Below, piece after piece: positions 1-64,000 of a DNA stretch of 64,000 nt (its first letter is position 1; every line of letters begins with the position of its first letter). The stretch comes from Deltaproteobacteria bacterium (lineage in GTDB: Bacteria > Myxococcota_A > UBA796 > SXON01), in the NCBI GenBank assembly GCA_947445035.1, contig CANFCK010000007.1, positions 124,001 to 188,000 of the forward strand. The letters are read 5' to 3'. Under the pieces are notes generated by a model that worked only from the letters and a program-made list of their open reading frames with translations, did no database searches and was not told where the DNA came from. Position numbers and translations under genes: made by a program.

Positions 1-289
<289 letters not shown>

Positions 290-312
290 CTATCACTCTT
301 CCTTCGCGGGGG

Positions 313-335
313 GGAGAGGCTGCGGCGGCCTCTCC
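313..335 (-). other. Hairpin between grpE and dnaK
   Basis: A perfect 8-bp inverted repeat (GGAGAGGC / GCCTCTCC) with a 7-nt loop lies in the 126-bp gap between grpE and dnaK. There is no T-tract after it on the minus strand, so it does not look like an intrinsic terminator. It could be an mRNA processing or stability hairpin that sets the dnaK to grpE ratio. No CIRCE element is visible. Function is inferred only. Confidence 0.35.
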
Positions 336-388
336 GGCTACGGCGCCACTCCCTCCGGCCTCCAACCTTCGGTTTCCGGCCTGGGTGA

Positions 389-1237
389 CTACCCGGCTTC
401 CGGAGCGTCGGCGACCACCACCCGCGCCGGACGAATCAGCCGTCCGCGCACCACAAAACCCGCGGCGACCTCGTTCACGATGCAACCGGGCAAGACGTCG
501 CTGGTGGGCATATGAAGCAGGGCTTCGTGCAGCGCCGGATCGAAAAGAACCCCGGCGGAGGCGTCAACCCGCTCGACACCGAGCCGACGGAGCAACCCAT
601 GGAATTGCTCCGAGATCATCGTGAGGCCCGCCTGCACGCGCGCCGGCTCCTGGTTCGCGTGGTTCAGGCCGCGCTCGACGTTGTCCAGAACATCCAGGAG
701 CCCGCGGAGAACGCGTTCCTCGGCCCCACGCTCCGCCTCCTCGCGGTCGCGACGGGTGCGCGCGCGCGCCGCGTCGCCGTCGGCAACTGAGCGCTGTGCG
801 GCATCCCGCAGCTCACGATTCATGCGATCGAGCAGGTCGGCGCGCTGCTCCACGCGTTGAAACTCAAACTCCAGACGCCGGATCCGTTCGGAGGCCTCGG
901 ACAGGCGCAGGGTGAGCACTTGCCGGCTGGACAGGTCCGACTCAGCCGACGTCGGGACCGTGGTGCCGAACCGCCGGCCGGAATCTGTCGGCGAGGCCAC
1001 GTCAGCAGATTGTTCGTCCCGGACGACCTCATCAGCTTCTGCGGAACGCGTGAACTCGACCTCAAGGTCGACCGTGTCCGGGTCGCCGGTTTCCTCGTGC
1101 AAACGCAACGGGGCAAAGCCCTTCCGCTTCTTCGGTCTCCGCCGCGACTCCACCGCCGACATCGCGGCCGCGATCAACTCAGGATCAATTTCGATAGCAA
1201 GGCCTTCCAGCGACTCATCTTCCGGCTCGGGAACCAT
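389..1237 (-). CDS. grpE: Nucleotide exchange factor GrpE
   Basis: Predicted 282 residues; exchanges ADP on DnaK in the cytosol. A coiled-coil stretch rich in Arg/Glu (about residues 120-190) precedes the conserved head: LLDVLDNVERGLNHA, then GVERVDASAGVLFDPALHEA and VVRGRLIRPARVVV at the C-terminus. I chose the ATG at 1235-1237 (MVPEPEDESLEG) because a longer reading would overlap the hemW end by about 50 bp. The N-terminal 110 residues are acidic and not family-conserved, so the protein is longer than the usual 190-200 residues. It sits between hemW and dnaK on the same strand. Confidence 0.93.
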   Translation of the reverse strand: MVPEPEDESLEGLAIEIDPELIAAAMSAVESRRRPKKRKGFAPLRLHEETGDPDTVDLEVEFTRSAEADEVVRDEQSADVASPTDSGRRFGTTVPTSAESDLSSRQVLTLRLSEASERIRRLEFEFQRVEQRADLLDRMNRELRDAAQRSVADGDAARARTRRDREEAERGAEERVLRGLLDVLDNVERGLNHANQEPARVQAGLTMISEQFHGLLRRLGVERVDASAGVLFDPALHEALLHMPTSDVLPGCIVNEVAAGFVVRGRLIRPARVVVADAPEAG

Positions 1238-1283
1238 CCACTTCGCTCCGCGCGCGCCAACTATGCCCGAGACCGCCGTGTGG

Positions 1284-2372
1284 CTACTGTAGGTTTTTCG
1301 TGGACGCCGCAGCAATCCCGGCGGCAATCCCGTCAACGAGTACGAATCCCGCAGGTTCCAACACCAGCATTCCGGCGCGCCAGCGGACGAGGCCGGCGCG
1401 TTCGTATTCGGCCGGCACCACAGCAGAGATCCCAGTGGCCACGGCTAGCAGCCCGACATCGACCCCCTCGACGTGGCGGAGCGTCGACCAGACCAGCTCG
1501 AAAAACAACGCCTCGGCGCTGGCCCGCTCCTCGTCCGGAGGCTGCCCGGAGAGCCAGGCCTCGACGTCCGCCGCGTTGGCCACCCGCACCCCGCACGGTC
1601 GCCAGCCGTGCGCACCTGGACCGAGGCCAGCCCAGTGTCGACCACGCCAATAATGCTCGTTGTGCACCGAACGATGACCGGCGCGCGCGAAATTGCTCAC
1701 TTCGTAGCGCTGGAGCCCTTCAGCCTCCAGCATGTCGACCGCCACGTCGTGAAGCGAACGCCAACGATCATCGTCGATCACCTCGCGCTTATCAGCCTCA
1801 TAGCGAGTCCCAGGTTCGATGCTCAGCCCGTAGAGCGAAACGTGCGGCACCCCATGGTCCAAAACCACTCGGAGGTCGCCTGCGAGGTCTTCCGGGCGCT
1901 GATCCGGCAGCCCGAAGATCAGGTCCACGCTGGTTGATTCGAACCCTGCGGCCTGGACCAGGGTCAGCGCGGACCGAGCTTGCCGCGAGCTGTGAGCCCG
2001 ACCGAGCTGGGGCGCAAGTCGGTCCCCAAAGGTCTGCACGCCGAGGGACAGCCGCGTCATCCCCAGGTCGCGCCAGGACGCCAGGGTCTCCGTTCGCACA
2101 TCCTCCGGGTTCGCCTCCATGCTGACTTCGCCCGTGGCACCGACCACCCGCGCTACCGCTGCGAGCACGGCAGGATCAGCGCGGGAGGGCGTGCCGCCGC
2201 CGAAGCTGAGCGTGGTGGGGCTCCCGACGAAATGGCCGCGCTCGCGCTCCCAGTCGAGCAGCACTCGGTCCCGCCACGACTCGTCCGCGGGGCGTCGGCG
2301 GGTGTCGACGACGAACGCGCAGTACGGGCAGCGGATGCGACACCACGGAACGTGGACATAGACGCCGTACAT
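1284..2372 (-). CDS. hemW: HemW-type radical SAM heme chaperone
   Basis: 362 residues. Radical SAM protein of the HemN/HemW group with the iron-sulfur motif CRIRCPYC (Cys11, Cys15, Cys18), the FGGGTPS SAM-binding stretch and MTRLSLGVQTF. The length and the bare N-terminus fit HemW (heme delivery to respiratory enzymes) better than HemN, the oxygen-independent coproporphyrinogen oxidase, which carries an N-terminal extension. It starts the hemW-grpE-dnaK run and is divergent from the M16 peptidase only 23 bp away, so the promoters must overlap. Separation from HemN is by family pattern, not proven. Confidence 0.88.
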   Translation of the reverse strand: MYGVYVHVPWCRIRCPYCAFVVDTRRRPADESWRDRVLLDWERERGHFVGSPTTLSFGGGTPSRADPAVLAAVARVVGATGEVSMEANPEDVRTETLASWRDLGMTRLSLGVQTFGDRLAPQLGRAHSSRQARSALTLVQAAGFESTSVDLIFGLPDQRPEDLAGDLRVVLDHGVPHVSLYGLSIEPGTRYEADKREVIDDDRWRSLHDVAVDMLEAEGLQRYEVSNFARAGHRSVHNEHYWRGRHWAGLGPGAHGWRPCGVRVANAADVEAWLSGQPPDEERASAEALFFELVWSTLRHVEGVDVGLLAVATGISAVVPAEYERAGLVRWRAGMLVLEPAGFVLVDGIAAGIAAASTKNLQ

Positions 2373-2395
2373 GGTCGGTGGGATAACTGCCGGCG

Positions 2396-4882
2396 ATGAG
2401 TTTGCAGACCCTGGCCAACGGGATGCGTGTCGTGCTGCTCCCGGACGACGGGCCCGACGTCGCGGCTGCGTACCTGTGGATCAACGTCGGAAGCACCGAC
2501 GAGGCGCCCGGGATGGAGGGGGCGGCCCACTTCATCGAACATCTGGTCTTCAAGGGCACCGCGCGCTTCGGGGTGGGCGAGTGCGCGGCCGCGATCGAGG
2601 CCATGGGCGGAGATCTGAACGCATGGACCGGGTTCGACGAGACCGTTTTCCACGCGACAGTGCGAGGCGGTGCTGCCGCGGGCGCCGTCGACGTGCTCGC
2701 CGACATGATGCGCACCGCACGCTTCGATGCCGACGAGCTGGAACGTGAGCGGCACGTCGTGATCGAGGAGATTCGCGGCGGCGACGACGACGTCGGCCTG
2801 ATCCTCAGCGAGGCGTTGTACGCGGCAGCTTGGCCGGGCGATCCCTACGGCCGCTCGATCATCGGCACCGCGGCGAGCGTTCGAGCCCTGCCGAGGGCGG
2901 CGTTGATGGGCTTTTACGGGCAGCGGTACGTCCCCGCGAACGCCTGCATCGCCGTCGCCGGTCGTTTTGACGAAGCCAGTGTGCGGGCGACCATCGACGC
3001 CCGCTTCGCGGGTGGGCCGCCGGCGCCACCGAGGGGGCGGTCCCGGCGCGCGGCCCCGCGCGGGGGCGTGGTCACTCGGCTTCGCCGTCGGTTCGACACC
3101 CACTTGCTCCGCGTGGCGTTCCCTGCAGTTTCGCAAGACGATGACCTTGCGCCCATCTTCGACGTCCTCACCTCTGCGCTCGGCGGCAATTCGGCCACGC
3201 CCCTGGTCGCGACCCTCCGTGCACAGCCGGGCTGCTTTGACGCCACCGTCGATTTCGAGGCCGAGTCGCGGGGCGGCCTTTTGGTGGTCGAGGCGCATGT
3301 GGCGCCTGGCAAAGAGGACGCGGTGCTCGAGGTGGCGACCGGAATCCTCGCCGCGGCGGCGGCCGGCCGCATCGATCGAGCGGACCTCGCGCGTGCCCGC
3401 GTCGGCCTCGCCGCCGAACGGCGCTTTCGCCAGCAGACCGTCGACGGCCGGGCACATGAGGCCTGCTACGGCGCCGAGATCTACGGCGATCCCGATGCCT
3501 GGCGCGCCTACGACGCCCGCGTGGCCGCCGTTTCAGACGGACAGGTCCGCGAGCTCGCCGCCCGGGTGCTGCGCCCGGAAACGGCGCTCGTCGTCGCGCT
3601 GAGCCGGCGGACGAGTGGCCTGAGTCCGAAATGGACGGCTGCAAAGCCGGACCCGCAGCCGACGGGGGTGGTGCGGCACACCCTTCCGGGGGGCGTCCGG
3701 GTACTGGTGGAGCCCGACACAGGATCGATCGGGGCGATTCGAATCGTCGGCCTCGGCGGCCAGCTTGCCGAGCGGCGTGGCACGCGCGGGCGCACCAACC
3801 TGTGGGCAAGGACCCTTTCACGCGGCGCCGGCGGACTGGCGGCCGAGCCGCTGGGTCGAGCCGCAAGCGGCCTCGGAGGCGGCCTGGGCGCGGCGACGGG
3901 GCGCTCCAGTCAGGGCATGCGCGCCGAGTTCCCGGCCGAAAGCTTCACCGCGGGTCTAGAACTCCTCCTGCTCAGCCTGCTCGATCCGACCTTCGACGCC
4001 ATCGAAGTGGAGCGCGCCCGCGCGGCGGTGCTCGACGAACTGGCGTCGCGCGACGATGAGCCAGCGGAGCGCCTGAGCGTGGCGGTGTGGGCCGCCGCCT
4101 GTCCCGGCCACCCGTGGGGCCTGGACCCCTCAGGCACGCCCGGCACCCTCGCTGCGATCGGGCCCGAGTCCCTGCGGGCGTTCCACCGGGCCTGGGCCCG
4201 CCCCGCGAACCTCGTGGTCGGCCTCACCGGTGACATCGACGTGGAATACGCGCTCGGCCGGCTCACGGCGGCCGCGCGCACGCTCCAAGCTGGGCCCAGC
4301 GTGGCCACCACCGAGCGGCTGACCCACGTGTCCGCGACGCGACGGCTCTCGCTACGGAGCGGGCGCGACCAGGCCCACCTCAGCGTCGCGTGGGCGGGCA
4401 TCGGCATCTCTGATCCGCGCACCGGCGTCCTGGACGTCCTGATCGAGCTGCTCGGCGGCCAGTCAGGGCGACTTTTCATGGAGTTGCGTGAGGCCGAAGG
4501 GCTCGCCTACGCCGTTGGCGCCGAGTCGGTGGAGGGGCTCCCGGGGGGGTTGGTGAGCTGCTCGATGGCGACCGATCCTGGGCGCCTGGACGCAGCCGAG
4601 CGCGGCCTGATGGCGAGCATCGCGCGCGTCGCCGCTGGCGACTTTTCCGTGGAGGAGGTGAGCCGTGCGCAGGCCTCGGTGCTCGGCGCGGCGGAGGCTC
4701 AGCTGCAAACCGCCGGCGCGCGGGCGAGCGAGGCGGCCTACGCCGAGCTCTATGGCCTGGACGGCACGCGCTACCGCGAGCAGCTCCGCCGCGCCGAGGG
4801 CGTCTCCCACCGCGATGTCGCCGCGCTCGCCGCGGTGCTCTTTGCGCAGCCGCTAGTGGTCGGGAGGCTGTCGCCCAGATGA
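2396..4882 (+). CDS. Two-domain M16 family zinc metallopeptidase
   Basis: 828 residues. The inverted zinc motif HxxEH is HFIEH (His45-His49), with the distal ligand Glu in VVIEEIRGG (about 124-125). A first catalytic module (1-420) is followed by a second, catalytically empty M16 module (about 425-828) beginning VRHTLPGGVRVLVEP and containing the ELREAEGLAYAVGAE pattern. This is the fused arrangement seen in processing or pitrilysin-like peptidases. No signal peptide is evident at the N-terminus (MSLQTLANGMRVVLL). The 3' end overlaps the next gene by 4 bp (ATGA), implying translational coupling. Confidence 0.92.
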   Translation: MSLQTLANGMRVVLLPDDGPDVAAAYLWINVGSTDEAPGMEGAAHFIEHLVFKGTARFGVGECAAAIEAMGGDLNAWTGFDETVFHATVRGGAAAGAVDVLADMMRTARFDADELERERHVVIEEIRGGDDDVGLILSEALYAAAWPGDPYGRSIIGTAASVRALPRAALMGFYGQRYVPANACIAVAGRFDEASVRATIDARFAGGPPAPPRGRSRRAAPRGGVVTRLRRRFDTHLLRVAFPAVSQDDDLAPIFDVLTSALGGNSATPLVATLRAQPGCFDATVDFEAESRGGLLVVEAHVAPGKEDAVLEVATGILAAAAAGRIDRADLARARVGLAAERRFRQQTVDGRAHEACYGAEIYGDPDAWRAYDARVAAVSDGQVRELAARVLRPETALVVALSRRTSGLSPKWTAAKPDPQPTGVVRHTLPGGVRVLVEPDTGSIGAIRIVGLGGQLAERRGTRGRTNLWARTLSRGAGGLAAEPLGRAASGLGGGLGAATGRSSQGMRAEFPAESFTAGLELLLLSLLDPTFDAIEVERARAAVLDELASRDDEPAERLSVAVWAAACPGHPWGLDPSGTPGTLAAIGPESLRAFHRAWARPANLVVGLTGDIDVEYALGRLTAAARTLQAGPSVATTERLTHVSATRRLSLRSGRDQAHLSVAWAGIGISDPRTGVLDVLIELLGGQSGRLFMELREAEGLAYAVGAESVEGLPGGLVSCSMATDPGRLDAAERGLMASIARVAAGDFSVEEVSRAQASVLGAAEAQLQTAGARASEAAYAELYGLDGTRYREQLRRAEGVSHRDVAALAAVLFAQPLVVGRLSPR

Positions 4883-5856
4883 CCCCAACCGGCGCCGACG
4901 CGCGAGCCAAGGACGCCCTCGACACGTTCAAGGTCCGGGCGGTCGTCGGGCACCGACTGAGCCTACGCATCGGCGCCCGCGCCTGGAAAGCACCTCGCTT
5001 TGCGGCCAGCACGAAGCTTTTCGCGCGGATCGGCATCGCCAATCCGTGGGACCCTGACAGCAAGGACACGGGGATTGGTCTGGGGGATGTCGCGCTCCCC
5101 CAGCCGCGGCAGCCCGCACCTCACCTGCAGCCGCCGGCCCAGAAGGCCGCCCCCAAGGGGCCGTCGCTGCCGAACGTTCCCAACGCGCCCACACGGCGGG
5201 AGCCGTCGGAGTCGAGCGGCAGCAGTGGCAAGCTGGCCCCGAAGCTCGGGGACGTTCGCAAGTTCGACCCCGCAGAGCTTCGCCCCAAAGAAGCACCAAA
5301 GGCCAACGCGCCGCCGGCCCCGAAGCCGCGCCCGCCGATCACAACCGGCGCGTTCGGCCCGGGGCCGACCAACCACCCGGTGGCGAAGTTGCCCATGCGC
5401 CCAGGCGTCGTCGCTCCGGTGGGCGAACCTATTCCGGTCACGACGATACCGCCTGTGAGCGCGGCGACGCCTACTTCTTCAGCCCCTACGGTCGCGCCCT
5501 CCCCGGCACCGGCGCAAGCCGCGCCCCCACCCCCCGCCGCCCCGCCCCAGGAGCAGCCGGCGCCGCCCCCCAAGGCCGCCCCACCCGTCAATCGAAAGCC
5601 TCCGGGCCCCTCGGCGGGCCTCGACGATCTCTTCGGGATGGGCGCCGAAAACACCCGCATCCGCCTCCCCAGGTCAGAGCCGCCCGGCGAAGGCGAACCG
5701 CCCCGCCCCCGGCGCCCCGTGGTGACCAGCCCCGAGGAATTGGCAAAGCTCGGCCTGGATCGTCGCCCGCCGCCGCCCAAGCCGGCGCCAAAACCCGCAG
5801 GGGTGGCCCCGCCCGCCGCGCGTGATCGCGAGAAGGACCCGGAGTCGGAGGAGTGA
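4879..5856 (+). CDS. Pro/Ala-rich protein with a DDLFGMG motif
   Basis: 325 residues; not assigned to a family. An ordered N-terminus (about 1-65, with FKVRAVVGHRLSLRIGARAW) is followed by a long Pro/Ala/Lys-rich stretch. A short block, GLDDLFGMGAENTRIRLPR (about 250-268), and a Pro-rich, highly charged tail (REKDPESEE) come last. DDLFG-type blocks recur, from memory, in other myxobacterial low-complexity proteins, possibly as docking motifs. The ATGA overlap with the M16 peptidase suggests co-translation and a possible joint role. The low-complexity body gives few homology handles, but the overlap and open frame support a real gene. Confidence 0.7.
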   Translation: MTPTGADARAKDALDTFKVRAVVGHRLSLRIGARAWKAPRFAASTKLFARIGIANPWDPDSKDTGIGLGDVALPQPRQPAPHLQPPAQKAAPKGPSLPNVPNAPTRREPSESSGSSGKLAPKLGDVRKFDPAELRPKEAPKANAPPAPKPRPPITTGAFGPGPTNHPVAKLPMRPGVVAPVGEPIPVTTIPPVSAATPTSSAPTVAPSPAPAQAAPPPPAAPPQEQPAPPPKAAPPVNRKPPGPSAGLDDLFGMGAENTRIRLPRSEPPGEGEPPRPRRPVVTSPEELAKLGLDRRPPPPKPAPKPAGVAPPAARDREKDPESEE

Positions 5857-5896
5857 CGGCGACTCCCGCCTGGGGGCTGCGCGCTGCGGCTAAAGT

Positions 5897-6433
5897 CTAA
5901 GGCCGAATCCCGTACGGGTCGTCGTGATGTACCGGCGGCGGCGGCGACGGCGGCGGACCGCGCGGCGGCGGCCGGGCCGAACGCCGCTTGCCGCCGAACT
6001 CGGCACGCACCAGCAATACCGCTCCGGAGGAGTTGGTGGTACCGAGGTGAAAGGCCCGAACCTCGCCGCCCAGCCGCGGCGCCCACGCCGGACCCGGAAA
6101 CAGCGCGCGGGCGTACACCCCACCCTCGCCGCCCGACAGCCCGGCCCCCACGTAGACGCCCCCGCTGGCGTTGGGATTGCCGAAGCCGAGCCCAACCTCT
6201 CCCTGGAGTAGCGCCGCAGGAACCTCCCCGCCCCGGTAGGGCGCGACGAACGCACTTGCGCTGAGCCCTACCCAGGTTTCGACGTAGGCGAAGCGCCAGT
6301 CCACGGTGCCGCCGAACATGGGCGCGCCGGAAACATACTCCCCACGGTTGGTTTCCCCGCCGATCACCCCGCCGCCCACGAAGACCCCGAAGCTCGGAGC
6401 CGCGGCGGCGACGGTGGCAAGGAACAGCAACAT
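5897..6433 (-). CDS. Secreted glycine-rich barrel-like protein
   Basis: 178 residues. The N-terminus MLLFLATVAAAAPSFG is a plausible signal peptide with cleavage after an Ala-rich stretch. The mature part alternates Gly, aromatic and small residues (VGLSASAF, GEVGLGFGNP, GVYVGAGLS), as in outer-membrane beta barrels. The end is Pro/Arg-rich. I do not recognise a family. It is convergent with the Pro-rich gene and lies 22 bp downstream of the TPR protein on the same strand, so the two may be co-transcribed. Confidence 0.65.
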   Translation of the reverse strand: MLLFLATVAAAAPSFGVFVGGGVIGGETNRGEYVSGAPMFGGTVDWRFAYVETWVGLSASAFVAPYRGGEVPAALLQGEVGLGFGNPNASGGVYVGAGLSGGEGGVYARALFPGPAWAPRLGGEVRAFHLGTTNSSGAVLLVRAEFGGKRRSARPPPRGPPPSPPPPVHHDDPYGIRP

Positions 6434-6455
6434 CCGCGACTACGATAGCTCCGGA

Positions 6456-8522
6456 TCAGCGGACCGACAGGTACCGTGCGTAGACGGGATCGGCGGCGCC
6501 CACCTGGCCGGCGCGTTTGCGGAGCTCGCTGGCCCTGGTGGCATCGCCCGCACTTTCTGCGGTACGCGCTCGCACGGCCCACCCGAGCGCGCTCTGCGCG
6601 TCGAGGGTGGTGGCCCGCTCTCCGGCCACGGCGGCCTCTGCGAGCTTGCCCGACAACCGCAGGTGTTCGGCGCTCCACGCGTTAACGTCGGCGTCGCCCG
6701 ACATCACCGGCAGGCTCGATGCAAGCAGCTTCCCCGCGGCATCCAACGCCGTCGCGTTCGGACGACCGGCGACCGCCTGCTCAGTTGCGAGCGCAAGCCA
6801 CGCCGGCACCGACCACGGCTCACGCTTGACGATGCCCTCCAACGCCGCGATGGCGACATCCGCACTTTGCCGACGCAGGGTCTCACCGAAGGCGAGAAGC
6901 GTACCGAGCGGCTGAGGGTCCGCGTCGATGCGCTGATCCATCTGCGCCGCCGCAAGCTCCGCCGAGCGCGCCGCGGTGGCGAGCATCATGCCCGCTCGGG
7001 CGCGCTTTTCTTGGGAGTAGCTGAGCTGTACCGCCTGGCGGTAGGCGGCCTCGGCCTCGGCAAGCTTGCCTTGGACGAGCAGCGCGTTGCCGGCGACCAA
7101 CGGGAGAGTGGCGTCGAGATCGGCGTATTTCGGATACAGCGTCGCAACCGCCGCCGCATCCCCCGAGGCGAGCTGGGCCTGCGCAAGCGAGGACCAGGCG
7201 AGATGGCAGGCGTTCGGCTGCGACCACACCCCGTCGAAGTCGGGACGCTTGCTCCGTTGGCCTTCATCGGCAGCGAGCTTCGTGCGTTCGGCGAGCGGAC
7301 GGGCCGCCCACGGCGAATACATTTCACCGGCCTTCTGCAAGGGCGCGCGGGCCCCGGCGGCATCACCCGCCGCCAGCAAGGCCTCACCATGAGCCAGCCA
7401 GCTGGAGCAGCGCTCCGGCGCGGCCTCGGTCAGGCGCTTCGCGACGGCCACCGCATCCGACGCCTGGCCGGTGGCGACGAGGAAATCAGACAGCGGCGAC
7501 AGAGCGCCGGCGAGTTGCGTGCGCGCGGCGTCGGGGTCGGCGCCGGCCGCGGACGGCGTGTCGACGGCCTTCCGGAGGGGGGCTTCGGCGATTTCCACGT
7601 AGGAGGCGCGCGTGAGCCCCGTGCCCGGCCGGAGCGCGAGAGTGCGGGCGCCGGCATCCAGCGCGAAGTCAAAGCCGGCAAGGGCGGACCATCCCACCCG
7701 CGCGACGGGCGCGAAGGGGTAAACCAGTCCGCTGCCCACCCGGTGGACGGGCACCCAGGTGGAGACCCCGAGTGCCGAGACCTCTCGCCACTCCACCTCG
7801 GTTTCCCCGGAGACCAGCCCATCGACCGACGGCAAGGGGTAGGCGATGTTCTCCGCCTTGCCCACTTTGAACCAGGTGGCGCCTTCGGCCTCGGTGGCGA
7901 CACGCGTTGGGCCCTCTACGGACCATTGGGCCGGAATCTCCACCCCCGACACCTTGATCGGGAGCAGCAGCGTCGAGGGGCGGAAATCCCGCTCCTCCTC
8001 GCCAATTTTGTGTTTGCGCGCCCCGGGCTGCGCGTACACGGCCGGCGCCCCGAATCCGGCACCCGGCGCACCCCCGGTCGGCGCGATCCGCGCCTTGCCG
8101 GCGGCCCCCTCGATCACCCAAGCGACCTCCGGAAACGCCGTCATGTTCACGATACCAGCGACATCGGACGCCGCGGGCGGCCGGTCACAGATAGCGCCCG
8201 GCCCGTCGATGGTGAGCGAGCCGAGCGTCAGCCCCGCCACCTTGACCGTCTGTTTCCCCTTTTCGCCCGCCGGTTTCAGACCGAGCTGGCCCGCGCCTCC
8301 TTCGGTGAAACACACGCGGTGCCCCTTGGGATCGGCCGCGCCAGTCCCCAACTGCAGGAGCACGGCCTTTTCCCCGACCTTCGCCTCGACAAACCAGCCC
8401 TCTGCCCGGGATTTGGGCGGCGCGTACAACGTCAGTTCGGACGGCCCGCTGAGCGCGGCCTTGCCCGCCGGCGTGTACTCGGCGGCGTTGACGAACGTGA
8501 CGAGCAGAAGGATGGGAAGCAT
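6456..8522 (-). CDS. Exported protein: degenerate aspartic-protease-like modules plus TPRs
   Basis: Predicted 688 residues, starting at the ATG at 8520-8522 (MLPILLLVTFVNAAEY, a signal peptide). About residues 15-330 look like two retropepsin-type modules: KVGEKAVLLQLGTGA followed by a VAGLTLGSLTIDG strand, then IKVSGVEIPAQWSVEG followed by GFDFALDAGARTLALRPG. In neither is the catalytic Asp-Thr-Gly intact at the expected site (GTGA in the first). From about 340 to the end are Ala-rich helical repeats of TPR type (AAVATLYPKYADLDATLPLV, AEAAYRQAVQLSY). Probably a periplasmic scaffold. Function unknown. Confidence 0.78.
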   Translation of the reverse strand: MLPILLLVTFVNAAEYTPAGKAALSGPSELTLYAPPKSRAEGWFVEAKVGEKAVLLQLGTGAADPKGHRVCFTEGGAGQLGLKPAGEKGKQTVKVAGLTLGSLTIDGPGAICDRPPAASDVAGIVNMTAFPEVAWVIEGAAGKARIAPTGGAPGAGFGAPAVYAQPGARKHKIGEEERDFRPSTLLLPIKVSGVEIPAQWSVEGPTRVATEAEGATWFKVGKAENIAYPLPSVDGLVSGETEVEWREVSALGVSTWVPVHRVGSGLVYPFAPVARVGWSALAGFDFALDAGARTLALRPGTGLTRASYVEIAEAPLRKAVDTPSAAGADPDAARTQLAGALSPLSDFLVATGQASDAVAVAKRLTEAAPERCSSWLAHGEALLAAGDAAGARAPLQKAGEMYSPWAARPLAERTKLAADEGQRSKRPDFDGVWSQPNACHLAWSSLAQAQLASGDAAAVATLYPKYADLDATLPLVAGNALLVQGKLAEAEAAYRQAVQLSYSQEKRARAGMMLATAARSAELAAAQMDQRIDADPQPLGTLLAFGETLRRQSADVAIAALEGIVKREPWSVPAWLALATEQAVAGRPNATALDAAGKLLASSLPVMSGDADVNAWSAEHLRLSGKLAEAAVAGERATTLDAQSALGWAVRARTAESAGDATRASELRKRAGQVGAADPVYARYLSVR

Positions 8523-8580
8523 CAGGACCCCGGGCTCGGAAGCCCACGACGGTATCCCGTAAAACCGCGACCATCCATAG

Positions 8581-9951
<1,371 letters not shown>

Positions 9952-9953
9952 AT

Positions 9954-10472
9954 ATGGTACTGTCCCCGGCGCGGGAGGCGTGGATGGTGTTCTTGTTCCT
10001 CGGTGGCTGTGCGACGTTGGGTCTCGACGACCCCTTCAACAGCAACAGCGGTCGCTACGACCAACCCAACTGGGCGACGGCCGACACCGCCGACGGGGAC
10101 ACCGGCGATACCGCCGATGGCGACGGCGACGCCGGCGCGCCAGTGCTCACCAACCTTGTGCTGGCGTGGACCGACTATCCGAACATCGGTACGGTGCTAG
10201 AGTTCACCGCGGACTACACCGATGAAGGCGACGACATCGTCGGCGGCACCTGCTACATCGACCTGTTCAACGGATCCGACTATATCGGGGACTTCTTATA
10301 CGAGGTCGTCGATGATCCGGGCGGCGAAAGCGAGGTATGCTCCGCGGTCGGCGGCACGCTCCAGTTTGCGTTCCAAGAGCTCGACGACACCCAAACCGGG
10401 TCGATCGGACTCGAGGTGCAGGACGGCTCCGGCAACGTGTCCGCGACCTACAAAGTCAGCACCCTCGACTGA
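9954..10472 (+). CDS. Lipoprotein with Asp/Thr-rich linker
   Basis: 172 residues. A short N-terminus ends in the lipobox FLGGC (Cys at about 19 from the ATG at 9954). A starting point much closer to the Cys would leave no signal peptide. After the lipidated Cys comes a linker of repeated Asp-Thr-Ala/Gly units (TADTADGDTGDTADGDGD), a spacer seen in other surface proteins of this window. The compact C-terminal domain of about 115 residues has two Cys (GGTCYIDLF and SEVCSAVGG) and beta-strand character. No family recognised. It begins 2 bp after the eno stop. Confidence 0.72.
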   Translation: MVLSPAREAWMVFLFLGGCATLGLDDPFNSNSGRYDQPNWATADTADGDTGDTADGDGDAGAPVLTNLVLAWTDYPNIGTVLEFTADYTDEGDDIVGGTCYIDLFNGSDYIGDFLYEVVDDPGGESEVCSAVGGTLQFAFQELDDTQTGSIGLEVQDGSGNVSATYKVSTLD

Positions 10473-10588
10473 TTCGTCCGGGTAGGCGCGCCAACGCGGG
10501 CGTGCTTACGTCCGCTGCGAATTCTCCAACCCGGTGTTGAGGGTTCCCCCTCGGGGCGGCTACTCTCCACCACCCCGCCGAGGCGTCT

Positions 10589-11995
10589 TTGCGCATCCTG
10601 CTGATCAACCCGTCGATGAACATGCAGAAGCTCGGCCGTTTTGCCGACCTGCTCGAGCCCATGCCCCCCACCGGCATCGCGTACATCGCGGGGGCGCTGG
10701 TGGCCAAAGGCTGGCACACCCGATTTGTCGATATGTTCGCCGAGAAGTTGACGGCCAAGGGCGTGCTGGAAAAGGTCGTCCGCTTCCAGCCCGACCTCGT
10801 GGGCATGACCGTGCTGACGCCGAGCGCCCCGACATGTGAGCTGCTTTCGCAGATGATCAAGGCGGTTTCTCCCAAGACGAAGATCGTCTGGGGCGGGGTC
10901 CATGCCGACGTCTTCGCCAAGGACATCATCCGCGACGGAGCGGTCGACTTCGTGGTGCACCACGACGGCGAGACGACGATCTGCGAGCTGGTCGAGGCCC
11001 TCGACGGCGGCACCAAGGACCTCAGCGGCATCGACGGTCTTTCGTGGATGGACGATGGTTCACCCAGGACCAACAAGGAGCGCGCGCTGCTCCGCGATCT
11101 CGACTCGTTGGCCTACCCGGCGTGGGACCTTTTCCCGTACCACCGCTACGGCCTGTTGCCCTTCGCTGACGTGGACAAGCCGGTGCTGACCATGACCGGT
11201 TCGCGCGGTTGCCCCTATCGCTGCGACTACTGCTCGCTCCTTCACAGCGGCAAGGTCTATCGACGTCGCGACCCAATCAAGCTCGTAGACGAGTACCAGC
11301 ACCTGGTCGAGCGCTTCGGCGTTCGCCAGGTTGGCCTGGTCGACCCGATCTTCCCGTTGGTGCTCAAGGACCTCAAGCCCTTCTGCGAAGAGCTCGTCGC
11401 CCGCAAGCTCGACCAGAAGGCGGTGTGGCTGAGTGAGACGCGCGCCGACCGCTTGGACGAGGAGACCTGTCGCGTCATGTACGCCGGCGGCTGTCGCCGG
11501 GTGCTCATGGGCATCGAGAGCGGCGTGGACATGTTGCTCGGCAATGTGAACAAGAACCTCACGACCGAAAAGGTCCGCTGGGGCGTGGCCAATGCCAAAA
11601 AGGCCGGCATCCAGACCGTCGGCCTGTTCATGATCGGCATGCCAGGCGAAACCCCGGAGATGACGCGCGAGACCATCGAGTTTGCCGTCGACCTCGATCT
11701 GGACTTCGCCAAGTTTGCGATCACCGTGCCCTTTCCTGGAAGCAAGCTGTTCGAGGACCAGTGGCAGAAGACACTTTTCCGCGACGACTGGGAAAACTAC
11801 ACGACGTTCAACCCCGACGCCGACCGCCTGGTCTACCACCCCCAAGGCTACGACCCCGAGTTGCTCATCAAGATGCAGGCCTACGGACTGCGGCGCTTCT
11901 ACATGCGCTTCGATCAGGTCAAACGCCAGCTTGTAGAGCTTAAGACCATCAACCCCAAGATGATGCTCTACGGCATCTACGGGATGGCGATCTAG
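10589..11995 (+). CDS. B12-binding radical SAM protein
   Basis: 468 residues. An N-terminal Rossmann-like cobalamin-binding domain (about 1-140; IAYIAGALVAKGWHTRFVD, IVWGGVHADVF) precedes a radical SAM barrel with CPYRCDYC (Cys208, Cys212, Cys215). GGCRRVLMGIESG and GLFMIGMPGETPEMT are typical barrel strands. Such enzymes methylate or rearrange unactivated carbons in lipids, hopanoids or natural products; the substrate is unknown here. The start is a TTG with GAGG 5-6 nt upstream. It is convergent with the HAD phosphatase, 6 bp apart. A second enzyme of this class is at 15.6-17.2 kb. Confidence 0.9.
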   Translation: MRILLINPSMNMQKLGRFADLLEPMPPTGIAYIAGALVAKGWHTRFVDMFAEKLTAKGVLEKVVRFQPDLVGMTVLTPSAPTCELLSQMIKAVSPKTKIVWGGVHADVFAKDIIRDGAVDFVVHHDGETTICELVEALDGGTKDLSGIDGLSWMDDGSPRTNKERALLRDLDSLAYPAWDLFPYHRYGLLPFADVDKPVLTMTGSRGCPYRCDYCSLLHSGKVYRRRDPIKLVDEYQHLVERFGVRQVGLVDPIFPLVLKDLKPFCEELVARKLDQKAVWLSETRADRLDEETCRVMYAGGCRRVLMGIESGVDMLLGNVNKNLTTEKVRWGVANAKKAGIQTVGLFMIGMPGETPEMTRETIEFAVDLDLDFAKFAITVPFPGSKLFEDQWQKTLFRDDWENYTTFNPDADRLVYHPQGYDPELLIKMQAYGLRRFYMRFDQVKRQLVELKTINPKMMLYGIYGMAI

Positions 11996-12001
11996 CCGAC
12001 G

Positions 12002-12655
12002 CTAGCGGCCCCAGTCGAGGATCGGCCAACCTCGTTTGGCGGCGACGCGACGCAACCTTGGGTCGGGATTGACCGCGACGGGCTGGCCCACCGCCTCCAG
12101 CATGGGCAGGTCGCTCATCGAGTCGGTGTAGAACGTGGCTTCTGAAAGCAAGCCACCGACACGCTCGCAGAAGGCCTGGGCGTGCTCGACCTTACCCGCG
12201 CCGTAGCACATGGCGCCCAGTGGACGACCCGTGAAGCGGCCCTCCTCGACCTCGAATCGATTGCACAGCGCGTGCTCGAGCTCCAACCGCCGCAGCACCG
12301 GCGCGCACAGGTACGCCGACGAGGTCGTCAGCAGGGTGATGGTGTCGCCCGCCTCCCGGTGGCGCTCTACAGCCTCGAGCGCGCCTGGGCGGTAGGTCCG
12401 GTCGATCTGGGCGGTGTAGAACGCCTCGGTGCGGCGTACGAGGTCGATTTCCAGCGTTCCGCCCAGGGTCTCAATGGCCTCCTCCAGCAGGGATTCCATC
12501 CGCGTGAAACCGATGTGGTAGGTCCCGATCCACCAGATCGCGCGCAGCGCTTGCCAACGGGTGAGGAAGCCCTGCTTGACCTCGTGATCCACCCAGAGCC
12601 GGCCGGAGTTGACCGAGAGGACCGTTCGGTCGAGATCGAAGAAGACCAGTGCCAC
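12002..12655 (-). CDS. HAD superfamily IB phosphatase
   Basis: Predicted 217 residues from the GTG at 12655. Motif I FFDLDRTVLS supplies the Asp nucleophile and the acid Asp at residues 7 and 9. Motif II is LLTTSSAYL. Motif III/IV is YTDSMSDLPML, with two metal-binding Asp. Subfamily IB contains SerB-like phosphoserine phosphatases and lysophospholipid or sugar phosphatases. The substrate cannot be read from the sequence. It follows the MscS gene by 10 bp on the same strand, so the two are probably co-transcribed. Confidence 0.87.
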   Translation of the reverse strand: MALVFFDLDRTVLSVNSGRLWVDHEVKQGFLTRWQALRAIWWIGTYHIGFTRMESLLEEAIETLGGTLEIDLVRRTEAFYTAQIDRTYRPGALEAVERHREAGDTITLLTTSSAYLCAPVLRRLELEHALCNRFEVEEGRFTGRPLGAMCYGAGKVEHAQAFCERVGGLLSEATFYTDSMSDLPMLEAVGQPVAVNPDPRLRRVAAKRGWPILDWGR

Positions 12656-12665
12656 GCCGCGCAGC

Positions 12666-14192
12666 CTACCCCGCCAATCCGAAGAACTCTCGCATTCGTG
12701 CCAGTATCCGCGCAGTCTCCCGGCTCCGGTCGGACCCGAGCCGCGCGTCGTGCCCCTCCCGGGCCACCGAAAGCTGGGCTTGGCGCTTGGCCGTGACCGC
12801 TGCAAGCTCGCCTGCGACATGGGGACGGGAGAGGAGCACCGCTTCGAACCCCTCGTGGTCGAGCTTGAAGCACTCCACGGGACCTACGGCGACGACGCCG
12901 GCCGTGCGCGGGGCACCGGTCAATAGCCCCATCTCGCCAAATATATCAGGCGCCCGAAGGGTGGCTACGCGTTGCTCGCTGCCATTAACTTCCAGGCGGA
13001 CCTCGACCGTGCCCGCCGCAAGAATGTAGAGATGACGCGCCGCACGCCCTTGCCGGATGACGTATTCTCCACCGGCAAACGGCACGAACTGCAGGGCGCC
13101 GGCAAGCTGGCGGCACTCCGCCTCGGTGAGTGGACCGAAGAGGTCCACGCCGCGCATGACCTGGTAGGCCCGCTCCCGGTCGGGGACCGGCAGGCCCGTC
13201 CTGGCCTCGTTGTCCAGGTTGATGTGCGTCGTCGCCGGGGTCGCCAACTCGATTCCCGCCCGACAGAGCGCCGCATGAACGCGAACCCGCACCTCGGAAT
13301 CGACCACGAAATCGCGCTCGAAGTCGTGAGTCCACACCCGCACCGCATACAGGAGGCTGCTGTCGAGCACCTCCTTTCCGAGATCGGCAAGCAGACAGTC
13401 GGGGGCAGGTTCCGGCACCGTGCCGCGGATGGGGCTGGCGTCGAGCGCATCTTGCACCACCCCCAGGATGTGGCCCGGGTTGTGCTTCCGATCGAGGCGG
13501 AAGTACACGGTCCGGCGCTCCGGATGTCCCACCCCACCCCTTCGACCGAGAATGGTGATGGCCGTCGTGAGCAGTGATGCATTTGGCACCATGACCGCGT
13601 TGCCGTCGCGCGTCTCGACGACGAGGTGCCGCCAGCGAATCGCCGCCACCCGCCCCTCCCGACCACCCTCAAGTTGCACCCAATCGCCCACCTGCACAGT
13701 ACCGTCGAGCTGGAGCGCGACGCCGCCGATGACGTTGCCCCGCGTGCTCTGGAGCGAGATCGTGAGCGCGGCAGCGACGATCGTGCCGCCCGCGAGCGCC
13801 GATGTCGCGGTCAAGCCGGTACTGGCCGCAACCGCGACGACCACCACGCCAAAACCGAGGGCGGAGAGGACGTCGCCCGCGATTGCCGGAAGACGCACGC
13901 CGAGCCGCGGCAAGAGCACATCGACCCCGCCCAGGACCACCAGCGTGGTCGCGCAGAAGCCGGCCGACACCCTGGCCAGGAAGTCAATCCAGGTCATCGC
14001 CGGGGTGTACTCCAGCACCCGCGCCAGCATCAAGACGCCCGCGAGCCCGACGTAGAGCACGTAGAGGAGCACCGGGGTGCGCAGCCGCCCGCGACGAGCC
14101 GGCGCCAGGACGTTGACGACGACGGCCCCAACCAGCAGGCACACGCCCATCGCAAGGACGCTGAACGCGAGGTCTCGAAGTTCCAGAGTCAC
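12666..14192 (-). CDS. MscS-family mechanosensitive channel with cNMP-binding domain
   Basis: 508 residues, GTG start. About four N-terminal membrane helices (to about 150) lead into the MscS beta domain: SLQSTRGNVIGGVALQLDG, VQVGDWVQLEGGREGRV, MVPNASLLTTAITILG. The C-terminal 150 residues (FGPLTEAECRQLAGALQF ... PDIFGEMGLLTGAPRTAGV) form a cyclic-nucleotide-binding fold. Fusion of an MscS pore to a cNMP domain is known in bacterial cyclic-nucleotide-gated MscS-like channels. It sits in the inner membrane. Whether it responds to cAMP, to c-di-nucleotides or only to osmotic stress is unknown. Confidence 0.9.
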   Translation of the reverse strand: MTLELRDLAFSVLAMGVCLLVGAVVVNVLAPARRGRLRTPVLLYVLYVGLAGVLMLARVLEYTPAMTWIDFLARVSAGFCATTLVVLGGVDVLLPRLGVRLPAIAGDVLSALGFGVVVVAVAASTGLTATSALAGGTIVAAALTISLQSTRGNVIGGVALQLDGTVQVGDWVQLEGGREGRVAAIRWRHLVVETRDGNAVMVPNASLLTTAITILGRRGGVGHPERRTVYFRLDRKHNPGHILGVVQDALDASPIRGTVPEPAPDCLLADLGKEVLDSSLLYAVRVWTHDFERDFVVDSEVRVRVHAALCRAGIELATPATTHINLDNEARTGLPVPDRERAYQVMRGVDLFGPLTEAECRQLAGALQFVPFAGGEYVIRQGRAARHLYILAAGTVEVRLEVNGSEQRVATLRAPDIFGEMGLLTGAPRTAGVVAVGPVECFKLDHEGFEAVLLSRPHVAGELAAVTAKRQAQLSVAREGHDARLGSDRSRETARILARMREFFGLAG

Positions 14193-14238
14193 ACCTGAGC
14201 TTAGCGCAGCGCCGGCACGGAGGCTGGCGCGCGGAAGC

Positions 14239-15537
14239 TCAGCGCACCCGCGTCACCCCAGGAAGCTCGGCCACGCGAACCACGTAGGGGATCGCAGCGG
14301 CCAACGACGTCTGTAGCTCCCAACGCAGCTCGCCATCCGGCCCGATGTCGTCGATGACGCCGGCGTAGGAGAAAACCGCGAGGGTGCTGCCGTCGGCCGC
14401 GCGGTCCACATCGCCGAGCGTCACGATCGACAGCGGAGGGTCGTGGTGCCAGGACCACGCTGCCGTCGCGCTCATCGCTATGTCGTCCAGCTTCAACTCC
14501 AACACCCGCGAGTCCTCGCCCGAGGCCGGATCGCGATCGTCCATCATCACGACCCCGCCGTCGATGAACTGGAACTGGTGTTGGAACTTGGGCTGGTCGG
14601 CCGGATCGGCAAAGCTCCACGCGCTGTCCGGACCGCCCAGCCTGCGTCCGACCGAGCCATCCTCAAAGACCTCGACCAGCCCACCGAGATTCCGCATTCC
14701 GACCCACCAGCCCCCACCCGCACGGACATCGAGTGCGTTGACGTGGGCCCACGTGTTGCCGTCGAGCTCGCTGTCGTCAGGCACCTCCCAGGTGTCCCAC
14801 GTGGACCAGATTGGCGTGGCGTTGCCTTCGTTGTCGACCCGCACCACGGCGTCGCCGACCACGTCCGCGCCGGAGCGGCCGGGGCGAACATCGGTGACCA
14901 GGCAGATACTGTCCCCTTCTGGGGTGTCCACGAAGTCGTGGTTGAACTGGTCGACTTGATGGCGGGACAGCTCGGTGCCGTCCCAGTTCACGGTGACCAG
15001 CGCCGACGTCTCGGTGACGGGGGCCGCCTCGATCTCCGCGAAGCGCAGGCCCTGACCGTCCTCGCGCAGCCGCGTTCTGAGCACCCGGTGCCGCCCCTGC
15101 GCCTTCTTGTACCAGACGACACGCCCCCACTCATCCAGGATCAACGCCCAACCCGGCTCGGCGACCACCCCGGTGAGCAGGTAGCCCTCCCACCCCGGTG
15201 TTCCGCTGGTCGTCCAACTGGGCATTCCGGTCGGCGCCGTGCCGGTCTCGAAGTCCACGTACACGCTGCTGTCACCCGCCTCCGAAACGACCCGCGCACT
15301 CCACTTCCCGCCCGCCCACAGGCCCAGGAGCGGCGCCGAATGCGCGAGTTCCGCGCCCTGCCAGTCGGTTGTGAGAAATGGGCCGTCTTCGCCGTTCACC
15401 TCCACGCGGGTCCGCTCGTTCGTGCTGCTCGACCAGGTCGCGACGGCCAATGTTGCGACGTCGTCATCGAGGGTGATCGTCGGCGGGGAGACGCCGCAGC
15501 CGGAGAGGATCAGGCCGGCGGCGACGATGCCCCCCAA
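14239..15537 (-). CDS. Lipoprotein of the arylsulfotransferase (ASST-like) fold
   Basis: 432 residues if started at the TTG at 15535-15537, which has GGAGGG 7 nt upstream. The N-terminus is a signal with lipobox LILSGC. The rest has the pattern of Arylsulfotran_2 proteins: GWALILDEWGRVVWY, FNHDFVDTPEGDSICLV, HVNALDVRAGGGWWVGMRN, KFQHQFQFIDGG, MMDDRDPASGEDSRVLEL, a six-bladed propeller probably facing the periplasm or surface. An alternative GTG at 15637-15639 overlaps the upstream stop codon and would add an Arg-rich 34-residue leader. It is the last gene of the minus-strand peptide operon. Sulfotransferase activity is not shown. Confidence 0.75.
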   Translation of the reverse strand: MGGIVAAGLILSGCGVSPPTITLDDDVATLAVATWSSSTNERTRVEVNGEDGPFLTTDWQGAELAHSAPLLGLWAGGKWSARVVSEAGDSSVYVDFETGTAPTGMPSWTTSGTPGWEGYLLTGVVAEPGWALILDEWGRVVWYKKAQGRHRVLRTRLREDGQGLRFAEIEAAPVTETSALVTVNWDGTELSRHQVDQFNHDFVDTPEGDSICLVTDVRPGRSGADVVGDAVVRVDNEGNATPIWSTWDTWEVPDDSELDGNTWAHVNALDVRAGGGWWVGMRNLGGLVEVFEDGSVGRRLGGPDSAWSFADPADQPKFQHQFQFIDGGVVMMDDRDPASGEDSRVLELKLDDIAMSATAAWSWHHDPPLSIVTLGDVDRAADGSTLAVFSYAGVIDDIGPDGELRWELQTSLAAAIPYVVRVAELPGVTRVR

Positions 15538-15569
15538 AACGCATGCCCTCCGGGGGCATTTTGGGGGGC
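15529..15569 (-). promoter_or_regulatory. Strong hairpin over a ribosome-binding site and start codon
   Basis: An inverted repeat pairs GCCCCCCAAAA with TTTTGGGGGGC, then TGCCC with GGGCA after a 4-nt bulge, leaving a 5-nt loop. On the minus-strand mRNA it covers the GGAGGG and the TTG start of the ASST-like lipoprotein. No U-tract follows, so it is not a standard terminator. In the 101-bp gap after the radical SAM gene it could lower or gate translation of the lipoprotein. If translation begins at the upstream GTG, the hairpin would lie inside the reading frame. Confidence 0.55.
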
Positions 15570-15638
15570 CTACAGCGGGCCGCGCCCAGCGTCGCCGTCG
15601 GCGGCGCGCCGCCGAGGCCGAGGGGGATGGGGCAGGCA

Positions 15639-17171
15639 CTACGTATCGTACCACTCTGGCTGGACCAGTTGCTGGTAGTGCTCGACATTGAGTGGGTTCA
15701 CCCTCTTCTTTACCGCATCCAGCGCCATCAGCGCCGAGACCTTGGTGAACCAGATGTACATGTCGCGCTTGTAGGGCACCCTGCTGGTGAGGCCGCGGAG
15801 GAGCCACTTGTTGTTCACGAACTGCTTGTTCATGTCGTAGAGCGCCTGCCCGATCTCGTCCTTGGTCATGTACTGGCTGTCCAGCACTGGACTGAGCCAG
15901 TCGAAGTTGTCGAAGTCGGCCTCGGTGATCCAGCCTTCGCGCAGCGCTTCGTCATAGATCGGCGTACCCGGCACCGGGGTGATCGGGTGAAAAGCGGGGA
16001 AATCGACGTCCAACTCCTTGGCCATTTGGACCTGCTTCTTCAAGGACTCGTTGTTTTCCTCTTTGACGCCGACGATGAACGTCGCCTGCACGAAGACGTG
16101 CGGGTACTTCGTCTTGAAGATCTCGATCGCCTGGCGGGCGATGCCGCCTGCGTAGAAGCGCTTGTCCAGCGACGAGAGCGAGTCGTCCTCCGCACGCTCA
16201 ACCCCGATGAGGATGTGGGCCATGCCCGCCTTCACAAGGCGCTCGAGGATGCCCTTCTTCTCGTCGCGAACGATGCAATCGGCGCGCATGAACGCGAACC
16301 ACTGCGTCTTCATCCCACTCTTGATCATGCGCCCGGCGAACTCATCGTTGAAGCGCGGATCGATGTTCCAGCTTTCGTCGACCCAAACATACGAGCGCTT
16401 GCCGTAGCGGTAGTACAGCTCCTCGATCTCCTCCATGACGCGATCGACGCTCTTGGAGCGCCAACGCGGCGTAAGCTGGACGTTTCCGTCGCTGTCGTAC
16501 TTGCGGTCCGCCATGACGGTCCACCACGCGCAGAAGCTACAACTCGACACGCAGCCGCGGCTGTGGTGAATCGTCGTGCCACCCGGCGAGAAGAGGTAGC
16601 GACTTTTCCCGTAGAGGTGCATCGGGAGCATGTCGTACGCGGGCATGGGCAAGGTATCGAGGTCCTTCACCAGCTTTCGGGTGTTGGTGCGCACCTGGGC
16701 CGCGCCGTCCCAGTACATCAGCCCGTCCACCTTGGCGAGGTCCTTGCCGGCGTGCGCCCAGGCCTTGCAGGTGTCGACGATGGTTTCTTCGCCCTCGCCA
16801 ATGCAGATCGCGTCGATGTTGCTGGCGGGGTTGGCGTAGCGGTGGGCGAGGTTGGTGAAGTGTCCACCGCCGGCGAGCGTCTTGGCGCGTGGGGCCACAT
16901 CCTTGCACATCTTGAAGAACCGGAGCGCTTCGCTGGCGTAGAGCGCGTGGTTTTCCCCGCTGGCGATCACGTCGGGATCGAGCTCCTTGATGCGATCGGC
17001 GAGCGAGCGCCAGCCGATGTGGAGCGGCATGCAGTCCAAGACGTGTACGTCCATGCCCGCCTCGCGCAGCGGCGCAGCGAGCGCCGGAAGCGCCTGTTGC
17101 AACAGGAAATTGTCGCCCTCGCTGGTGTAGGGCCAATACTTTCGAGGGGGCTGGACGAGGAGCACGCGCAT
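15639..17171 (-). CDS. B12-binding radical SAM protein of the peptide operon
   Basis: 510 residues from the ATG at 17169-17171 (MRVLLVQPPRKYW). A cobalamin-binding Rossmann domain (about 1-150; AGMDVHVLDCMPLHI, KTLAGGGHFTNLA, AICIGEGEETI) is followed by a radical SAM barrel with CVSSCSFC (Cys207, Cys211, Cys214), VWVDESWNIDPRF and HILIGVERAEDDSL. It starts 10 bp after the methyltransferase stop and third in line after the repeat peptide. Enzymes of this class do C-methylations and cyclisations on lipids, antibiotics and some peptides. The substrate is unknown. The peptide neighbour makes a peptide substrate possible, not certain. Confidence 0.9.
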   Translation of the reverse strand: MRVLLVQPPRKYWPYTSEGDNFLLQQALPALAAPLREAGMDVHVLDCMPLHIGWRSLADRIKELDPDVIASGENHALYASEALRFFKMCKDVAPRAKTLAGGGHFTNLAHRYANPASNIDAICIGEGEETIVDTCKAWAHAGKDLAKVDGLMYWDGAAQVRTNTRKLVKDLDTLPMPAYDMLPMHLYGKSRYLFSPGGTTIHHSRGCVSSCSFCAWWTVMADRKYDSDGNVQLTPRWRSKSVDRVMEEIEELYYRYGKRSYVWVDESWNIDPRFNDEFAGRMIKSGMKTQWFAFMRADCIVRDEKKGILERLVKAGMAHILIGVERAEDDSLSSLDKRFYAGGIARQAIEIFKTKYPHVFVQATFIVGVKEENNESLKKQVQMAKELDVDFPAFHPITPVPGTPIYDEALREGWITEADFDNFDWLSPVLDSQYMTKDEIGQALYDMNKQFVNNKWLLRGLTSRVPYKRDMYIWFTKVSALMALDAVKKRVNPLNVEHYQQLVQPEWYDT

Positions 17172-17181
17172 GGGTCCGACC

Positions 17182-18009
17182 TTAGCTGCCCCGTTCGCCG
17201 GCTGCGCGGCCAGTTTGGGATTCGGTGGGCGGGCCCGCATGGGCCACCCCAATCCAGGCTCGATTGAGCTGCCCCAGCACCGAATGCCCACGAAGCCGGT
17301 CCTCCCACGCAAAAAGCGCGTCGGCATCGACATCGCCCGCCAACTGCTGCAACGGCCCGCTCAGCACGTAGTGGCTGCGCTCGAGCGTTGGCAGCGCCCA
17401 GCCCTGGAAAAGCGCTCGCACATCGACTTCATCGAAGGTCCGGACGTATCGATCGCCAGGAATATGCAGGACCCCGTCCTCCAGGAGCGCGCCGAGGTGC
17501 CCAGCCGGCGCATCCAGCGCCATCCCCCAGCCCCACCTGGCTTCCACCGAGAAGAGCAGCGCCCCGCCCGGCACAAGCCGCGGCCGCAGCCCCGCGAGCA
17601 CGGCGCCAGCGTCGTGGACGTAGCACAGGAGCTCAGCCGCGATGACGACGTCGGCCTGCACGGGAGGCAGCTCCTCCGCCGTCGTGTGGTAGGTCGTGAG
17701 CGTGCCTGGCCGCCCCTGCGCGTGGCCGCGCGCGACCTCCAGCGAGATGGCATCGGCATCGACCAGATGAACGTCGCAGCCCAGGTCGAGGCACCACATC
17801 GAGAACCGACCGATGCCGCCGCCAATGTCGAGCACGCGACAGCCCGGGCGCACATGCGGCGCCCACAGGCGGAGGTAGAGCTCGCGCTCGAGCAGCTTGT
17901 GGCGATGAGCAGGGCTGTCGGGACGGAGAAAATCCATCCACTCCGGCGTGGTGACCCACGCCTCGGCGGCACCCACCATATTTGCAGTCGCTGGCGACCC
18001 GTCTTTCAT
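17182..18009 (-). CDS. Class I SAM-dependent methyltransferase
   Basis: 275 residues. Motif I VLDIGGGIGRFSMWCLDLG (about 59-77) binds SAM. The acidic residue VHLVDADA, the VVIAAELLCYVHDAG strand and LRPRLVPGGALLFSVEA follow in order. The C-terminal third (RYVRTFDEVDVRALFQGWAL) is substrate-specific. The ATG at 18007-18009 follows the repeat-peptide stop by 19 bp with no strong ribosome-binding site; a second Met is at residue 11. It is sandwiched between the peptide and a B12 radical SAM enzyme on one strand. Acceptor unknown. Confidence 0.88.
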   Translation of the reverse strand: MKDGSPATANMVGAAEAWVTTPEWMDFLRPDSPAHRHKLLERELYLRLWAPHVRPGCRVLDIGGGIGRFSMWCLDLGCDVHLVDADAISLEVARGHAQGRPGTLTTYHTTAEELPPVQADVVIAAELLCYVHDAGAVLAGLRPRLVPGGALLFSVEARWGWGMALDAPAGHLGALLEDGVLHIPGDRYVRTFDEVDVRALFQGWALPTLERSHYVLSGPLQQLAGDVDADALFAWEDRLRGHSVLGQLNRAWIGVAHAGPPTESQTGRAAGERGS

Positions 18010-18028
18010 GCGACGGGACCGGCGCCGA

Positions 18029-18154
18029 CTACGCCTTCGGTCCCGGCTTCGGGCGGGGAGAAGGGCGCCAGGCCTTGGGGCCCGGCTTCGGACGTGGCGA
18101 AGGACGCCAGCTCTTGGGGCCGGGCTTGGGACGGGGGGACGGACGCCAATTCAT
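18029..18154 (-). CDS. 41-residue basic peptide: three WRPSPRPKPGPK repeats
   Basis: Small gene of 42 codons: Met-Asn, then three 13-residue units WRPSPRPKPGPK plus Ser or Ala, then TAG. GGAG lies 5 nt before the ATG (18152-18154) and a promoter-like element lies further up. The three units differ at nine codons, all at third positions without changing the amino acid. Only the last codon (AGC, GCC, GCG) alters a residue. That pattern means the peptide sequence is under selection, and on this strand. It has no acidic residue, no signal peptide and no Cys. Possible roles: precursor of a modified peptide, Pro-rich antimicrobial peptide, or nucleic-acid or ribosome binder (SPRPK resembles minor-groove motifs). 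No family is recognised. Confidence 0.75.
   Translation of the reverse strand: MNWRPSPRPKPGPKSWRPSPRPKPGPKAWRPSPRPKPGPKA
18032..18148 (-). repeat. Tandem 39-bp repeat, three units
   Basis: Three directly adjacent 39-bp units (18148-18110, 18109-18071, 18070-18032) encode the WRPSPRPKPGPK repeats. Apart from the final codon, the units diverge at codon third positions only. There are no spacers, so this is not a CRISPR array. It most likely arose by internal duplication of a coding unit, later polished by purifying selection. Confidence 0.85.
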
Positions 18155-18183
18155 GGAAGCTCCAAAGGTGCTGCGAGGTTCCC

Positions 18184-18212
18184 ATCGTTCCCCGGTTGAC
18201 CCGGGGTGTCAA
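18184..18212 (-). promoter_or_regulatory. Sigma70-like promoter of the peptide operon
   Basis: On the minus strand TTGACA (18212-18207) is followed after 17 bp by AACGAT (18189-18184), about 30 bp before the peptide ATG. The -35 is a perfect match; the -10 keeps three of six consensus bases, including A2 and T6. Within the spacer lies CCCCGG-N5-CCGGGG, an operator-like inverted repeat. TTGAC-N7-GTCAA (18196-18212) also forms an inverted repeat. The short leader would be about 20-25 nt. Confidence 0.5.
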
Positions 18213-18242
18213 GCGAAAGTGCCGACCCGGGAGCCATGGGCT

Positions 18243-18270
18243 GCGATAACCGCGGGCCGCGATAACCGCG
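18243..18270 (+). repeat. Direct repeat GCGATAACCGCG x2 before the gluzincin start
   Basis: The 12-mer GCGATAACCGCG occurs at 18243-18254 and 18259-18270, period 16 bp, ending 3 bp before the ATG of the metalloprotease. Each copy carries an internal GCG/CGC dyad. The position suggests a regulator site in the 119-bp divergent region between the peptide operon and the protease, or a translational element in the leader. No conventional ribosome-binding site is visible in front of the ATG. Confidence 0.4.
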
Positions 18271-18273
18271 CGG

Positions 18274-21200
18274 ATGTTGTTCTGGCTCGCGTTCGCCTTC
18301 GCCCCCCCCGCGCTGCCCACAGGCGCACCCGTCGTGCATCTGGCGCGGACGCCGGCCGTGCAGTGGCGCCTCGCCTCGTCGCAAGCGGCGCAGGGATTCG
18401 CCGCGGCGTGGGGCGACCCCTGGATTCGCTGGGACGAGCGCACCGGGTCGCCACGTTTCCTCGGTCTGAGCGGACTCCCGGAGGTGCTCGCCGATGAGCT
18501 GGTGGCCGACGTCGCGACGCTGTCCGGCATCGAGCCCGGCGAGCTGACGCTGGCCGACAGCCAGAGCCACGCCTTTGGCCAGGGCGAGCGCACCACCCTC
18601 CGTTACACCCGTCGTTTCGGCGGCGTGCAGGTCGTCGACGACGAAGTGCAGCTGGTTGTCACGGATGGGCGCATCGGCGCCGCGTGGGTGCTCCTGACGC
18701 CGACGCGAGGCGTGCCGACGCCGCGAGCCGGCGAGGTGGTCGTCGCCGACCCCAAGCGCGGCTACGGCCGCCTCGTCCGCGTGAGCCGCACCCCCACCTC
18801 TGTTCGGGCGGTTGACCGCGCCGGCGACGAGGTCTACGCGTACGATCCACGCGCCTTCGACTCCGTCACCGTCACCCACGAAGAGTTCACCGTCGACGAC
18901 GCGCTGGTCACCAATCCCGCGCGCGAGGTCACGGTCACCGACGCCGCCGGCACCAGCGAAGTGACCGCCGCCGACGGCAGCCACACCCTCACCGGCGACC
19001 TGACCGTCGAGCTGGACGGGACCACCCTGACGCTGCTCCAAGACGGGGCCAGCATCAGCCACAGCGGCAGCGACGACATCGACCTGGACGCGGGGGATGA
19101 CCTCTCGTATTCGGCGGCAGACACCCTCCACCACTTCTACCAGGTGTGGGACTGGCTCGGCGACCGTTGGCCCACCCACTCCTGGCTGAGCGATCGGGTA
19201 CGCGCCAACGTCGACGTGAGCTCGGGCGCGTGCAACGCCTACTACACCGGAGGAACCATAACTTTTTTCGCTTCCTACGATGTATGCAACGCCACCGGAC
19301 GCATCGCAAGCGTGATCTACCACGAGGTCGGCCACGGCATCCACGAGTACATCCTTGGCGGCGGGACCTTCGCCAGCGACGTCTCCGAGGGCAGTGCCGA
19401 CTACATCTCCGCGACAATCCTAGATAATGCTACGATCGGCGAGGGCTTCTACACCGACGGCTCGGGCATCCGCGAGCTGGACACCGACCGCGTCTACCCG
19501 ACTGACGTCATCAACGAGCCCCACAACGACGGCCTGATCTGGGCCAGCTTCCTCTGGGACCTGCGCGAAACCTGGCGAGTCACCTACGGCGAAGACGTAG
19601 GCATCGCGATGAGCGACGCCATCCTGCTCGGCTCGCTGGAGCAGGGCCCCGGCCTCACCGACCTGCTCGAAGCGGTGCTGGTCGCCGACGACGACGACGG
19701 CGACTGGTCCAACGGCACTCCCCACGACTGCGAGCTCATCGCGCTTTTGGCGGTGCACGGCCTCGCGGCCGACTCGATGGGCGTCTATGCCGTCAGTCAC
19801 ACGCCGCTGGGAGCACAGGGCTCCGAGACCGTGGGCTACCCGGTGTCCCTCGACCTTCAAGCCGGGTTCGAGACCTGCACTGGCGTGCCCACGCCAACAC
19901 CCTCGGTCTGGTACACCAACGACATGGCGGCGCCGCTCCCCGCCGCCGACGGCACGGGCGCCGCAGCTTGGACGATGGAGCCGATGACGACCGCGGACGA
20001 CGTCACGTGGACGGCAACCCTCCCGCGCGTCCCGGCCACCGACGGCTTCCGCTATTTCTACGTGCTGACGTCGTCGGACGGCACGATGTCCGATACCTCG
20101 CACGGCGGCTTGGAGCAGGGGGTTTGGGAGTTCCACGTCGGCGACCGCGCCGAGCTGTGGTGCGACGACTTCGAGTCCGGTGCGCCGGGCTTCACCCACG
20201 GTGCGGGAATCCCGATGGAGAGCGCGAGTGGCACCACGGACGAGTGGGTGTTTGGGAGCCCGGTGGGCGGCGGTCGTTTCGATCCCGACCTGGCCTACGG
20301 CGGCGCCAACATCGCCACCACCGTGCTCGACGAGGACTACAGCGCCAACAACGCCCAGTACCTCTCGACCCCAACCGTGGATCTGACGACCCCGGGCCGG
20401 ATGCGTCTCTTCACCTACCAGCGTTGGCTGTCGGTGGAGGATGGGCTCTACGATCACGCCCGCGTCTACGTTTCGGACGGGGCGACCAACACGGCGCTCT
20501 GGGAAAACGCGATGACCCCGGGGGGCAGCACCCAGCTCATCGACACCGACTGGTCCACCATCGATCACGACCTGGCTGGTCTCTTGGACGCCGATGGCGT
20601 GGCCGCGGCGCCGCTCAACTTCTCGTTCACCCTCCAGAGCGACGCGGGCCTTGAGTTCGGCGGCTGGGCGCTCGACGACGTCTGCGTCATCGAACTGGAC
20701 GACGTCCCCGACCACTACCGACGAGTTGCGCTCACGACGAGCTGGACCGACCTCGGCGAGTCGGAAGTGGGCGCCGTCGACGTCACATGGCACACGCCGT
20801 GGATCCGGCCGCTCTCGTTGACGGTGCTCGTCCGGCAGGAGGGTCGCGCCCCCGAGTCGCTTACCGACGGCGTGATCCTCGACCTGGACCTCTCCCCCGT
20901 CTTCGGCGAGGAGAAGCACGTCATCGACCTCCTTCCCGGTCTGGACCGCGGGACGACCTGGACCTACGCGCTCTTCGCCGCGGGTGAAGACGACGCCGAG
21001 CAGTACCTGACCGCGGTCGACGGCCAGAACGCCGCGACCGTCAGCTTCGACATCCGCGACACCGCCGAGCCCATCGACACCGGGGAGACGGGCGACACCG
21101 CCGACACCGCCGACACCGGCAGCGACTCGGACACCGACATCGCCGGTGACACCGATACGGGCGATGTCACCGAGCCGGGCGGCTGCGGCTGCGAGACGAC

Positions 21201-21321
21201 GGGCTCGGGCGCGACGGCTGCACTTGGGGTGGCCCTGGGGATGGTCGTGAGTGGGCGGCGGCGCAAGTCCGTCGTTGGCGACAGCGCTCAGCGCAACTGG
21301 GCCGGGCGCGTCTGGACGTAG
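18274..21321 (+). CDS. Secreted gluzincin metalloprotease with MYXO-CTERM-like tail
   Basis: 1015 residues. Signal peptide at 1-15 (MLFWLAFAFAPPALP). The zinc site is HEVGH (His350-His354) with Glu372 in SEGSADY as third ligand, the gluzincin layout of fungalysin/thermolysin-like enzymes. The 300 residues before it look like a propeptide. After the catalytic domain come beta-rich regions (about 600-900). The C-terminus has a Thr/Asp-rich linker, a GCGC motif, a hydrophobic helix and RRRK, the layout of the MYXO-CTERM surface-sorting signal, but with about 17 extra residues after the basic cluster. Probably surface-anchored or released by sorting. Confidence 0.88.
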   Translation: MLFWLAFAFAPPALPTGAPVVHLARTPAVQWRLASSQAAQGFAAAWGDPWIRWDERTGSPRFLGLSGLPEVLADELVADVATLSGIEPGELTLADSQSHAFGQGERTTLRYTRRFGGVQVVDDEVQLVVTDGRIGAAWVLLTPTRGVPTPRAGEVVVADPKRGYGRLVRVSRTPTSVRAVDRAGDEVYAYDPRAFDSVTVTHEEFTVDDALVTNPAREVTVTDAAGTSEVTAADGSHTLTGDLTVELDGTTLTLLQDGASISHSGSDDIDLDAGDDLSYSAADTLHHFYQVWDWLGDRWPTHSWLSDRVRANVDVSSGACNAYYTGGTITFFASYDVCNATGRIASVIYHEVGHGIHEYILGGGTFASDVSEGSADYISATILDNATIGEGFYTDGSGIRELDTDRVYPTDVINEPHNDGLIWASFLWDLRETWRVTYGEDVGIAMSDAILLGSLEQGPGLTDLLEAVLVADDDDGDWSNGTPHDCELIALLAVHGLAADSMGVYAVSHTPLGAQGSETVGYPVSLDLQAGFETCTGVPTPTPSVWYTNDMAAPLPAADGTGAAAWTMEPMTTADDVTWTATLPRVPATDGFRYFYVLTSSDGTMSDTSHGGLEQGVWEFHVGDRAELWCDDFESGAPGFTHGAGIPMESASGTTDEWVFGSPVGGGRFDPDLAYGGANIATTVLDEDYSANNAQYLSTPTVDLTTPGRMRLFTYQRWLSVEDGLYDHARVYVSDGATNTALWENAMTPGGSTQLIDTDWSTIDHDLAGLLDADGVAAAPLNFSFTLQSDAGLEFGGWALDDVCVIELDDVPDHYRRVALTTSWTDLGESEVGAVDVTWHTPWIRPLSLTVLVRQEGRAPESLTDGVILDLDLSPVFGEEKHVIDLLPGLDRGTTWTYALFAAGEDDAEQYLTAVDGQNAATVSFDIRDTAEPIDTGETGDTADTADTGSDSDTDIAGDTDTGDVTEPGGCGCETTGSGATAALGVALGMVVSGRRRKSVVGDSAQRNWAGRVWT

Positions 21322-21329
21322 TCCAGGCG

Positions 21330-21499
21330 GACGCGGCGAAGCACCCCTCAGCGAGGACCCCGTCGAGCTCGGCCCAACGATATCGGCGGGCGAGCCAGCG
21401 CTCGGCGGCACGTGCAATGTCCTACACCAGCCGCTCGACGTCCTCGGTCGTGGGCGTCGCCGAACCGAATCTTTGTAGGGCAGTTACCGCGCCGGTTTT
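21330..21499 (-). pseudogene. Possible IS91-type transposase remnant
   Basis: Reading the minus strand from 21487 gives VTALQRFGSATPTTEDVERLV, a TAG stop, then DIARAAERWLARRYRW in the same frame. VT-x-QRFGS and the EDVERL/RIARRAERWLAR blocks resemble IS91/IS801-type transposases, with the stretch between them deleted. The fragment overlaps the end of the following gene by a few bp and has no start codon. It is a scar at best, and the family call rests on my memory of the motif. The rest of 21322-21483 shows nothing else. Confidence 0.35.
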
Positions 21500-22224
21500 T
21501 CCACCCTTCCGGCATCCTGGTGACGCGGCTTCGGCTTGCCGATCAGGTACGTTGCGTGGAGCGGCGCGCCGTTGTGCTGGAGGGTGCCGATGTCCCACTC
21601 CCAGTCGGGCGCATCGATCGTGGTGACCAGCTCCCGCAGCTCCTCGACGCTGTAGATTCGCAGCCAGGAAACCACGCCATCCCAGAGCACGAACGGCTGC
21701 ATCACCGGGAATATCCAGGTGAACAGGAGCCAGGGCCACCGGAAGGGCCGCCAGAGCGGCATCGTGAGGGTGACGCTCAGCGGCGAGAACATCAGGGCGA
21801 GGAGCATGAGCGGCTCGCGGCTGACCGCTTCGAAGACGGCGATCGGCTGGCGCTTGGCCACCGCGTCGGCGAGGATGCGGCGCGCGAGCTCGGGGGGGAA
21901 GTGGTGAAAGGCGTTGAAGATCGTGCGGAAGCCGACGAGGTCGGCGGGCACGGCCGTAGCGTCGACAGACTCCTCGCGGCCAGACACCCGGCCGTCGCTG
22001 CCTTCGCCGGCGTCGGCGAACGCCTTGGGGTTGGGGAACCGGTCAGTGAGGATCACCTCGACGCGCTGCCCGCCTTCGGCAAGGGCATCGGCTACCAGGC
22101 GCGCGGCCCGTCGCGATGCCCCGGCGCCCGCGCAACGCGGGCGGCCGCCCCGCCCTGAGCCTGCCGGCGCGCTGACGCTCGCCGCAGCATCCACGAACGC
22201 CCCGATCCCGCATACGTTTGCCAC
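21484..22224 (-). CDS. Methyltransferase-like protein lacking the SAM motif I region
   Basis: 246 residues. ADALAEGGQRVEVILTDRFPNPKAF, NAFHHFPPELARRILADAV, PIAVFEAVSREPLML and WLRIYSVEELRELVTTI match the second half of class I methyltransferase-like proteins, including a hydrophobic LLFTWIFPVMQPFVLW segment. The glycine-rich motif I that should precede the TDRFPN strand is replaced by an Arg/Gly/Ala-rich stretch (residues 15-45), as if the 5' part were lost or frameshifted. GTG start at 22224, 9 bp after the MopE-like stop. Probably non-functional or a pseudogene. Function is not assignable. Confidence 0.5.
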   Translation of the reverse strand: MANVCGIGAFVDAAASVSAPAGSGRGGRPRCAGAGASRRAARLVADALAEGGQRVEVILTDRFPNPKAFADAGEGSDGRVSGREESVDATAVPADLVGFRTIFNAFHHFPPELARRILADAVAKRQPIAVFEAVSREPLMLLALMFSPLSVTLTMPLWRPFRWPWLLFTWIFPVMQPFVLWDGVVSWLRIYSVEELRELVTTIDAPDWEWDIGTLQHNGAPLHATYLIGKPKPRHQDAGRVEKPAR

Positions 22225-22233
22225 AGTCTGTCC

Positions 22234-24923
<2,690 letters not shown>

Positions 24924-24924
<1 letters not shown>

Positions 24925-25739
24925 CACGACTCCCCTACCTCGTTCCGGGCCACATGCTCCCGAATCGCCGCATTGACCGCCGCCGCCGCGTGGAACGTCA
25001 GCCCGTGACCCGCGTCGTCGATGGCGAGGAGGCGTGCCCCGGGGATCGCAGCGTGCAGGCGGTCGGAGTGAAAGGGACGGACCAGCAGGTCGCTCATCGG
25101 CTTGATGATCAGGGTGGGCGGACGGATGGCCGTCAGCCGGGCGCGGGTGTCGTGCCGGATGACCGCCACTAGTTGGAGCAGAGCGGTCCGCGTGGGCGGC
25201 TTTTTTCCAACTTGGAGCGCCATGCGCGCCCGAAGGTCTTCCGGATTGACCGTGGCCAGGAACGCCGCCGGATACAGCAAGCGCGTGAGGTGCTCGACGC
25301 GGCAGAGCTGCGGCCCGAACGCCGCGTTGATCCAATGGTAGAGCCCCCGCAAGGTCGGAAGGATGCCCAGGAGTCCACCCGAGTGCGTGGCGATGAGCGT
25401 GAGCGAGCGGACGCGCCCCGGCGCCAGGAGAGCCAGCTCCTGGGCGACCATGCCGCCGAGGCTGACGCCGACGAGGTGAAAGTCGCTCCAGCCCAGTTGG
25501 TCCGCGACTCGCAGCGCGTCGGCGGCCAGGTCGGCCATACCAAAGCGCGGTGGGGTGGGCTCGCTCTCCCCGATGCCGCGGTTGTCGAACCACGCCAGCG
25601 TGTGATCGCGCCGCAGCTCTTGCACTTGGGGGAGCCACACCGCGCCGCGCATCCCGAAGCCCATCACCATCAGCAGGCGAGGCCCGGCGGCCCCTGAGGA
25701 CTCAAACGCGATGCGCGGGGCGGAGGTGGTGTTTTGCAT
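24924..25739 (-). CDS. Alpha/beta hydrolase
   Basis: 271 residues, no signal peptide. Classic fold: oxyanion region LMVMGFGMRGAVW, WFDNRGIGES after strand 4, nucleophile elbow GVSLGGM (Ser), acid in IIKPMSDLLV and catalytic His in DDAGHGL. HGGGL-type esterase motifs are absent. It resembles the epoxide hydrolase, C-C hydrolase and esterase group. Substrate unknown. It lies 10 bp after the small lipoprotein gene and its stop overlaps the MopE-like start. Confidence 0.92.
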
Positions 25740-25749
25740 GGACGGAGGC

Positions 25750-26385
25750 CTACTTCAAGAGCCCGGCGGTCTCGATCGCCGCGGTCAATCCCGGAACCGT
25801 GGGCACCCACGGCACCGCCTGCACGGGCTTGCCGTCCTCGCCAAGGTCGACGGTGTGAGCGTGCAGTTCACCCCGGCCGCGCTCCAGGGTCCACAGTTGC
25901 ACCTCATCGGATGAAGCGGGCTCGGCGAACTTGAGCAAGCTCCAGGGTCCCTTCCCGCTGACCTCGAGCCCGTCCTTCGCCGCGGCCTGCAACCAGACCA
26001 CCACCGCCGGCTTCCCTGTCTTTCCCTTGGCATGCTCCGCGAGGCTCAGCCGCGCCGCCAGTCGCACCGACTCTCCGTGATCGCCCACAAACCACGACAA
26101 CGGCGCCTCGGCGTGCAGCACTAGATCGAGCGCACCGTCCTGCAGCGTGTACCGGGCGGTGCCGACGGTGGCACCAGCCAGCTTTTCCAGCGCCGCCTGC
26201 CGTTCCTCCACCAACTTCGCGACCAGACCTTCGGCGGTCAACGCGACGCCGGCTTCGTCCTCCATCTTGATGCTGACGTCGGTGTAGACGGCGTCGAACG
26301 AGCCCGTCTTGCGCGCCATGTCGAAGCGGAGGTCCAGCTTTTCGTTGGTGCTCTCAAAACAGCCGAGGAGTGCGAACAAGAACAT
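25750..26385 (-). CDS. Small lipoprotein, family not recognised
   Basis: 211 residues. MFLFALLGC gives a lipobox with Cys9, an unusually short signal; no better in-frame start is visible upstream. The mature part is alternating alpha/beta: RFDMARKTGSFDAVYTDVSI, AALEKLAGATVGTARYTL, GALDLVLHAEAPLSWFVG, KPAVVVWLQAAAKDG. No motif stands out. It sits between the MBL hydrolase (17 bp) and the alpha/beta hydrolase (10 bp), probably in one operon. Confidence 0.72.
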   Translation of the reverse strand: MFLFALLGCFESTNEKLDLRFDMARKTGSFDAVYTDVSIKMEDEAGVALTAEGLVAKLVEERQAALEKLAGATVGTARYTLQDGALDLVLHAEAPLSWFVGDHGESVRLAARLSLAEHAKGKTGKPAVVVWLQAAAKDGLEVSGKGPWSLLKFAEPASSDEVQLWTLERGRGELHAHTVDLGEDGKPVQAVPWVPTVPGLTAAIETAGLLK

Positions 26386-26402
26386 GGTACCCCGCGAGAG
26401 CG

Positions 26403-27092
26403 TCAGCGCCCGAAGAAGCGTGGATCGAACACCTGATTGGTCTTACGAAGCGTGCCCATCGGCGCCTTGGCGCCACCGTAGTTGTGACCCGGGTAGATGA
26501 TGGTGTCGTCCGGCAGGGTCGAGAAACGCTCACTGAGCGTGCGTCGCATTTCCTCGACGTCGCCCCCGGGAAGGTCGGTGCGACCGCAACCCTGGAGGAA
26601 CAAGGTGTCCCCCGCCAGCACCGAATCGGCGACCCGAAAACAACAGCTCCCCGGCGTGTGGCCAGGGGTGTGCAGCCACTCGATCTCCACCGCGCCGACC
26701 GCCACCTTGTCCCCGCCGTCACGCAAGGTCAGCTCGCTGGCGGGCAACCCGGTGACCTTGGTGACGAACTCCGCATCACCGCGATGGATGTGCAGCGGAC
26801 AGGGGCAGCGCTCCAAGAGCCGGTTGAAGCCTTCGACGTGGAAACCCATCATCGAACCGCCCACGTGGTCCGGGTGGTAGTGGGTGCCGAACGCCCCTAC
26901 GATCCGCATGCCATCGGCCTCGGCGACGTCCACTATGTCGTCCACGGCCCACGCCGGATCGATGACGACACACTCTTTGGTGTCGCGATCGCCCACGAGG
27001 TAGACGAAATTGGCCATCTGCCCGCACACCGGGTGGTTGCGACCAAAGTGACGCCCCGCGAGGAGCTGTTTGAAGTACAGGGTGTCACTCAC
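26403..27092 (-). CDS. MBL-fold hydrolase (glyoxalase II / persulfide dioxygenase group)
   Basis: 229 residues, GTG start. The metal motif THYHPDHVGG supplies His71, His73, Asp75 and His76. HTPGHTPGS, VLAGDTLF, GRTDLPGGD and IYPGHNYGG are the remaining conserved blocks of the GloB/ETHE1-like subgroup. Such enzymes hydrolyse thioesters (hydroxyacylglutathione) or oxidise persulfides. The sequence alone does not decide. The 4-bp overlap with the diiron gene implies coupling. Confidence 0.9.
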   Translation of the reverse strand: MSDTLYFKQLLAGRHFGRNHPVCGQMANFVYLVGDRDTKECVVIDPAWAVDDIVDVAEADGMRIVGAFGTHYHPDHVGGSMMGFHVEGFNRLLERCPCPLHIHRGDAEFVTKVTGLPASELTLRDGGDKVAVGAVEIEWLHTPGHTPGSCCFRVADSVLAGDTLFLQGCGRTDLPGGDVEEMRRTLSERFSTLPDDTIIYPGHNYGGAKAPMGTLRKTNQVFDPRFFGR

Positions 27093-27895
27093 GATGGAAA
27101 TCCAAGCTCGGTGATGTAGGTTTTTTCGAGGGTGCTGGTGCTGCGAGCGAACTGGCTACGGACGAAGAGCAAAACCCCCCAGGTCATCGCAAAGAGGCGG
27201 TAGGGCAGCGCCGGCCGGACCGGCGGCACAAAGCCCAACGCCTGACCCTGGGCCCAGACGCGGGCGCGAACGTGCTCGACAAAGCGCGGCAGGTGCCGCA
27301 GCACCTTGTGGGTGGCCGCCCGTTCCCCGAACGCCCGCGTGACCATCGGCGCGACCATCAGCTGCAACTCCAGGAGGCCGTAGAAGGGGTGGCGTAACCA
27401 CGGCGATGCCTCTACGAGCCGCCTGGTCTCCTTCTCTCCCCAGGCGACGTGCTCTTCTTCCTCACGACACACGACGGCCAGCTTTTTCTTGATCTCGGCC
27501 ATGCGCGGGTGACCGTCAGGGAGCGTTTTAACCAAGACGTCGCGAAAGATGTCGAGCACCATCCCCTCGCCCACCGCGTGCTCCATGAACACCTTCAGCG
27601 GGTAGTAGTTGTTGTGTGCGCTGAGCAGCTTGATGACCCAGTGAGCCGGCTGGGGGGTCATGTCCAACGCCCGGAATATCTCCGCGAAAAGTTCGAGGTG
27701 CGCCAGTTCCTGGCGCGCTTGCCGAAGGTAGAACCGCGCCGCTTCGAGGCTGTGCGCCGCGTACAACGACTTGCCGCAGTACACCCCCGTCGCTTCGCCG
27801 AAGAGCGCCTGGCTGAGCACGAAGCGCAAAAGCGCCCGATCTTCCGGAGAGTCCAGATCGAGCGTGTCGCCGCCGAAGTCGAATTCAGCCATCAT
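27089..27895 (-). CDS. Ferritin-like diiron protein
   Basis: 268 residues. Two helix motifs with metal ligands: RQELAHLELFAE (Glu63, His66) and CREEEEHVAWGEKE, plus supporting Glu in FGEATG and MEHAVGEGM, as in four-helix diiron oxygenases and ferritin-like proteins. The C-terminal 80 residues contain a hydrophobic helix (FAMTWGVLLFVRS). Family-level assignment only. It overlaps the CobW fusion by 11 bp and the MBL hydrolase by 4 bp, so the three are tightly coupled and may form a metal-dependent module. Confidence 0.82.
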   Translation of the reverse strand: MMAEFDFGGDTLDLDSPEDRALLRFVLSQALFGEATGVYCGKSLYAAHSLEAARFYLRQARQELAHLELFAEIFRALDMTPQPAHWVIKLLSAHNNYYPLKVFMEHAVGEGMVLDIFRDVLVKTLPDGHPRMAEIKKKLAVVCREEEEHVAWGEKETRRLVEASPWLRHPFYGLLELQLMVAPMVTRAFGERAATHKVLRHLPRFVEHVRARVWAQGQALGFVPPVRPALPYRLFAMTWGVLLFVRSQFARSTSTLEKTYITELGFPS

Positions 27896-29198
27896 CGGAG
27901 GCTAACAGCCGGATGCGCACCACGTTCTTGACGTTGGCGCAGTTGCTTCCTGTGGGCTGGTAAACCCGGAACGGCCCGCCCTGCTCCGCTGAAAGTGCGC
28001 CACCATCGAGCGTGTGGACGATCACCCCATCTCCGATGCCCGCGACCTCCGCCGGTGCGCTGGTGTACCCGTCCCCGGCCGCGAGCACGTATCGGTGGCC
28101 CCCACCGATGATCTGGAACAGCTCGCGCACGTACACGCCGCTCCCCCTTTTTCCAGGTACGACCACGCCAACATCGGGAATCTGCCCCGGCAGCGCCATC
28201 AGCGAGCCGCGGCTGAGCGGCACCTCCAGACCGGAGGTGTCCACCAGCGCGACGACGCTCCGATCGAGCGTGTCAGGGTCACGATCGGCGATGCGCGCCG
28301 CCACCAACGCTGCCGCGAACGACTCGATGTCCACTCCCTCGCGGACGATCACGTCGGCTCGTGAGTCACGACGATAGCCCGTGGCAGCGGGGTGCACGAC
28401 CCCACCGGCCACATCCAGCCGGTACCAGCCCAGATCGGTGCGGAAGACGCCCTTGAAGCGTGCGATGCCCTCGGCGCCAGCGACCAGCGTGCAGAGCGCG
28501 TCCCAGGCGAAGACGGCGTCGGGCGGGAAGACCCACGAACGCGCCACATACCCCTGGGTGGACGGCGGCTTCGCCTCGTGCCCGTGGGTGTGGTCATGGG
28601 CTTCCGACGCGCGCGGACCGGCCCCAGCCGGCCAGCTCCACGCCGCCTCGGGGAGCCGGCCTCGGCTGACCCGAGCCGCAAGGATCGGCGGCGGCCATAG
28701 GGTCTTTGCGAGTTGATCGAAGGCCGCCAACTGCTCGACATCAGCGAGGTCGCACCGGTTGGCGATCAGCACGTCGGCACCGTCGAGCTGCTCGGCGTAG
28801 AGCATCGGGTCCGGCGGCGTACGCGACGGATCGACGAGGACCACGGTGGGACCGAGCTCGATGCGACCCTTGAGCGCCCCACGGGCGAGCATGTCCACGA
28901 TGTCACGCGGCCGGCCGAGGCCCGATGGCTCGACAAAAATCCGATCGGGCTTCAGCTCGTCCAGGATCGCGGCGATCGCGGGGACCAGGCCCTCCGGCGC
29001 GGTGCAGCAGACGCAGCCGCCAGGGATGTTGGTGACCTGCACCTGCCCACCCAAAAGCGTCGCGTCGATGCTGGCCTCGCCGAAGTCGTTGACCAGGACC
29101 GCGCAGCGCTCCCGACCCTCGCGCCGAGCAAGTTCAGCGATTAGAACGGTGGTCTTCCCGGTACCCAGGAAGCCACCGACGATGTGGACGGGCGTCAT
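27885..29198 (-). CDS. CobW/COG0523 GTPase fused to a C-terminal SUOX-like domain
   Basis: 437 residues. P-loop GFLGTGKTT (9-17), the metal-binding GCVCC motif (62-65), IFVEPSGLGRP, VLIANRCDLAD and a His-rich HDHTHGHE loop mark a CobW-type metallochaperone GTPase. The normal C-terminal domain (VFRTDLGWYRLDVAGG) follows. The last ~110 residues (PGKRGSGVYVRELFQ, YVLAAGDGYTSAPAEV, GGPFRVYQPTGSNCANVKNV) match the pattern of molybdopterin-binding (sulfite-oxidase fold) domains. Such a fusion is unusual. Probable role: metal delivery to a partner such as the overlapping diiron protein. Confidence 0.85.
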   Translation of the reverse strand: MTPVHIVGGFLGTGKTTVLIAELARREGRERCAVLVNDFGEASIDATLLGGQVQVTNIPGGCVCCTAPEGLVPAIAAILDELKPDRIFVEPSGLGRPRDIVDMLARGALKGRIELGPTVVLVDPSRTPPDPMLYAEQLDGADVLIANRCDLADVEQLAAFDQLAKTLWPPPILAARVSRGRLPEAAWSWPAGAGPRASEAHDHTHGHEAKPPSTQGYVARSWVFPPDAVFAWDALCTLVAGAEGIARFKGVFRTDLGWYRLDVAGGVVHPAATGYRRDSRADVIVREGVDIESFAAALVAARIADRDPDTLDRSVVALVDTSGLEVPLSRGSLMALPGQIPDVGVVVPGKRGSGVYVRELFQIIGGGHRYVLAAGDGYTSAPAEVAGIGDGVIVHTLDGGALSAEQGGPFRVYQPTGSNCANVKNVVRIRLLASDDG

Positions 29199-29207
29199 GC
29201 GCCGTTC

Positions 29208-30293
29208 CTAATGCGTCGAAGCGACCCACCCCAGAATCCGGTCCACATCCGCCCAGCGCGTCAGCTTGCCATCCGCACCCAAGAGCACGATGACCAGGCG
29301 ATGGCCGCTGCCCGCCCGCAGCATCGTCGCGAATCCGTAACGCGCGGTATCCGTGTAGCCGGTCTTGGCCGCGAATATCTCCAGGTCGGCGCGATCGACG
29401 AGGCGATCGGTGCTACCCAGCCGCCGCACCCACGCCTTGTTGGTGCGCCAGAGGTCCCAGTGCGGCGCGCTTGCCGGGGTGCTCAGGGTCGGGTGGAGAC
29501 CGACGGCCAGGGTCGCCATCGCAAGATCGCGCGCAGTGGAGAGGTTCTCGTCTTCGAGCCCGGACGGATCGACCCAGGAGGATCGCGTCATGCCCAGCTC
29601 GATGCTGACCCGGTTCATGCGACCGACGAACTCGTCGAGGTGCATGTCGGCGGCCGGAGCCATCGCCATCGCGGCGCGGTTGTCACTCGCCACGAGGGCG
29701 GCGCCAAGTACGTCCCAGCCAGACGTGCAGTCGCCAGTTGAGAGGCGGGAGGTAGCCCCGCTGCGGGTGGGGTACTGCTCGGGACCGATGCAGAACTGCC
29801 GGTCGAGGTCGGGCTCGCTGCTGGCCAACGCCAAGGCCGAGACAAACTTGGTGATGCTCGCGACGGGCCGGGGCACGTCGGGGTTCTTCTGGTACAGCAC
29901 TTCGCCGGCATCGACATCGAAGACGAAGGCGCTTCGGCTCTTGACGTGGGGGCCCGTCGTCGGCCCATCCTGGTTCATGGCGCCGACCCCGAGGATGTCG
30001 GCGGACTCGGGGTACCAGTGGGGTGGGAGCCACTCGGACGGGGGCGCCTCGGCCAGCGCAAGGTCCGCTTCACCCACGGTATGCCAGCCGACGGCGGGGC
30101 GCCGCGCGCCAGCCGGGGGGACGGGCTCGAAGGAGCGTTGAAACTCCGCCGGGGCGAGCAATGGCTCCGGCGCCTCGTCGGTGGCGCCACTTGCGACGGC
30201 CTTGGCGCCCAAGAGCGGGGCGGTGACCCACACGCCGAGGAGCACGATCCCGCTCGTCCACGCCGTGGCGACCACCCGCAAGACCACCCTCAT
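29208..30293 (-). CDS. D-alanyl-D-alanine carboxypeptidase (S11-like)
   Basis: Predicted 361 residues. Penicillin-binding motifs: SITK (Ser146-Lys149), SDN (VASDNRAAMAM) and KTG (AAKTGYTDTARYG). An N-terminal hydrophobic helix (about 10-30) is a signal or anchor, so the enzyme acts on periplasmic peptidoglycan, trimming terminal D-Ala. I chose the ATG at 30291-30293 because the predicted promoter (-10 at 30317-30322) lies inside the longer open frame. It lies first in a minus-strand run and 9 bp before the CobW fusion gene. Confidence 0.9.
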   Translation of the reverse strand: MRVVLRVVATAWTSGIVLLGVWVTAPLLGAKAVASGATDEAPEPLLAPAEFQRSFEPVPPAGARRPAVGWHTVGEADLALAEAPPSEWLPPHWYPESADILGVGAMNQDGPTTGPHVKSRSAFVFDVDAGEVLYQKNPDVPRPVASITKFVSALALASSEPDLDRQFCIGPEQYPTRSGATSRLSTGDCTSGWDVLGAALVASDNRAAMAMAPAADMHLDEFVGRMNRVSIELGMTRSSWVDPSGLEDENLSTARDLAMATLAVGLHPTLSTPASAPHWDLWRTNKAWVRRLGSTDRLVDRADLEIFAAKTGYTDTARYGFATMLRAGSGHRLVIVLLGADGKLTRWADVDRILGWVASTH

Positions 30294-30316
30294 CCGGAAC
30301 CCCGTGGCGAGCGGAC

Positions 30317-30347
30317 AGTAGAACACAGCTGATCTTGACGCGTCAAG
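30317..30347 (-). promoter_or_regulatory. Promoter with a perfect 14-bp palindrome at the -35
   Basis: On the minus strand TTGACG (30346-30341), an 18-bp spacer and TCTACT (30322-30317) form a sigma70-like promoter for the D,D-carboxypeptidase run. The -35 lies within the perfect palindrome CTTGACGCGTCAAG (30334-30347). A protein bound there would block polymerase. A near-identical TTGACACGTCAA is at 44830-44841. The palindrome could also mark the end of the scarred region that begins next door. Confidence 0.5.
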
Positions 30348-30348
30348 G

Positions 30349-31068
30349 GTGGCCGGTCCGTCAGACGGGGCGGACTACCAGAGCGTCACGCAGTTGGCCG
30401 ACCCAGATGAGGAGCATGAAGCCGTGGCCGGGATTCAAAGCGAGCGTGTCGAGGGCGGTCGCCTGGGCGCGGTACACGGAACGTTCGCGCTCGGAAGGGG
30501 CACCGACGATCGCCTCGCCGATGTCGGCCACCAAACGACCGAGCGTGCCGATCTCCTCGTCGACGGGGGCGTGTCCGGCGTGAAGACCTCGCGACCAAGC
30601 CTGGACCGGATGCTCGCCGACGCGCAGGCCGGCAAGCTCGACGTGGTCGCCGTGTGGAAGCTCGACCGCCTAGGCCGAAGCCTGCAGCACGTTCTCGCGA
30701 CCATCGACCAGCTCACGAGCCAAGGCGTCGGTTTCGTCTCCCTCCGCGATGCCGGGCTCGACTCGACGACGCCGGCCGGGCGCCTGTTCACCGCCATGAT
30801 TGCCGCGTTCGCAGCCTTCGAGCGCGACATCATCCAGGAGCGCGTCGTCGCCGGGGTCCGCCGCGCCCAGGCCGCGGGGAAGCACTGCGGTCGGCCGCGG
30901 AAGGCAACGGCCGACAAGGCGCTGGTCGCCGCGAAGTCGCTGCTCGATCCAGGGTGGGGCTGGCGCGCCGTCGCGGAGGCGACCGGTATCCAGAAGGACA
31001 CCCTGCGGCGGCGCCTTATCGAGGCCGGGATGCTGGCGCAGAACCCTCCCCTCCACGAGGCCGCCTGA
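30349..31068 (+). pseudogene. Serine recombinase (resolvase) lacking its catalytic N-terminus
   Basis: 239 residues. From about residue 72 it is a standard resolvase/invertase: VDGGVSGVKTSRPSLDRML, VVAVWKLDRLGRSLQHVL, SLRDAGLDSTTPAGRLFTA, AFERDIIQERVVAG, GRPRKATADKAL and a C-terminal helix-turn-helix. The usual N-terminus with the YxRVST-type catalytic Ser is absent, and I found no trace of it in the other two frames. Residues 1-70 match nothing I know. Probably a 5'-truncated, inactive recombinase left by an element; alternatively a fusion of unknown sense. Confidence 0.7.
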
Positions 31069-31414
31069 ACGCGGCGCAGAAGGCCGGCGCAAACGGCGCG
31101 CAGAAGGAGATGGATTTGCGCGGTTTGGAGGCTCTTGACGACTGGGTCTATGCAAGGCACGCCACCGCGAGGACGGGCAGGATGAGTAGTCCATCGGTGG
31201 TCGGGGTCCCCGGAGAGCGCTCCGCGCTCTCAAACGCGCTCGCGGTTGGGAGCGAAGGATGGGTTCGCCTACAGCTGCGGTTCCCGGTCGCTCTACTCGT
31301 GTGCGCGTGCGGACTACTTGCGGGCGCGGCCGGATCGGCTTGGGCAGCGACTCCCTCTCCGGGCCGTACTGCGCGGGCGATGGTCACGATCGATACGATG
31401 GAGCTCGTGAGCGA
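31069..31414 (+). other. Intergenic stretch with no recognisable gene
   Basis: About 350 bp between the truncated recombinase and the AAA fragment. Open frames here are short or use codons unlike the neighbours. One plus-strand frame (about 31240-31340) looks by chance like a signal peptide but runs on antisense to the ATPase P-loop. I see no RNA gene, terminator or repeat. It belongs to the scarred region. Confidence 0.5.
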
Positions 31415-31885
31415 TCAGCCAGTCGCCCGAGGCTCGTCAATCCAGAGGGCCTGGTCACGGTTCGACATCGCCGTGCGCGGATGGGTGGCGACAAAGCCGG
31501 GACTGTTGCGATGGCCCGCCGACATCGAACTTGGGCTGTCCGAACGCCGATGGGCGCGGTTGGTGGCGGAGGAAGTTCCAGATACGTCGCTCTGTATCCG
31601 GACCAAGGTGGCGGCGCACAAGTATATTATCGAAGGCGGGGTCAATGCGTTTCCGCCCGCGCTGCGCCGCGCTGCTTGGTATGACGCGATCGTCGGCAAC
31701 ATCGGTCGGTTGGCGGGTACCCGAAGCGCCATCCCCAACGCGCACATGGCGCAGTCGATCGCCCGCAGGACGTTGGACTTCCCGCCCCCGTTGGGCCCGT
31801 AGAGCACGACGAACGCGCCCAGGTCCGCCATCGTCAGCTTGGCGATGCTCCGAAAGTTCTCGATCTCGACAGAAGTGATCCGCAT
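31415..31885 (-). pseudogene. 5' fragment of an AAA (OLD/RecF-like) ATPase
   Basis: The first 50 residues are a textbook SMC/OLD-like start: MRITSVEIENFRSIAKLTM and a Walker A of the form GPNGGGKSN followed by VLRAID. From about residue 55 the 156-residue frame loses all similarity (Ser/Thr/Pro-rich), and no Q-loop, signature or Walker B follows in any minus frame. It looks like a truncated gene whose distal part was deleted. Full-length relatives act in overcoming-lysogenisation-type defence or DNA repair. It sits between a recombinase remnant and the cyanophycinase gene. Confidence 0.6.
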
Positions 31886-31982
31886 CCGGCACCATGCCCC
31901 CCCTGGCCGACGGCGGCAGGGATGGAGTGGAGGGCCCGCGGGCCCGGAAGGACAGCCCGGCGCCGCAAAGCGGCGGCCGCCC

Positions 31983-32822
31983 TCACCCGGGACCCACTCC
32001 CACCAACACCGGCGCTGGACTCGCGCGCCGAAACTTCAAATCGAAGCGCGATCCGTGTACCAGCATGTGCAGCCTCAGACCGATGAGCTCGACGGGCCGC
32101 CCCTCGGGCGTTGTCGCCATCGCGCTATGTTCGATCTGGGCGGCGTCCACCACCGTGATTCCACCGCTGCCGACGACCTCCATGACGTCGTCGGGGCCGA
32201 TGAAACCGGCGGTGTCCTCATCCAGACCGATGCCAATCGCAAACGGGTTGTAGGCCAGCGCGCTGAGCAGCCGACCCATGCGATCCCGCTGGCGGAAGTG
32301 CTGATCGATCATCACCCGGTTGGTGAGCCCCAGCCCTGCGGCGAGGGTGGCCTGCCCCGCGATCGGGGTGCCGCCCTCCTTTCCGAAGGCGATCATGTGT
32401 TCGCTCAGGAAGGCCGCGCCCGCGCTGGTGCCGCCGACATGGACACCATCGGCATTCATCCTCCGAAGCCGACGGGCGACCGCGGTGCCCCCAAGGATCG
32501 TCGACAGGCGGAGCTGGTCGCCACCGGTGATGAAGACTCCCGTCGCGCCGTCCAGCTGGGCCACCGCAGGGTCGGCATCCTGCCGAACCAGGGGATTGCA
32601 CACGCGGACGTCGTCCACGCCAACGCCCTGGAACAGCTCGATGTATCGCTCAGGGGTTTCCGGATCCATCGACGCCGTGGACAAGACCACCACCCGACCT
32701 TTTTCACCCCCGCACAATTCGGCGAAGCGCCGGAGGATGCTGCGCCCAAGCAGCTTATCCTCCGCGCCACCGATCGCGATGATGTGGCCGCGGAGATCAG
32801 GGTGGGCGGGGCGGGCTGGCAT
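31983..32822 (-). CDS. cphB: Cyanophycinase
   Basis: 279 residues, peptidase family S51. The nucleophile elbow GGTSAGA places the catalytic Ser at 133. FITGGDQLRL and TNRVMIDQHFRQRDRMGRL are conserved in CphB. It cleaves cyanophycin (multi-Arg poly-Asp) to beta-Asp-Arg dipeptides. There is no signal peptide, so a cytosolic polymer is the substrate. iadA lies 12 bp upstream on the same strand and would hydrolyse the dipeptides, which strengthens the call. No cyanophycin synthetase is in the window. Confidence 0.9.
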   Translation of the reverse strand: MPARPAHPDLRGHIIAIGGAEDKLLGRSILRRFAELCGGEKGRVVVLSTASMDPETPERYIELFQGVGVDDVRVCNPLVRQDADPAVAQLDGATGVFITGGDQLRLSTILGGTAVARRLRRMNADGVHVGGTSAGAAFLSEHMIAFGKEGGTPIAGQATLAAGLGLTNRVMIDQHFRQRDRMGRLLSALAYNPFAIGIGLDEDTAGFIGPDDVMEVVGSGGITVVDAAQIEHSAMATTPEGRPVELIGLRLHMLVHGSRFDLKFRRASPAPVLVGVGPG

Positions 32823-32834
32823 GGGCCGGCGGGT

Positions 32835-33995
32835 TTAACCGGTGGCGGGCTCGAACACCCCCGCCCGCACCGCCCTCCCCCCTCGAACCATGAACTCGCC
32901 CCCGGCGACGACGTGGCGCACCGCGAGCGCAGAATCGAGCACGACGAGGTCCGCATCCGCGCCCACCTCGACCCGACCCTTCTTACTGAGACGCAGCTGC
33001 TGTGCAGGATTCCGCGTCACCGTCGCGATCGCGAAGTCGATGGGGACGCCCAACTGGACCGCCTCCCGCACTGCGGCCATGAGCGCGGACGGAGCGCCCA
33101 CGTCCATCCGCAACAAGCACCCGTCGGCGTCGAAGGTCGGAAGGCAGCCGCCTCCGTCGCTGGACATCGTCAGTCGAGCCGGGTCCAGCCCCTCCACGAA
33201 CCACTCCGCCAGCGCCTGACCGCCGCTGGGTGCGTCGCCGTCGGCGTCGAAGGCGGTGACATCGATGGTCACGCCCCGCTTGGACAGCAGCTTCGCCTCC
33301 TCCCACAGGAGGCGATTGCGATTGCAGTGGGTGGGGTGAAAGACGCGCGCCGGCAGCTCGGTCTCGTCCAGCGCCCGCCGAACCAGCAAGAGCCCCGACG
33401 GTCCGTCCCCGAGGTGCAGGTGGAGGCAACCAGCCTTCCCTGTCATCATCCCGGAGACGTGCGCGTCGGCGGCCAGGCGCACCAACTCGTCGAACGTCGG
33501 CTGCGAGCTGCGGTGGTCGGCGATCGCCGTTTCGCCGACCGCAATGATGCGATCCACGTTGACGATGTCGCCGCGCACCGAGCCGGTCAACGTCAGCGGC
33601 GGCACCACGTAGCCGCCGGTGTAGCAGAGGGCGGTCAGCCCCAGCTCACCAAGCCCGCGCGCCGCAGCCAGCAGCTCGGCGATGCTGCGGGTGGTGCAGT
33701 CCGTGCCGAGGAGCCCAATCACCGTCGTGACGCCGGCGACGGTGAGTTCGGTCAACTGCAACGCCGGAACCCTGGTGCGCGCTCCGCCCTCTCCCCCGCC
33801 GCCGGTCAGATGCGCATGGGCGTCCACCAGCCCCGGAACCAGCCACCCGCCGTCACAATCCATGATCTCCACCGGCCAGCCGGGCGCCGTACCCAACGCC
33901 TCCCCGACGGCCAAAACACGCCCGCCGCCCACCAGGACGTCGACCAAGCCCAGCGGCTCCGGGGCCAGCACCTGCGCGTTGCGGAACAGGATCAC
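32835..33995 (-). CDS. iadA: Isoaspartyl dipeptidase (beta-aspartyl peptidase)
   Basis: 386 residues, GTG start. Amidohydrolase fold: DAHAHLTGG (His60, His62), MTGKAGCLHLHLGDG, VFHPTHCNRN and SSDGGGCLPTFD supply the metal and catalytic residues, with a small beta domain at both ends (VGADADLVVLDSALAV). It splits beta-Asp-X dipeptides. Paired with cphB it completes breakdown of cyanophycin to Asp and Arg. Divergent from the glycosyltransferase, 22 bp apart. Confidence 0.88.
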   Translation of the reverse strand: MILFRNAQVLAPEPLGLVDVLVGGGRVLAVGEALGTAPGWPVEIMDCDGGWLVPGLVDAHAHLTGGGGEGGARTRVPALQLTELTVAGVTTVIGLLGTDCTTRSIAELLAAARGLGELGLTALCYTGGYVVPPLTLTGSVRGDIVNVDRIIAVGETAIADHRSSQPTFDELVRLAADAHVSGMMTGKAGCLHLHLGDGPSGLLLVRRALDETELPARVFHPTHCNRNRLLWEEAKLLSKRGVTIDVTAFDADGDAPSGGQALAEWFVEGLDPARLTMSSDGGGCLPTFDADGCLLRMDVGAPSALMAAVREAVQLGVPIDFAIATVTRNPAQQLRLSKKGRVEVGADADLVVLDSALAVRHVVAGGEFMVRGGRAVRAGVFEPATG

Positions 33996-34017
33996 GGCGC
34001 GCGGTTATCCCGGCCGG

Positions 34018-35190
34018 ATGCGCGTCGCGCTCGTCAACACCTGGTACGCGGCGACCGAGCCCGGCGCGCAGATCTCAGCGGATCCCCTGCGCCGCGAGCT
34101 CGCGCACGGGCTCGCCGCCCGGGGGTATGAGGTTGAGGTCATCCAGGAGCTGCCGCAGGCGGCGACGGTGCGGGACGGGCCCGTCAAATGGACGTTCGTG
34201 CCGCCTGCGATGGCGACGAAACTGGTTCGGCGGGCGCTCACACTTTCCGGCCGCGACGACGCCATGGTGAAGGTGCCCTCGCCGCACCTGGCGGCCGCGG
34301 TCAACGCAACCGGCGCCGACATCGTGCACAGCTTCGATCTCGCCGCCTACCCGCTCCTGGCCGAGTTGGGTCGCGACAGCAGACGGCGGGGCGCGGCCCT
34401 CGTTGCGCACTTCCACGGCGGGGCGCCAGCCAGGGTGGGCGCGCTCCGCCAGCTCGAGCGCGCCGCGTTCGCGAACGTCGATCGTTTCTTTTTCACCACG
34501 CGGTTCCATGCTGCCCCGTGGTTGATGAGCAACGCCCTGGTGGACGAATCGCGCATCGTCGAGGTGTTCGAGACTTCCTCGACGTTCCGACCCGGCCATC
34601 GCGCCGCCGCGCGAAGGAGCACGGGCCTCCGCGGTGAGCCCGCGCTCCTCCACCTGGGCCGCCTCGACACGGTGAAGGATCCACTCACGACGGTGGCCGG
34701 CTTTCGCGCGGCTCTGCCACGGCGACCGAAGGCCCACCTCACCTTCGCGTGGACGGAAGCGCCGCTCCTCGACGCCGTGAAAAAGGCGGCCGAAGGTCTG
34801 CCGGTCACTTTTTTGGGGCGCGTGGCGAACGAGCGGGTGGAGGAACTTCTGGTTGGCGCCGACGGCTTCGTGCAGGCGAGCGTGCGCGAGGTGTGCGGTC
34901 GGGCGGTCCTCGAAGCGTTCGCGTGCGGCACGCCCTGTGTCCTGTCGGACATCCCCAGCTTCCGACGGATCACCGACGGAGGCCGAGTCGGCGCACTCTT
35001 CCCAGTCGGCCGCGACGACGCCCTCGCCGACGCGCTGGTGGCCCTCGACTTCGCCGCGACCCGCGCCCCAACGCGCGCCCGGTTCGACGCCGCGCTGTCC
35101 TTCGACCGGCTCGCCGACGACGTCGCCGGGGTGTACCAATCTCTCTTCCCCGCGGGTCGCGACGGGCTACGCCGGCAGGCCCGCGGGTAG
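34018..35190 (+). CDS. Family GT4 glycosyltransferase
   Basis: Predicted 390 residues from the ATG at 34018. GT-B fold: N-terminal LVNTWYAATEPGAQ and ADIVHSFDLAAYPLLAELG; C-terminal ALLHLGRLDTVKDPLTTVAGF, VTFLGRVANERVEELL, and the donor-binding block VREVCGRAVLEAFACGTPCVLSDI (two Glu 8 apart, EX7E-like). Transfers a sugar from a nucleotide donor to a surface polysaccharide or lipid; the acceptor is unknown. Its 3' end overlaps the convergent c-di-GMP gene by 24 bp. Confidence 0.87.
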   Translation: MRVALVNTWYAATEPGAQISADPLRRELAHGLAARGYEVEVIQELPQAATVRDGPVKWTFVPPAMATKLVRRALTLSGRDDAMVKVPSPHLAAAVNATGADIVHSFDLAAYPLLAELGRDSRRRGAALVAHFHGGAPARVGALRQLERAAFANVDRFFFTTRFHAAPWLMSNALVDESRIVEVFETSSTFRPGHRAAARRSTGLRGEPALLHLGRLDTVKDPLTTVAGFRAALPRRPKAHLTFAWTEAPLLDAVKKAAEGLPVTFLGRVANERVEELLVGADGFVQASVREVCGRAVLEAFACGTPCVLSDIPSFRRITDGGRVGALFPVGRDDALADALVALDFAATRAPTRARFDAALSFDRLADDVAGVYQSLFPAGRDGLRRQARG

Positions 35191-37113
35191 GATGAACTGC
35201 GCTTCGAAACTTTCGGCCGGCAACGGGCGGCCGAGGAGAAAGCCCTGCGCGAAATCACAACCAGCTGCGATCAGGGCGTCCCGTTGCGCCGGCGTCTCCA
35301 CCCCCTCGGCCACCACCTCGACGCCCAGGCGATGGGCCATGGCGATGATCGACTCGACCAGCACCAGGTCGCCCCGCGAGCCTGGGAGATTCCGCACGAA
35401 GGACTGATCGATCTTCAGGGTGTCGATCTGGAAGCGGTTGAGGTAGCCAAGTGAGGAGTACCCCGTGCCGAAGTCGTCGAGGCAGATGTGGACACCCGCG
35501 GCACGGAGCGCCTTGATCTGCTCGAAAATCTTAGGATCATCCCGCAGAAGCAGCCCTTCGGTAATCTCGACGGCGAGCAGCTGACCAGAGATTCCCCACT
35601 GCGCGAGCCGCTCCGGCCAGGACACCCCGGTCTGCCCCTCGAACTGCACGGGCGACCGGTTCACTCCGACGCGAATGGGACGGCCAGCGCGGATGCTCCA
35701 CGCCGCGGCGGCTCGGCTCGCCTCTTGAAAGGCCCAATCGCCGACATCGTGAATGAGGCCCGACTCTTCAAGGAGCGGAATGAAGTCGGCCGGCCCAATG
35801 AGCCCCCGATGCGGGTGGTGCCATCGGAGGAGCGCCTCCGCCCGGTGGCTACTGCCCGTCCGAAGGTCGATGATCGGCTGGTACCAGAGGGAGAACTCTC
35901 CATTGCCGAGCGCCGTGTGCAGATCGCTGGCCACCCCCAGGCGAACCTGGCTGACCCGCTCCAACCCGTGTACGAAGTAGGCGTGCCGCGCCCGACCCGC
36001 CTTCTTGGCCAGGTAGGTGGCCTGGTCGGCGTGCTTCAGCAGCTCGTCGGCATCGGTGGCGTCGTCCGGGTACGCGGCGATGCCCATGCTGGCGGATACA
36101 TAGACGCTCTGGCCATCGATGAGCTCGGGCTGCGCAACGGCGGCGAGGATCTTCCGGGCAAGCTCGTCCACCTCGTCCCGCCGCGCCACGTTCGGAATCA
36201 GAACGCAGAATTCGTCGGCGCTGAGGCGCGCGACCGTTCCGCCCTCCGGCACGCAGCGGCGGATCCGGCCCGCAACGGCCACCAGCAGGCGGTCGGCCCG
36301 TTCGTGGCCAATTCCGTCCCGAATCTCCTTGAATCGGTCGAGATCGACGAGACAGCAGTAGACTGAGCCGCTCCCGAACGGGACTACACGCAGCTCCACG
36401 TCGAGCCGATCGTCCAGCGCGCGCCGGTTCGGTAGCCCCGTCAACGTATCGAGGTTGGCCTGCTCCCAGATGACGTCCTCGGAGCGCTTGCTCTCCGAGA
36501 GGTCGACGAACAACCCGACGTGGCGCTCAACGACGCCATCCGGGCCGCGCAGCACGCTGACACTCAGATGTTCGACGTAGACCTCCCCGTTCTTGCGACG
36601 ATTCCACACCTCGCCCTGCCAGGCGCCGCGGGTGCGCACGGCACTCCACATGTGGTGCCAGAAGAGGGGTCCCTGGCGCTCCGCGGAGAGCATCCGCGGA
36701 TCCTTCCCCACCACTTCGGCAAGGGTGTACCCGGTGATTCGGGTGAACGCCGGGTTGATCGAGAGGATGTGATTGCGCGCGTCGGTGACGATCATGCCCT
36801 CGCTGGAGGCCTCGTAGACCGAGGCCGCCACCCGCAGGGCCTCGGTGCTGACGGCTTGTTCAGCGAGCACCTGCCGAAGGTGCTCGTCCAGCCGGCGGAC
36901 GCCGGCCTCGGCGCGCGCGCGAAGGTCCTGTTCCAACATGCGCTCCACATAAAGACCAGCCACGGCCAGCATCCCGATCGATACGGCAATGACTGAGAGA
37001 TCGCGGCCGACCCCCCAGCCCGCGGTGACGATGAGCACCGCGCCGAGGCCGACGATCCAGCGGACCCGCAGCTGGGCGCGAGCGGGATCGGTGTTGGGAG
37101 GGAGGGAGGGCAC
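35167..37113 (-). CDS. PAS-GGDEF(degenerate)-EAL c-di-GMP phosphodiesterase
   Basis: 648 residues. Two N-terminal membrane helices (about 15-55) and a short coiled coil lead to a PAS domain (about 100-215; SINPAFTRITGYTLAEVVGK). The GGDEF domain follows, with the active-site motif altered to SADEF, and then an EAL domain with an intact EALLRW and DDFGTGYSSLGYL. So it probably degrades c-di-GMP; the GGDEF part is likely regulatory. Inner membrane. Lies alone, convergent with the GT4. Confidence 0.92.
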   Translation of the reverse strand: MPSLPPNTDPARAQLRVRWIVGLGAVLIVTAGWGVGRDLSVIAVSIGMLAVAGLYVERMLEQDLRARAEAGVRRLDEHLRQVLAEQAVSTEALRVAASVYEASSEGMIVTDARNHILSINPAFTRITGYTLAEVVGKDPRMLSAERQGPLFWHHMWSAVRTRGAWQGEVWNRRKNGEVYVEHLSVSVLRGPDGVVERHVGLFVDLSESKRSEDVIWEQANLDTLTGLPNRRALDDRLDVELRVVPFGSGSVYCCLVDLDRFKEIRDGIGHERADRLLVAVAGRIRRCVPEGGTVARLSADEFCVLIPNVARRDEVDELARKILAAVAQPELIDGQSVYVSASMGIAAYPDDATDADELLKHADQATYLAKKAGRARHAYFVHGLERVSQVRLGVASDLHTALGNGEFSLWYQPIIDLRTGSSHRAEALLRWHHPHRGLIGPADFIPLLEESGLIHDVGDWAFQEASRAAAAWSIRAGRPIRVGVNRSPVQFEGQTGVSWPERLAQWGISGQLLAVEITEGLLLRDDPKIFEQIKALRAAGVHICLDDFGTGYSSLGYLNRFQIDTLKIDQSFVRNLPGSRGDLVLVESIIAMAHRLGVEVVAEGVETPAQRDALIAAGCDFAQGFLLGRPLPAESFEAQFILPAGLPA

Positions 37114-37152
37114 GCCAATCGCATCTTAGCGCGATCGTAGGGGCTCTGGCGC

Positions 37153-37941
37153 CTACCCGTAGGTGTAGCCGGAGAGCACCTTCCCCATCATCGAGCCACC
37201 ATATGAAACCCGGCCCCGATCCGCCCCGGCGGCCCCGGCCACCACCATCAGCGGCAGCAGGTGCTCCTCCCGCGGGTGAGCGAGGCGGGCGGCGGGTGCT
37301 TCGGCCCAACGGCTCAACTGAGCGGAACGAGCGATCGGCTCGGCCGTGGCGACCTCGCGGAGCCAGCCGTCGAAGCCCTCGGAGGCCGCCGCCGCGCGCG
37401 GATCGCCGAAGCCGGCCATGTTGTGGTAGCTCATCCCGCTCCCGACGATGAACACCCCCTCGTCGCGAAGCGGCGACAGGGCGCGACCCATGGCGAGGTG
37501 GACCGCCGGGTCGAGGCCGGAGACGAGAGAAAGCTGTACCACCGGGACCTGAGCCTCAGGAAAACTCATCATCAACGGGATGAAGGTCCCGTGATCATAG
37601 CCGCGGCTCACATCCGACGCGGTCTCGAAGCCCGACTGGCCGAGGAGCTCGCGGGTCCGGGTCGCGAGCGACGGGCTACCGGGCGCCGGCCACCGCAACT
37701 GGTATGACGCAGGGGGGAACCCGTAGTAGTCATAGAAAAGCGGAGGTGCTTCGGCCGAGGTCACGGTGGGGACGCGGGCTTCCCAGTGGGCCGAGATCAC
37801 CAGGAGGGCCTTGGGGACGGCGGGGAGGGAGCGCGGAAGCTCGCGCAGGAAATTCGCGAGCTGGGCGACCTCCTGGGCGGGCATGCCAAGGTCGACGAAG
37901 GGCCAGGGGCCGCCGCCGTGGGGGATGAACGAGGTGGGCAT
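37153..37941 (-). CDS. Class III extradiol dioxygenase (LigB/DODA type)
   Basis: Predicted 262 residues from the ATG at 37939-37941. FIPHGGGPWPF (His8), LVISAHWEA (His52), GYDHGTFIPLMMSFPEA and VGSGMSYHNM fit the 4,5-DOPA/LigB extradiol ring-cleavage family, with two His and a Glu/His for Fe or Zn. Cleaves an aromatic diol; the substrate is unknown. It follows the deacetylase by 14 bp on the same strand. Confidence 0.87.
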   Translation of the reverse strand: MPTSFIPHGGGPWPFVDLGMPAQEVAQLANFLRELPRSLPAVPKALLVISAHWEARVPTVTSAEAPPLFYDYYGFPPASYQLRWPAPGSPSLATRTRELLGQSGFETASDVSRGYDHGTFIPLMMSFPEAQVPVVQLSLVSGLDPAVHLAMGRALSPLRDEGVFIVGSGMSYHNMAGFGDPRAAAASEGFDGWLREVATAEPIARSAQLSRWAEAPAARLAHPREEHLLPLMVVAGAAGADRGRVSYGGSMMGKVLSGYTYG

Positions 37942-37955
37942 GCGCACGGCGAAGC

Positions 37956-38693
37956 CTAAGCACCCAGCCCTACCCAGGTGCTGCGAATGATTCGCTCGCG
38001 CCGCCCTGCCCACCCTCCCGCGAGCCAGTCCATCTCCTCGATGTAGTGGGCGTGCGCCGTGTTTCCGGGGTGTGCCATGACCTCGACGCTCACGACATCG
38101 AGCCCGGCGGCGAGCTGGCTGCGGAAGGTGGTCGCGTTGGCGAAGGCGGCGGTCGTCACGAATTCGGAAAACGCGCGGCGGAAGCGTGCGGCTCGGAGGG
38201 CCTGGGCAAGCCGGCGGGGTCCGGACGCTTCGGGTCGCCAGGCGCCGACGCCGCGGACGCCGCGAATCCCGGTCTCCCGGAGCAGCGTGCGCAAGAGCGG
38301 CCACAAGACCGGATTCCAGTGCGTGTGGTGGTGGCTGTCGAGGTGCGTCGGGCGCCGATGCCGAGACACGGCGGCCACCTGGGCGTGCCACTCCGAAAGG
38401 ATGATTTCAGGGTGGCTTCGGGTGACCCGGGCGAGGCGACCGGGAAGCTCCCCAGCCGGCGCTTCGTGGAGGCGCACCAGGGCCGGCGCGCCTGTGAGCG
38501 AGGGAAAACCAGTGAGATCGAGGTGCACACCGAGGTCCACGCCCGAGGGAAGCCGGTCCATTGCGTCGCGGAAGCTCGGTCCGGTGGCCAGAACGCTGGT
38601 GGAGTCGACGACGCCCGTGGCGAGCGCAGCGACGATCGCATCGTCCACCGTCGTGGACATCCCAAGATCGTCAGCGTGGACCAGGACCCGCAC
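37956..38693 (-). CDS. YdjC/ChbG-type carbohydrate deacetylase
   Basis: Predicted 245 residues from the GTG at 38691-38693 (VRVLVHADDLGMS). The ADDLGMS block with its metal Asp, DLGVHLDLTGFP, and THLDSHHHTHWNP (metal His) are the YdjC family signatures, as is VEVMAHPGN near the end. Family members remove acetyl groups from N-acetylated sugars, here possibly of the cell envelope. Divergent from the zinc-ribbon methyltransferase, 38 bp away. Confidence 0.87.
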   Translation of the reverse strand: MRVLVHADDLGMSTTVDDAIVAALATGVVDSTSVLATGPSFRDAMDRLPSGVDLGVHLDLTGFPSLTGAPALVRLHEAPAGELPGRLARVTRSHPEIILSEWHAQVAAVSRHRRPTHLDSHHHTHWNPVLWPLLRTLLRETGIRGVRGVGAWRPEASGPRRLAQALRAARFRRAFSEFVTTAAFANATTFRSQLAAGLDVVSVEVMAHPGNTAHAHYIEEMDWLAGGWAGRRERIIRSTWVGLGA

Positions 38694-38731
38694 CGGGCGA
38701 GCGTATCGCAGCCCGCTATGTTGCAGGCCCC

Positions 38732-39514
38732 GTGGCCAACCCCTGCCCCCACTGCGGTCACACCGTCCGCCACTACCGTGCGCTGCGCCACCGTTGGGGC
38801 GTGTGCGATACATGTGGATGTGTCACGCGCGTGTTGAGTGGCGATAGAGTTCCTGATCCATCCGCCTTCTTCGGACACCCCGATCCATCGACTGCGCCGC
38901 GCGAGCAGGCTGAACTCGCCGCCTGGTTGGGCGAGCTGGGGCTGACGCCCCGCGGTGCCATCCTCGACGTCGGGGGCGGCCCAGGATTTGCGGCCACGGC
39001 GCTCGCCTCGCGGCCCGGCGTCGAGCGCGTCGTGCTTTTGGAGTACAGCCCCACCGCCACCGCCTACGCCCGCGCCCGCGGCGTCGAGGCGTACGCATTC
39101 GACTTCGATGGCGCCTCACTCGCAGTGGTGGTCCGTGGCCGCTTCGACGTGCTCATGGTGCGGTACAGCCTCGCGTGGTGCGCCGACCTTCCTCGGCTCG
39201 CCGGGCAGCTTCGGGAGGTGGCCGCACCAGCGGCGGCGCTGGTGATCTCCTGGGTGCTCCCCACCCGCGGCGCGTGCCTGGGCTCGGGCCACGAGTCGTC
39301 AGCGCCGCGGGTTTTATGGAGCGAAGCCCAGGTCGATCGTATCTTCGCCACCGCGGGCTGGGCCGTCGAACGTACGTTTGTCCCGAGCCCGCCGCTCCAG
39401 GCGGTGCGGGGACCGTGGCTGCGCACGCTCGCCCTCCCGTTCGCCCTCGCCCCTGGTCCCCTGCCCAAGGACCCGCTGCAACGCCACGCCGGCCGCCTGT
39501 TCCGGCTCGCCTGA
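38732..39514 (+). CDS. SAM-dependent methyltransferase with N-terminal zinc ribbon
   Basis: 260 residues, GTG start at 38732. CPHCG and CDTCG at the N-terminus (about 4-30) form a CxxC/CxxC zinc ribbon. Motif I is ILDVGGGPGFAATALA. VVLLEYSPTATAYARARG and LMVRYSLAWCADLPRLAGQL complete the methyltransferase core. Such ribbon-methyltransferases often act in sugar or lipid modification. Acceptor unknown. Starts a plus-strand run ending with the ABC exporter. Confidence 0.87.
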   Translation: MANPCPHCGHTVRHYRALRHRWGVCDTCGCVTRVLSGDRVPDPSAFFGHPDPSTAPREQAELAAWLGELGLTPRGAILDVGGGPGFAATALASRPGVERVVLLEYSPTATAYARARGVEAYAFDFDGASLAVVVRGRFDVLMVRYSLAWCADLPRLAGQLREVAAPAAALVISWVLPTRGACLGSGHESSAPRVLWSEAQVDRIFATAGWAVERTFVPSPPLQAVRGPWLRTLALPFALAPGPLPKDPLQRHAGRLFRLA

Positions 39515-39533
39515 GCGGCTACATTCGTCGCGG

Positions 39534-40571
39534 ATGTCCCACCCCCTCGACCGCCTCGCCGCCATCGACGCCGCCACGCTCGGCACTGGGCTCCCCGCCG
39601 ATCACGCTCGCGCCGCCTGGGCGATCGCGATCGCAGCTGCTCGTACGGTCGATACCGCGCGGCCTCTGCCTGGAACGGCGCCGAGCTCGGCGCTGATCAT
39701 CGCGAGCGCAAATGTGTTCACTGCGCCGATCGAGTGGGCGTGGGCGCTTTCGGCGCGCGGGGTGCGCGTCGTTTTGAAGTCGGCCACCGGGCTGGCTGCG
39801 GTGGGGGACGCCGTCGCCTCCTCCCTGCCCGGTGTCGAGGCCGAGGACTGGCTGGGTGGCGACATCGACGCCGAATCGGCCGCGATGTCCGGGGCGGAGG
39901 TGGCGTTGTTGTTCGGGAGTGCCGAGACCATCGCTGCGGTTTCTTCACGGGCGCGGATTCCCGTTTTCGGTTTCGGACCGCGGTTCGGGGTGGCGTTGGT
40001 GGACCGACTCGACGCCGAAGTGGCGACCGGCTTGGCAAGGGACCACGCCCTGTACGATGGGCGCGGCTGTATGTCGCCAGCCGGCGTGTTCGTCCGAGAA
40101 GCCGCCGACCTCACCCCGCTGCTAGACGCCCTCCGCGTGGCCGACGCGCGCTGGCCGCCCGGCGACCGCGATCCGAGCGAGTCCGTGGCGCGACGCACCC
40201 TCGTGCTGCTCGGCAGGGCGCTGGGGCGTACCCACGAGGTGGGAAGCTGGCTGGTCGTCGAGCTTCCCGCGTCCCACTTCCGGCCGCGGGGGCTTCCGCG
40301 GGTGGTGACGATCCACCCCGCCACCGACATCCAGACGGCGATCGCACCCTGGCGCGGTGAGCTCGGCACCATCGCCCTGGCTCGCGCGGTGGAGGGCGAC
40401 CTGGGAGACAATCCGGTGCTCGCCGCACAGCTGGGACTGGTGGGACTGCCGTCGGCGCGGGTATGCGAGGTGGGAGAGATGCAGCGACCGCCGGGGAGTC
40501 GCCGCCTGCACGACGGGGTGGACGTGCTGGCCCGCCTGTGGGAACTGCCTCCGCCGGCACCGAGGTTATGA
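39534..40571 (+). CDS. LuxC-like acyl-CoA reductase
   Basis: 345 residues. ALYDGRGCMSPAGVFV carries the Cys179 of the LuxC/acyl-CoA reductase family (PF05893). IIASANVFTAPIEW and VVLKSATGLAAVGDA form the nucleotide-binding half. It would reduce an acyl-CoA or acyl-enzyme to an aldehyde. No luxD/E or luciferase genes are nearby, so this is an orphan, perhaps for wax or ether lipids. It begins 19 bp after the methyltransferase. Confidence 0.85.
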   Translation: MSHPLDRLAAIDAATLGTGLPADHARAAWAIAIAAARTVDTARPLPGTAPSSALIIASANVFTAPIEWAWALSARGVRVVLKSATGLAAVGDAVASSLPGVEAEDWLGGDIDAESAAMSGAEVALLFGSAETIAAVSSRARIPVFGFGPRFGVALVDRLDAEVATGLARDHALYDGRGCMSPAGVFVREAADLTPLLDALRVADARWPPGDRDPSESVARRTLVLLGRALGRTHEVGSWLVVELPASHFRPRGLPRVVTIHPATDIQTAIAPWRGELGTIALARAVEGDLGDNPVLAAQLGLVGLPSARVCEVGEMQRPPGSRRLHDGVDVLARLWELPPPAPRL

Positions 40572-40587
40572 CCCCGACGAGGCACCC

Positions 40588-40980
40588 ATGCTCCTGACCC
40601 TGCTGCTGACCTCGTCCGGCATCGCCGGCGATCCCGGAGTCGAGGCCGCGCCGACCGACGCGACCACCGCCCCGCTGCCCCCCGCGCTGGCCTGCCGCGG
40701 CACCGAGCCCTTCTGGTCGATCACACTGGACCAGGGGAAGGCTCGGGCGGCGTCGCCCGACCGACCCGACGCCCCCGAGGTAGGCTACTCGGTCACCGCC
40801 ACGACGCATACTGACGCATTTCTTGTATCACCCAAAGGGAAGGGACCCGGCTTCAGATGGCTGACCGTCGCCCCCGGCGCGTGCACCGACGGGATGTCGG
40901 ACAAAGCGTACGTCTTCCGGGCCTTGGCGTTGACCTCCGAGCACGGTTTCGTCTCGGGCTGCTGCGCCGTCCCCGACTGA
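40588..40980 (+). CDS. Small exported protein, COG3650-like
   Basis: 130 residues. N-terminal hydrophobic segment (MLLTLLLTSSGIAG) is a signal peptide. The mature part has CRGTEPFWSITLDQG, GACTDGMSDKAYVFRALAL and GCCAVPD, a Cys-rich pattern I associate with the COG3650 uncharacterised envelope proteins. Function unknown. It starts 16 bp after the LuxC-like gene and ends 3 bp before the ABC ATPase. Confidence 0.75.
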   Translation: MLLTLLLTSSGIAGDPGVEAAPTDATTAPLPPALACRGTEPFWSITLDQGKARAASPDRPDAPEVGYSVTATTHTDAFLVSPKGKGPGFRWLTVAPGACTDGMSDKAYVFRALALTSEHGFVSGCCAVPD

Positions 40981-40983
40981 TCG

Positions 40984-41964
40984 GTGTCGGAGATCGTCGC
41001 CCAGGACCTCGTTCGAAGCTTCGCGATCCGCGAGCGAAGCGGCGGCATCGGGGGGGCGATCGCCGACCTGTTCCGACCCGCACGCGGGGAAAAGCGCGCG
41101 CTCGACGGGGTGAGCTTCCGCATCGGCGCCGGTGAGACCGTGGCGCTCATCGGCCCCAACGGCGCGGGAAAGTCAACCACCGTCAAGCTGCTCACCGGCA
41201 TCCTCACCCCCACCTCGGGATCGGTCCGGGTGGGCGGGTTGGACCCCTGGGCCGACCGCACGACACATGTGAGACGTATCGGTGCCGTCTTCGGCCAGCG
41301 CACCCAGCTTTGGTGGGACCTGTCGGTAGGGGAAGCCTATGAGCTTCTCGCGAAGATGTATCATGTATCAAACGTCGATTATCGGCGGCGGTTGCAGAAC
41401 TTCGACGAGGTCCTCGGCGTGGGTCCGCTGCTGCGTACGCCAGTTCGGCAGCTTTCCCTTGGCGAGCGTATGCGTTGCGAGCTCGCGGCGGCGTTGTTGC
41501 ACGCCCCTCCGCTTTTGCTCCTGGACGAGCCCACCGTGGGTCTGGATGTGGCGGTGAAGCTCCGGCTCCGCGCCTTCCTCACCGCTCTCCGCGACGAGGG
41601 CAACACCACTGTCCTTTTGACGACGCACGACCTCGGAGAGGTACGGGCGCTCTGCCCACGCGTGTTGCTTCTGGCGGGTGGGCGCCTGTTGCACGACGGC
41701 CCGCTGGACTCCCTGATTTCGGAGCTCGGCGGGCGTCGCAGCGTCCGCGTCTTCCTGCGCGACCCGGTCACCGATCGGCAGCTCGCGAAGGTGCCCGGCG
41801 CCGGCCGGATCGGACCGACGGAGCTGCTCGTCGTGGTGGACGGCACGGTCAGCGTCGCCGAGCAAGTGCGCGCGCTCGTCAACGAGCTCGACGTAGTCGA
41901 TCTCCGCATCGAAGAGCCCGCCATCGACACGCTGGTGGCGCAGTTCTACGAGACGCCCCGGTGA
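40984..41964 (+). CDS. ABC transporter ATP-binding protein
   Basis: 326 residues, GTG start. Walker A GPNGAGKST, signature LSLGERMR, Walker B LLLLDEPTVGL and H-loop TTHD. The C-terminal 90 residues (VFLRDPVTDRQLAKVPG) are the added domain typical of DrrA/NatA-type exporters. It powers the two membrane proteins that follow, overlapping the first by 4 bp (GTGA). Confidence 0.96.
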   Translation: MSEIVAQDLVRSFAIRERSGGIGGAIADLFRPARGEKRALDGVSFRIGAGETVALIGPNGAGKSTTVKLLTGILTPTSGSVRVGGLDPWADRTTHVRRIGAVFGQRTQLWWDLSVGEAYELLAKMYHVSNVDYRRRLQNFDEVLGVGPLLRTPVRQLSLGERMRCELAAALLHAPPLLLLDEPTVGLDVAVKLRLRAFLTALRDEGNTTVLLTTHDLGEVRALCPRVLLLAGGRLLHDGPLDSLISELGGRRSVRVFLRDPVTDRQLAKVPGAGRIGPTELLVVVDGTVSVAEQVRALVNELDVVDLRIEEPAIDTLVAQFYETPR

Positions 41965-42749
41965 GCCTGCCAACCCTGCGCGCGGCCGCCGTGCTCGGCT
42001 TCCGACACCACCTTGCCTACCCCGCCGAGGTGGCGATCCAGCTGATTGCAGCGTGTCTCGTGGCCGGGCTCAACGGGGCGTTGTGGACTGCGGCGGCGGC
42101 CGATGTCCCCCAACTTGGCGGGCTCCCCAGTCTCGCCATCCGGACCGAAGTCCTCGTCGCCTGGGCGGGGATCAGCGCCATCGCGACGCGGGTCCACGAA
42201 GATCTGGGGGAGCGCTTCCGCGACGGCCAGATTGCCGCCGACCTGCTCCGGCCGGTGCCGTTGCCGGCGTTTCTCTACGCACGCGACCTCGGGCGGGCCA
42301 CCGCGGCGTTCGTGGTGCAGGCGGTGCCGCTGATTGCGCTGTGCGCGTGGTTCGCTCCGCTCGGACTCCCGTCGTCGCCGCTGCGCTGGGCCGCATGGGC
42401 GCTGGCGCTCTTCGGCGCGCACGCGGTGAACGTGGCGATCAGCTTTTTGCTGGGACTCGGCGCGTTCCGAATCGGCACGGTGGCGGGGCTCGGTACGCTG
42501 AAGGCCACGCTGGTGTCGCTGTTTTCGGGCGCGCTCCTGCCGCTGGAGTTGCTGGGACCCACGCTCCGGACGGTCGCCTTCGTTCTGCCCTTTCACGTTC
42601 TCGCGCACACGCCCGCGGCGGTCCTGATGGGCACCGGCCCATCGCTGCCCCTGTTCGCCGAGCAGTGGGGCTGGGCGCTCGCGCTGTGGGCGGTGGGCCT
42701 CCTGGCGTGGCGTCGGGTCTCCCGCACGCTCACCCTGCAAGGGGGCTGA
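41961..42749 (+). CDS. ABC-2 type permease, first subunit
   Basis: 262 residues, GTG start inside the stop of the ATPase gene. About six membrane helices (for example YPAEVAIQLIAACLVAGL, TAAFVVQAVPLIALCAWF, GTLKATLVSLFSGALLPLEL) and the conserved GERFRDGQIAADLLRPVPL cytoplasmic loop place it in the ABC2_membrane_6 group. Forms a heterodimeric pore with the next gene. The cargo is not evident. Confidence 0.9.
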   Translation: MSLPTLRAAAVLGFRHHLAYPAEVAIQLIAACLVAGLNGALWTAAAADVPQLGGLPSLAIRTEVLVAWAGISAIATRVHEDLGERFRDGQIAADLLRPVPLPAFLYARDLGRATAAFVVQAVPLIALCAWFAPLGLPSSPLRWAAWALALFGAHAVNVAISFLLGLGAFRIGTVAGLGTLKATLVSLFSGALLPLELLGPTLRTVAFVLPFHVLAHTPAAVLMGTGPSLPLFAEQWGWALALWAVGLLAWRRVSRTLTLQGG

Positions 42750-43526
42750 GTGGAGCTCGTTGCCCTCCTCGGACAGCGCCTCCGGACTCGGCTGGCGTAC
42801 CGCGGCGATGTCGTCGCGGGGCTGTTGAGCGGGGTGCTGCTGGCGGTGGTGGGCCCCGTCTTCATCACGACAGTGTTTCAACATGTATCAAGTCTCGGGC
42901 GCTGGACGGCGCCAGAGGTGCTTTTCGTCTGGGGCTTCGCAGACACCGTATCCGGCTGTTTCTACGTGGTGTTTCAGGGCCTGTACGTGCTGAACCGGCG
43001 CTACATCCTTGCCGGCGAGCTCGACCGCCTCTTGGTGCGTCCGGTCGATCCCTACGCCCAGCTCCTGCTCGACAACCTCGCTGTGGAGGAGCTCCCGTCG
43101 GTGTTTCTGGGCCTCGTCGTCATCGCGATTGCGCTTGCCTGGGGCCTTCCGGAGCCCGAGCCGTGGCGATGGTTACTGCTGCCGGTGTGGATTGCGGGCG
43201 GGCTCGCCACCCTCGGCGGCGTGGTCACGGCCATCGCGTCCTTGGGCTTTCACCTTCACCACCGGGGCACGGCGGTAGGGCTGGTGATGCAGCTGACGAG
43301 CTTCTCCCGCTACCCCCTCGATCTATTTGGCTCGCCGCTGCGATGGCTCCTCACCGCGGTCCTCCCCTTCGGCTTCGCCGGGTTCTACGGGGCCTGCCTG
43401 TTTCTGCCGCGGCCGGAGTTGCAGGCCTATGCGTGGGCGACGCCCGCGGTGGGCGCGCTGGCGTTGGTGGGCGGGTACGCCGCGTGGCGGGTGGGGCTGC
43501 GGAGGTACACCTCAGTTGGGGGGTGA
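42750..43526 (+). CDS. ABC-2 type permease, second subunit
   Basis: 258 residues, GTG start abutting the previous stop. Six predicted helices; GELDRLLVRPVDPYAQLLLD matches the loop of the partner permease. Ends LRRYTSVGG. The same nine residues and stop, with silent changes, recur 330 bp downstream. Completes an ATPase-permease-permease exporter. Confidence 0.9.
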   Translation: MELVALLGQRLRTRLAYRGDVVAGLLSGVLLAVVGPVFITTVFQHVSSLGRWTAPEVLFVWGFADTVSGCFYVVFQGLYVLNRRYILAGELDRLLVRPVDPYAQLLLDNLAVEELPSVFLGLVVIAIALAWGLPEPEPWRWLLLPVWIAGGLATLGGVVTAIASLGFHLHHRGTAVGLVMQLTSFSRYPLDLFGSPLRWLLTAVLPFGFAGFYGACLFLPRPELQAYAWATPAVGALALVGGYAAWRVGLRRYTSVGG

Positions 43527-43845
43527 GTTGCCGCCAGACGGCGAACGCCTGTGTCGAAGCGACCGGTGATGCCGTGCTCGGGCGATTCCGCCGTGAAGGC
43601 GTCGCCATCGACCAGAAAGGCGGATGAACGGCATGGCAAGGGACACACCCCGCCCGCGTACTTCGGCCTCGGGCCGGCAAGCGCCCGCAGCGCGAAGAAA
43701 GCGGGGGCGACGAGCACATCGGGGCGCCGCAGATGGCCAATAAGGCGACCGGCTCTCGTTGCCCGGGGGGCGGCTCCTCACCCATGCGCAACGGGAGCCA
43801 TGCGGCCGCTGCCGGCGCCTCTTCGCGCGGTTGCGCCGCTACACC
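43527..43845 (+). other. Gene-free stretch ending in a copy of the permease tail
   Basis: About 320 bp with no gene I can support; frames on both strands are short or atypical. At its right end 43831-43860 reads TTG CGC CGC TAC ACC TCA and on to a stop, encoding LRRYTSVGG-stop, as at 43497-43526 but with 7 of 30 bases changed, all silent. The stretch therefore looks like the residue of a lost second permease copy or an insertion at the 3' end of the gene. Confidence 0.55.
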
Positions 43846-43860
43846 TCAGTCGGCGGCTGA
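43831..43860 (+). repeat. Duplicate of the last ten codons of the permease gene
   Basis: 30-bp imperfect direct repeat of 43497-43526. Both encode LRRYTSVGG plus stop; 23 of 30 bases match and every difference is synonymous. The copy overlaps the stop codon of the convergent barrel gene. Silent-only divergence implies the copy once belonged to an intact related gene. Confidence 0.6.
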
Positions 43861-44805
43861 CTTCTTCTTGGGCTTCGGGGCTGGCTGCAGCACCTGCGGG
43901 CGCCCAAAGCGGTCGTCATCGACGGGCGCCTTCGACATCACCGCGACTTCCAGGTACACGCCAGGGTTTCCCGCCTGGTAGCTCGCTTCACCCTTGAATC
44001 GGAGAATCTCGAAGGCGGTGGATGCGACCGAGACGCCCACGCCGAACCCCCGGGTCGAATCGAGTTCCACCCGCGCGCCGGGCGAGACGATCGCGGTGGG
44101 GAAGAGGTCCGCGCCGACAAAGCCGCTGTGGCCTTCGCCAAGGTCGCTGACGAACTCGACGTAGGGGACCACGACGCCCAGGTCGATGACCGACGCGAGC
44201 TCGAGCCCGCCAAAGCCAAGGGCGTCGAACCCGCCCCCGAACCACGCGCCGCCGGCCACCTCAACGGTCGAAAACGTCGCGTGCCCACGGGCGCCAGCAA
44301 TGAGGGGGAGCGAGGTGGGACCAACGTCATCGAGGCGGAACACGTCTACCGTCGCGGGCGCGAAGCCGAGAAGAAGACTGACCCCGCCCTTGGCGCTGCC
44401 GAAGTCCGCTCCGCCTCCGAGCACCGCGCCCGGCACACGCGCCGAAGCCATCGACGCAACCACCGCCTGACGCCGCCAGGGATCGACGGACTCCAGCCGG
44501 AAGATCCCAGGAAAGACGCCGCCCCACGCGCGCCACCCCCGGCCCCCGCCGCCCACCGTGAGGCGCTCGGGCGCCAGTGAATACACGAGCAACCCGTCTC
44601 CGCTCACCGTGGCGGCGGTGTCCAACTGCATCACGAACGCAAATCCATCGCCACCAACCTTCAGATCAGCCTCGGCCTGCTGCACGCCGAACGAGGCCAC
44701 GCTGGTGTCGCCCGCGAAGGCGACCCCGGCGATGAGATCGACCGCGCCCCCGACCTCGGCATTTCCGGCGAGCGCACTTGGCAACAGGAGAAGCAGCATG
44801 TGCAT
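43846..44805 (-). CDS. Outer-membrane barrel-like protein
   Basis: 319 residues. Signal peptide MHMLLLLLPSALAG. The mature chain is rich in alternating strands (ADLKVGGDGFAFVMQLDTAA, LASVIDLGVVVPYVEFVSDL, FGVGVSVASTAFEILRFKGE) with a GGGGRGW turn, and ends in a Lys/Pro tail (APKPKKKSAAD). Probably a porin-like outer-membrane protein. No specific family. It is convergent with the ABC exporter and divergent from the SMI1/TPR/HEAT gene. Confidence 0.75.
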   Translation of the reverse strand: MHMLLLLLPSALAGNAEVGGAVDLIAGVAFAGDTSVASFGVQQAEADLKVGGDGFAFVMQLDTAATVSGDGLLVYSLAPERLTVGGGGRGWRAWGGVFPGIFRLESVDPWRRQAVVASMASARVPGAVLGGGADFGSAKGGVSLLLGFAPATVDVFRLDDVGPTSLPLIAGARGHATFSTVEVAGGAWFGGGFDALGFGGLELASVIDLGVVVPYVEFVSDLGEGHSGFVGADLFPTAIVSPGARVELDSTRGFGVGVSVASTAFEILRFKGEASYQAGNPGVYLEVAVMSKAPVDDDRFGRPQVLQPAPKPKKKSAAD

Positions 44806-44829
44806 CGATGTAGCATCTCAGGTCTTCCT

Positions 44830-44841
44830 TTGACACGTCAA
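44830..44841. promoter_or_regulatory. Near-palindrome TTGACACGTCAA in a divergent promoter region
   Basis: TTGACACGTCAA lies in the 115-bp gap between the barrel gene and the SMI1/TPR/HEAT gene. It differs by one base from TTGACGCGTCAA at 30335-30346, upstream of the D,D-carboxypeptidase. Placement in two promoter regions suggests a shared operator. TATGAT at 44848-44853 could be the -10 of the rightward gene. Confidence 0.4.
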
Positions 44842-44920
44842 GAGCGATATGATGAAACCCCCTCACGACCCGTCGCGCGCGGACCCCCTCCGCGCCCGGA
44901 TCTTCGCCCTTGGAGCCTGC

Positions 44921-47791
44921 ATGGAACCCGCCATCGATCCCTTCCACCCAGTCCTCCGCGTCCTCGAACGATACCGCGCCGACGTCCATCATCTCCGTGC
45001 GCCCGCGCCCGACGGCACGACCGACGCGGTACAGGCCCACCTGGGCCACGACCTGCCCGGCTCGCTCCGTGGATTCTTGTCGCGATGGAATGGGGCCACG
45101 CTCTTTCGCGGCGCGCTCCGTATCCGGGGGGTCGCCGATCTCGCACCACCCGACGCCGCCAACCCCGATGTGATCTTGTTCGCCGACGGCCCGCGCGAGG
45201 AGGACCGCTGGGCCTTTGCCGCCACGGAGTTCGGCCATCACTTCGGCCGGTGGGACGGAACGCGCCTGCAGCCCCTCCACGACCATTTCAACCGGTGGCT
45301 GCTCGCCCAGACCCGACTGCTCGACGAGAACGTCCGGGACGAGGTCGCAGAGCTCGCGGTGCGGCTGGAGGTCGACCCCCAGTGCGGGCTCTTGTGGTTT
45401 CTTCACGGCGAGGCGCTTTTGCAGGCCGGGGACGCCGAGGGCGCCACAGGTGCGTTCCGACGCGCAACGGCGCTGGCACCCGACCATCCGGGCGCGTGGC
45501 AGCGCCTCGGCGAAGCCCTGCTGGCGTCGGACGAGGGACAGGCGCGCGGCGCGCTGCTGATGGCTTGGCGCGCGGTGCAGTTCCCGCTGCACTACCCTGG
45601 CGCTCCCACCCCAGGCGCGGAGCTTGTCCACCTCCTCGAAGCTCGCTTTCCCGCCGGAGATGCGGGCTGGCAACGCGAACTGCAAGACCTGCTCGCTGAA
45701 CGGGTCCCCAACATCCGTCACCAGGGCGCGGAGCTCGTGGTGGCCGCAGCGCTGGGCCTCGTGCGGGCCCGCCTCGCCTCCGGAGATCGCACCGGCGCTC
45801 GCGATGCGCTGGTCAGCTTGCGCGATCGCGCGACGGGTTGGGCCACCCCCCCCGACCTGACGCCGCTGTACTTCGCCCTCGTGGGGCTGCACACCGAGCT
45901 TGGCGATCACGACGACGCCGAAGAGGTCCTGCGCCGGATTCGGAAGTCGAGCGACCCGCTGGTCCTGGCCCGCGCCGAGTTGGCCCTGGCGAAGATCGCG
46001 CTCTATCGCGAAGAACCCTGGGTCACCGACATCGTCCAGAGCGCCCTGATGACGCTGAAATCGGCGGCCGATCGTTGCGAGGGTTTCCTGCTCCTTGCCG
46101 AAGCGCACCGGGGACGGGACGCCGCCAGTGTGGAACAGGCCACCCGCCTGGCGGGCATCGTGGGTGACCCGGTGCTGATGGCGCGCGCGGCGCTCGTACG
46201 GGGCGACCTGGCCCGCGCGCAAGGCGACATGGCCGCCGCCCACCACGCTTGGCTCCATTGCGCAGACGATCCGGAGACGGCCCTCCGCGCCGAGGTCCGC
46301 ATCGGGGACAGCATCGACGAGCCCGCAGACGCGCTCGTCCACTATGCCCACGCCATCGACGGCTATAAAAAACTCCAACTTCCCCTTCGTGAAGCCTGGG
46401 CGCGGCTTCGGCTGGTCCGTTGCGGTGACGCCTCGCAGGCGCTCGAAGCCGTGCGGGTGTTCAAGTCCGCCGGACTTGCGGCAGGTGTCGCGACATCCGA
46501 CACCCTTTCAGGGCGCCCGGGACACTCGTTGGAGTGGCACCTCAACCTCAGCGCCGAAGCGGCGCGCGAGCGCTACGACGCCCAGCGCATGCGCCCCCCG
46601 TGGACGCGGGCCGATGCCGACCGCCCGGAGCGACGACTCATGGCCCACGGCAGCGCCATTGCCAACGCCGACGACCGCATCGTTCAGGTGCTCGCGGCCG
46701 AGGTGGAGTCCGAACTTCGTCGTCTACAGGCGAGCAACGGTCGCGCCCGTGACCCCGCTGCCATGCGCTTCGTAGCCGGAATCGACCTCCTGGCAGGACA
46801 CCCGTCGTGGGCCGCCGCGAAGGTCATGATGGCGCTACTCGTCGAGGATGTCCGGCAGCCCGTTGCCGAGCGAGGGCTGGTCGGCGCGCTCGCCCGCTCG
46901 CCCAACATGACCTTGGTCGACGCGCTGGTTCGCGCGCTGAGTGAGGAGACGGAGCCCACGCGCCTCGCCCTGATCGCCGAGACGCTGGGTTGGCGTCGTG
47001 AGGCCGCCGCAACGCCGAGGCTGCGCGAGCTGGCCGCGTCCGGCTCCTTGCCCCTGCGAAAAGCGGCGATCACCGCCCTGGGCCGCATCGGCGACGTCGA
47101 TGCCATCGACCTGATCTTCCCCGGACTCGACGTACCCGAGCTGGCAGAGACCGCCTCGACCGCGCTTCTGCTCCTCGGGGAGTGGCAGGGCGTGGACTTC
47201 TTCGCCCAAGCGCTCGCGCGCAACGAACGGTGGCTGACCCACTCGCCGGGTGAGATCGTCGGTCGTCACGGTGGCCCCGCCTACTTCCTGCTTTTGATGC
47301 GCACCTGCGAAGCCGAAGGCGCGGGTGCAATCGGCAGCCTCGCCGGGCTGGGTCTGATGGGGAACATCCGCGCCGTGCCACGGCTCATCGAATCCGTTGG
47401 CAGTCGCGACCCCCAGCGGCAGGTCGTCGCCAGCACGGCGTTGGAGGTGATGACCGGCCACCACGAGGACGTCGAGGACGCCCACCCCAAGCAGCGTTGG
47501 CTGGACTGGTGGGCGGAGCACGGCCCGGACTTCGACGAGCGCGTCCGGTACCGTGGCGGGCACCCGCTCACAGTCCGGAGCCTCATCGAGCGGCTGGGTC
47601 ACGATGACTTCGCGACCCGGCAGTCCGCCTATGACGAGCTGGTCATTGCGACCGGGGAGCGCCTGGCGTTCGACGCCGACGGCCCGTGGCGGGCACAATT
47701 GGCCCACCGAGCGGCGTGGGAAGCCTGGTGGGCCGACAACGCCCACGATCTACCGCATACGGGTTGGCTGTTCCACGGATCGGGCACATAG
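44921..47791 (+). CDS. SMI1/KNR4-like, TPR and HEAT repeat protein
   Basis: Predicted 956 residues. I chose the ATG at 44921 because GGAG lies 5 nt before it; an earlier ATG at 44849 overlaps a TATGAT -10-like box. Residues 1-130 (LGHDLPGSLRGFLSRWNGATLF) look like an SMI1/KNR4 domain. About 130-560 are TPR-like helices (GLLWFLHGEALLQAGDAEGA, DHPGAWQRLGEALLAS). About 620-900 are HEAT/PBS-lyase-like repeats (LPLRKAAITALGRIGDVDAI). No enzyme motif. SMI1 domains often serve as toxin immunity or protein-docking modules. Cytosolic. Confidence 0.78.
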   Translation: MEPAIDPFHPVLRVLERYRADVHHLRAPAPDGTTDAVQAHLGHDLPGSLRGFLSRWNGATLFRGALRIRGVADLAPPDAANPDVILFADGPREEDRWAFAATEFGHHFGRWDGTRLQPLHDHFNRWLLAQTRLLDENVRDEVAELAVRLEVDPQCGLLWFLHGEALLQAGDAEGATGAFRRATALAPDHPGAWQRLGEALLASDEGQARGALLMAWRAVQFPLHYPGAPTPGAELVHLLEARFPAGDAGWQRELQDLLAERVPNIRHQGAELVVAAALGLVRARLASGDRTGARDALVSLRDRATGWATPPDLTPLYFALVGLHTELGDHDDAEEVLRRIRKSSDPLVLARAELALAKIALYREEPWVTDIVQSALMTLKSAADRCEGFLLLAEAHRGRDAASVEQATRLAGIVGDPVLMARAALVRGDLARAQGDMAAAHHAWLHCADDPETALRAEVRIGDSIDEPADALVHYAHAIDGYKKLQLPLREAWARLRLVRCGDASQALEAVRVFKSAGLAAGVATSDTLSGRPGHSLEWHLNLSAEAARERYDAQRMRPPWTRADADRPERRLMAHGSAIANADDRIVQVLAAEVESELRRLQASNGRARDPAAMRFVAGIDLLAGHPSWAAAKVMMALLVEDVRQPVAERGLVGALARSPNMTLVDALVRALSEETEPTRLALIAETLGWRREAAATPRLRELAASGSLPLRKAAITALGRIGDVDAIDLIFPGLDVPELAETASTALLLLGEWQGVDFFAQALARNERWLTHSPGEIVGRHGGPAYFLLLMRTCEAEGAGAIGSLAGLGLMGNIRAVPRLIESVGSRDPQRQVVASTALEVMTGHHEDVEDAHPKQRWLDWWAEHGPDFDERVRYRGGHPLTVRSLIERLGHDDFATRQSAYDELVIATGERLAFDADGPWRAQLAHRAAWEAWWADNAHDLPHTGWLFHGSGT

Positions 47792-47808
47792 CCGCACCTG
47801 GCCGCCGC

Positions 47809-48672
47809 TCACCGCTGTAAAAGTGCGATCAACGACGACGTGTCCCACCGCCCGCCCCCCATGGCGCTGACCTCGGCGTAGCGCTCAGCCACCTCCTCGA
47901 TGATGGGCAGATCAGCGCCGATGGCGTCGGCAGTGCGGCAGCAGATGTCCAGATCCTTGCGCATCAAGTCGACGGCAAAGCCAAAGTCGAAGCGGCCCTC
48001 CACCATGGTGCGATGCCGGTTCTCCATCTGCCAGGACTGCGCCGCGCCTTTGCTGATCGCGGCGACGACCTTTTCGGGATCGAGGCCGGCGCGGGCTGCG
48101 AAGTCCAGCCCTTCCGCCAGTCCGGCCAATACACCGGCGATACAAATTTGATTCACCATCTTGCAGAGCTGACCCGTGCCGGCGGGACCTTGATGGGCGA
48201 CGATCTTGGCATACGCGGAGAAAATCGCCCGGGCGCGGTCCACCGCCTCGTCGGCCCCGCCACACATCACGCTGAGCTGCCCGTTGACCGCCCCAGCCTG
48301 ACCGCCCGAGACCGGTGCGTCGACGAAGCCGACGGATACGGCCTCGCAGGCATGTTCCAGCTCCCGCGCGAGCTCTGCGGATGCGGTCGTGTGGTCGATG
48401 AGCAGCGTGCCGGCGCCCATTCCCTCCAGGGCCCCATGCGGGCCGAGCACCACGGCACGGACATCCGGATCATCGCCGACGCAGACCACCACGACCTCGG
48501 CGCCGATCGCTGCCTCGCGAGGCGACGCCGCGCGCTTGCCGCCGAACTCACGCACCCAGGCCTCGGCCTTGGCGGGAGTGCGGTTGTACACCGTCACGCT
48601 GTGCTCCCGACGGGCCAGGTGGCCCGCCATCGGGTAGCCCATGACCCCGAGCCCGAGGAAGCTACACCGCAT
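47809..48672 (-). CDS. 3-hydroxyisobutyrate dehydrogenase family protein
   Basis: 287 residues. N-terminal Rossmann GLGVMGYPMAGHL for NAD(P), substrate loop DAPVSGGQAGA, catalytic Lys in GTGQLCKMVNQ and the C-terminal LMRKDLDICCRTAD helix are the family signatures. Members oxidise beta-hydroxyacids (3-hydroxyisobutyrate, glyoxylate/tartronate semialdehyde). The exact substrate is not resolved. It stands alone on the minus strand. Confidence 0.92.
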   Translation of the reverse strand: MRCSFLGLGVMGYPMAGHLARREHSVTVYNRTPAKAEAWVREFGGKRAASPREAAIGAEVVVVCVGDDPDVRAVVLGPHGALEGMGAGTLLIDHTTASAELARELEHACEAVSVGFVDAPVSGGQAGAVNGQLSVMCGGADEAVDRARAIFSAYAKIVAHQGPAGTGQLCKMVNQICIAGVLAGLAEGLDFAARAGLDPEKVVAAISKGAAQSWQMENRHRTMVEGRFDFGFAVDLMRKDLDICCRTADAIGADLPIIEEVAERYAEVSAMGGGRWDTSSLIALLQR

Positions 48673-48702
48673 GCGATCCCCACCGTTGGTGGGTCGAGCA
48701 TA

Positions 48703-49116
48703 TCAGTATTCGGGCGCGGGGGGCGGGGGCTTCCGGGGCGCGATGAACAGCGCCAGCAGCGCCGGTAGCAGCAGGCAGACGGCGGAGCCGACGCCGAAGT
48801 CAAGGTTGGCGCTCGCTTCGGGCCCGCCCAACTCCATGATCTCGGACCGCTTTGCCGGATCGACGCGCGCCACCACGCTCTCCACCCTCCACATCGCCGA
48901 GTTGTAGCCGAGCACGCCCGCACAGCCGGGAGCCCCTGCGATGACGGTGCCGAGGATGGCGACGACGCGTGCCGCGCCCCCCATCTTTCCGGTCATCCGC
49001 GACCCCACCGCACACACCAGCACCCACGGAACCGCCGCGACCGCGCACAGGTTCATCAACAGGATGAGGTGCATGCCCCAGCCCCCTCCGCGGTACCACG
49101 ACAGGAAGTCGGCCAT
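48703..49116 (-). CDS. Small three-helix membrane protein
   Basis: Predicted 137 residues from the ATG at 49114-49116. Helices near MHLILLMNLCAVAAVPWVLV, AARVVAILGTVIAGAPGCAG and VGSAVCLLLPALLALFIA, with a Pro-rich tail. The layout recalls MotA/TolQ/ExbB-like accessory proteins found in myxobacteria, but I see no decisive motif. It is divergent from the lamin-tail lipoprotein 79 bp away. Confidence 0.65.
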   Translation of the reverse strand: MADFLSWYRGGGWGMHLILLMNLCAVAAVPWVLVCAVGSRMTGKMGGAARVVAILGTVIAGAPGCAGVLGYNSAMWRVESVVARVDPAKRSEIMELGGPEASANLDFGVGSAVCLLLPALLALFIAPRKPPPPAPEY

Positions 49117-49195
49117 GCCAAGCGCGTATTCCACGTCGCGTCGCTGGCCGAGGCGCCAAGTCAGGAATATGCAACGGGCCCCTCTGAGGCCGTCG

Positions 49196-50176
49196 ATGCG
49201 CGTACTTCCCTTTTCCCTGATCCTCATGACCCTCGGCTGCGACGGCGATGCCGGGAAAGACTCCGACACCGCCGCCGGGACCGACAGCGGCGACACGGAC
49301 ACCGACACCGATTCGGACAGCGACACCGATTCGGACACCGATACCGACGTCACGGCCGTCGGCGTGGAGCTCACCCCCGAGGCGCTGACCATGGCCACCA
49401 CCCGGGACCTGCCCCCGCTCGTCGCCACGGGCGAGTGGGACGACGGCTCCAAGAGCGACGTCACCGCCGAGTGCACGTGGACCAACAGCGACCCGGCCGT
49501 CACCTGGGTGGGCGCCGACGGCGTGGTGCACGGACTCGGCGTGGGTATCGTCACCGTCAAATGCGACTGGCAAGGCTTCAGCGACGAAAGCACCGTGGAT
49601 ATCCGGGCCGTGACCCCCGCCGCCGCCGGGGACATCGTCATCAACGAGTTGCTCGCCGATCCGGCTGTGGATGCCGACGTCAACGGCGACGGCAATGCCG
49701 ACCCCACTGAGGACGAGTTCGTCGAGTTCGTGAACGTCGCGGCGTTCGCCGTCGACATCGAGGGGGCGACGGTATGGGAGTCCAACGTGGACACCGAACG
49801 CCACCGATTCGGCCCGAACAGCGTCATGCGCCCAGGGGAGGCCGTGGTGCTCTTCGGGGGCGGGGCGCCGCTCATCGCCGCCGATCGCTGCTTCGCTTAT
49901 CCAGTGTTCAATGCCGACTCCTCTCTGAAGTATGGTCTGGCGCTCAACAACGAGGGCGACACCGTGACGCTCCGGGGCGCGGGCGAGTTTGGAGATATCG
50001 CCTCCGCCGAGGTCGACCCCGCTGTCGAGGACGCGTCGATCGTGCTCAGCCCGGACATGACTGGCAGCAGCTACACCCACCACTTGTACGCCACCGACTC
50101 GATCGGCGCCTACAGCCCGTGCACCAAGGTGGATGGAACGTCGTTCCCGACCGCGTCGGAGTGGCTCGGCGGCTGA
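49196..50176 (+). CDS. Lipoprotein with Big-like and lamin-tail (LTD) domains
   Basis: 326 residues. Lipobox LMTLGC followed by an Asp/Thr/Ser linker (GDTDTDTDSDSDTDSDTDTD). A bacterial Ig-like domain (about 55-135; VELTPEALTMATTRDLPPLV) precedes a lamin-tail domain (about 140-300; VINELLADPAVDADVNGDGN, DEFVEFVN). LTD proteins are secreted or surface-bound and may hold nucleases or adhesins in place. Stop and next start overlap (TGATG). Confidence 0.82.
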   Translation: MRVLPFSLILMTLGCDGDAGKDSDTAAGTDSGDTDTDTDSDSDTDSDTDTDVTAVGVELTPEALTMATTRDLPPLVATGEWDDGSKSDVTAECTWTNSDPAVTWVGADGVVHGLGVGIVTVKCDWQGFSDESTVDIRAVTPAAAGDIVINELLADPAVDADVNGDGNADPTEDEFVEFVNVAAFAVDIEGATVWESNVDTERHRFGPNSVMRPGEAVVLFGGGAPLIAADRCFAYPVFNADSSLKYGLALNNEGDTVTLRGAGEFGDIASAEVDPAVEDASIVLSPDMTGSSYTHHLYATDSIGAYSPCTKVDGTSFPTASEWLGG

Positions 50177-51123
50177 TGCTGAACCCGCGGCACCCTCCCG
50201 ACTGGTCGGGGGATCCTCCGCCCGCCCCGTTTGACGAGGCTGGCGCTGGGGCCGATGCACGCGCGGTGGCTGAAGCACTGCCGCTGTCGACGAGGTTCCG
50301 CCTGGGGACAGCGATCTCCACGATACAGTCTGAGTTTCTAAAGAAGAACGGCTTTCTCCTCTTTGATCGAGTAGCTGATATATCAGAAGTATCACTCGTC
50401 CTCGCCGAGGTGGACCGCGTCGAGGCGGAGCTCAAGGCCAGCGGCCGCGAGCGCGTCAACGGCGTGCCGGTGTGGTTCAGCCCCGACCCGGACGGCAACG
50501 ACTACATGGTGCGGATGGGCTTTTCCAGCCAGTACAGTCCGGCGCTCTCGGAGTTCGTGCGTGACGCACGCTTCGAGCCGGTCCGCCGGCTGATCGGCGA
50601 GGACGCACGAATCGGCGAGCGCGAAAAGGACGGCGTGGTCTTCAACCGCTACGTCAACGCCCCGGGCAGCATCCGTCCCAACCTCGCGTGGCACACCGAC
50701 GCGCTCCGGGATGTTTTCTACAACTGGAAGATGCCGGGGCCGATGCTGAACGTCGGCCTGCACTTCGACCGCATCCGCCCCACAGAAGGGGGGCTTCGAT
50801 TGTTGCCGGGCACCCACACGCAAGGGGTGTTTTCTACCCTGTTCGCCAAGATCCATTTTGTCACGCAGCGGTCCGACCCGCGTGAGCTCGCCGTCGAGAC
50901 CTGGCCGGGCGACCTTAGCGTGCACGACGGGCGAATGTGGCATCGGGTGGAGTCCAGCCCGAAACAGGGCTGGTCCTCGCTCCGACGCAGCATGTATGTG
51001 CCTTATGTCATCGACACCGAACTGCAGAAACACGAGAACAGCCCGACGCCGATGTATTTGCGGCTTTTCGATCGGATCATCCGGTGGCGGGCGTCCAGGG
51101 CGCGGAAGAAATTGGGCGGGTAG
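50176..51123 (+). CDS. Phytanoyl-CoA dioxygenase (PhyH) family oxygenase
   Basis: 315 residues. Fe(II)/2-oxoglutarate facial triad: WHTDALRD (His173, Asp175) and distal His in HDGRMWHRV (about 256). GLHFDRIRPTEGGLRLLPGT is the double-stranded-helix core. Members hydroxylate acyl-CoA, ectoine precursors or natural products; the substrate is unknown. Translationally coupled to the upstream lipoprotein by TGATG. Confidence 0.85.
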   Translation: MLNPRHPPDWSGDPPPAPFDEAGAGADARAVAEALPLSTRFRLGTAISTIQSEFLKKNGFLLFDRVADISEVSLVLAEVDRVEAELKASGRERVNGVPVWFSPDPDGNDYMVRMGFSSQYSPALSEFVRDARFEPVRRLIGEDARIGEREKDGVVFNRYVNAPGSIRPNLAWHTDALRDVFYNWKMPGPMLNVGLHFDRIRPTEGGLRLLPGTHTQGVFSTLFAKIHFVTQRSDPRELAVETWPGDLSVHDGRMWHRVESSPKQGWSSLRRSMYVPYVIDTELQKHENSPTPMYLRLFDRIIRWRASRARKKLGG

Positions 51124-51175
51124 CGGGGGGGCGCGAAATCAAGGCGGCGGCCCACCGAGGCGAACCTGACCCCCC

Positions 51176-52018
51176 TCACCCCGCCAAAACCCCCGCAAAG
51201 AAAACCAAAGAAACATACCCATTCAAGTCAAAAAACGCCTTGTCAATCTTCGACAGATCCCCGGGCTTCACCAAGTAGTGTTCATACCCGAGCACCCCCG
51301 CGATCACCACGAGCCCCGCCCAGTAGGGCCAACCTAGCGGCGTCAGGAAGGGCAGACCGGCCAGACAGACGACGGTGCCGACGTGTAGCAACGAACTGAT
51401 CTTCATCGCGATGCTCTGTCCGAGGGACGCGGGGATGCTGTGCAGCCCTTCGCCCCGGTCGAACTCCTCGTCCTGGAGCGAGTACAGGATGTCGAAACCC
51501 GCGACCCACGTGGCGACTGCCGCGGCCAAAACCACCGGAACCCAGGCAATCGCCCCGGCAATCGCAATCCATGCGGCCACGGGCGCCAGACCCAATGCAA
51601 CGCCCAGCCAAATGTGCACGAGTGACGTGAAACGTTTGGCGAGGCTGTACCCACACACCACCAGCAATGCAACGGGGGAGAGCCACCCACACAACGGATG
51701 CAATACAACCGCGGCGAGGACGAAGGTAACGGCGGCGAAGGTGGTGAAGGCGATGGCCGCGGCCAGGCCGATCTGGCCGCTTGGGAGCTCGCGGATCGCC
51801 GTGCGTGGGTTCTTGGCATCGATCTGCCGGTCGACGATGCGGTTGAAGCCCATCGCGCAGGAGCGCGCGCTGACCATGCACGCCACGATGAGCAGCCACT
51901 GGACCCACGTCGTCGGGTGGCTGCGCGACGCGATCACCCCGGACGCAAGGGCAAAGGGCATCGCGAAGATGCTGTGGGAGAACTTGATCATGCGCCCGAA
52001 GACGCGGAGCTGATTCAC
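51176..52018 (-). CDS. mqnP: UbiA-type prenyltransferase for menaquinone (MqnP)
   Basis: 280 residues, GTG start. About eight membrane helices. First Asp motif NRIVDRQIDAKNPRT and second YSLQDEEFDRGEG bind the prenyl diphosphate through Mg. Last of the futalosine operon, overlapping the deaminase by 4 bp. In the futalosine route MqnP attaches the polyprenyl chain to the dihydroxynaphthoate-type ring, so context fixes the role. Inner membrane. Confidence 0.9.
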   Translation of the reverse strand: MNQLRVFGRMIKFSHSIFAMPFALASGVIASRSHPTTWVQWLLIVACMVSARSCAMGFNRIVDRQIDAKNPRTAIRELPSGQIGLAAAIAFTTFAAVTFVLAAVVLHPLCGWLSPVALLVVCGYSLAKRFTSLVHIWLGVALGLAPVAAWIAIAGAIAWVPVVLAAAVATWVAGFDILYSLQDEEFDRGEGLHSIPASLGQSIAMKISSLLHVGTVVCLAGLPFLTPLGWPYWAGLVVIAGVLGYEHYLVKPGDLSKIDKAFFDLNGYVSLVFFAGVLAG

Positions 52019-52857
52019 GCGCCGGCTCCGGCTTGATCCAAGAACGCCCAGGCGTCCTCGTGCAGACAGCGCTCCCATCGCGATCGCGGCACCCCCCGAA
52101 AGGCGTCGCGCAAGACCGGCAGCTCGTTGCGCACGTCGAGGTCCGGGCACGAGATGAGGGAGTCGGTGCCGATGAGCACGCGGACCCCGGCGTCGAACAT
52201 CGCCAGGACGTCGGGGAGGCGGCCGGTGATGTGGAGGTTGCTGCGCGGGCAGATGCAGATGGTACAGCCGCGGGCGGCGATCAGCTCCAGGTCGGCGTAG
52301 GTCGTGAGCGTGCAGTGCACCAGGAGGGTGTTCGGGCCGAGCACGCCGAGCGAATCGAGCCAACGCACCGGGGTCGTTCCCGGCGTACGCCAGTGCGACA
52401 GGTCGCGCTTTGACGCCCGCAAGACGTCCGGCCACGGCCCGGTGCCGTCGAGCAGGAACGCCCGCTCGGCCGGGTCCTCGTCGCAGTGGATTGACCAGGG
52501 CTCACCGCGCGCCGCGACACATCGAATTGTATCAGCATGCGTGCTGTACGGGGCGTGGGGCGTCGCATGCGGAACCTCATCCGCGATGTGCGGTTGGTCG
52601 AAGCCAAAGACCTCGGTGAAGGCCAGTCCGTCGAGGCCGGCGAGGTGCATCGCTTCGCCCCCGACACCGAGGTTACCGATGTCGATCACCGCGGCGGTCC
52701 CGGCGGCCGAGACCGCTTGCGCATTGGCGATCGCCACGTCCCGGCGAGCGGGATCGTCTTTGCGCCACGACATCAGCCACGGCACGAGCCCCTGACCCGC
52801 GACCGACGCCATCGTCGGCAACTCCAGGTGGACGTGCGCGTTGACCGGCCCCCGCAT
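52015..52857 (-). CDS. Amidohydrolase, probable aminofutalosine deaminase
   Basis: 280 residues. HxH in NAHVHLELP, APYSTHAD, WSIHCDEDP, LLVHCTLTTYADLELI and GTDSLISCPDLDVRNELP are the metal sites of the cytosine/adenosine deaminase-like amidohydrolases. In the operon it would convert aminodeoxyfutalosine to futalosine. It begins almost at the metal motif and lacks the usual N-terminal beta domain, so it is about 100 residues shorter than relatives. 3 bp after the MqnA fusion stop. Confidence 0.82.
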   Translation of the reverse strand: MRGPVNAHVHLELPTMASVAGQGLVPWLMSWRKDDPARRDVAIANAQAVSAAGTAAVIDIGNLGVGGEAMHLAGLDGLAFTEVFGFDQPHIADEVPHATPHAPYSTHADTIRCVAARGEPWSIHCDEDPAERAFLLDGTGPWPDVLRASKRDLSHWRTPGTTPVRWLDSLGVLGPNTLLVHCTLTTYADLELIAARGCTICICPRSNLHITGRLPDVLAMFDAGVRVLIGTDSLISCPDLDVRNELPVLRDAFRGVPRSRWERCLHEDAWAFLDQAGAGA

Positions 52858-52860
52858 GGA

Positions 52861-54627
52861 TCAGAACCTCGCATACCGACCGTCGCTGGGCGTCACGACC
52901 GGCACCAGCCGAATCCAGTCCAGGTCGCGGCGAACGGCGCGGAAACCGGCGACGCGCACGTGGTGCTCGACCTCCGAAGGGTCCGTGGTCCAGCTTCGCC
53001 CTGGCGCCGCGAGTGCGTTGGAGTCGAGGAGAACGGGTCCGAGATCATCGGCACCCGCAAAGAGCGCGGCCTGCGCAGGACCCAGTCCGACCGTCGGCCA
53101 CCAGGCCGTCACATGTGATACATCTCTGAGTATCAATCGGGCCAGGGCCACCACGCGGAGCCACGCTTGGGCGGAGTCGTCCAGGCCGGCAACATCCCCC
53201 AACGCGGTCCACACGCTGAAGCCGGAGACGCCCGGGCGGCCAGCCGAAAGCTCCTCCCCCTGGAAGTCTTGGATGTCGAGCAGATGCTCGGTTCGCGCCA
53301 TCCTCGACTCGCCCTGTCCAATGGTCAGCGTGGCAGGACCGCGAAGCCCAAGCTGCTCGGCAAGCCGATGCATCGCCCGCCACTGTGGCCGCGATGCCGC
53401 GCCCGCACGGGTGGGAGAACCGCCGAACCCGTCCAAGCCGGCGCGGACCAAACTCTCAAGCGCCGCTTCTGGGCTGGTGCCAGCCGCCAGCGCGAGGCCC
53501 ACCAACTCGTCCGCGCCAAGACCCGTCACCGAGAGCGCAAACTCCCCCTTGAGCACCCGAATCGCCTCGACACAAGCGTCCAGCGAGCTTGGCTCCGGCA
53601 CGCCCGGCTGCAAGATGGCGGCTACCGCACCCGCTCCCGCCAGCGCCGCCCCGCGCTCGGCAACGGCCGCAAGCGACACGTTCCCGGCCATCAAGTACGT
53701 GACATCGCGCCCCGGAAGCAGCGTGCCACGCCGCTCGTCGGCAGCCGCCGCGAGGTCGGGGCCGGAGGCGTCTGCGGACAGCCGAAGCGCGTCTTCCCGA
53801 CAAAGGCGTTCGCCCGCCACCGTCTTGGCCAAGAGCCCGTCCACCGAAATCCTGGGCCGAGAACGCTCGGCAGGGCCGTAGAGGCACAGGTCTCCAGGGC
53901 CGAAAAGACCGGCCGCCTGCGCGAGCGCCACGAAGCGGCGCAGCCCCATCAGCGCGCGATCATCGAGGTCGTAGCGGATAGCGTTCTGCAAATAGGCACG
54001 GTCGGCCTCGGGCGCCGACGCCCTCTCCGGCAGGCCACGCGCTGCTGCCGCAGTCAGGCCGGCGATCGCGCCGGCCGGGAGGTCGGGCCGACCCGCCCAC
54101 ACGGCGAACACGAACGGCAGGCCGGTCCAGTCCTTCCAGACCCGCCCGAGGTCTACCCTCGTCGTGAGCCGCGCGGGAAGGTTCCGGGCGGCATCCCCGA
54201 TGACCACGGCGCCAACCCGACCCTGGGCGTGGAAGGCACCCGTGCCCGCATCGACCGCGCGGACCGACAGCTGGGGGCGACCAAGAGGCCCCCGAAGCAG
54301 GATCTGGGCGAGCACGACGCTGGTCCGCGACTCCCCATCAAGCACGACCTCATCCCACTCCTCTATCGGTGTCTCACCAACCAAAAGCACGCTGTGCACG
54401 TCGCCGTCGCTGCCGATGCACAGGCCAGGAACGATGTGCCAATCGCCACCCCGATCGAAGAGCGACGCCACGGGGACCAGCCCCACGTCCACCTCTCTCT
54501 GATTCAAAAGCCGCGCGGCGGCGCTGGGTACGCAGGCCCGCACCTCGAATGTCGCCGGGTCCAGGTGACGGGTCAGCGGCCAGGCGTTGGTGTAGCCGAC
54601 ACAGGCGACACGAATCTTGGGGGTCAT
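52861..54627 (-). CDS. mqnA: MqnA fused to a radical-SAM-dead MqnC-like domain
   Basis: 588 residues. Residues 1-255 are a periplasmic-binding-like MqnA (VACVGYTNAWPLTRHL, EVDVGLVPVASLFD, DWTGLPFVFAVWAG): chorismate dehydratase of the futalosine pathway. Residues 260-588 follow MqnC: LLAKTVAGERLCREDALRL, RRGTLLPGRDVTYLM, then ALARLILRDVSHVTAWWP, VGLGPAQAALFAGADDLG and VRVAGFRAVRRDLDWIRLV. The CxxxCxxC cluster loop is absent (NVSLAAVAERG where NVC...C..C should be) and the GGGAE SAM motif is lost. So the second half is probably a pseudoenzyme. One continuous frame. Confidence 0.88.
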   Translation of the reverse strand: MTPKIRVACVGYTNAWPLTRHLDPATFEVRACVPSAAARLLNQREVDVGLVPVASLFDRGGDWHIVPGLCIGSDGDVHSVLLVGETPIEEWDEVVLDGESRTSVVLAQILLRGPLGRPQLSVRAVDAGTGAFHAQGRVGAVVIGDAARNLPARLTTRVDLGRVWKDWTGLPFVFAVWAGRPDLPAGAIAGLTAAAARGLPERASAPEADRAYLQNAIRYDLDDRALMGLRRFVALAQAAGLFGPGDLCLYGPAERSRPRISVDGLLAKTVAGERLCREDALRLSADASGPDLAAAADERRGTLLPGRDVTYLMAGNVSLAAVAERGAALAGAGAVAAILQPGVPEPSSLDACVEAIRVLKGEFALSVTGLGADELVGLALAAGTSPEAALESLVRAGLDGFGGSPTRAGAASRPQWRAMHRLAEQLGLRGPATLTIGQGESRMARTEHLLDIQDFQGEELSAGRPGVSGFSVWTALGDVAGLDDSAQAWLRVVALARLILRDVSHVTAWWPTVGLGPAQAALFAGADDLGPVLLDSNALAAPGRSWTTDPSEVEHHVRVAGFRAVRRDLDWIRLVPVVTPSDGRYARF

Positions 54628-55749
54628 CTAGGCCTCGGCGACGATGCGGTAGAGGGTGTCACGTTCGACCGGGATGCGGCCCGCGTCACGGATGAGTTGG
54701 ATCAGCTCTGCACGACCAAGGGTCTGCGGGGTCCGCGCCCCGGCCATGTGGTAGATGCGCTCTTCACGCACCGTACCATCGATGTCATCAACCCCCCAAT
54801 CCAATGAAAGCTGCGCCAACTCGACGCCCAACATGATCCAGTAGGCTTTGATGTGGTCGATATTGTCCAACAGAAGCCGCGACACGGCGTAGGTCCGCAA
54901 CGAATCGTAGGCGGTCGGCTCACGCAAGCGCTCGAGTTTGTTGTTTTCATGGTGAAACCGAAGCGGGATGAAGGTCTGGAACCCGCCCGTCTCGTCCTGG
55001 AGCGCGCGCAGACGCAACATATGGTCCACCCGCTCCTCCACCGTTTCGATGCTGCCGAACAGCATCGTACAGTTGGAGCGCATGCCCAACTCATGGGCGG
55101 TGCGATGCACTTCCAACCAACCCTCGGCGTCGACTTTGTCGTCGCACAGCTTCTTCCGGGCGCGGGGATGGAAGATCTCGGCGCCACCGCCGGGCAGTGA
55201 ACCCAGGCCCGCGGCCATCAACTCGCGCAGGACCTGCTCGTAGCTCTTGCCGTACTTCTCGGCGAAGTAGTGAATCTCCACCGCCGTGAACGCCTTGATG
55301 TGCAGGTCGGGGCGCTCGGCACGAATGCCGCGCAGCAGGTCGAGGTAGTACTCCCAGGGCAGGTCGGGGTTGAGCCCGTTGACGATGTGCACCTCGGTGA
55401 TGAGCTCGCCCCGAAGCGCGCGCACGCGGCCCACGGCCTCATCGAGCGACATGGTGTAGGCGGCGGCGTCCCCCGTCTTGAGCCGGCTGAACGAGCAGAA
55501 GATGCAGGTAGCCTCACACACGTTGGTGGCGTTTACGTGCACGTTGCGGTTGAAGAAGGTCCAGTCCCCCCAACGACGTTGCCGCTCACGATTGGCCAAC
55601 GCGGACAGCGCGCCGAGGTCGTGTGTCGTGAACAGTCGCACGCCATCCTCGAAGCTGAGGCGCTCGCCCCGGTCCAGGCGCTCCCGGATGTCGGAGAGCC
55701 CGGCGCCATCCACATGGCGGCGCTCGATGGTTGAAAGTTCATTCACCAT
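54628..55749 (-). CDS. mqnE: Aminofutalosine synthase MqnE (radical SAM)
   Basis: 373 residues from the ATG at 55747-55749. CEATCIFC cluster motif with SFSRLKTGD, EVHIVNGLNPDLPWEYYLD, IKAFTAVEIHYFAEK, GLGSLPGGGAEIFHPR and IKAYWIMLGVELAQLSLDWG are all diagnostic of MqnE. It joins the enolpyruvyl benzoate to SAM-derived adenosine. Its intact cysteines contrast with the dead domain in the next gene. Overlaps the UbiX-like gene by 11 bp; its stop abuts the MqnA fusion start. Confidence 0.93.
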   Translation of the reverse strand: MVNELSTIERRHVDGAGLSDIRERLDRGERLSFEDGVRLFTTHDLGALSALANRERQRRWGDWTFFNRNVHVNATNVCEATCIFCSFSRLKTGDAAAYTMSLDEAVGRVRALRGELITEVHIVNGLNPDLPWEYYLDLLRGIRAERPDLHIKAFTAVEIHYFAEKYGKSYEQVLRELMAAGLGSLPGGGAEIFHPRARKKLCDDKVDAEGWLEVHRTAHELGMRSNCTMLFGSIETVEERVDHMLRLRALQDETGGFQTFIPLRFHHENNKLERLREPTAYDSLRTYAVSRLLLDNIDHIKAYWIMLGVELAQLSLDWGVDDIDGTVREERIYHMAGARTPQTLGRAELIQLIRDAGRIPVERDTLYRIVAEA

Positions 55750-56311
55750 CGGAGACTCCCAGGCCGCTCCAGCGGCGGAAAAGTTCGTTGTCGATGCCGA
55801 CGCGGTCCAGCGCACGCGCCACGACGTGATCGACGAGGTCTTGCACCGACTGCGGCTTGTGGTAAAAACCAGGCGAGGCCGGCAGCACCGTGGCGCCCGC
55901 TTCGGCAAGTTGGGTGAGGTTTCGAAGGTGAATCAGCGAAAGTGGCATTTCGCGGACGACCAAAACCAACGGCCGGCGCTCCTTCAGGGTCACGTCCGCG
56001 GCCCGGCCGACGAGATCCGTGGATAGCCCGTGGGCAATCCGCCCTGCGGAGCCTGCCGAACACGGCAGCACCAGCATCCCATCCACGCGCGCGCTGCCCG
56101 AGGCGAAGGGCGCGGTGAAGTCCCCCGGGTTCCAGATCGGAAAGCCGCACTCCGCAGGGTCGGTGCCCACCTCGTGATTCCACACCACGCGACCGGTCTT
56201 GGTGAAGATGACATCGACGTGCACCCCGCCGTGCTCGCGCAGGAACTGAAGCGCCCGCGCCGCGTAGGGCGCCCCCGACGCGCCGGTGATGCCCAAGACC
56301 AATCGCTTCAC
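55739..56311 (-). CDS. ubiX: UbiX-like flavin prenyltransferase (MqnM role)
   Basis: Predicted 190 residues from the GTG at 56309-56311. GITGASGAPYAAR, VLPCSAGSAGRIAHG, RRPLVLVVREMPLSLIHLRN and LPASPGFYHKPQSVQDLVDHV are the UbiX/Pad1 blocks. Makes the prenylated FMN cofactor for a UbiD-type decarboxylase. In futalosine organisms the UbiD partner (MqnL) acts late in the pathway; it is not in this window. Overlaps menG by 4 bp. Confidence 0.92.
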   Translation of the reverse strand: MKRLVLGITGASGAPYAARALQFLREHGGVHVDVIFTKTGRVVWNHEVGTDPAECGFPIWNPGDFTAPFASGSARVDGMLVLPCSAGSAGRIAHGLSTDLVGRAADVTLKERRPLVLVVREMPLSLIHLRNLTQLAEAGATVLPASPGFYHKPQSVQDLVDHVVARALDRVGIDNELFRRWSGLGVSDGE

Positions 56312-57015
56312 GACGCCTTCCGCGCGATGACGATGCTGGCGACGGGTGGAAAGAGCTCCCACCCGGTCGCTTCTGTGAACCCATTGTCGCGACACATCGC
56401 CTCGAAGCCGGCGCGGTCTACCCAAGCGCCCATGCTTTCGGCCAGATACCGATACGCGCTCGCGTCACCAGCGACGAGTCCGCCGACCAACGGTAGCACC
56501 ACGCGATTGTAGGTTGCTGCGAGCAGTCGCGACAAAAACGTCGTTGGGCGGAAGAAGTCCACAACCACGAAGACGCCGCCCGGCCGAAGCACCCGCGCGG
56601 CCTCCGCGACGGCGCGCTCGGGCTGCGGCACGTTGCGAACGCCGAAGCCCGCCACAACGGCGTCGAAGGTCGCGTCCGCGAGCGGCATCTCGCGGGCGTC
56701 CGCACAGACGATGTGCGCCTCGGGGGCCTTGTGGCGTCCACCCTCGAGCATCTCGGCGCAGAAGTCCAGCGCGGTCAGCGAGCGCGCGCGGGTGCGCAAC
56801 ATCCCCGAGAAATCCATTGTCCCCGCACACAGATCCAGCACGTCGCCGTCGGCGCGCGCCCCGAGCTCACGAATCGCGATTCGGCGCCACGCCCGGTCGA
56901 TCCCGAAGGACATCAGCGCGTTGGCCCGGTCGTACCCGCCAGCGATACGCGCAAACATCGCTTGGACAGCGGGTGCGCGACCTGGATCGCCCGCGACCGG
57001 GGACGAGTTGGTCAT
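56308..57015 (-). CDS. menG: Demethylmenaquinone methyltransferase MenG/UbiE
   Basis: Predicted 235 residues from the ATG at 57013-57015. MFARIAGGYDRANALMSFG, VLDLCAGTMDFSG, CADAREMPLADATFDAVVAG, FGVRNVPQPERAVAEAARVL and AYRYLAESMGAWVDR are the UbiE/MenG signatures. Catalyses the last C-methylation of menaquinone. ATGA overlap with the prenyl synthase upstream and GTGA overlap with ubiX downstream. Confidence 0.94.
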   Translation of the reverse strand: MTNSSPVAGDPGRAPAVQAMFARIAGGYDRANALMSFGIDRAWRRIAIRELGARADGDVLDLCAGTMDFSGMLRTRARSLTALDFCAEMLEGGRHKAPEAHIVCADAREMPLADATFDAVVAGFGVRNVPQPERAVAEAARVLRPGGVFVVVDFFRPTTFLSRLLAATYNRVVLPLVGGLVAGDASAYRYLAESMGAWVDRAGFEAMCRDNGFTEATGWELFPPVASIVIARKAS

Positions 57016-58067
57016 GACGCCCGCTCGACAAGGTAGGTGCCGAGCACGGCTAGCGCGTCTCGATCGGGGCCGGCGGGGAGCACGTCCAGGCACCCAAGCG
57101 CATCCTCGACACGACGGAGCGCTTCGCCCCGCGCGGCGTCGAGCGCCCCCGATTCACGCACCTCGGCGACCATAACGGGCAGCTCCGCCTCAGTCGGAGC
57201 GGCCACGATCAGGCGCTCCCTCAGCCCGGGGATGCGCGCCATGGCGTGGACCAACGGCAGGGTGAGCTTGCGCTCGCGGAGATCGGCGCCGACACGCTTG
57301 CCGGTACCATCCGCATAGTCGAGCACGTCGTCGGTGATTTGGAAGGCGACGCCGACGCCGCGGCCGAATCGCTCCAGCGCACCCGCCTCCCGCTCGCGAC
57401 CCGCGGCGTACGCACCAGCCGCGGCGGCCCAGGCGATGAGCGCGGCCGACTTCTTGTCCACCATCTCCAGGTAGGCGTCCAGCGTCGTGTCCAGGTTCCC
57501 CGCCCGTTGCAGCTGCAACACCTCACCCTCCGCCATCGCCGTGACGGCGCGGGCCAACTCGGTGACGGCACGATGGCCCCCCGCCTCGGCAGCCAGGAGC
57601 ACGGCGCGCGCGAGGCAGAAGTCGCCAGTCAAAATGGTCGCGGCATTCCCGTAGACCTTGTGGGCGGCAGGGCGGCCCCGACGCTGCTCCGCCCCGTCCA
57701 CCACATCGTCGTGGAGCAGCGACCCGAGGTGGATCAGCTCCGCCACGCACATCAAACCCGCAAGATCGCCCCGAAAGCCCACCGCACCCGCGCCAAGCAC
57801 CGTCAGCATGGGCCGCAGGCGTTTTCCACCGGCGACCACCAGGTACCGGCCCACCGCCTCGACCACATCGACGTCACTCCCGACCAGCGCGCGCAGGCGC
57901 GCCTCCCCCTGCTGCACCTGTGGGGCCAACCGAATGAACACTGCTTCGGGGCCGCTAATCCGAGATTCCGAGAGCACCACCCCCGGGCGCCCGTTGGCCA
58001 ACCCGCTCGGCTCCGCGCGCCGCACGACCGCGCAGGGGTCGACCCCCGAGCCGAGTTCGCACTCCAT
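57012..58067 (-). CDS. Trans-polyprenyl diphosphate synthase
   Basis: Predicted 351 residues from the ATG at 58065-58067, which has GGAGG 5 nt upstream; an in-frame GTG at 58094 lies inside the operator palindrome. First Asp-rich motif LLHDDVVDGAEQRRGRP, second ITDDVLDYADGTGK, plus GGKRLRPML and KSAALIAWA. Makes the C30-C45 chain for menaquinone. First gene of the seven-gene menaquinone operon. Confidence 0.93.
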   Translation of the reverse strand: MECELGSGVDPCAVVRRAEPSGLANGRPGVVLSESRISGPEAVFIRLAPQVQQGEARLRALVGSDVDVVEAVGRYLVVAGGKRLRPMLTVLGAGAVGFRGDLAGLMCVAELIHLGSLLHDDVVDGAEQRRGRPAAHKVYGNAATILTGDFCLARAVLLAAEAGGHRAVTELARAVTAMAEGEVLQLQRAGNLDTTLDAYLEMVDKKSAALIAWAAAAGAYAAGREREAGALERFGRGVGVAFQITDDVLDYADGTGKRVGADLRERKLTLPLVHAMARIPGLRERLIVAAPTEAELPVMVAEVRESGALDAARGEALRRVEDALGCLDVLPAGPDRDALAVLGTYLVERAS

Positions 58068-58090
58068 ACGATCCTCCGGCACAGGTCGAT

Positions 58091-58122
58091 TCACTCATTT
58101 CAGTGTTAACTGAAATGAGTGA
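58091..58122. promoter_or_regulatory. Perfect 14-bp inverted repeat operator
   Basis: TCACTCATTTCAGT, 4-nt spacer GTTA, then ACTGAAATGAGTGA: a 32-bp palindrome, perfect in both arms, between the menaquinone operon and the divergent GbsR/MarR gene. The right arm includes the GTG start of the regulator. It ends 24 bp before the polyprenyl synthase ATG. The natural reading is an operator for autoregulation and control of the operon. Confidence 0.75.
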
Positions 58123-58721
58123 GCGACGCCAGCGCCGAGACCGAGCCCGCGCCTCGCCCTGAAGGGGCCGATGCCCAGGCGCGTGCCCGCGCCGTCGCCT
58201 TGGTGGCCGAAGCCATCGGCGAGGTGATCGGCTTCTGGAACTTCAAGCCGTCGATGGGGCGGGTGTGGGCGGTGCTCTACCTCTCCGCCGAAGCGCTGGA
58301 CGCCGAGCAGATCGAGGCTCGCACCGGGTTGAGCGCCGGCATGATCAGCACCACGCTGAACGAACTCTTGCAGTGGGGCGTCATCCGCCGAGAGCCCGCG
58401 CCAGGCGAACGCCGCCGTCTCTTCGTCGCCGAGACCGACATCTGGATGCTGATCGGGCGGGTTTTCCGCGAGCGGGAACTGAGGATGGTGGGCCGCACGA
58501 TCGACCAGCTCCAAGCGGCCCTGGACATCCTGGATCACGAGGGAAAAGGCACCGATCCGCGGGCGATGCACCAGAGTCGATTCCTCCATACCCGCGTCAG
58601 CCGGATTCTTGAGCTGGCCCGGGTCGGCCATCGGCTCATCGACCGCTTCAGTCGCACCGGCAGCGCCAACCTGCGGCCGCTCCGCGACGTGCTGGCCGCG
58701 GCCCGCTCCGCCACGGGATAG
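58119..58721 (+). CDS. GbsR/MarR-family transcriptional regulator
   Basis: 200 residues, GTG start within the palindrome. Winged helix at about 45-105: MGRVWAVLYLSAEALDAEQI, ARTGLSAGMISTTLNELLQW, GVIRREPAPGERRRLF. The C-terminal half is helical (REREL...LDILDHEG) and probably dimerises. It is the divergent neighbour of the menaquinone operon, so it likely represses it and itself. The ligand is unknown. Confidence 0.87.
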   Translation: MSDASAETEPAPRPEGADAQARARAVALVAEAIGEVIGFWNFKPSMGRVWAVLYLSAEALDAEQIEARTGLSAGMISTTLNELLQWGVIRREPAPGERRRLFVAETDIWMLIGRVFRERELRMVGRTIDQLQAALDILDHEGKGTDPRAMHQSRFLHTRVSRILELARVGHRLIDRFSRTGSANLRPLRDVLAAARSATG

Positions 58722-58730
58722 GCACCCCCG

Positions 58731-59555
58731 ATGCTGGCCCTTCTGCTCTTCGGTTGCACCGATGACACCCGTGGGGTGGAAGGCGTGGTCAAGGACATCT
58801 GGGGGCACCCGGTCCCCGAGGCCACCGTCGTGGTCGAAGGGGTGATGGCCCGCCACTACACCGATGCCAGCGGCAAGTTCACGCTGGAGTTGCCGGCTGA
58901 GGAGCTGGTGCTCCGTGCGGAGGTCGATGACAGCGGCAAAGCGGAGGACGACGTGCTCGGCGGCCCGCGGGGGCTGCGTATGCTCGCCGGAAAAGAAGGC
59001 TTCATCAAGGCGCGCGGGTTCGCCAAAGAAATCCCTGACGACGAAGACTTCGAAGCGCTGTCGTTGTCGTTGTACCCCGAGCCTGGCCGGCCGGGCTTCT
59101 ACGCCGTGGGCCGCGCCGCCTACGTCGAGTTGGGTCGCCAACGCATCCAGATGGTGGGCACCGATCTCAAACACTACGCAGGAGTCCAAGACATCCCCGA
59201 GGAGAGCATCCCGCCCGGCAAGGTGGACCTGGTATTTACCACACGCCTTCGCCCCAGTGAAATCGCCCAGATGAACCTGCACCTCAGCAAGCTGGAGTTT
59301 GTCAACAAGGGGCGCGTCAAGGGTGTTTTCGGGGCCGAGGACAACCTGGTGAACCTGTGGGTGGCCAAGGACGACGTGGCGTTCGACATCGTCGGGTTCG
59401 ACACCAGAGAAGACTACCTCCTGTCTACGCGCGAGCCGCTCGTGCCGGGAATGTACGCCTTCCACGCCCATGACATCCTGCACGAAGAAGATGAGCGGGT
59501 GTTGTACACCTTGCCGAAAGAACAGCAGGTCGCGTTTCCGTTCGAAGTCCGGTAG
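58731..59555 (+). CDS. Lipoprotein with carboxypeptidase-regulatory-like domain
   Basis: 274 residues. Lipobox LLLFGC (Cys9). VEGVVKDIWGHPVPEATVVV and YTDASGKFTLELPA form a CarboxypepD_reg-like beta sandwich at 10-70. The rest (PGKVDLVFTTRLRPSEIAQM, GMYAFHAHDILHE) is unassigned. It begins 9 bp after the regulator stop and is convergent with the SGNH hydrolase. Envelope-located. Confidence 0.75.
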   Translation: MLALLLFGCTDDTRGVEGVVKDIWGHPVPEATVVVEGVMARHYTDASGKFTLELPAEELVLRAEVDDSGKAEDDVLGGPRGLRMLAGKEGFIKARGFAKEIPDDEDFEALSLSLYPEPGRPGFYAVGRAAYVELGRQRIQMVGTDLKHYAGVQDIPEESIPPGKVDLVFTTRLRPSEIAQMNLHLSKLEFVNKGRVKGVFGAEDNLVNLWVAKDDVAFDIVGFDTREDYLLSTREPLVPGMYAFHAHDILHEEDERVLYTLPKEQQVAFPFEVR

Positions 59556-59558
59556 CCC

Positions 59559-60641
59559 TCACTTCGACGGCGCCTCCCGCTGGATGAACGGGTCGGAATA
59601 CACCGGCCGAGGACTCGGCGCCCGCAGGACGATGGGGGTCTGCGGCCAGCCACCGAGCGTCGAAAGCACGGCCTCGGCGAGGAGCTGATGTCCGACGGCG
59701 CTCGGATGCATGAGGTCCAGGAACAGCGCGTCCACGTCCAGGCCGGAGGCGACAAACGCGGCGGGGACGTCGACCGTTGGGGCGCCCCAGCGGGCAGCGG
59801 TCTCGCGCATCACCGACCGGTAGGGCTCCCACGCCGGCAAGGGCTCGCCGTGGAGGATGTCTTCGCGGTTCGCCAATAGAACGAAAACCACGCTGCCGCC
59901 GCGATCGCGGAGCCGTTCAACCATTGCGTCGAGGTTCGCAGCGTAGTCCTCGATGCCCACGCGCCGTTTTCCCATCGGATCCCCACCCCTGCCCACGGTC
60001 CACCCCACCCGCGTCGCTTCGACCGCGTGCCCGCGCACTCGCAGGCCCCAATCCAACCAGCGAAATCCCGACGAGCGCTCCAGCACCGACCGTACCCGCT
60101 GCGTCGGCGACAAGGTCCAGCCGGTGTAGGCAGCGAGCAGGTCTCGGTCGACAAAGGTATCAAAGCTGTTGTCGGACCACAGGTTTCCGATGAGCAGCAG
60201 GTCGGGCTCCAGCGCCAGCGCCCGCGCATCCAGCAAGTTCAGGGTCTGGAAAGTGGAGTACCCTGGGACGCCGGCATTGATCACGTCGGCCTGAAGCGGC
60301 GCGCCGAGCCGGGCGGTGAAGACCTCGCTGTCGGCGACGCCAAAGCCGTAGATCGACGAGTCACCCACCGCCATCACTCTCGGTCGCGACTTTTCGCCAG
60401 GCTCCGGGCCCCGTAGGCCCACCGAGTTGATGGACACCGAAACGCCAAACTCACGGTGGGTGCCAGGGCTGAGCTCCCACAAGAACCAGGGGCTGCCGTC
60501 CAGAAGGATGCCTTCGGGCGCCGCATCCTGTTGCCGCCATGCCCCGGCGGCCGCGCTCGGCGGCGGGAGGAGGCGCGCGAGGCCCTCGGCAAGGGAGAGC
60601 GTGGCGATGCCGACGAACGCGGCGAACACCCGCCTAGACAA
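59559..60641 (-). CDS. Membrane-anchored SGNH/GDSL hydrolase
   Basis: Predicted 360 residues from the TTG at 60639-60641, preceded by GAGGG; an ATG at 60710 would overlap the divergent GT2 start. N-terminal anchor helix (RRVFAAFVGIATLSLAEG). Block I AVGDSSIYGFG (Ser), block II NAGVPGYST (Gly), block III NLWSDNSFD (Asn) and block V FLDLMHPSAVGHQ (Asp, His) are all present. Esterase or acyl-transfer activity on envelope glycans is likely; the substrate is not evident. Confidence 0.83.
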   Translation of the reverse strand: MSRRVFAAFVGIATLSLAEGLARLLPPPSAAAGAWRQQDAAPEGILLDGSPWFLWELSPGTHREFGVSVSINSVGLRGPEPGEKSRPRVMAVGDSSIYGFGVADSEVFTARLGAPLQADVINAGVPGYSTFQTLNLLDARALALEPDLLLIGNLWSDNSFDTFVDRDLLAAYTGWTLSPTQRVRSVLERSSGFRWLDWGLRVRGHAVEATRVGWTVGRGGDPMGKRRVGIEDYAANLDAMVERLRDRGGSVVFVLLANREDILHGEPLPAWEPYRSVMRETAARWGAPTVDVPAAFVASGLDVDALFLDLMHPSAVGHQLLAEAVLSTLGGWPQTPIVLRAPSPRPVYSDPFIQREAPSK

Positions 60642-60696
60642 CGGGCCCTCCCGGCCGCGGTCCCCGAGGCGGGCGGGATACGCCGGTTGCCCTCGT

Positions 60697-61491
60697 ATGC
60701 CGCGCCCCATCCGCTCCTTGTCGATCGTCATCCCCGCGTTCAACGAAGCGCCCACCATCGCCGCGGTCGTACGCGAGGTGCTCCAGAGTGAGGCGCTGGC
60801 CTTCAGCGACACCGTCGAGATCGTGTTGGTAGACGATTGCTCGACGGACGCCACCGGCGCGATCATCGAGCAGCTCCTCGCCGGAGGTCCTGCCGCCGCG
60901 GGAGCGATCGACGGCGCCGAACGGGCGACCCTCCGATCGGTGACGCACACCCGCAACCAGGGCAAGGGTGCCGGGCTGCGCAGCGGGTTCGCCGCCGCCA
61001 CCGGCGAGCTGGTCATCGTCCAGGACGCGGACTTGGAGTACGACCCCCGAGACTACGGGAAGATGCTCCGCCCGCTGTGGGAAGGGCGGGCCGACGTCGT
61101 CTACGGCAGTCGCTTCCTCCCCAGCGAGCGTCGCGTTCTGTTGTTCTGGCACTCGATTGGAAACTCCATCATCACCTTGGCCGCCAACGCTGCCACCGAC
61201 CTGAATCTGTCGGACGTCGAGACGGGGTACAAGGCCTTCCGCGCGTCTGTCCTGAAACAAATCGACATCGAGAGCGACAGGTTCGGCGTCGAGATCGAGC
61301 TGACCGCCAAGGTGGCCCAGCTCGACTGCCGGATCTACGAGGTGCCGATCGCCTACCACGGCCGCTCGTACGCCGAGGGGAAGAAAATCACCTGGAAAGA
61401 CGGCGTCGACGCGATGTTCTGCATTGTCCGATTCGGGCCGGCTCGCCGGATTCGCCAACGGTTTTTTACCACCAAGCGTGATCCAACGTAA
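60697..61491 (+). CDS. Family GT2 glycosyltransferase (dolichol-phosphate-mannose-synthase-like)
   Basis: 264 residues. SIVIPAFNEAPTIAAVV, IVLVDDCSTDATGA, VIVQDADLEYDPRDYGKML (metal DxD), VVYGSRFLPSERR, and GYKAFRASVLKQI. No C-terminal membrane helix, so it acts at the cytosolic face, loading a polyprenyl phosphate or glycan. It overlaps the aspartic protease gene by 26 bp, convergent. Confidence 0.88.
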   Translation: MPRPIRSLSIVIPAFNEAPTIAAVVREVLQSEALAFSDTVEIVLVDDCSTDATGAIIEQLLAGGPAAAGAIDGAERATLRSVTHTRNQGKGAGLRSGFAAATGELVIVQDADLEYDPRDYGKMLRPLWEGRADVVYGSRFLPSERRVLLFWHSIGNSIITLAANAATDLNLSDVETGYKAFRASVLKQIDIESDRFGVEIELTAKVAQLDCRIYEVPIAYHGRSYAEGKKITWKDGVDAMFCIVRFGPARRIRQRFFTTKRDPT

Positions 61492-62566
61492 CGCTGTAGG
61501 TGTCACAATCGGCGCCGGCCGGAAGCCGCGTCAACGCCGTCGCTTCCTCACCCGGAGCGATGTCGGTCAGCCGGGCGACGAAGTTGTCAGACGCACAATG
61601 GATGCCGATCTCGGCCTCCGCTACCGCGCGGGTCGCACGGTTGCTCCCGGTCACCTCGACCTCGACGCGGCCATCGGGCCATACCTTGGCGGTGGCACGA
61701 ACCTTCAGCCACGGACCGATGTCAACAACCCGATCTTGCCGCCCCTGTCGGCCTTGGAACACCACTTCTTTCCTCAGCGTATCGACCGTGACCAAGAACT
61801 GTCCCGACACGTTGAGGCCCAAGAGCCCCGCCGTCTTGTCATCCTCGCACTCGTCACACACCCCCACGGTGACCCCATCGACAGGAAAGCCGCCAACCCA
61901 GACGCGCGGCGCCAAGACCAGTCGCGTGGTCCGCTCCCCATTGGCCGTGCGCAGCGTGATCTCGGGCGCATCTGACGGCACCTCGATCCCCAGCCGCGCC
62001 AGACCGCGGCGACTCAGGGTGGTGACGGTCGCGCCGGTGTCGAAGAGCATGGTCAGCTCGGTCTCGCCGAACTGAACGGGGACCGCCATGCTGTGCCCCT
62101 GCCCCTCATACGGCAGCGCCACCTGGTCTGACGCCAGCACCGTCGCGACCGGCGTGCATGGGATCGTGGCCCGTTCGGCCTCGGGCGGGGGCAGGGTGCC
62201 GTCAGACTCCGGCAACTCCAGGTCTCGCCCGAACCGGGCGGCCTGCGCGGTGAACTCCGCCCCGCCAAATGACGCCAAGATGCCTAGACCCACCCCGACC
62301 GCCGCGCGAATTTCGCCCGGGAAATACCCCGGCAGGATCACCGAAAGGGCCAGCGGCCACGCCACCATCGCAGCGCCCACCGACCACGGTTTCCGACCCG
62401 CGGCCAGCACCAGCCCGCCGATGGGCAGCACCACCAGCCCACACGCGGCCAGCGCAACCTGAAACGGCGAGAGCGACCGGACCACCCCGAGCCCCACCAG
62501 CGCCGCCAGCGCGAGCGAACACGGCACCAATCCGACGGCAACAAGGAGGCCTGTCCACAGCCGCAT
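61466..62566 (-). CDS. Membrane retropepsin-like aspartic protease
   Basis: 366 residues. Four N-terminal helices (about 5-100), then the protease: MAVPVQFGETELTMLFDTGA (catalytic Asp-Thr-Gly-Ala), ITLRTANGERTTRLVLAPRV, GLLGLNVSGQFLVTVDTL. A 100-residue C-terminal domain follows. Retropepsins of this clan are homodimers. A degenerate version of this domain seems to occur in the TPR protein at 6.5-8.5 kb. Periplasmic side is likely. Confidence 0.87.
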   Translation of the reverse strand: MRLWTGLLVAVGLVPCSLALAALVGLGVVRSLSPFQVALAACGLVVLPIGGLVLAAGRKPWSVGAAMVAWPLALSVILPGYFPGEIRAAVGVGLGILASFGGAEFTAQAARFGRDLELPESDGTLPPPEAERATIPCTPVATVLASDQVALPYEGQGHSMAVPVQFGETELTMLFDTGATVTTLSRRGLARLGIEVPSDAPEITLRTANGERTTRLVLAPRVWVGGFPVDGVTVGVCDECEDDKTAGLLGLNVSGQFLVTVDTLRKEVVFQGRQGRQDRVVDIGPWLKVRATAKVWPDGRVEVEVTGSNRATRAVAEAEIGIHCASDNFVARLTDIAPGEEATALTRLPAGADCDTYSVTLDHAWW

Positions 62567-62597
62567 GCTGCCCCCTTATCCGTGTTAGCCGCCGGCC

Positions 62598-63167
62598 ATG
62601 CCAGAGACCCGGGCGACCTACTTCTGCATCGACATCGAGTGCTCGGGTCCGGTGCCCGCGCTCTACGACATGATCTCCTTGGGTGCCGTCGCCGTCGCAC
62701 CCGATGACGCGGGAAAACTCCACCTCGGGGCGACATTTTACGTAGAACTTCGGCCGGAGGCCCCGCGGGTCGACCCCGGCGCGATGAAGGTCAATGGCCT
62801 CGACATCGAGGCCCTGCGTCGGGAGGGCGTCGTGCGTCGTGATGCGCTCGTGTCGCTGGCCTCCTGGACACGCCAGCACACCCGGCCCGGCACCAAACCG
62901 GTCTTCGTGGGCCACAACGCCCCCTTTGACTGGTCGTTTGTGAGCTGGTGCTACGCCGCCGAGGACCTGCCCAATCCCTACGGCTACAAGGCGCTCGACA
63001 CCAAGGCCCTCGCCACCGGCGTGCTCGGCATCCACTGGTTCGACAGCAGCAAGGATGTCTTGGCCGAACGCCTCAACCTTCCTGTCGAAGACCTCTCCCT
63101 CAAACACCGTGCTGATTACGACGCCCGATACCAGGCTGAGCTCCTCGTCAAGCTCCTGGAGCGCTGA
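62598..63167 (+). CDS. DEDDh exonuclease
   Basis: 189 residues. ExoI CIDIECSG (Asp, Glu), ExoII GHNAPFDWSF (Asp), ExoIII HRADYDARYQ (His, Asp) of the DnaQ/RNase T superfamily. Short, stand-alone 3'-5' exonuclease; could be an oligoribonuclease-like or proofreading-type enzyme. Same strand as purF, whose ATG follows immediately. Confidence 0.88.
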   Translation: MPETRATYFCIDIECSGPVPALYDMISLGAVAVAPDDAGKLHLGATFYVELRPEAPRVDPGAMKVNGLDIEALRREGVVRRDALVSLASWTRQHTRPGTKPVFVGHNAPFDWSFVSWCYAAEDLPNPYGYKALDTKALATGVLGIHWFDSSKDVLAERLNLPVEDLSLKHRADYDARYQAELLVKLLER

Positions 63168-64000
63168 ATGTGTGGCTTTGTTGGTCTGATCGGCTTGGAA
63201 AGCGCGGCGACGGGGACGGCGATGGCGCTTCAAGCCCTTCAACACCGCGGGCAAGACGCCTGTGGCATCGGGACCGTCCATGAGGGACGCGTGCACGTGT
63301 TCAAGGACTTGGGCATGGTCACGCAGGTCTTCGGGATGGGCACCCTTGCGTCGCTGCCCGGTAGCGCCGCCATCGGGCACGTTCGGTACCCGACGGTAGG
63401 CGCTGGCGTTCGAGAAGATACCCAACCCTTCCACACCCGTCGTCCGGGCGTACTGATGGCGCACAACGGGAACGTGACCAACGTTCCGCAATTGGAGTCC
63501 TGGCTACGTCGCAGGGGCATCCGTGTGCAGTCACAATGCGACGTCGAGCCGATCATGCTCGTCTTCGCCGAGGGGCTCCGCGGCAGCGGCATCGACCACG
63601 TCAAGGACGCGGTCCGCGACGTCTTCGAGCAGGTGCGCGGCGCGTACACCTGCGTGGCGCTGTGCGAGATCGAGGGCAAGGACACCCTCATCGCGTTCCG
63701 CGATCCGTACGGTGTTCGCCCTGGCGTCTACGGCCGCAACGCGCTGGGCGCTTGGGCGGTGGCGAGCGAGTCCGTGGCGCTCGACGCGCTCGGATTCGAC
63801 ATGATCGGCGAGATCCCGCCGGGCTCGGTGATGCTTTTGCGCCCCGGCGAGCCGCCCCGGATCGAAGTTTTGCGCACCGCGCAAGCGCACCGCTGCATCT
63901 TCGAGCGCATCTACTTCGCTCGCCCCGACAGCAAGATGGAGGATGGTCGCATCTTTCAGGTGCGATGGGACCTCGGGCAGCGCCTCGGCGAAGAGTGGCG
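63168..64000 (+). CDS. purF: Amidophosphoribosyltransferase PurF, 5' part
   Basis: About 277 codons, running off the right edge. MCGFVGLIGLES places the Ntn nucleophile Cys at position 2. QALQHRGQDACGIGT, GHVRYPTVGAGVREDTQPF, AHNGNVTNVPQLE and FRDPYGVRPGVYGRN are PurF glutaminase-domain blocks; IFERIYFARPDSKMEDGR begins the PRTase part. First step of purine synthesis: PRPP plus Gln to phosphoribosylamine. Abuts the exonuclease stop. Confidence 0.96.
   Translation, partial: MCGFVGLIGLESAATGTAMALQALQHRGQDACGIGTVHEGRVHVFKDLGMVTQVFGMGTLASLPGSAAIGHVRYPTVGAGVREDTQPFHTRRPGVLMAHNGNVTNVPQLESWLRRRGIRVQSQCDVEPIMLVFAEGLRGSGIDHVKDAVRDVFEQVRGAYTCVALCEIEGKDTLIAFRDPYGVRPGVYGRNALGAWAVASESVALDALGFDMIGEIPPGSVMLLRPGEPPRIEVLRTAQAHRCIFERIYFARPDSKMEDGRIFQVRWDLGQRLGEEW

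Follow-up and report, generated by a model that had tools for sequence, protein, structure and literature searches.

A tandem-repeat reading frame and its neighbours

Within the 64,000-nucleotide stretch of DNA analysed here (the window), a reading frame of 41 codons, built of Met-Asn and three 13-residue units, raises two questions: is so short and repetitive a frame a gene and, if it is, what kind of molecule does it supply? The preliminary description had placed it on the minus strand with a GGAG ribosome-binding site, an ATG and a stop codon, and its coordinates, strand and parts are all confirmed. The 39-bp array was found independently by TRF (score 148). Ten of the 13 codons differ among the three units, nine of them by silent third-position changes and the tenth by an exchange of Ser and Ala, as had been described for the last codon. 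The frame and the genes considered below are as follows.

18029 to 18154, minus strand: ORF of the 41-aa peptide, composed of Met-Asn and three 13-residue units WRPSPRPKPGPK[S/A], stop codon TAG (ORF and orthologues)
18160 to 18163, minus strand: GGAG Shine-Dalgarno (SD) sequence, 5 bases before the ATG (sequence)
18110 to 18148, minus strand: unit 1, WRPSPRPKPGPKS (codon alignment)
18071 to 18109, minus strand: unit 2, WRPSPRPKPGPKA (codon alignment)
18032 to 18070, minus strand: unit 3, WRPSPRPKPGPKA (codon alignment)
17182 to 18009, minus strand: class I SAM-dependent methyltransferase, ORF of 275 aa, 19 bases downstream of the stop codon of the peptide (Pfam Methyltransf_12/23/11/25 above gathering score)
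15639 to 17171, minus strand: rSAM-A, B12-binding radical SAM protein, 510 aa, 10 bases after the methyltransferase ORF (Pfam B12-binding and Radical_SAM)
14239 to 15807, minus strand: arylsulfotransferase-like (PF05935) ORF after rSAM-A (Pfam; true start uncertain, the listed ORF overlaps rSAM-A)
10589 to 11995, plus strand: rSAM-C, second B12-binding radical SAM protein, 468 aa, started by TTG, about 6 kb away from the peptide (Pfam B12-binding and Radical_SAM)

Conservation, selection and strand

A translated search recovered the 41-aa ORF at 93–100% identity in 12 of 38 genomes, its own included; these are all 11 sampled genomes of the window's genus and one genome (G013) of another genus. 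All 12 orthologues are 126 bases long and without internal stops, and their pairwise differences fall 115, 74 and 1035 times on codon positions 1, 2 and 3, respectively, giving a pN/pS of 0.0785. A search for the unit in relatives and a selection analysis across orthologues had been proposed as checks on the claim that this is a selected peptide conserved across copies. The claim stands on both, with strong purifying selection and no change of length among the 12, and on the recurrence of a one-unit form in other genera and phyla, described below.

Comparison of all six frames over the same orthologues shows residue differences of 4.4% for the peptide's own frame, 17.5% for the antisense frame that pairs third positions with third positions, and 36–43% for the other four. 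The preliminary description had held that neither a non-coding repeat nor the opposite strand would show the observed bias, which is somewhat too strong for the opposite strand: the third-on-third antisense frame is open (ORF 17982 to 18497, plus strand) and keeps many of its residues. A plus-strand gene is nevertheless ruled out by the gap between 4.4% and 17.5%, and chance or a non-coding repeat by the orthologues together with the frame comparison. The strand is settled because the relatives include one-unit forms that start just behind an SD-like sequence and stop after 15–25 codons, and the idea that the array is non-coding, or that the plus-strand frame is the gene, is for practical purposes already refuted.

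A family of one-unit peptides

Judged by its sequence relatives, the conserved object is the single unit and not the triple repeat. Other genera of the order carry one unit, preceded by GGAG or something close to it; examples are MNWRPSPRPKPGPKA-stop, as in G012, ...GPKK-stop and ...GPKKPR-stop, and a first look found this form, 15–17 aa long, in 15 genomes beyond the 12 with the 41-aa form. The collected set comprises 64 ORFs (51 distinct sequences) from 62 genomes in three phylum-level groups; each genome contributed one or two loci, selected by the expression WRP[SATN] with PxP, RRP or PSRP behind it. Single-unit peptides of 15–25 aa account for 52 and the 41-aa form for 12, so that the unit numbers seen are one or three. 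The starts picked by script are 62 ATG and two TTG, and an SD-like sequence precedes 62 of the 64, the exceptions being in G003 and G005. The peptides have net charges of +2 to +13, consist of 29–44% Pro, and have no Cys; Tyr occurs in one of the 64. Between two and six residues, Met included, precede the Trp. The picking expression itself makes the W, the R, the P and the Pro next to them partly invariant; it does not impose Pro at W+8 (63/64) or at W+10 (57/64).

The type had been described as an unrecognised one, and no Pfam or NCBIfam model fits the 41-aa form meaningfully, the sole match being a low-complexity one to an NCBIfam TonB family (E 0.37). The strings WRPSPRP, WRPSPKP, WRPAPKP, RPSPRPKPGP and PSPRPKPGPK are absent from the open-access main texts searched, and the motif is absent from the titles and abstract openings returned by literature searches.

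Co-occurrence with two radical SAM families

A search with rSAM-A of 377 genomes of the phylum matched 59 at E 1e-80. In a quick tree, which contains several long branches among paralogues, the rSAM-A proteins of peptide-bearing genomes form one clade, clade A (60 rows, support 99), with a sister clade B of 11 rows. Partial matches from G010, G040 and G237 are not part of the tree and were assigned to clade A on the strength of their identity (89, 56 and 48%), and G244 and G259 (36–37% identity) were counted as clade B without the tree. On this basis clade-A rSAM-A occurs in 56 of the 377 genomes, rSAM-C in 55, and both in 53; the genome sets used for co-occurrence were compiled by hand from the match tables of the two enzymes. 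Mapped onto the rSAM-A tree, the three-unit state requires two changes, with G013 standing apart from the window's genus; a single three-unit clade is not rejected (p-AU 0.175).

All searches together place the peptide in 54 of the 56 rSAM-A genomes. The two that yielded none are G033, where the contig ends just beyond the methyltransferase, and G145. The peptide is also present in G258 and G259, where rSAM-C was found and no clade-A enzyme was detected. The search effort was higher in rSAM-A genomes, so fair comparisons come from two uniform scans only; 54/56 against 14/321 would set unequal efforts against each other and is not used as an odds ratio.

In the first uniform scan one SD-plus-motif pattern was run on all 377 genomes and every match was translated. 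Among the 58 genomes that contain rSAM-A, rSAM-C or both, 45 have an ATG-started, Shine-Dalgarno-preceded WRP[SAT]PxP ORF; among the 319 others the number is 0 (Fisher p 7e-47, which is indicative only, the genomes being related). A true family peptide is found in 44 of these 45 (44/58), the match in G326 being a different frame of 90 aa. With GTG and TTG starts allowed, the counts are 46/58 and 2/319 (G061 and G318, the latter in family f3). Eleven of the 13 enzyme genomes missed by the pattern have a peptide found through other searches and two have no known peptide; misses arose from the lack of an exact GGAG, from a TTG start, or from a variant such as MIWRPSRRP. The other uniform scan matched 37 of 56 rSAM-A genomes, including G040, whose matching stretch was afterwards attributed to chance, against 14 of 321, among which only G370 reads WRPSPRP. 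Family f3, which belongs to the same order, has neither rSAM-A nor rSAM-C at the cut-offs, nor an ATG-started match, in any of its 21 genomes. Co-occurrence of peptide and enzymes tracks phylogeny, and the genomes are therefore not independent.

The association was put to a predictive test: rSAM-A proteins of about 50% identity were first located in other classes, as well as in two more phylum-level groups, and the peptide was then found nearby. In families f16 and f12, whose rSAM-A proteins are 49–50% identical, a relaxed search gave new peptides (e.g. MHSWRPAPKPSPRPVPKPRP and MENWRPNPKPSPRPAPKPGMPKPFA) 0.2–4.8 kb away. All seven genomes of a second phylum match rSAM-A at E 1e-85, six of them with a clade-A copy in the tree, and five of these six have the peptide, in G387 on another contig. 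This phylum, that of the fen_1099 MAGs, would be FEN-1099, listed with 7 genomes as Ca. Podoxiota (PMC11382960). Of 247 genomes in a third phylum-level group, two (G399 and G424) match at E 1e-95; G399 has a clade-A enzyme with MRFPQWRPSPRPKPKE 1.1 kb away, and G424 has a clade-B enzyme and no peptide recognisable with the one pattern scanned. Family f7 was negative with the first patterns; an SD-anchored pattern then matched all 6 of its genomes (M[NQ]WRPAP[IV]PKP...), and it also found the peptide in two of three f36 genomes.

Clade B behaves differently from clade A: a family peptide lies near one of 11 clade-B loci (L237), several clade-B genomes carry the peptide elsewhere, and the clade-B-only genomes G046, G386 and G424 (the last scanned with one pattern) have none that is recognisable. 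G378 carries two different family peptides (loci L235 and L237), one by rSAM-A and one by a relative of rSAM-C with a clade-B enzyme nearby.

A number of candidates were set aside. A pattern scan of genome contigs gave 41 stretches, 35 of which were judged on reading to be family members; the matches at L051, L058, L064, L070, L073 and L083 were judged to be chance, as were a candidate in G190, the TTG-started MRWRPAPRPKPCAPPMAGR in G040 (where an ATG copy was later found), and MPWRPSPKPRPEPCACKSGPAP in G380, a genome with no rSAM-A relative at E 1e-30 and no clear SD sequence before the stretch. The second stretch in G326 is the 90-aa frame and not a family peptide. A candidate in G424 has no in-frame start codon nearby, and the other six matches in that genome do not read WRP[SATN].

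Gene order around the peptide

Homologues of the methyltransferase and of rSAM-A accompany the peptide in most of the relatives compared. A methyltransferase homologue lies within 300 bp of 43 of the 64 peptides (33 on the same strand, 10 on the opposite strand), rSAM-A within 7 kb of 40 and rSAM-C within 8 kb of 25; some of the unlinked peptides lie where the sequence read was short or at the end of a contig (G003 and G010). rSAM-C emerged from the neighbourhood comparison, lying 3.4–7.9 kb away in several genomes of the window's family. It sits between the methyltransferase and rSAM-A in G378, G384 and G388 and right behind rSAM-A in four f16 genomes, and in four f7 genomes it directly precedes the peptide, which follows after 81–153 bases.

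The association holds independently of strand and place. In several genomes the peptide is divergent from the methyltransferase and rSAM-A genes. In f40 it is elsewhere in the genome, directly upstream of PRPP synthetase and class V aminotransferase genes; at the f40 loci L239 (G259) and L240 (G237) the rSAM genes are on other contigs, and the PRPP synthetase and aminotransferase profiles were checked in L240. Peptide and rSAM-A are on different contigs in about 18 genomes, in six of which the methyltransferase still adjoins the peptide and in two of which the contig ends.

These arrangements bear on whether the frame might be a cis-acting leader ORF, in which stalling on a Pro-rich stretch controls the downstream methyltransferase and radical SAM genes. 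Pro-rich stretches slow ribosomes, and in the window the peptide ends 19 bases before the methyltransferase ORF. Against such control, 10 of the 43 peptides close to a methyltransferase are encoded on the opposite strand, and the peptide has other neighbours in f40, f36 and two of the f7 genomes. A cis-acting leader, to which we give hardly any credence, is largely refuted by these divergent and dispersed copies.

Other neighbours vary. Among the loci compared, full-length matches to the arylsulfotransferase-like protein occur only in the window, L031, L032, L049 and L050, and its gene is probably an optional neighbour; L049 and L050 have a second such gene between the methyltransferase and rSAM-A. 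A divergent gene at window positions 18274–21321 (plus strand) encodes a weakly M36-like metallopeptidase, below the Pfam gathering score, with a MYXO-CTERM end, and it also flanks the cassette in several members of the window's genus. The flanks of L043 are housekeeping genes (RuvA, DUF192 and LpxC), and so are those at L035, which encode, at a distance of 3–6 kb, an FtsX-like protein, an ABC ATPase judged by eye to be FtsE-like and an M23 peptidase. No dedicated exporter or leader peptidase was recognised in the neighbouring ORF lists, read by eye with six ORFs scanned.

Two loci are rich in radical SAM genes. At L279 (G399), positions 706–13736, a 16-aa peptide is surrounded by a methyltransferase and by eight radical SAM ORFs, which were assigned through NCBIfam or through their resemblance to rSAM-A, and a weakly wax-ester-synthase-like ORF (13763–15145) follows the radical SAM group. 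At L161 (G063, f16), positions 502–8254, five consecutive radical SAM ORFs, rSAM-A and rSAM-C included, follow a peptide of 22–23 aa; G063 belongs to a Myxococcota family far from the window's.

The enzyme families

Both the B12-binding and the Radical_SAM domains score above the gathering score, which places the enzymes in the B12 radical SAM superfamily, and the CX3CX2C motif of rSAM-A is present in all 57 clade-A sequences examined. An AlphaFold2 model of rSAM-A (pLDDT 84.6) has its best PDB fold match in AprD4, followed by CysS, MgmA, OxsB and TokK. The model thus predicts a B12 radical SAM fold, which cannot alone tell methylation from other chemistry.

None of the enzymes reaches an NCBIfam cut-off, neither the methyltransferase nor, among the curated families, rSAM-A or rSAM-C. 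The best profiles for the two radical SAM proteins are BchE (TIGR02026; 181.2 bits for rSAM-A and 222.4 for rSAM-C, cut-off 481.35) and HpnJ (TIGR03471; 108.3 and 166.3 bits, cut-off 577.6). The RiPP C-methyltransferase family TIGR03975 (80.3 and 114.6 bits, cut-off 281.85) and ApyD score lower. TIGR04428, the Trp 2-C-methyltransferase, gives 56.7 bits for rSAM-C (cut-off 500) and is not among the 25 families listed for rSAM-A. An RRE (PqqD-like) domain is absent from the Pfam matches of rSAM-A, the methyltransferase and rSAM-C; not all RiPPs use an RRE.

A candidate precursor

The preliminary description had floated an antimicrobial, a precursor or a nucleic-acid binder. The company of genes points to a precursor, because two B12 radical SAM families share the distribution of the peptide and because one of them, with the methyltransferase, shares its gene order in many genomes; a short precursor gene associated with modification enzymes is also what characterises a RiPP. 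The explanation that we favour, and consider likely, is that the ORF encodes a trans-acting ribosomal precursor, with no separate leader, on which rSAM-A and rSAM-C act, joined in many lineages by the methyltransferase. Several observations count against a precursor: the separation of peptide and rSAM-A on different contigs, which is unusual for a RiPP; the genomes G258 and G259, with peptide and rSAM-C and no detected clade-A enzyme; G033 and G145, which gave no peptide; the family peptide near the clade-B locus L237; the absence of an RRE match in the partners scanned and of a recognised exporter or leader peptidase in the neighbour lists read; and the best profiles of both enzymes, since BchE and HpnJ act on small molecules or lipids and not on peptides.

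The last of these, together with co-occurrence that lacks strict adjacency and conservation of the whole X-Pro stretch instead of one residue, would suit an unmodified small partner, which docks on, activates or scaffolds rSAM-A, rSAM-C or the methyltransferase, or serves as a carrier peptide, while the enzymes act elsewhere. The tripling of the unit as a block, and the surrounding of a 16-aa peptide by up to eight radical SAM ORFs in G399 and the presence of five in G063, look instead like a multi-core substrate, and we regard such a partner as unlikely.

Were the peptide a precursor, the ribosome would make a chain of 15–25 aa without a real leader, to be modified by rSAM-A and rSAM-C and, where present, by the methyltransferase. 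Our best guess is that the Trp-Arg-Pro head is the likely site of reaction, and the alternating X-Pro, Lys/Arg-rich tail is likely to be the recognition handle. Plausibly, the radical enzymes would C-methylate or oxidise Trp, Arg or Pro, and N- or O-methylation would be added. The tripled unit of the window's genus would deliver three cores from one translation event.

The charge and Pro content given above, and the presence of Trp, may also suggest the Pro-rich antimicrobial peptides of insects and mammals, which kill bacteria through the ribosome, and a secreted or intracellular Pro/Arg-rich peptide acting as such was kept as an alternative. It is improbable: no signal peptide is visible by eye, the sequence is nearly frozen across classes, unlike antibiotics, and the peptide is tied to radical SAM genes. 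The peptide is probably the starting material for a modified peptide or cofactor not described so far, and the product is more likely to be a cofactor or another housekeeping molecule than an exported antibiotic. Only tentatively would we go as far as a new peptide-derived cofactor that serves core physiology in Myxococcota and in two or more further phyla, made by two B12 radical SAM enzymes, and often a methyltransferase, from a precursor of about 15 residues, among the smallest conserved ones known, with a Trp-Arg-Pro head and an X-Pro tail; this stronger form is possible and somewhat doubtful.

Comparison with known systems

Among the closest parallels are PQQ (PqqA) and mycofactocin (MftA), redox cofactors that derive from peptides through radical SAM maturation and likewise combine a very short, strictly conserved precursor, a radical SAM partner and co-occurrence across phyla, the last with mycofactocin as the precedent (PMC3023750). 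PqqA carries conserved Glu and Tyr, and PqqE is a SPASM protein; the peptides described here have no conserved Tyr, and no PqqE or SPASM family match was found. The two enzymes differ from those of both systems in being B12-binding and in having no SPASM or PqqD match, the unit differs in consisting of Trp-Arg-Pro and X-Pro repeats, and a methyltransferase is added. The mycofactocin precursor is reported to end in Cys-Gly-Val-Tyr (PMC3023750), an end that the window family lacks, there being no Cys in any of the 64 peptides. As Haft presented that case, strict conservation of a very small peptide and its link to radical SAM genes pointed to a cofactor precursor, and the argument rested partly on absent transporters and immunity genes (PMC3023750). 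It applies in part to the Trp-Arg-Pro peptide, because this too is a tiny conserved peptide tied to radical SAM genes.

Biarylitides, e.g. myxarylin, are reported to have the smallest RiPP precursors (PMC12951456). They resemble the present family in a tiny precursor with almost no leader, in the SAM methyltransferase of the myxarylin cluster and in having myxobacterial members, and differ in a five-residue precursor and a P450 cross-link, with no radical SAM enzyme in the pathway as described there. For B12 radical SAM enzymes, PoyC is reported to methylate a Val of a precursor peptide and TsrM to act on free Trp (PMC5682303), and Mmp10 to methylate an Arg of McrA (PMC5943407). These three share the B12-binding and radical SAM architecture and CX3CX2C, and set a precedent for methylating Trp, Val and Arg; rSAM-A and rSAM-C differ in falling below the TIGR03975 and TIGR04428 cut-offs. 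Likeness to BchE and HpnJ lies in their being the best NCBIfam profiles (BchE 181 and 222 bits), and the difference from BchE in scores far below its 481-bit cut-off. In repeat-core RiPPs such as TvgA the repeated core suggests a repeated identical change (PMC9062424), as the tripled unit might; TvgA differs in its SPASM-type radical SAM enzyme, and the Trp-Arg-Pro peptide in showing one or three units.

Tiny precursors, maturation by B12 radical SAM enzymes and repeated cores are each known; their combination, with this motif and distribution, did not appear in our searches and, as far as sequence comparison goes, seems to be new. The peptide family has no model in Pfam or NCBIfam. The two enzyme families are recognised only by general Pfam domains and reach no NCBIfam cut-off, and their link to the peptide is testable. 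Genes of 15–25 codons are often missed in annotation, which is why such families can hide. To our knowledge, many B12 radical SAM enzymes have no known substrate. A candidate substrate of 15 residues can be synthesised, so that these enzymes are directly testable.

Other repeats in the window

Two further repeats were observed. A 16-bp direct repeat, GGGCCGCGATAACCGC, occurs in two copies at 18238–18270, in the divergent intergenic region, and a 207-bp tandem repeat of 2.7 copies occupies positions 23326–23893.
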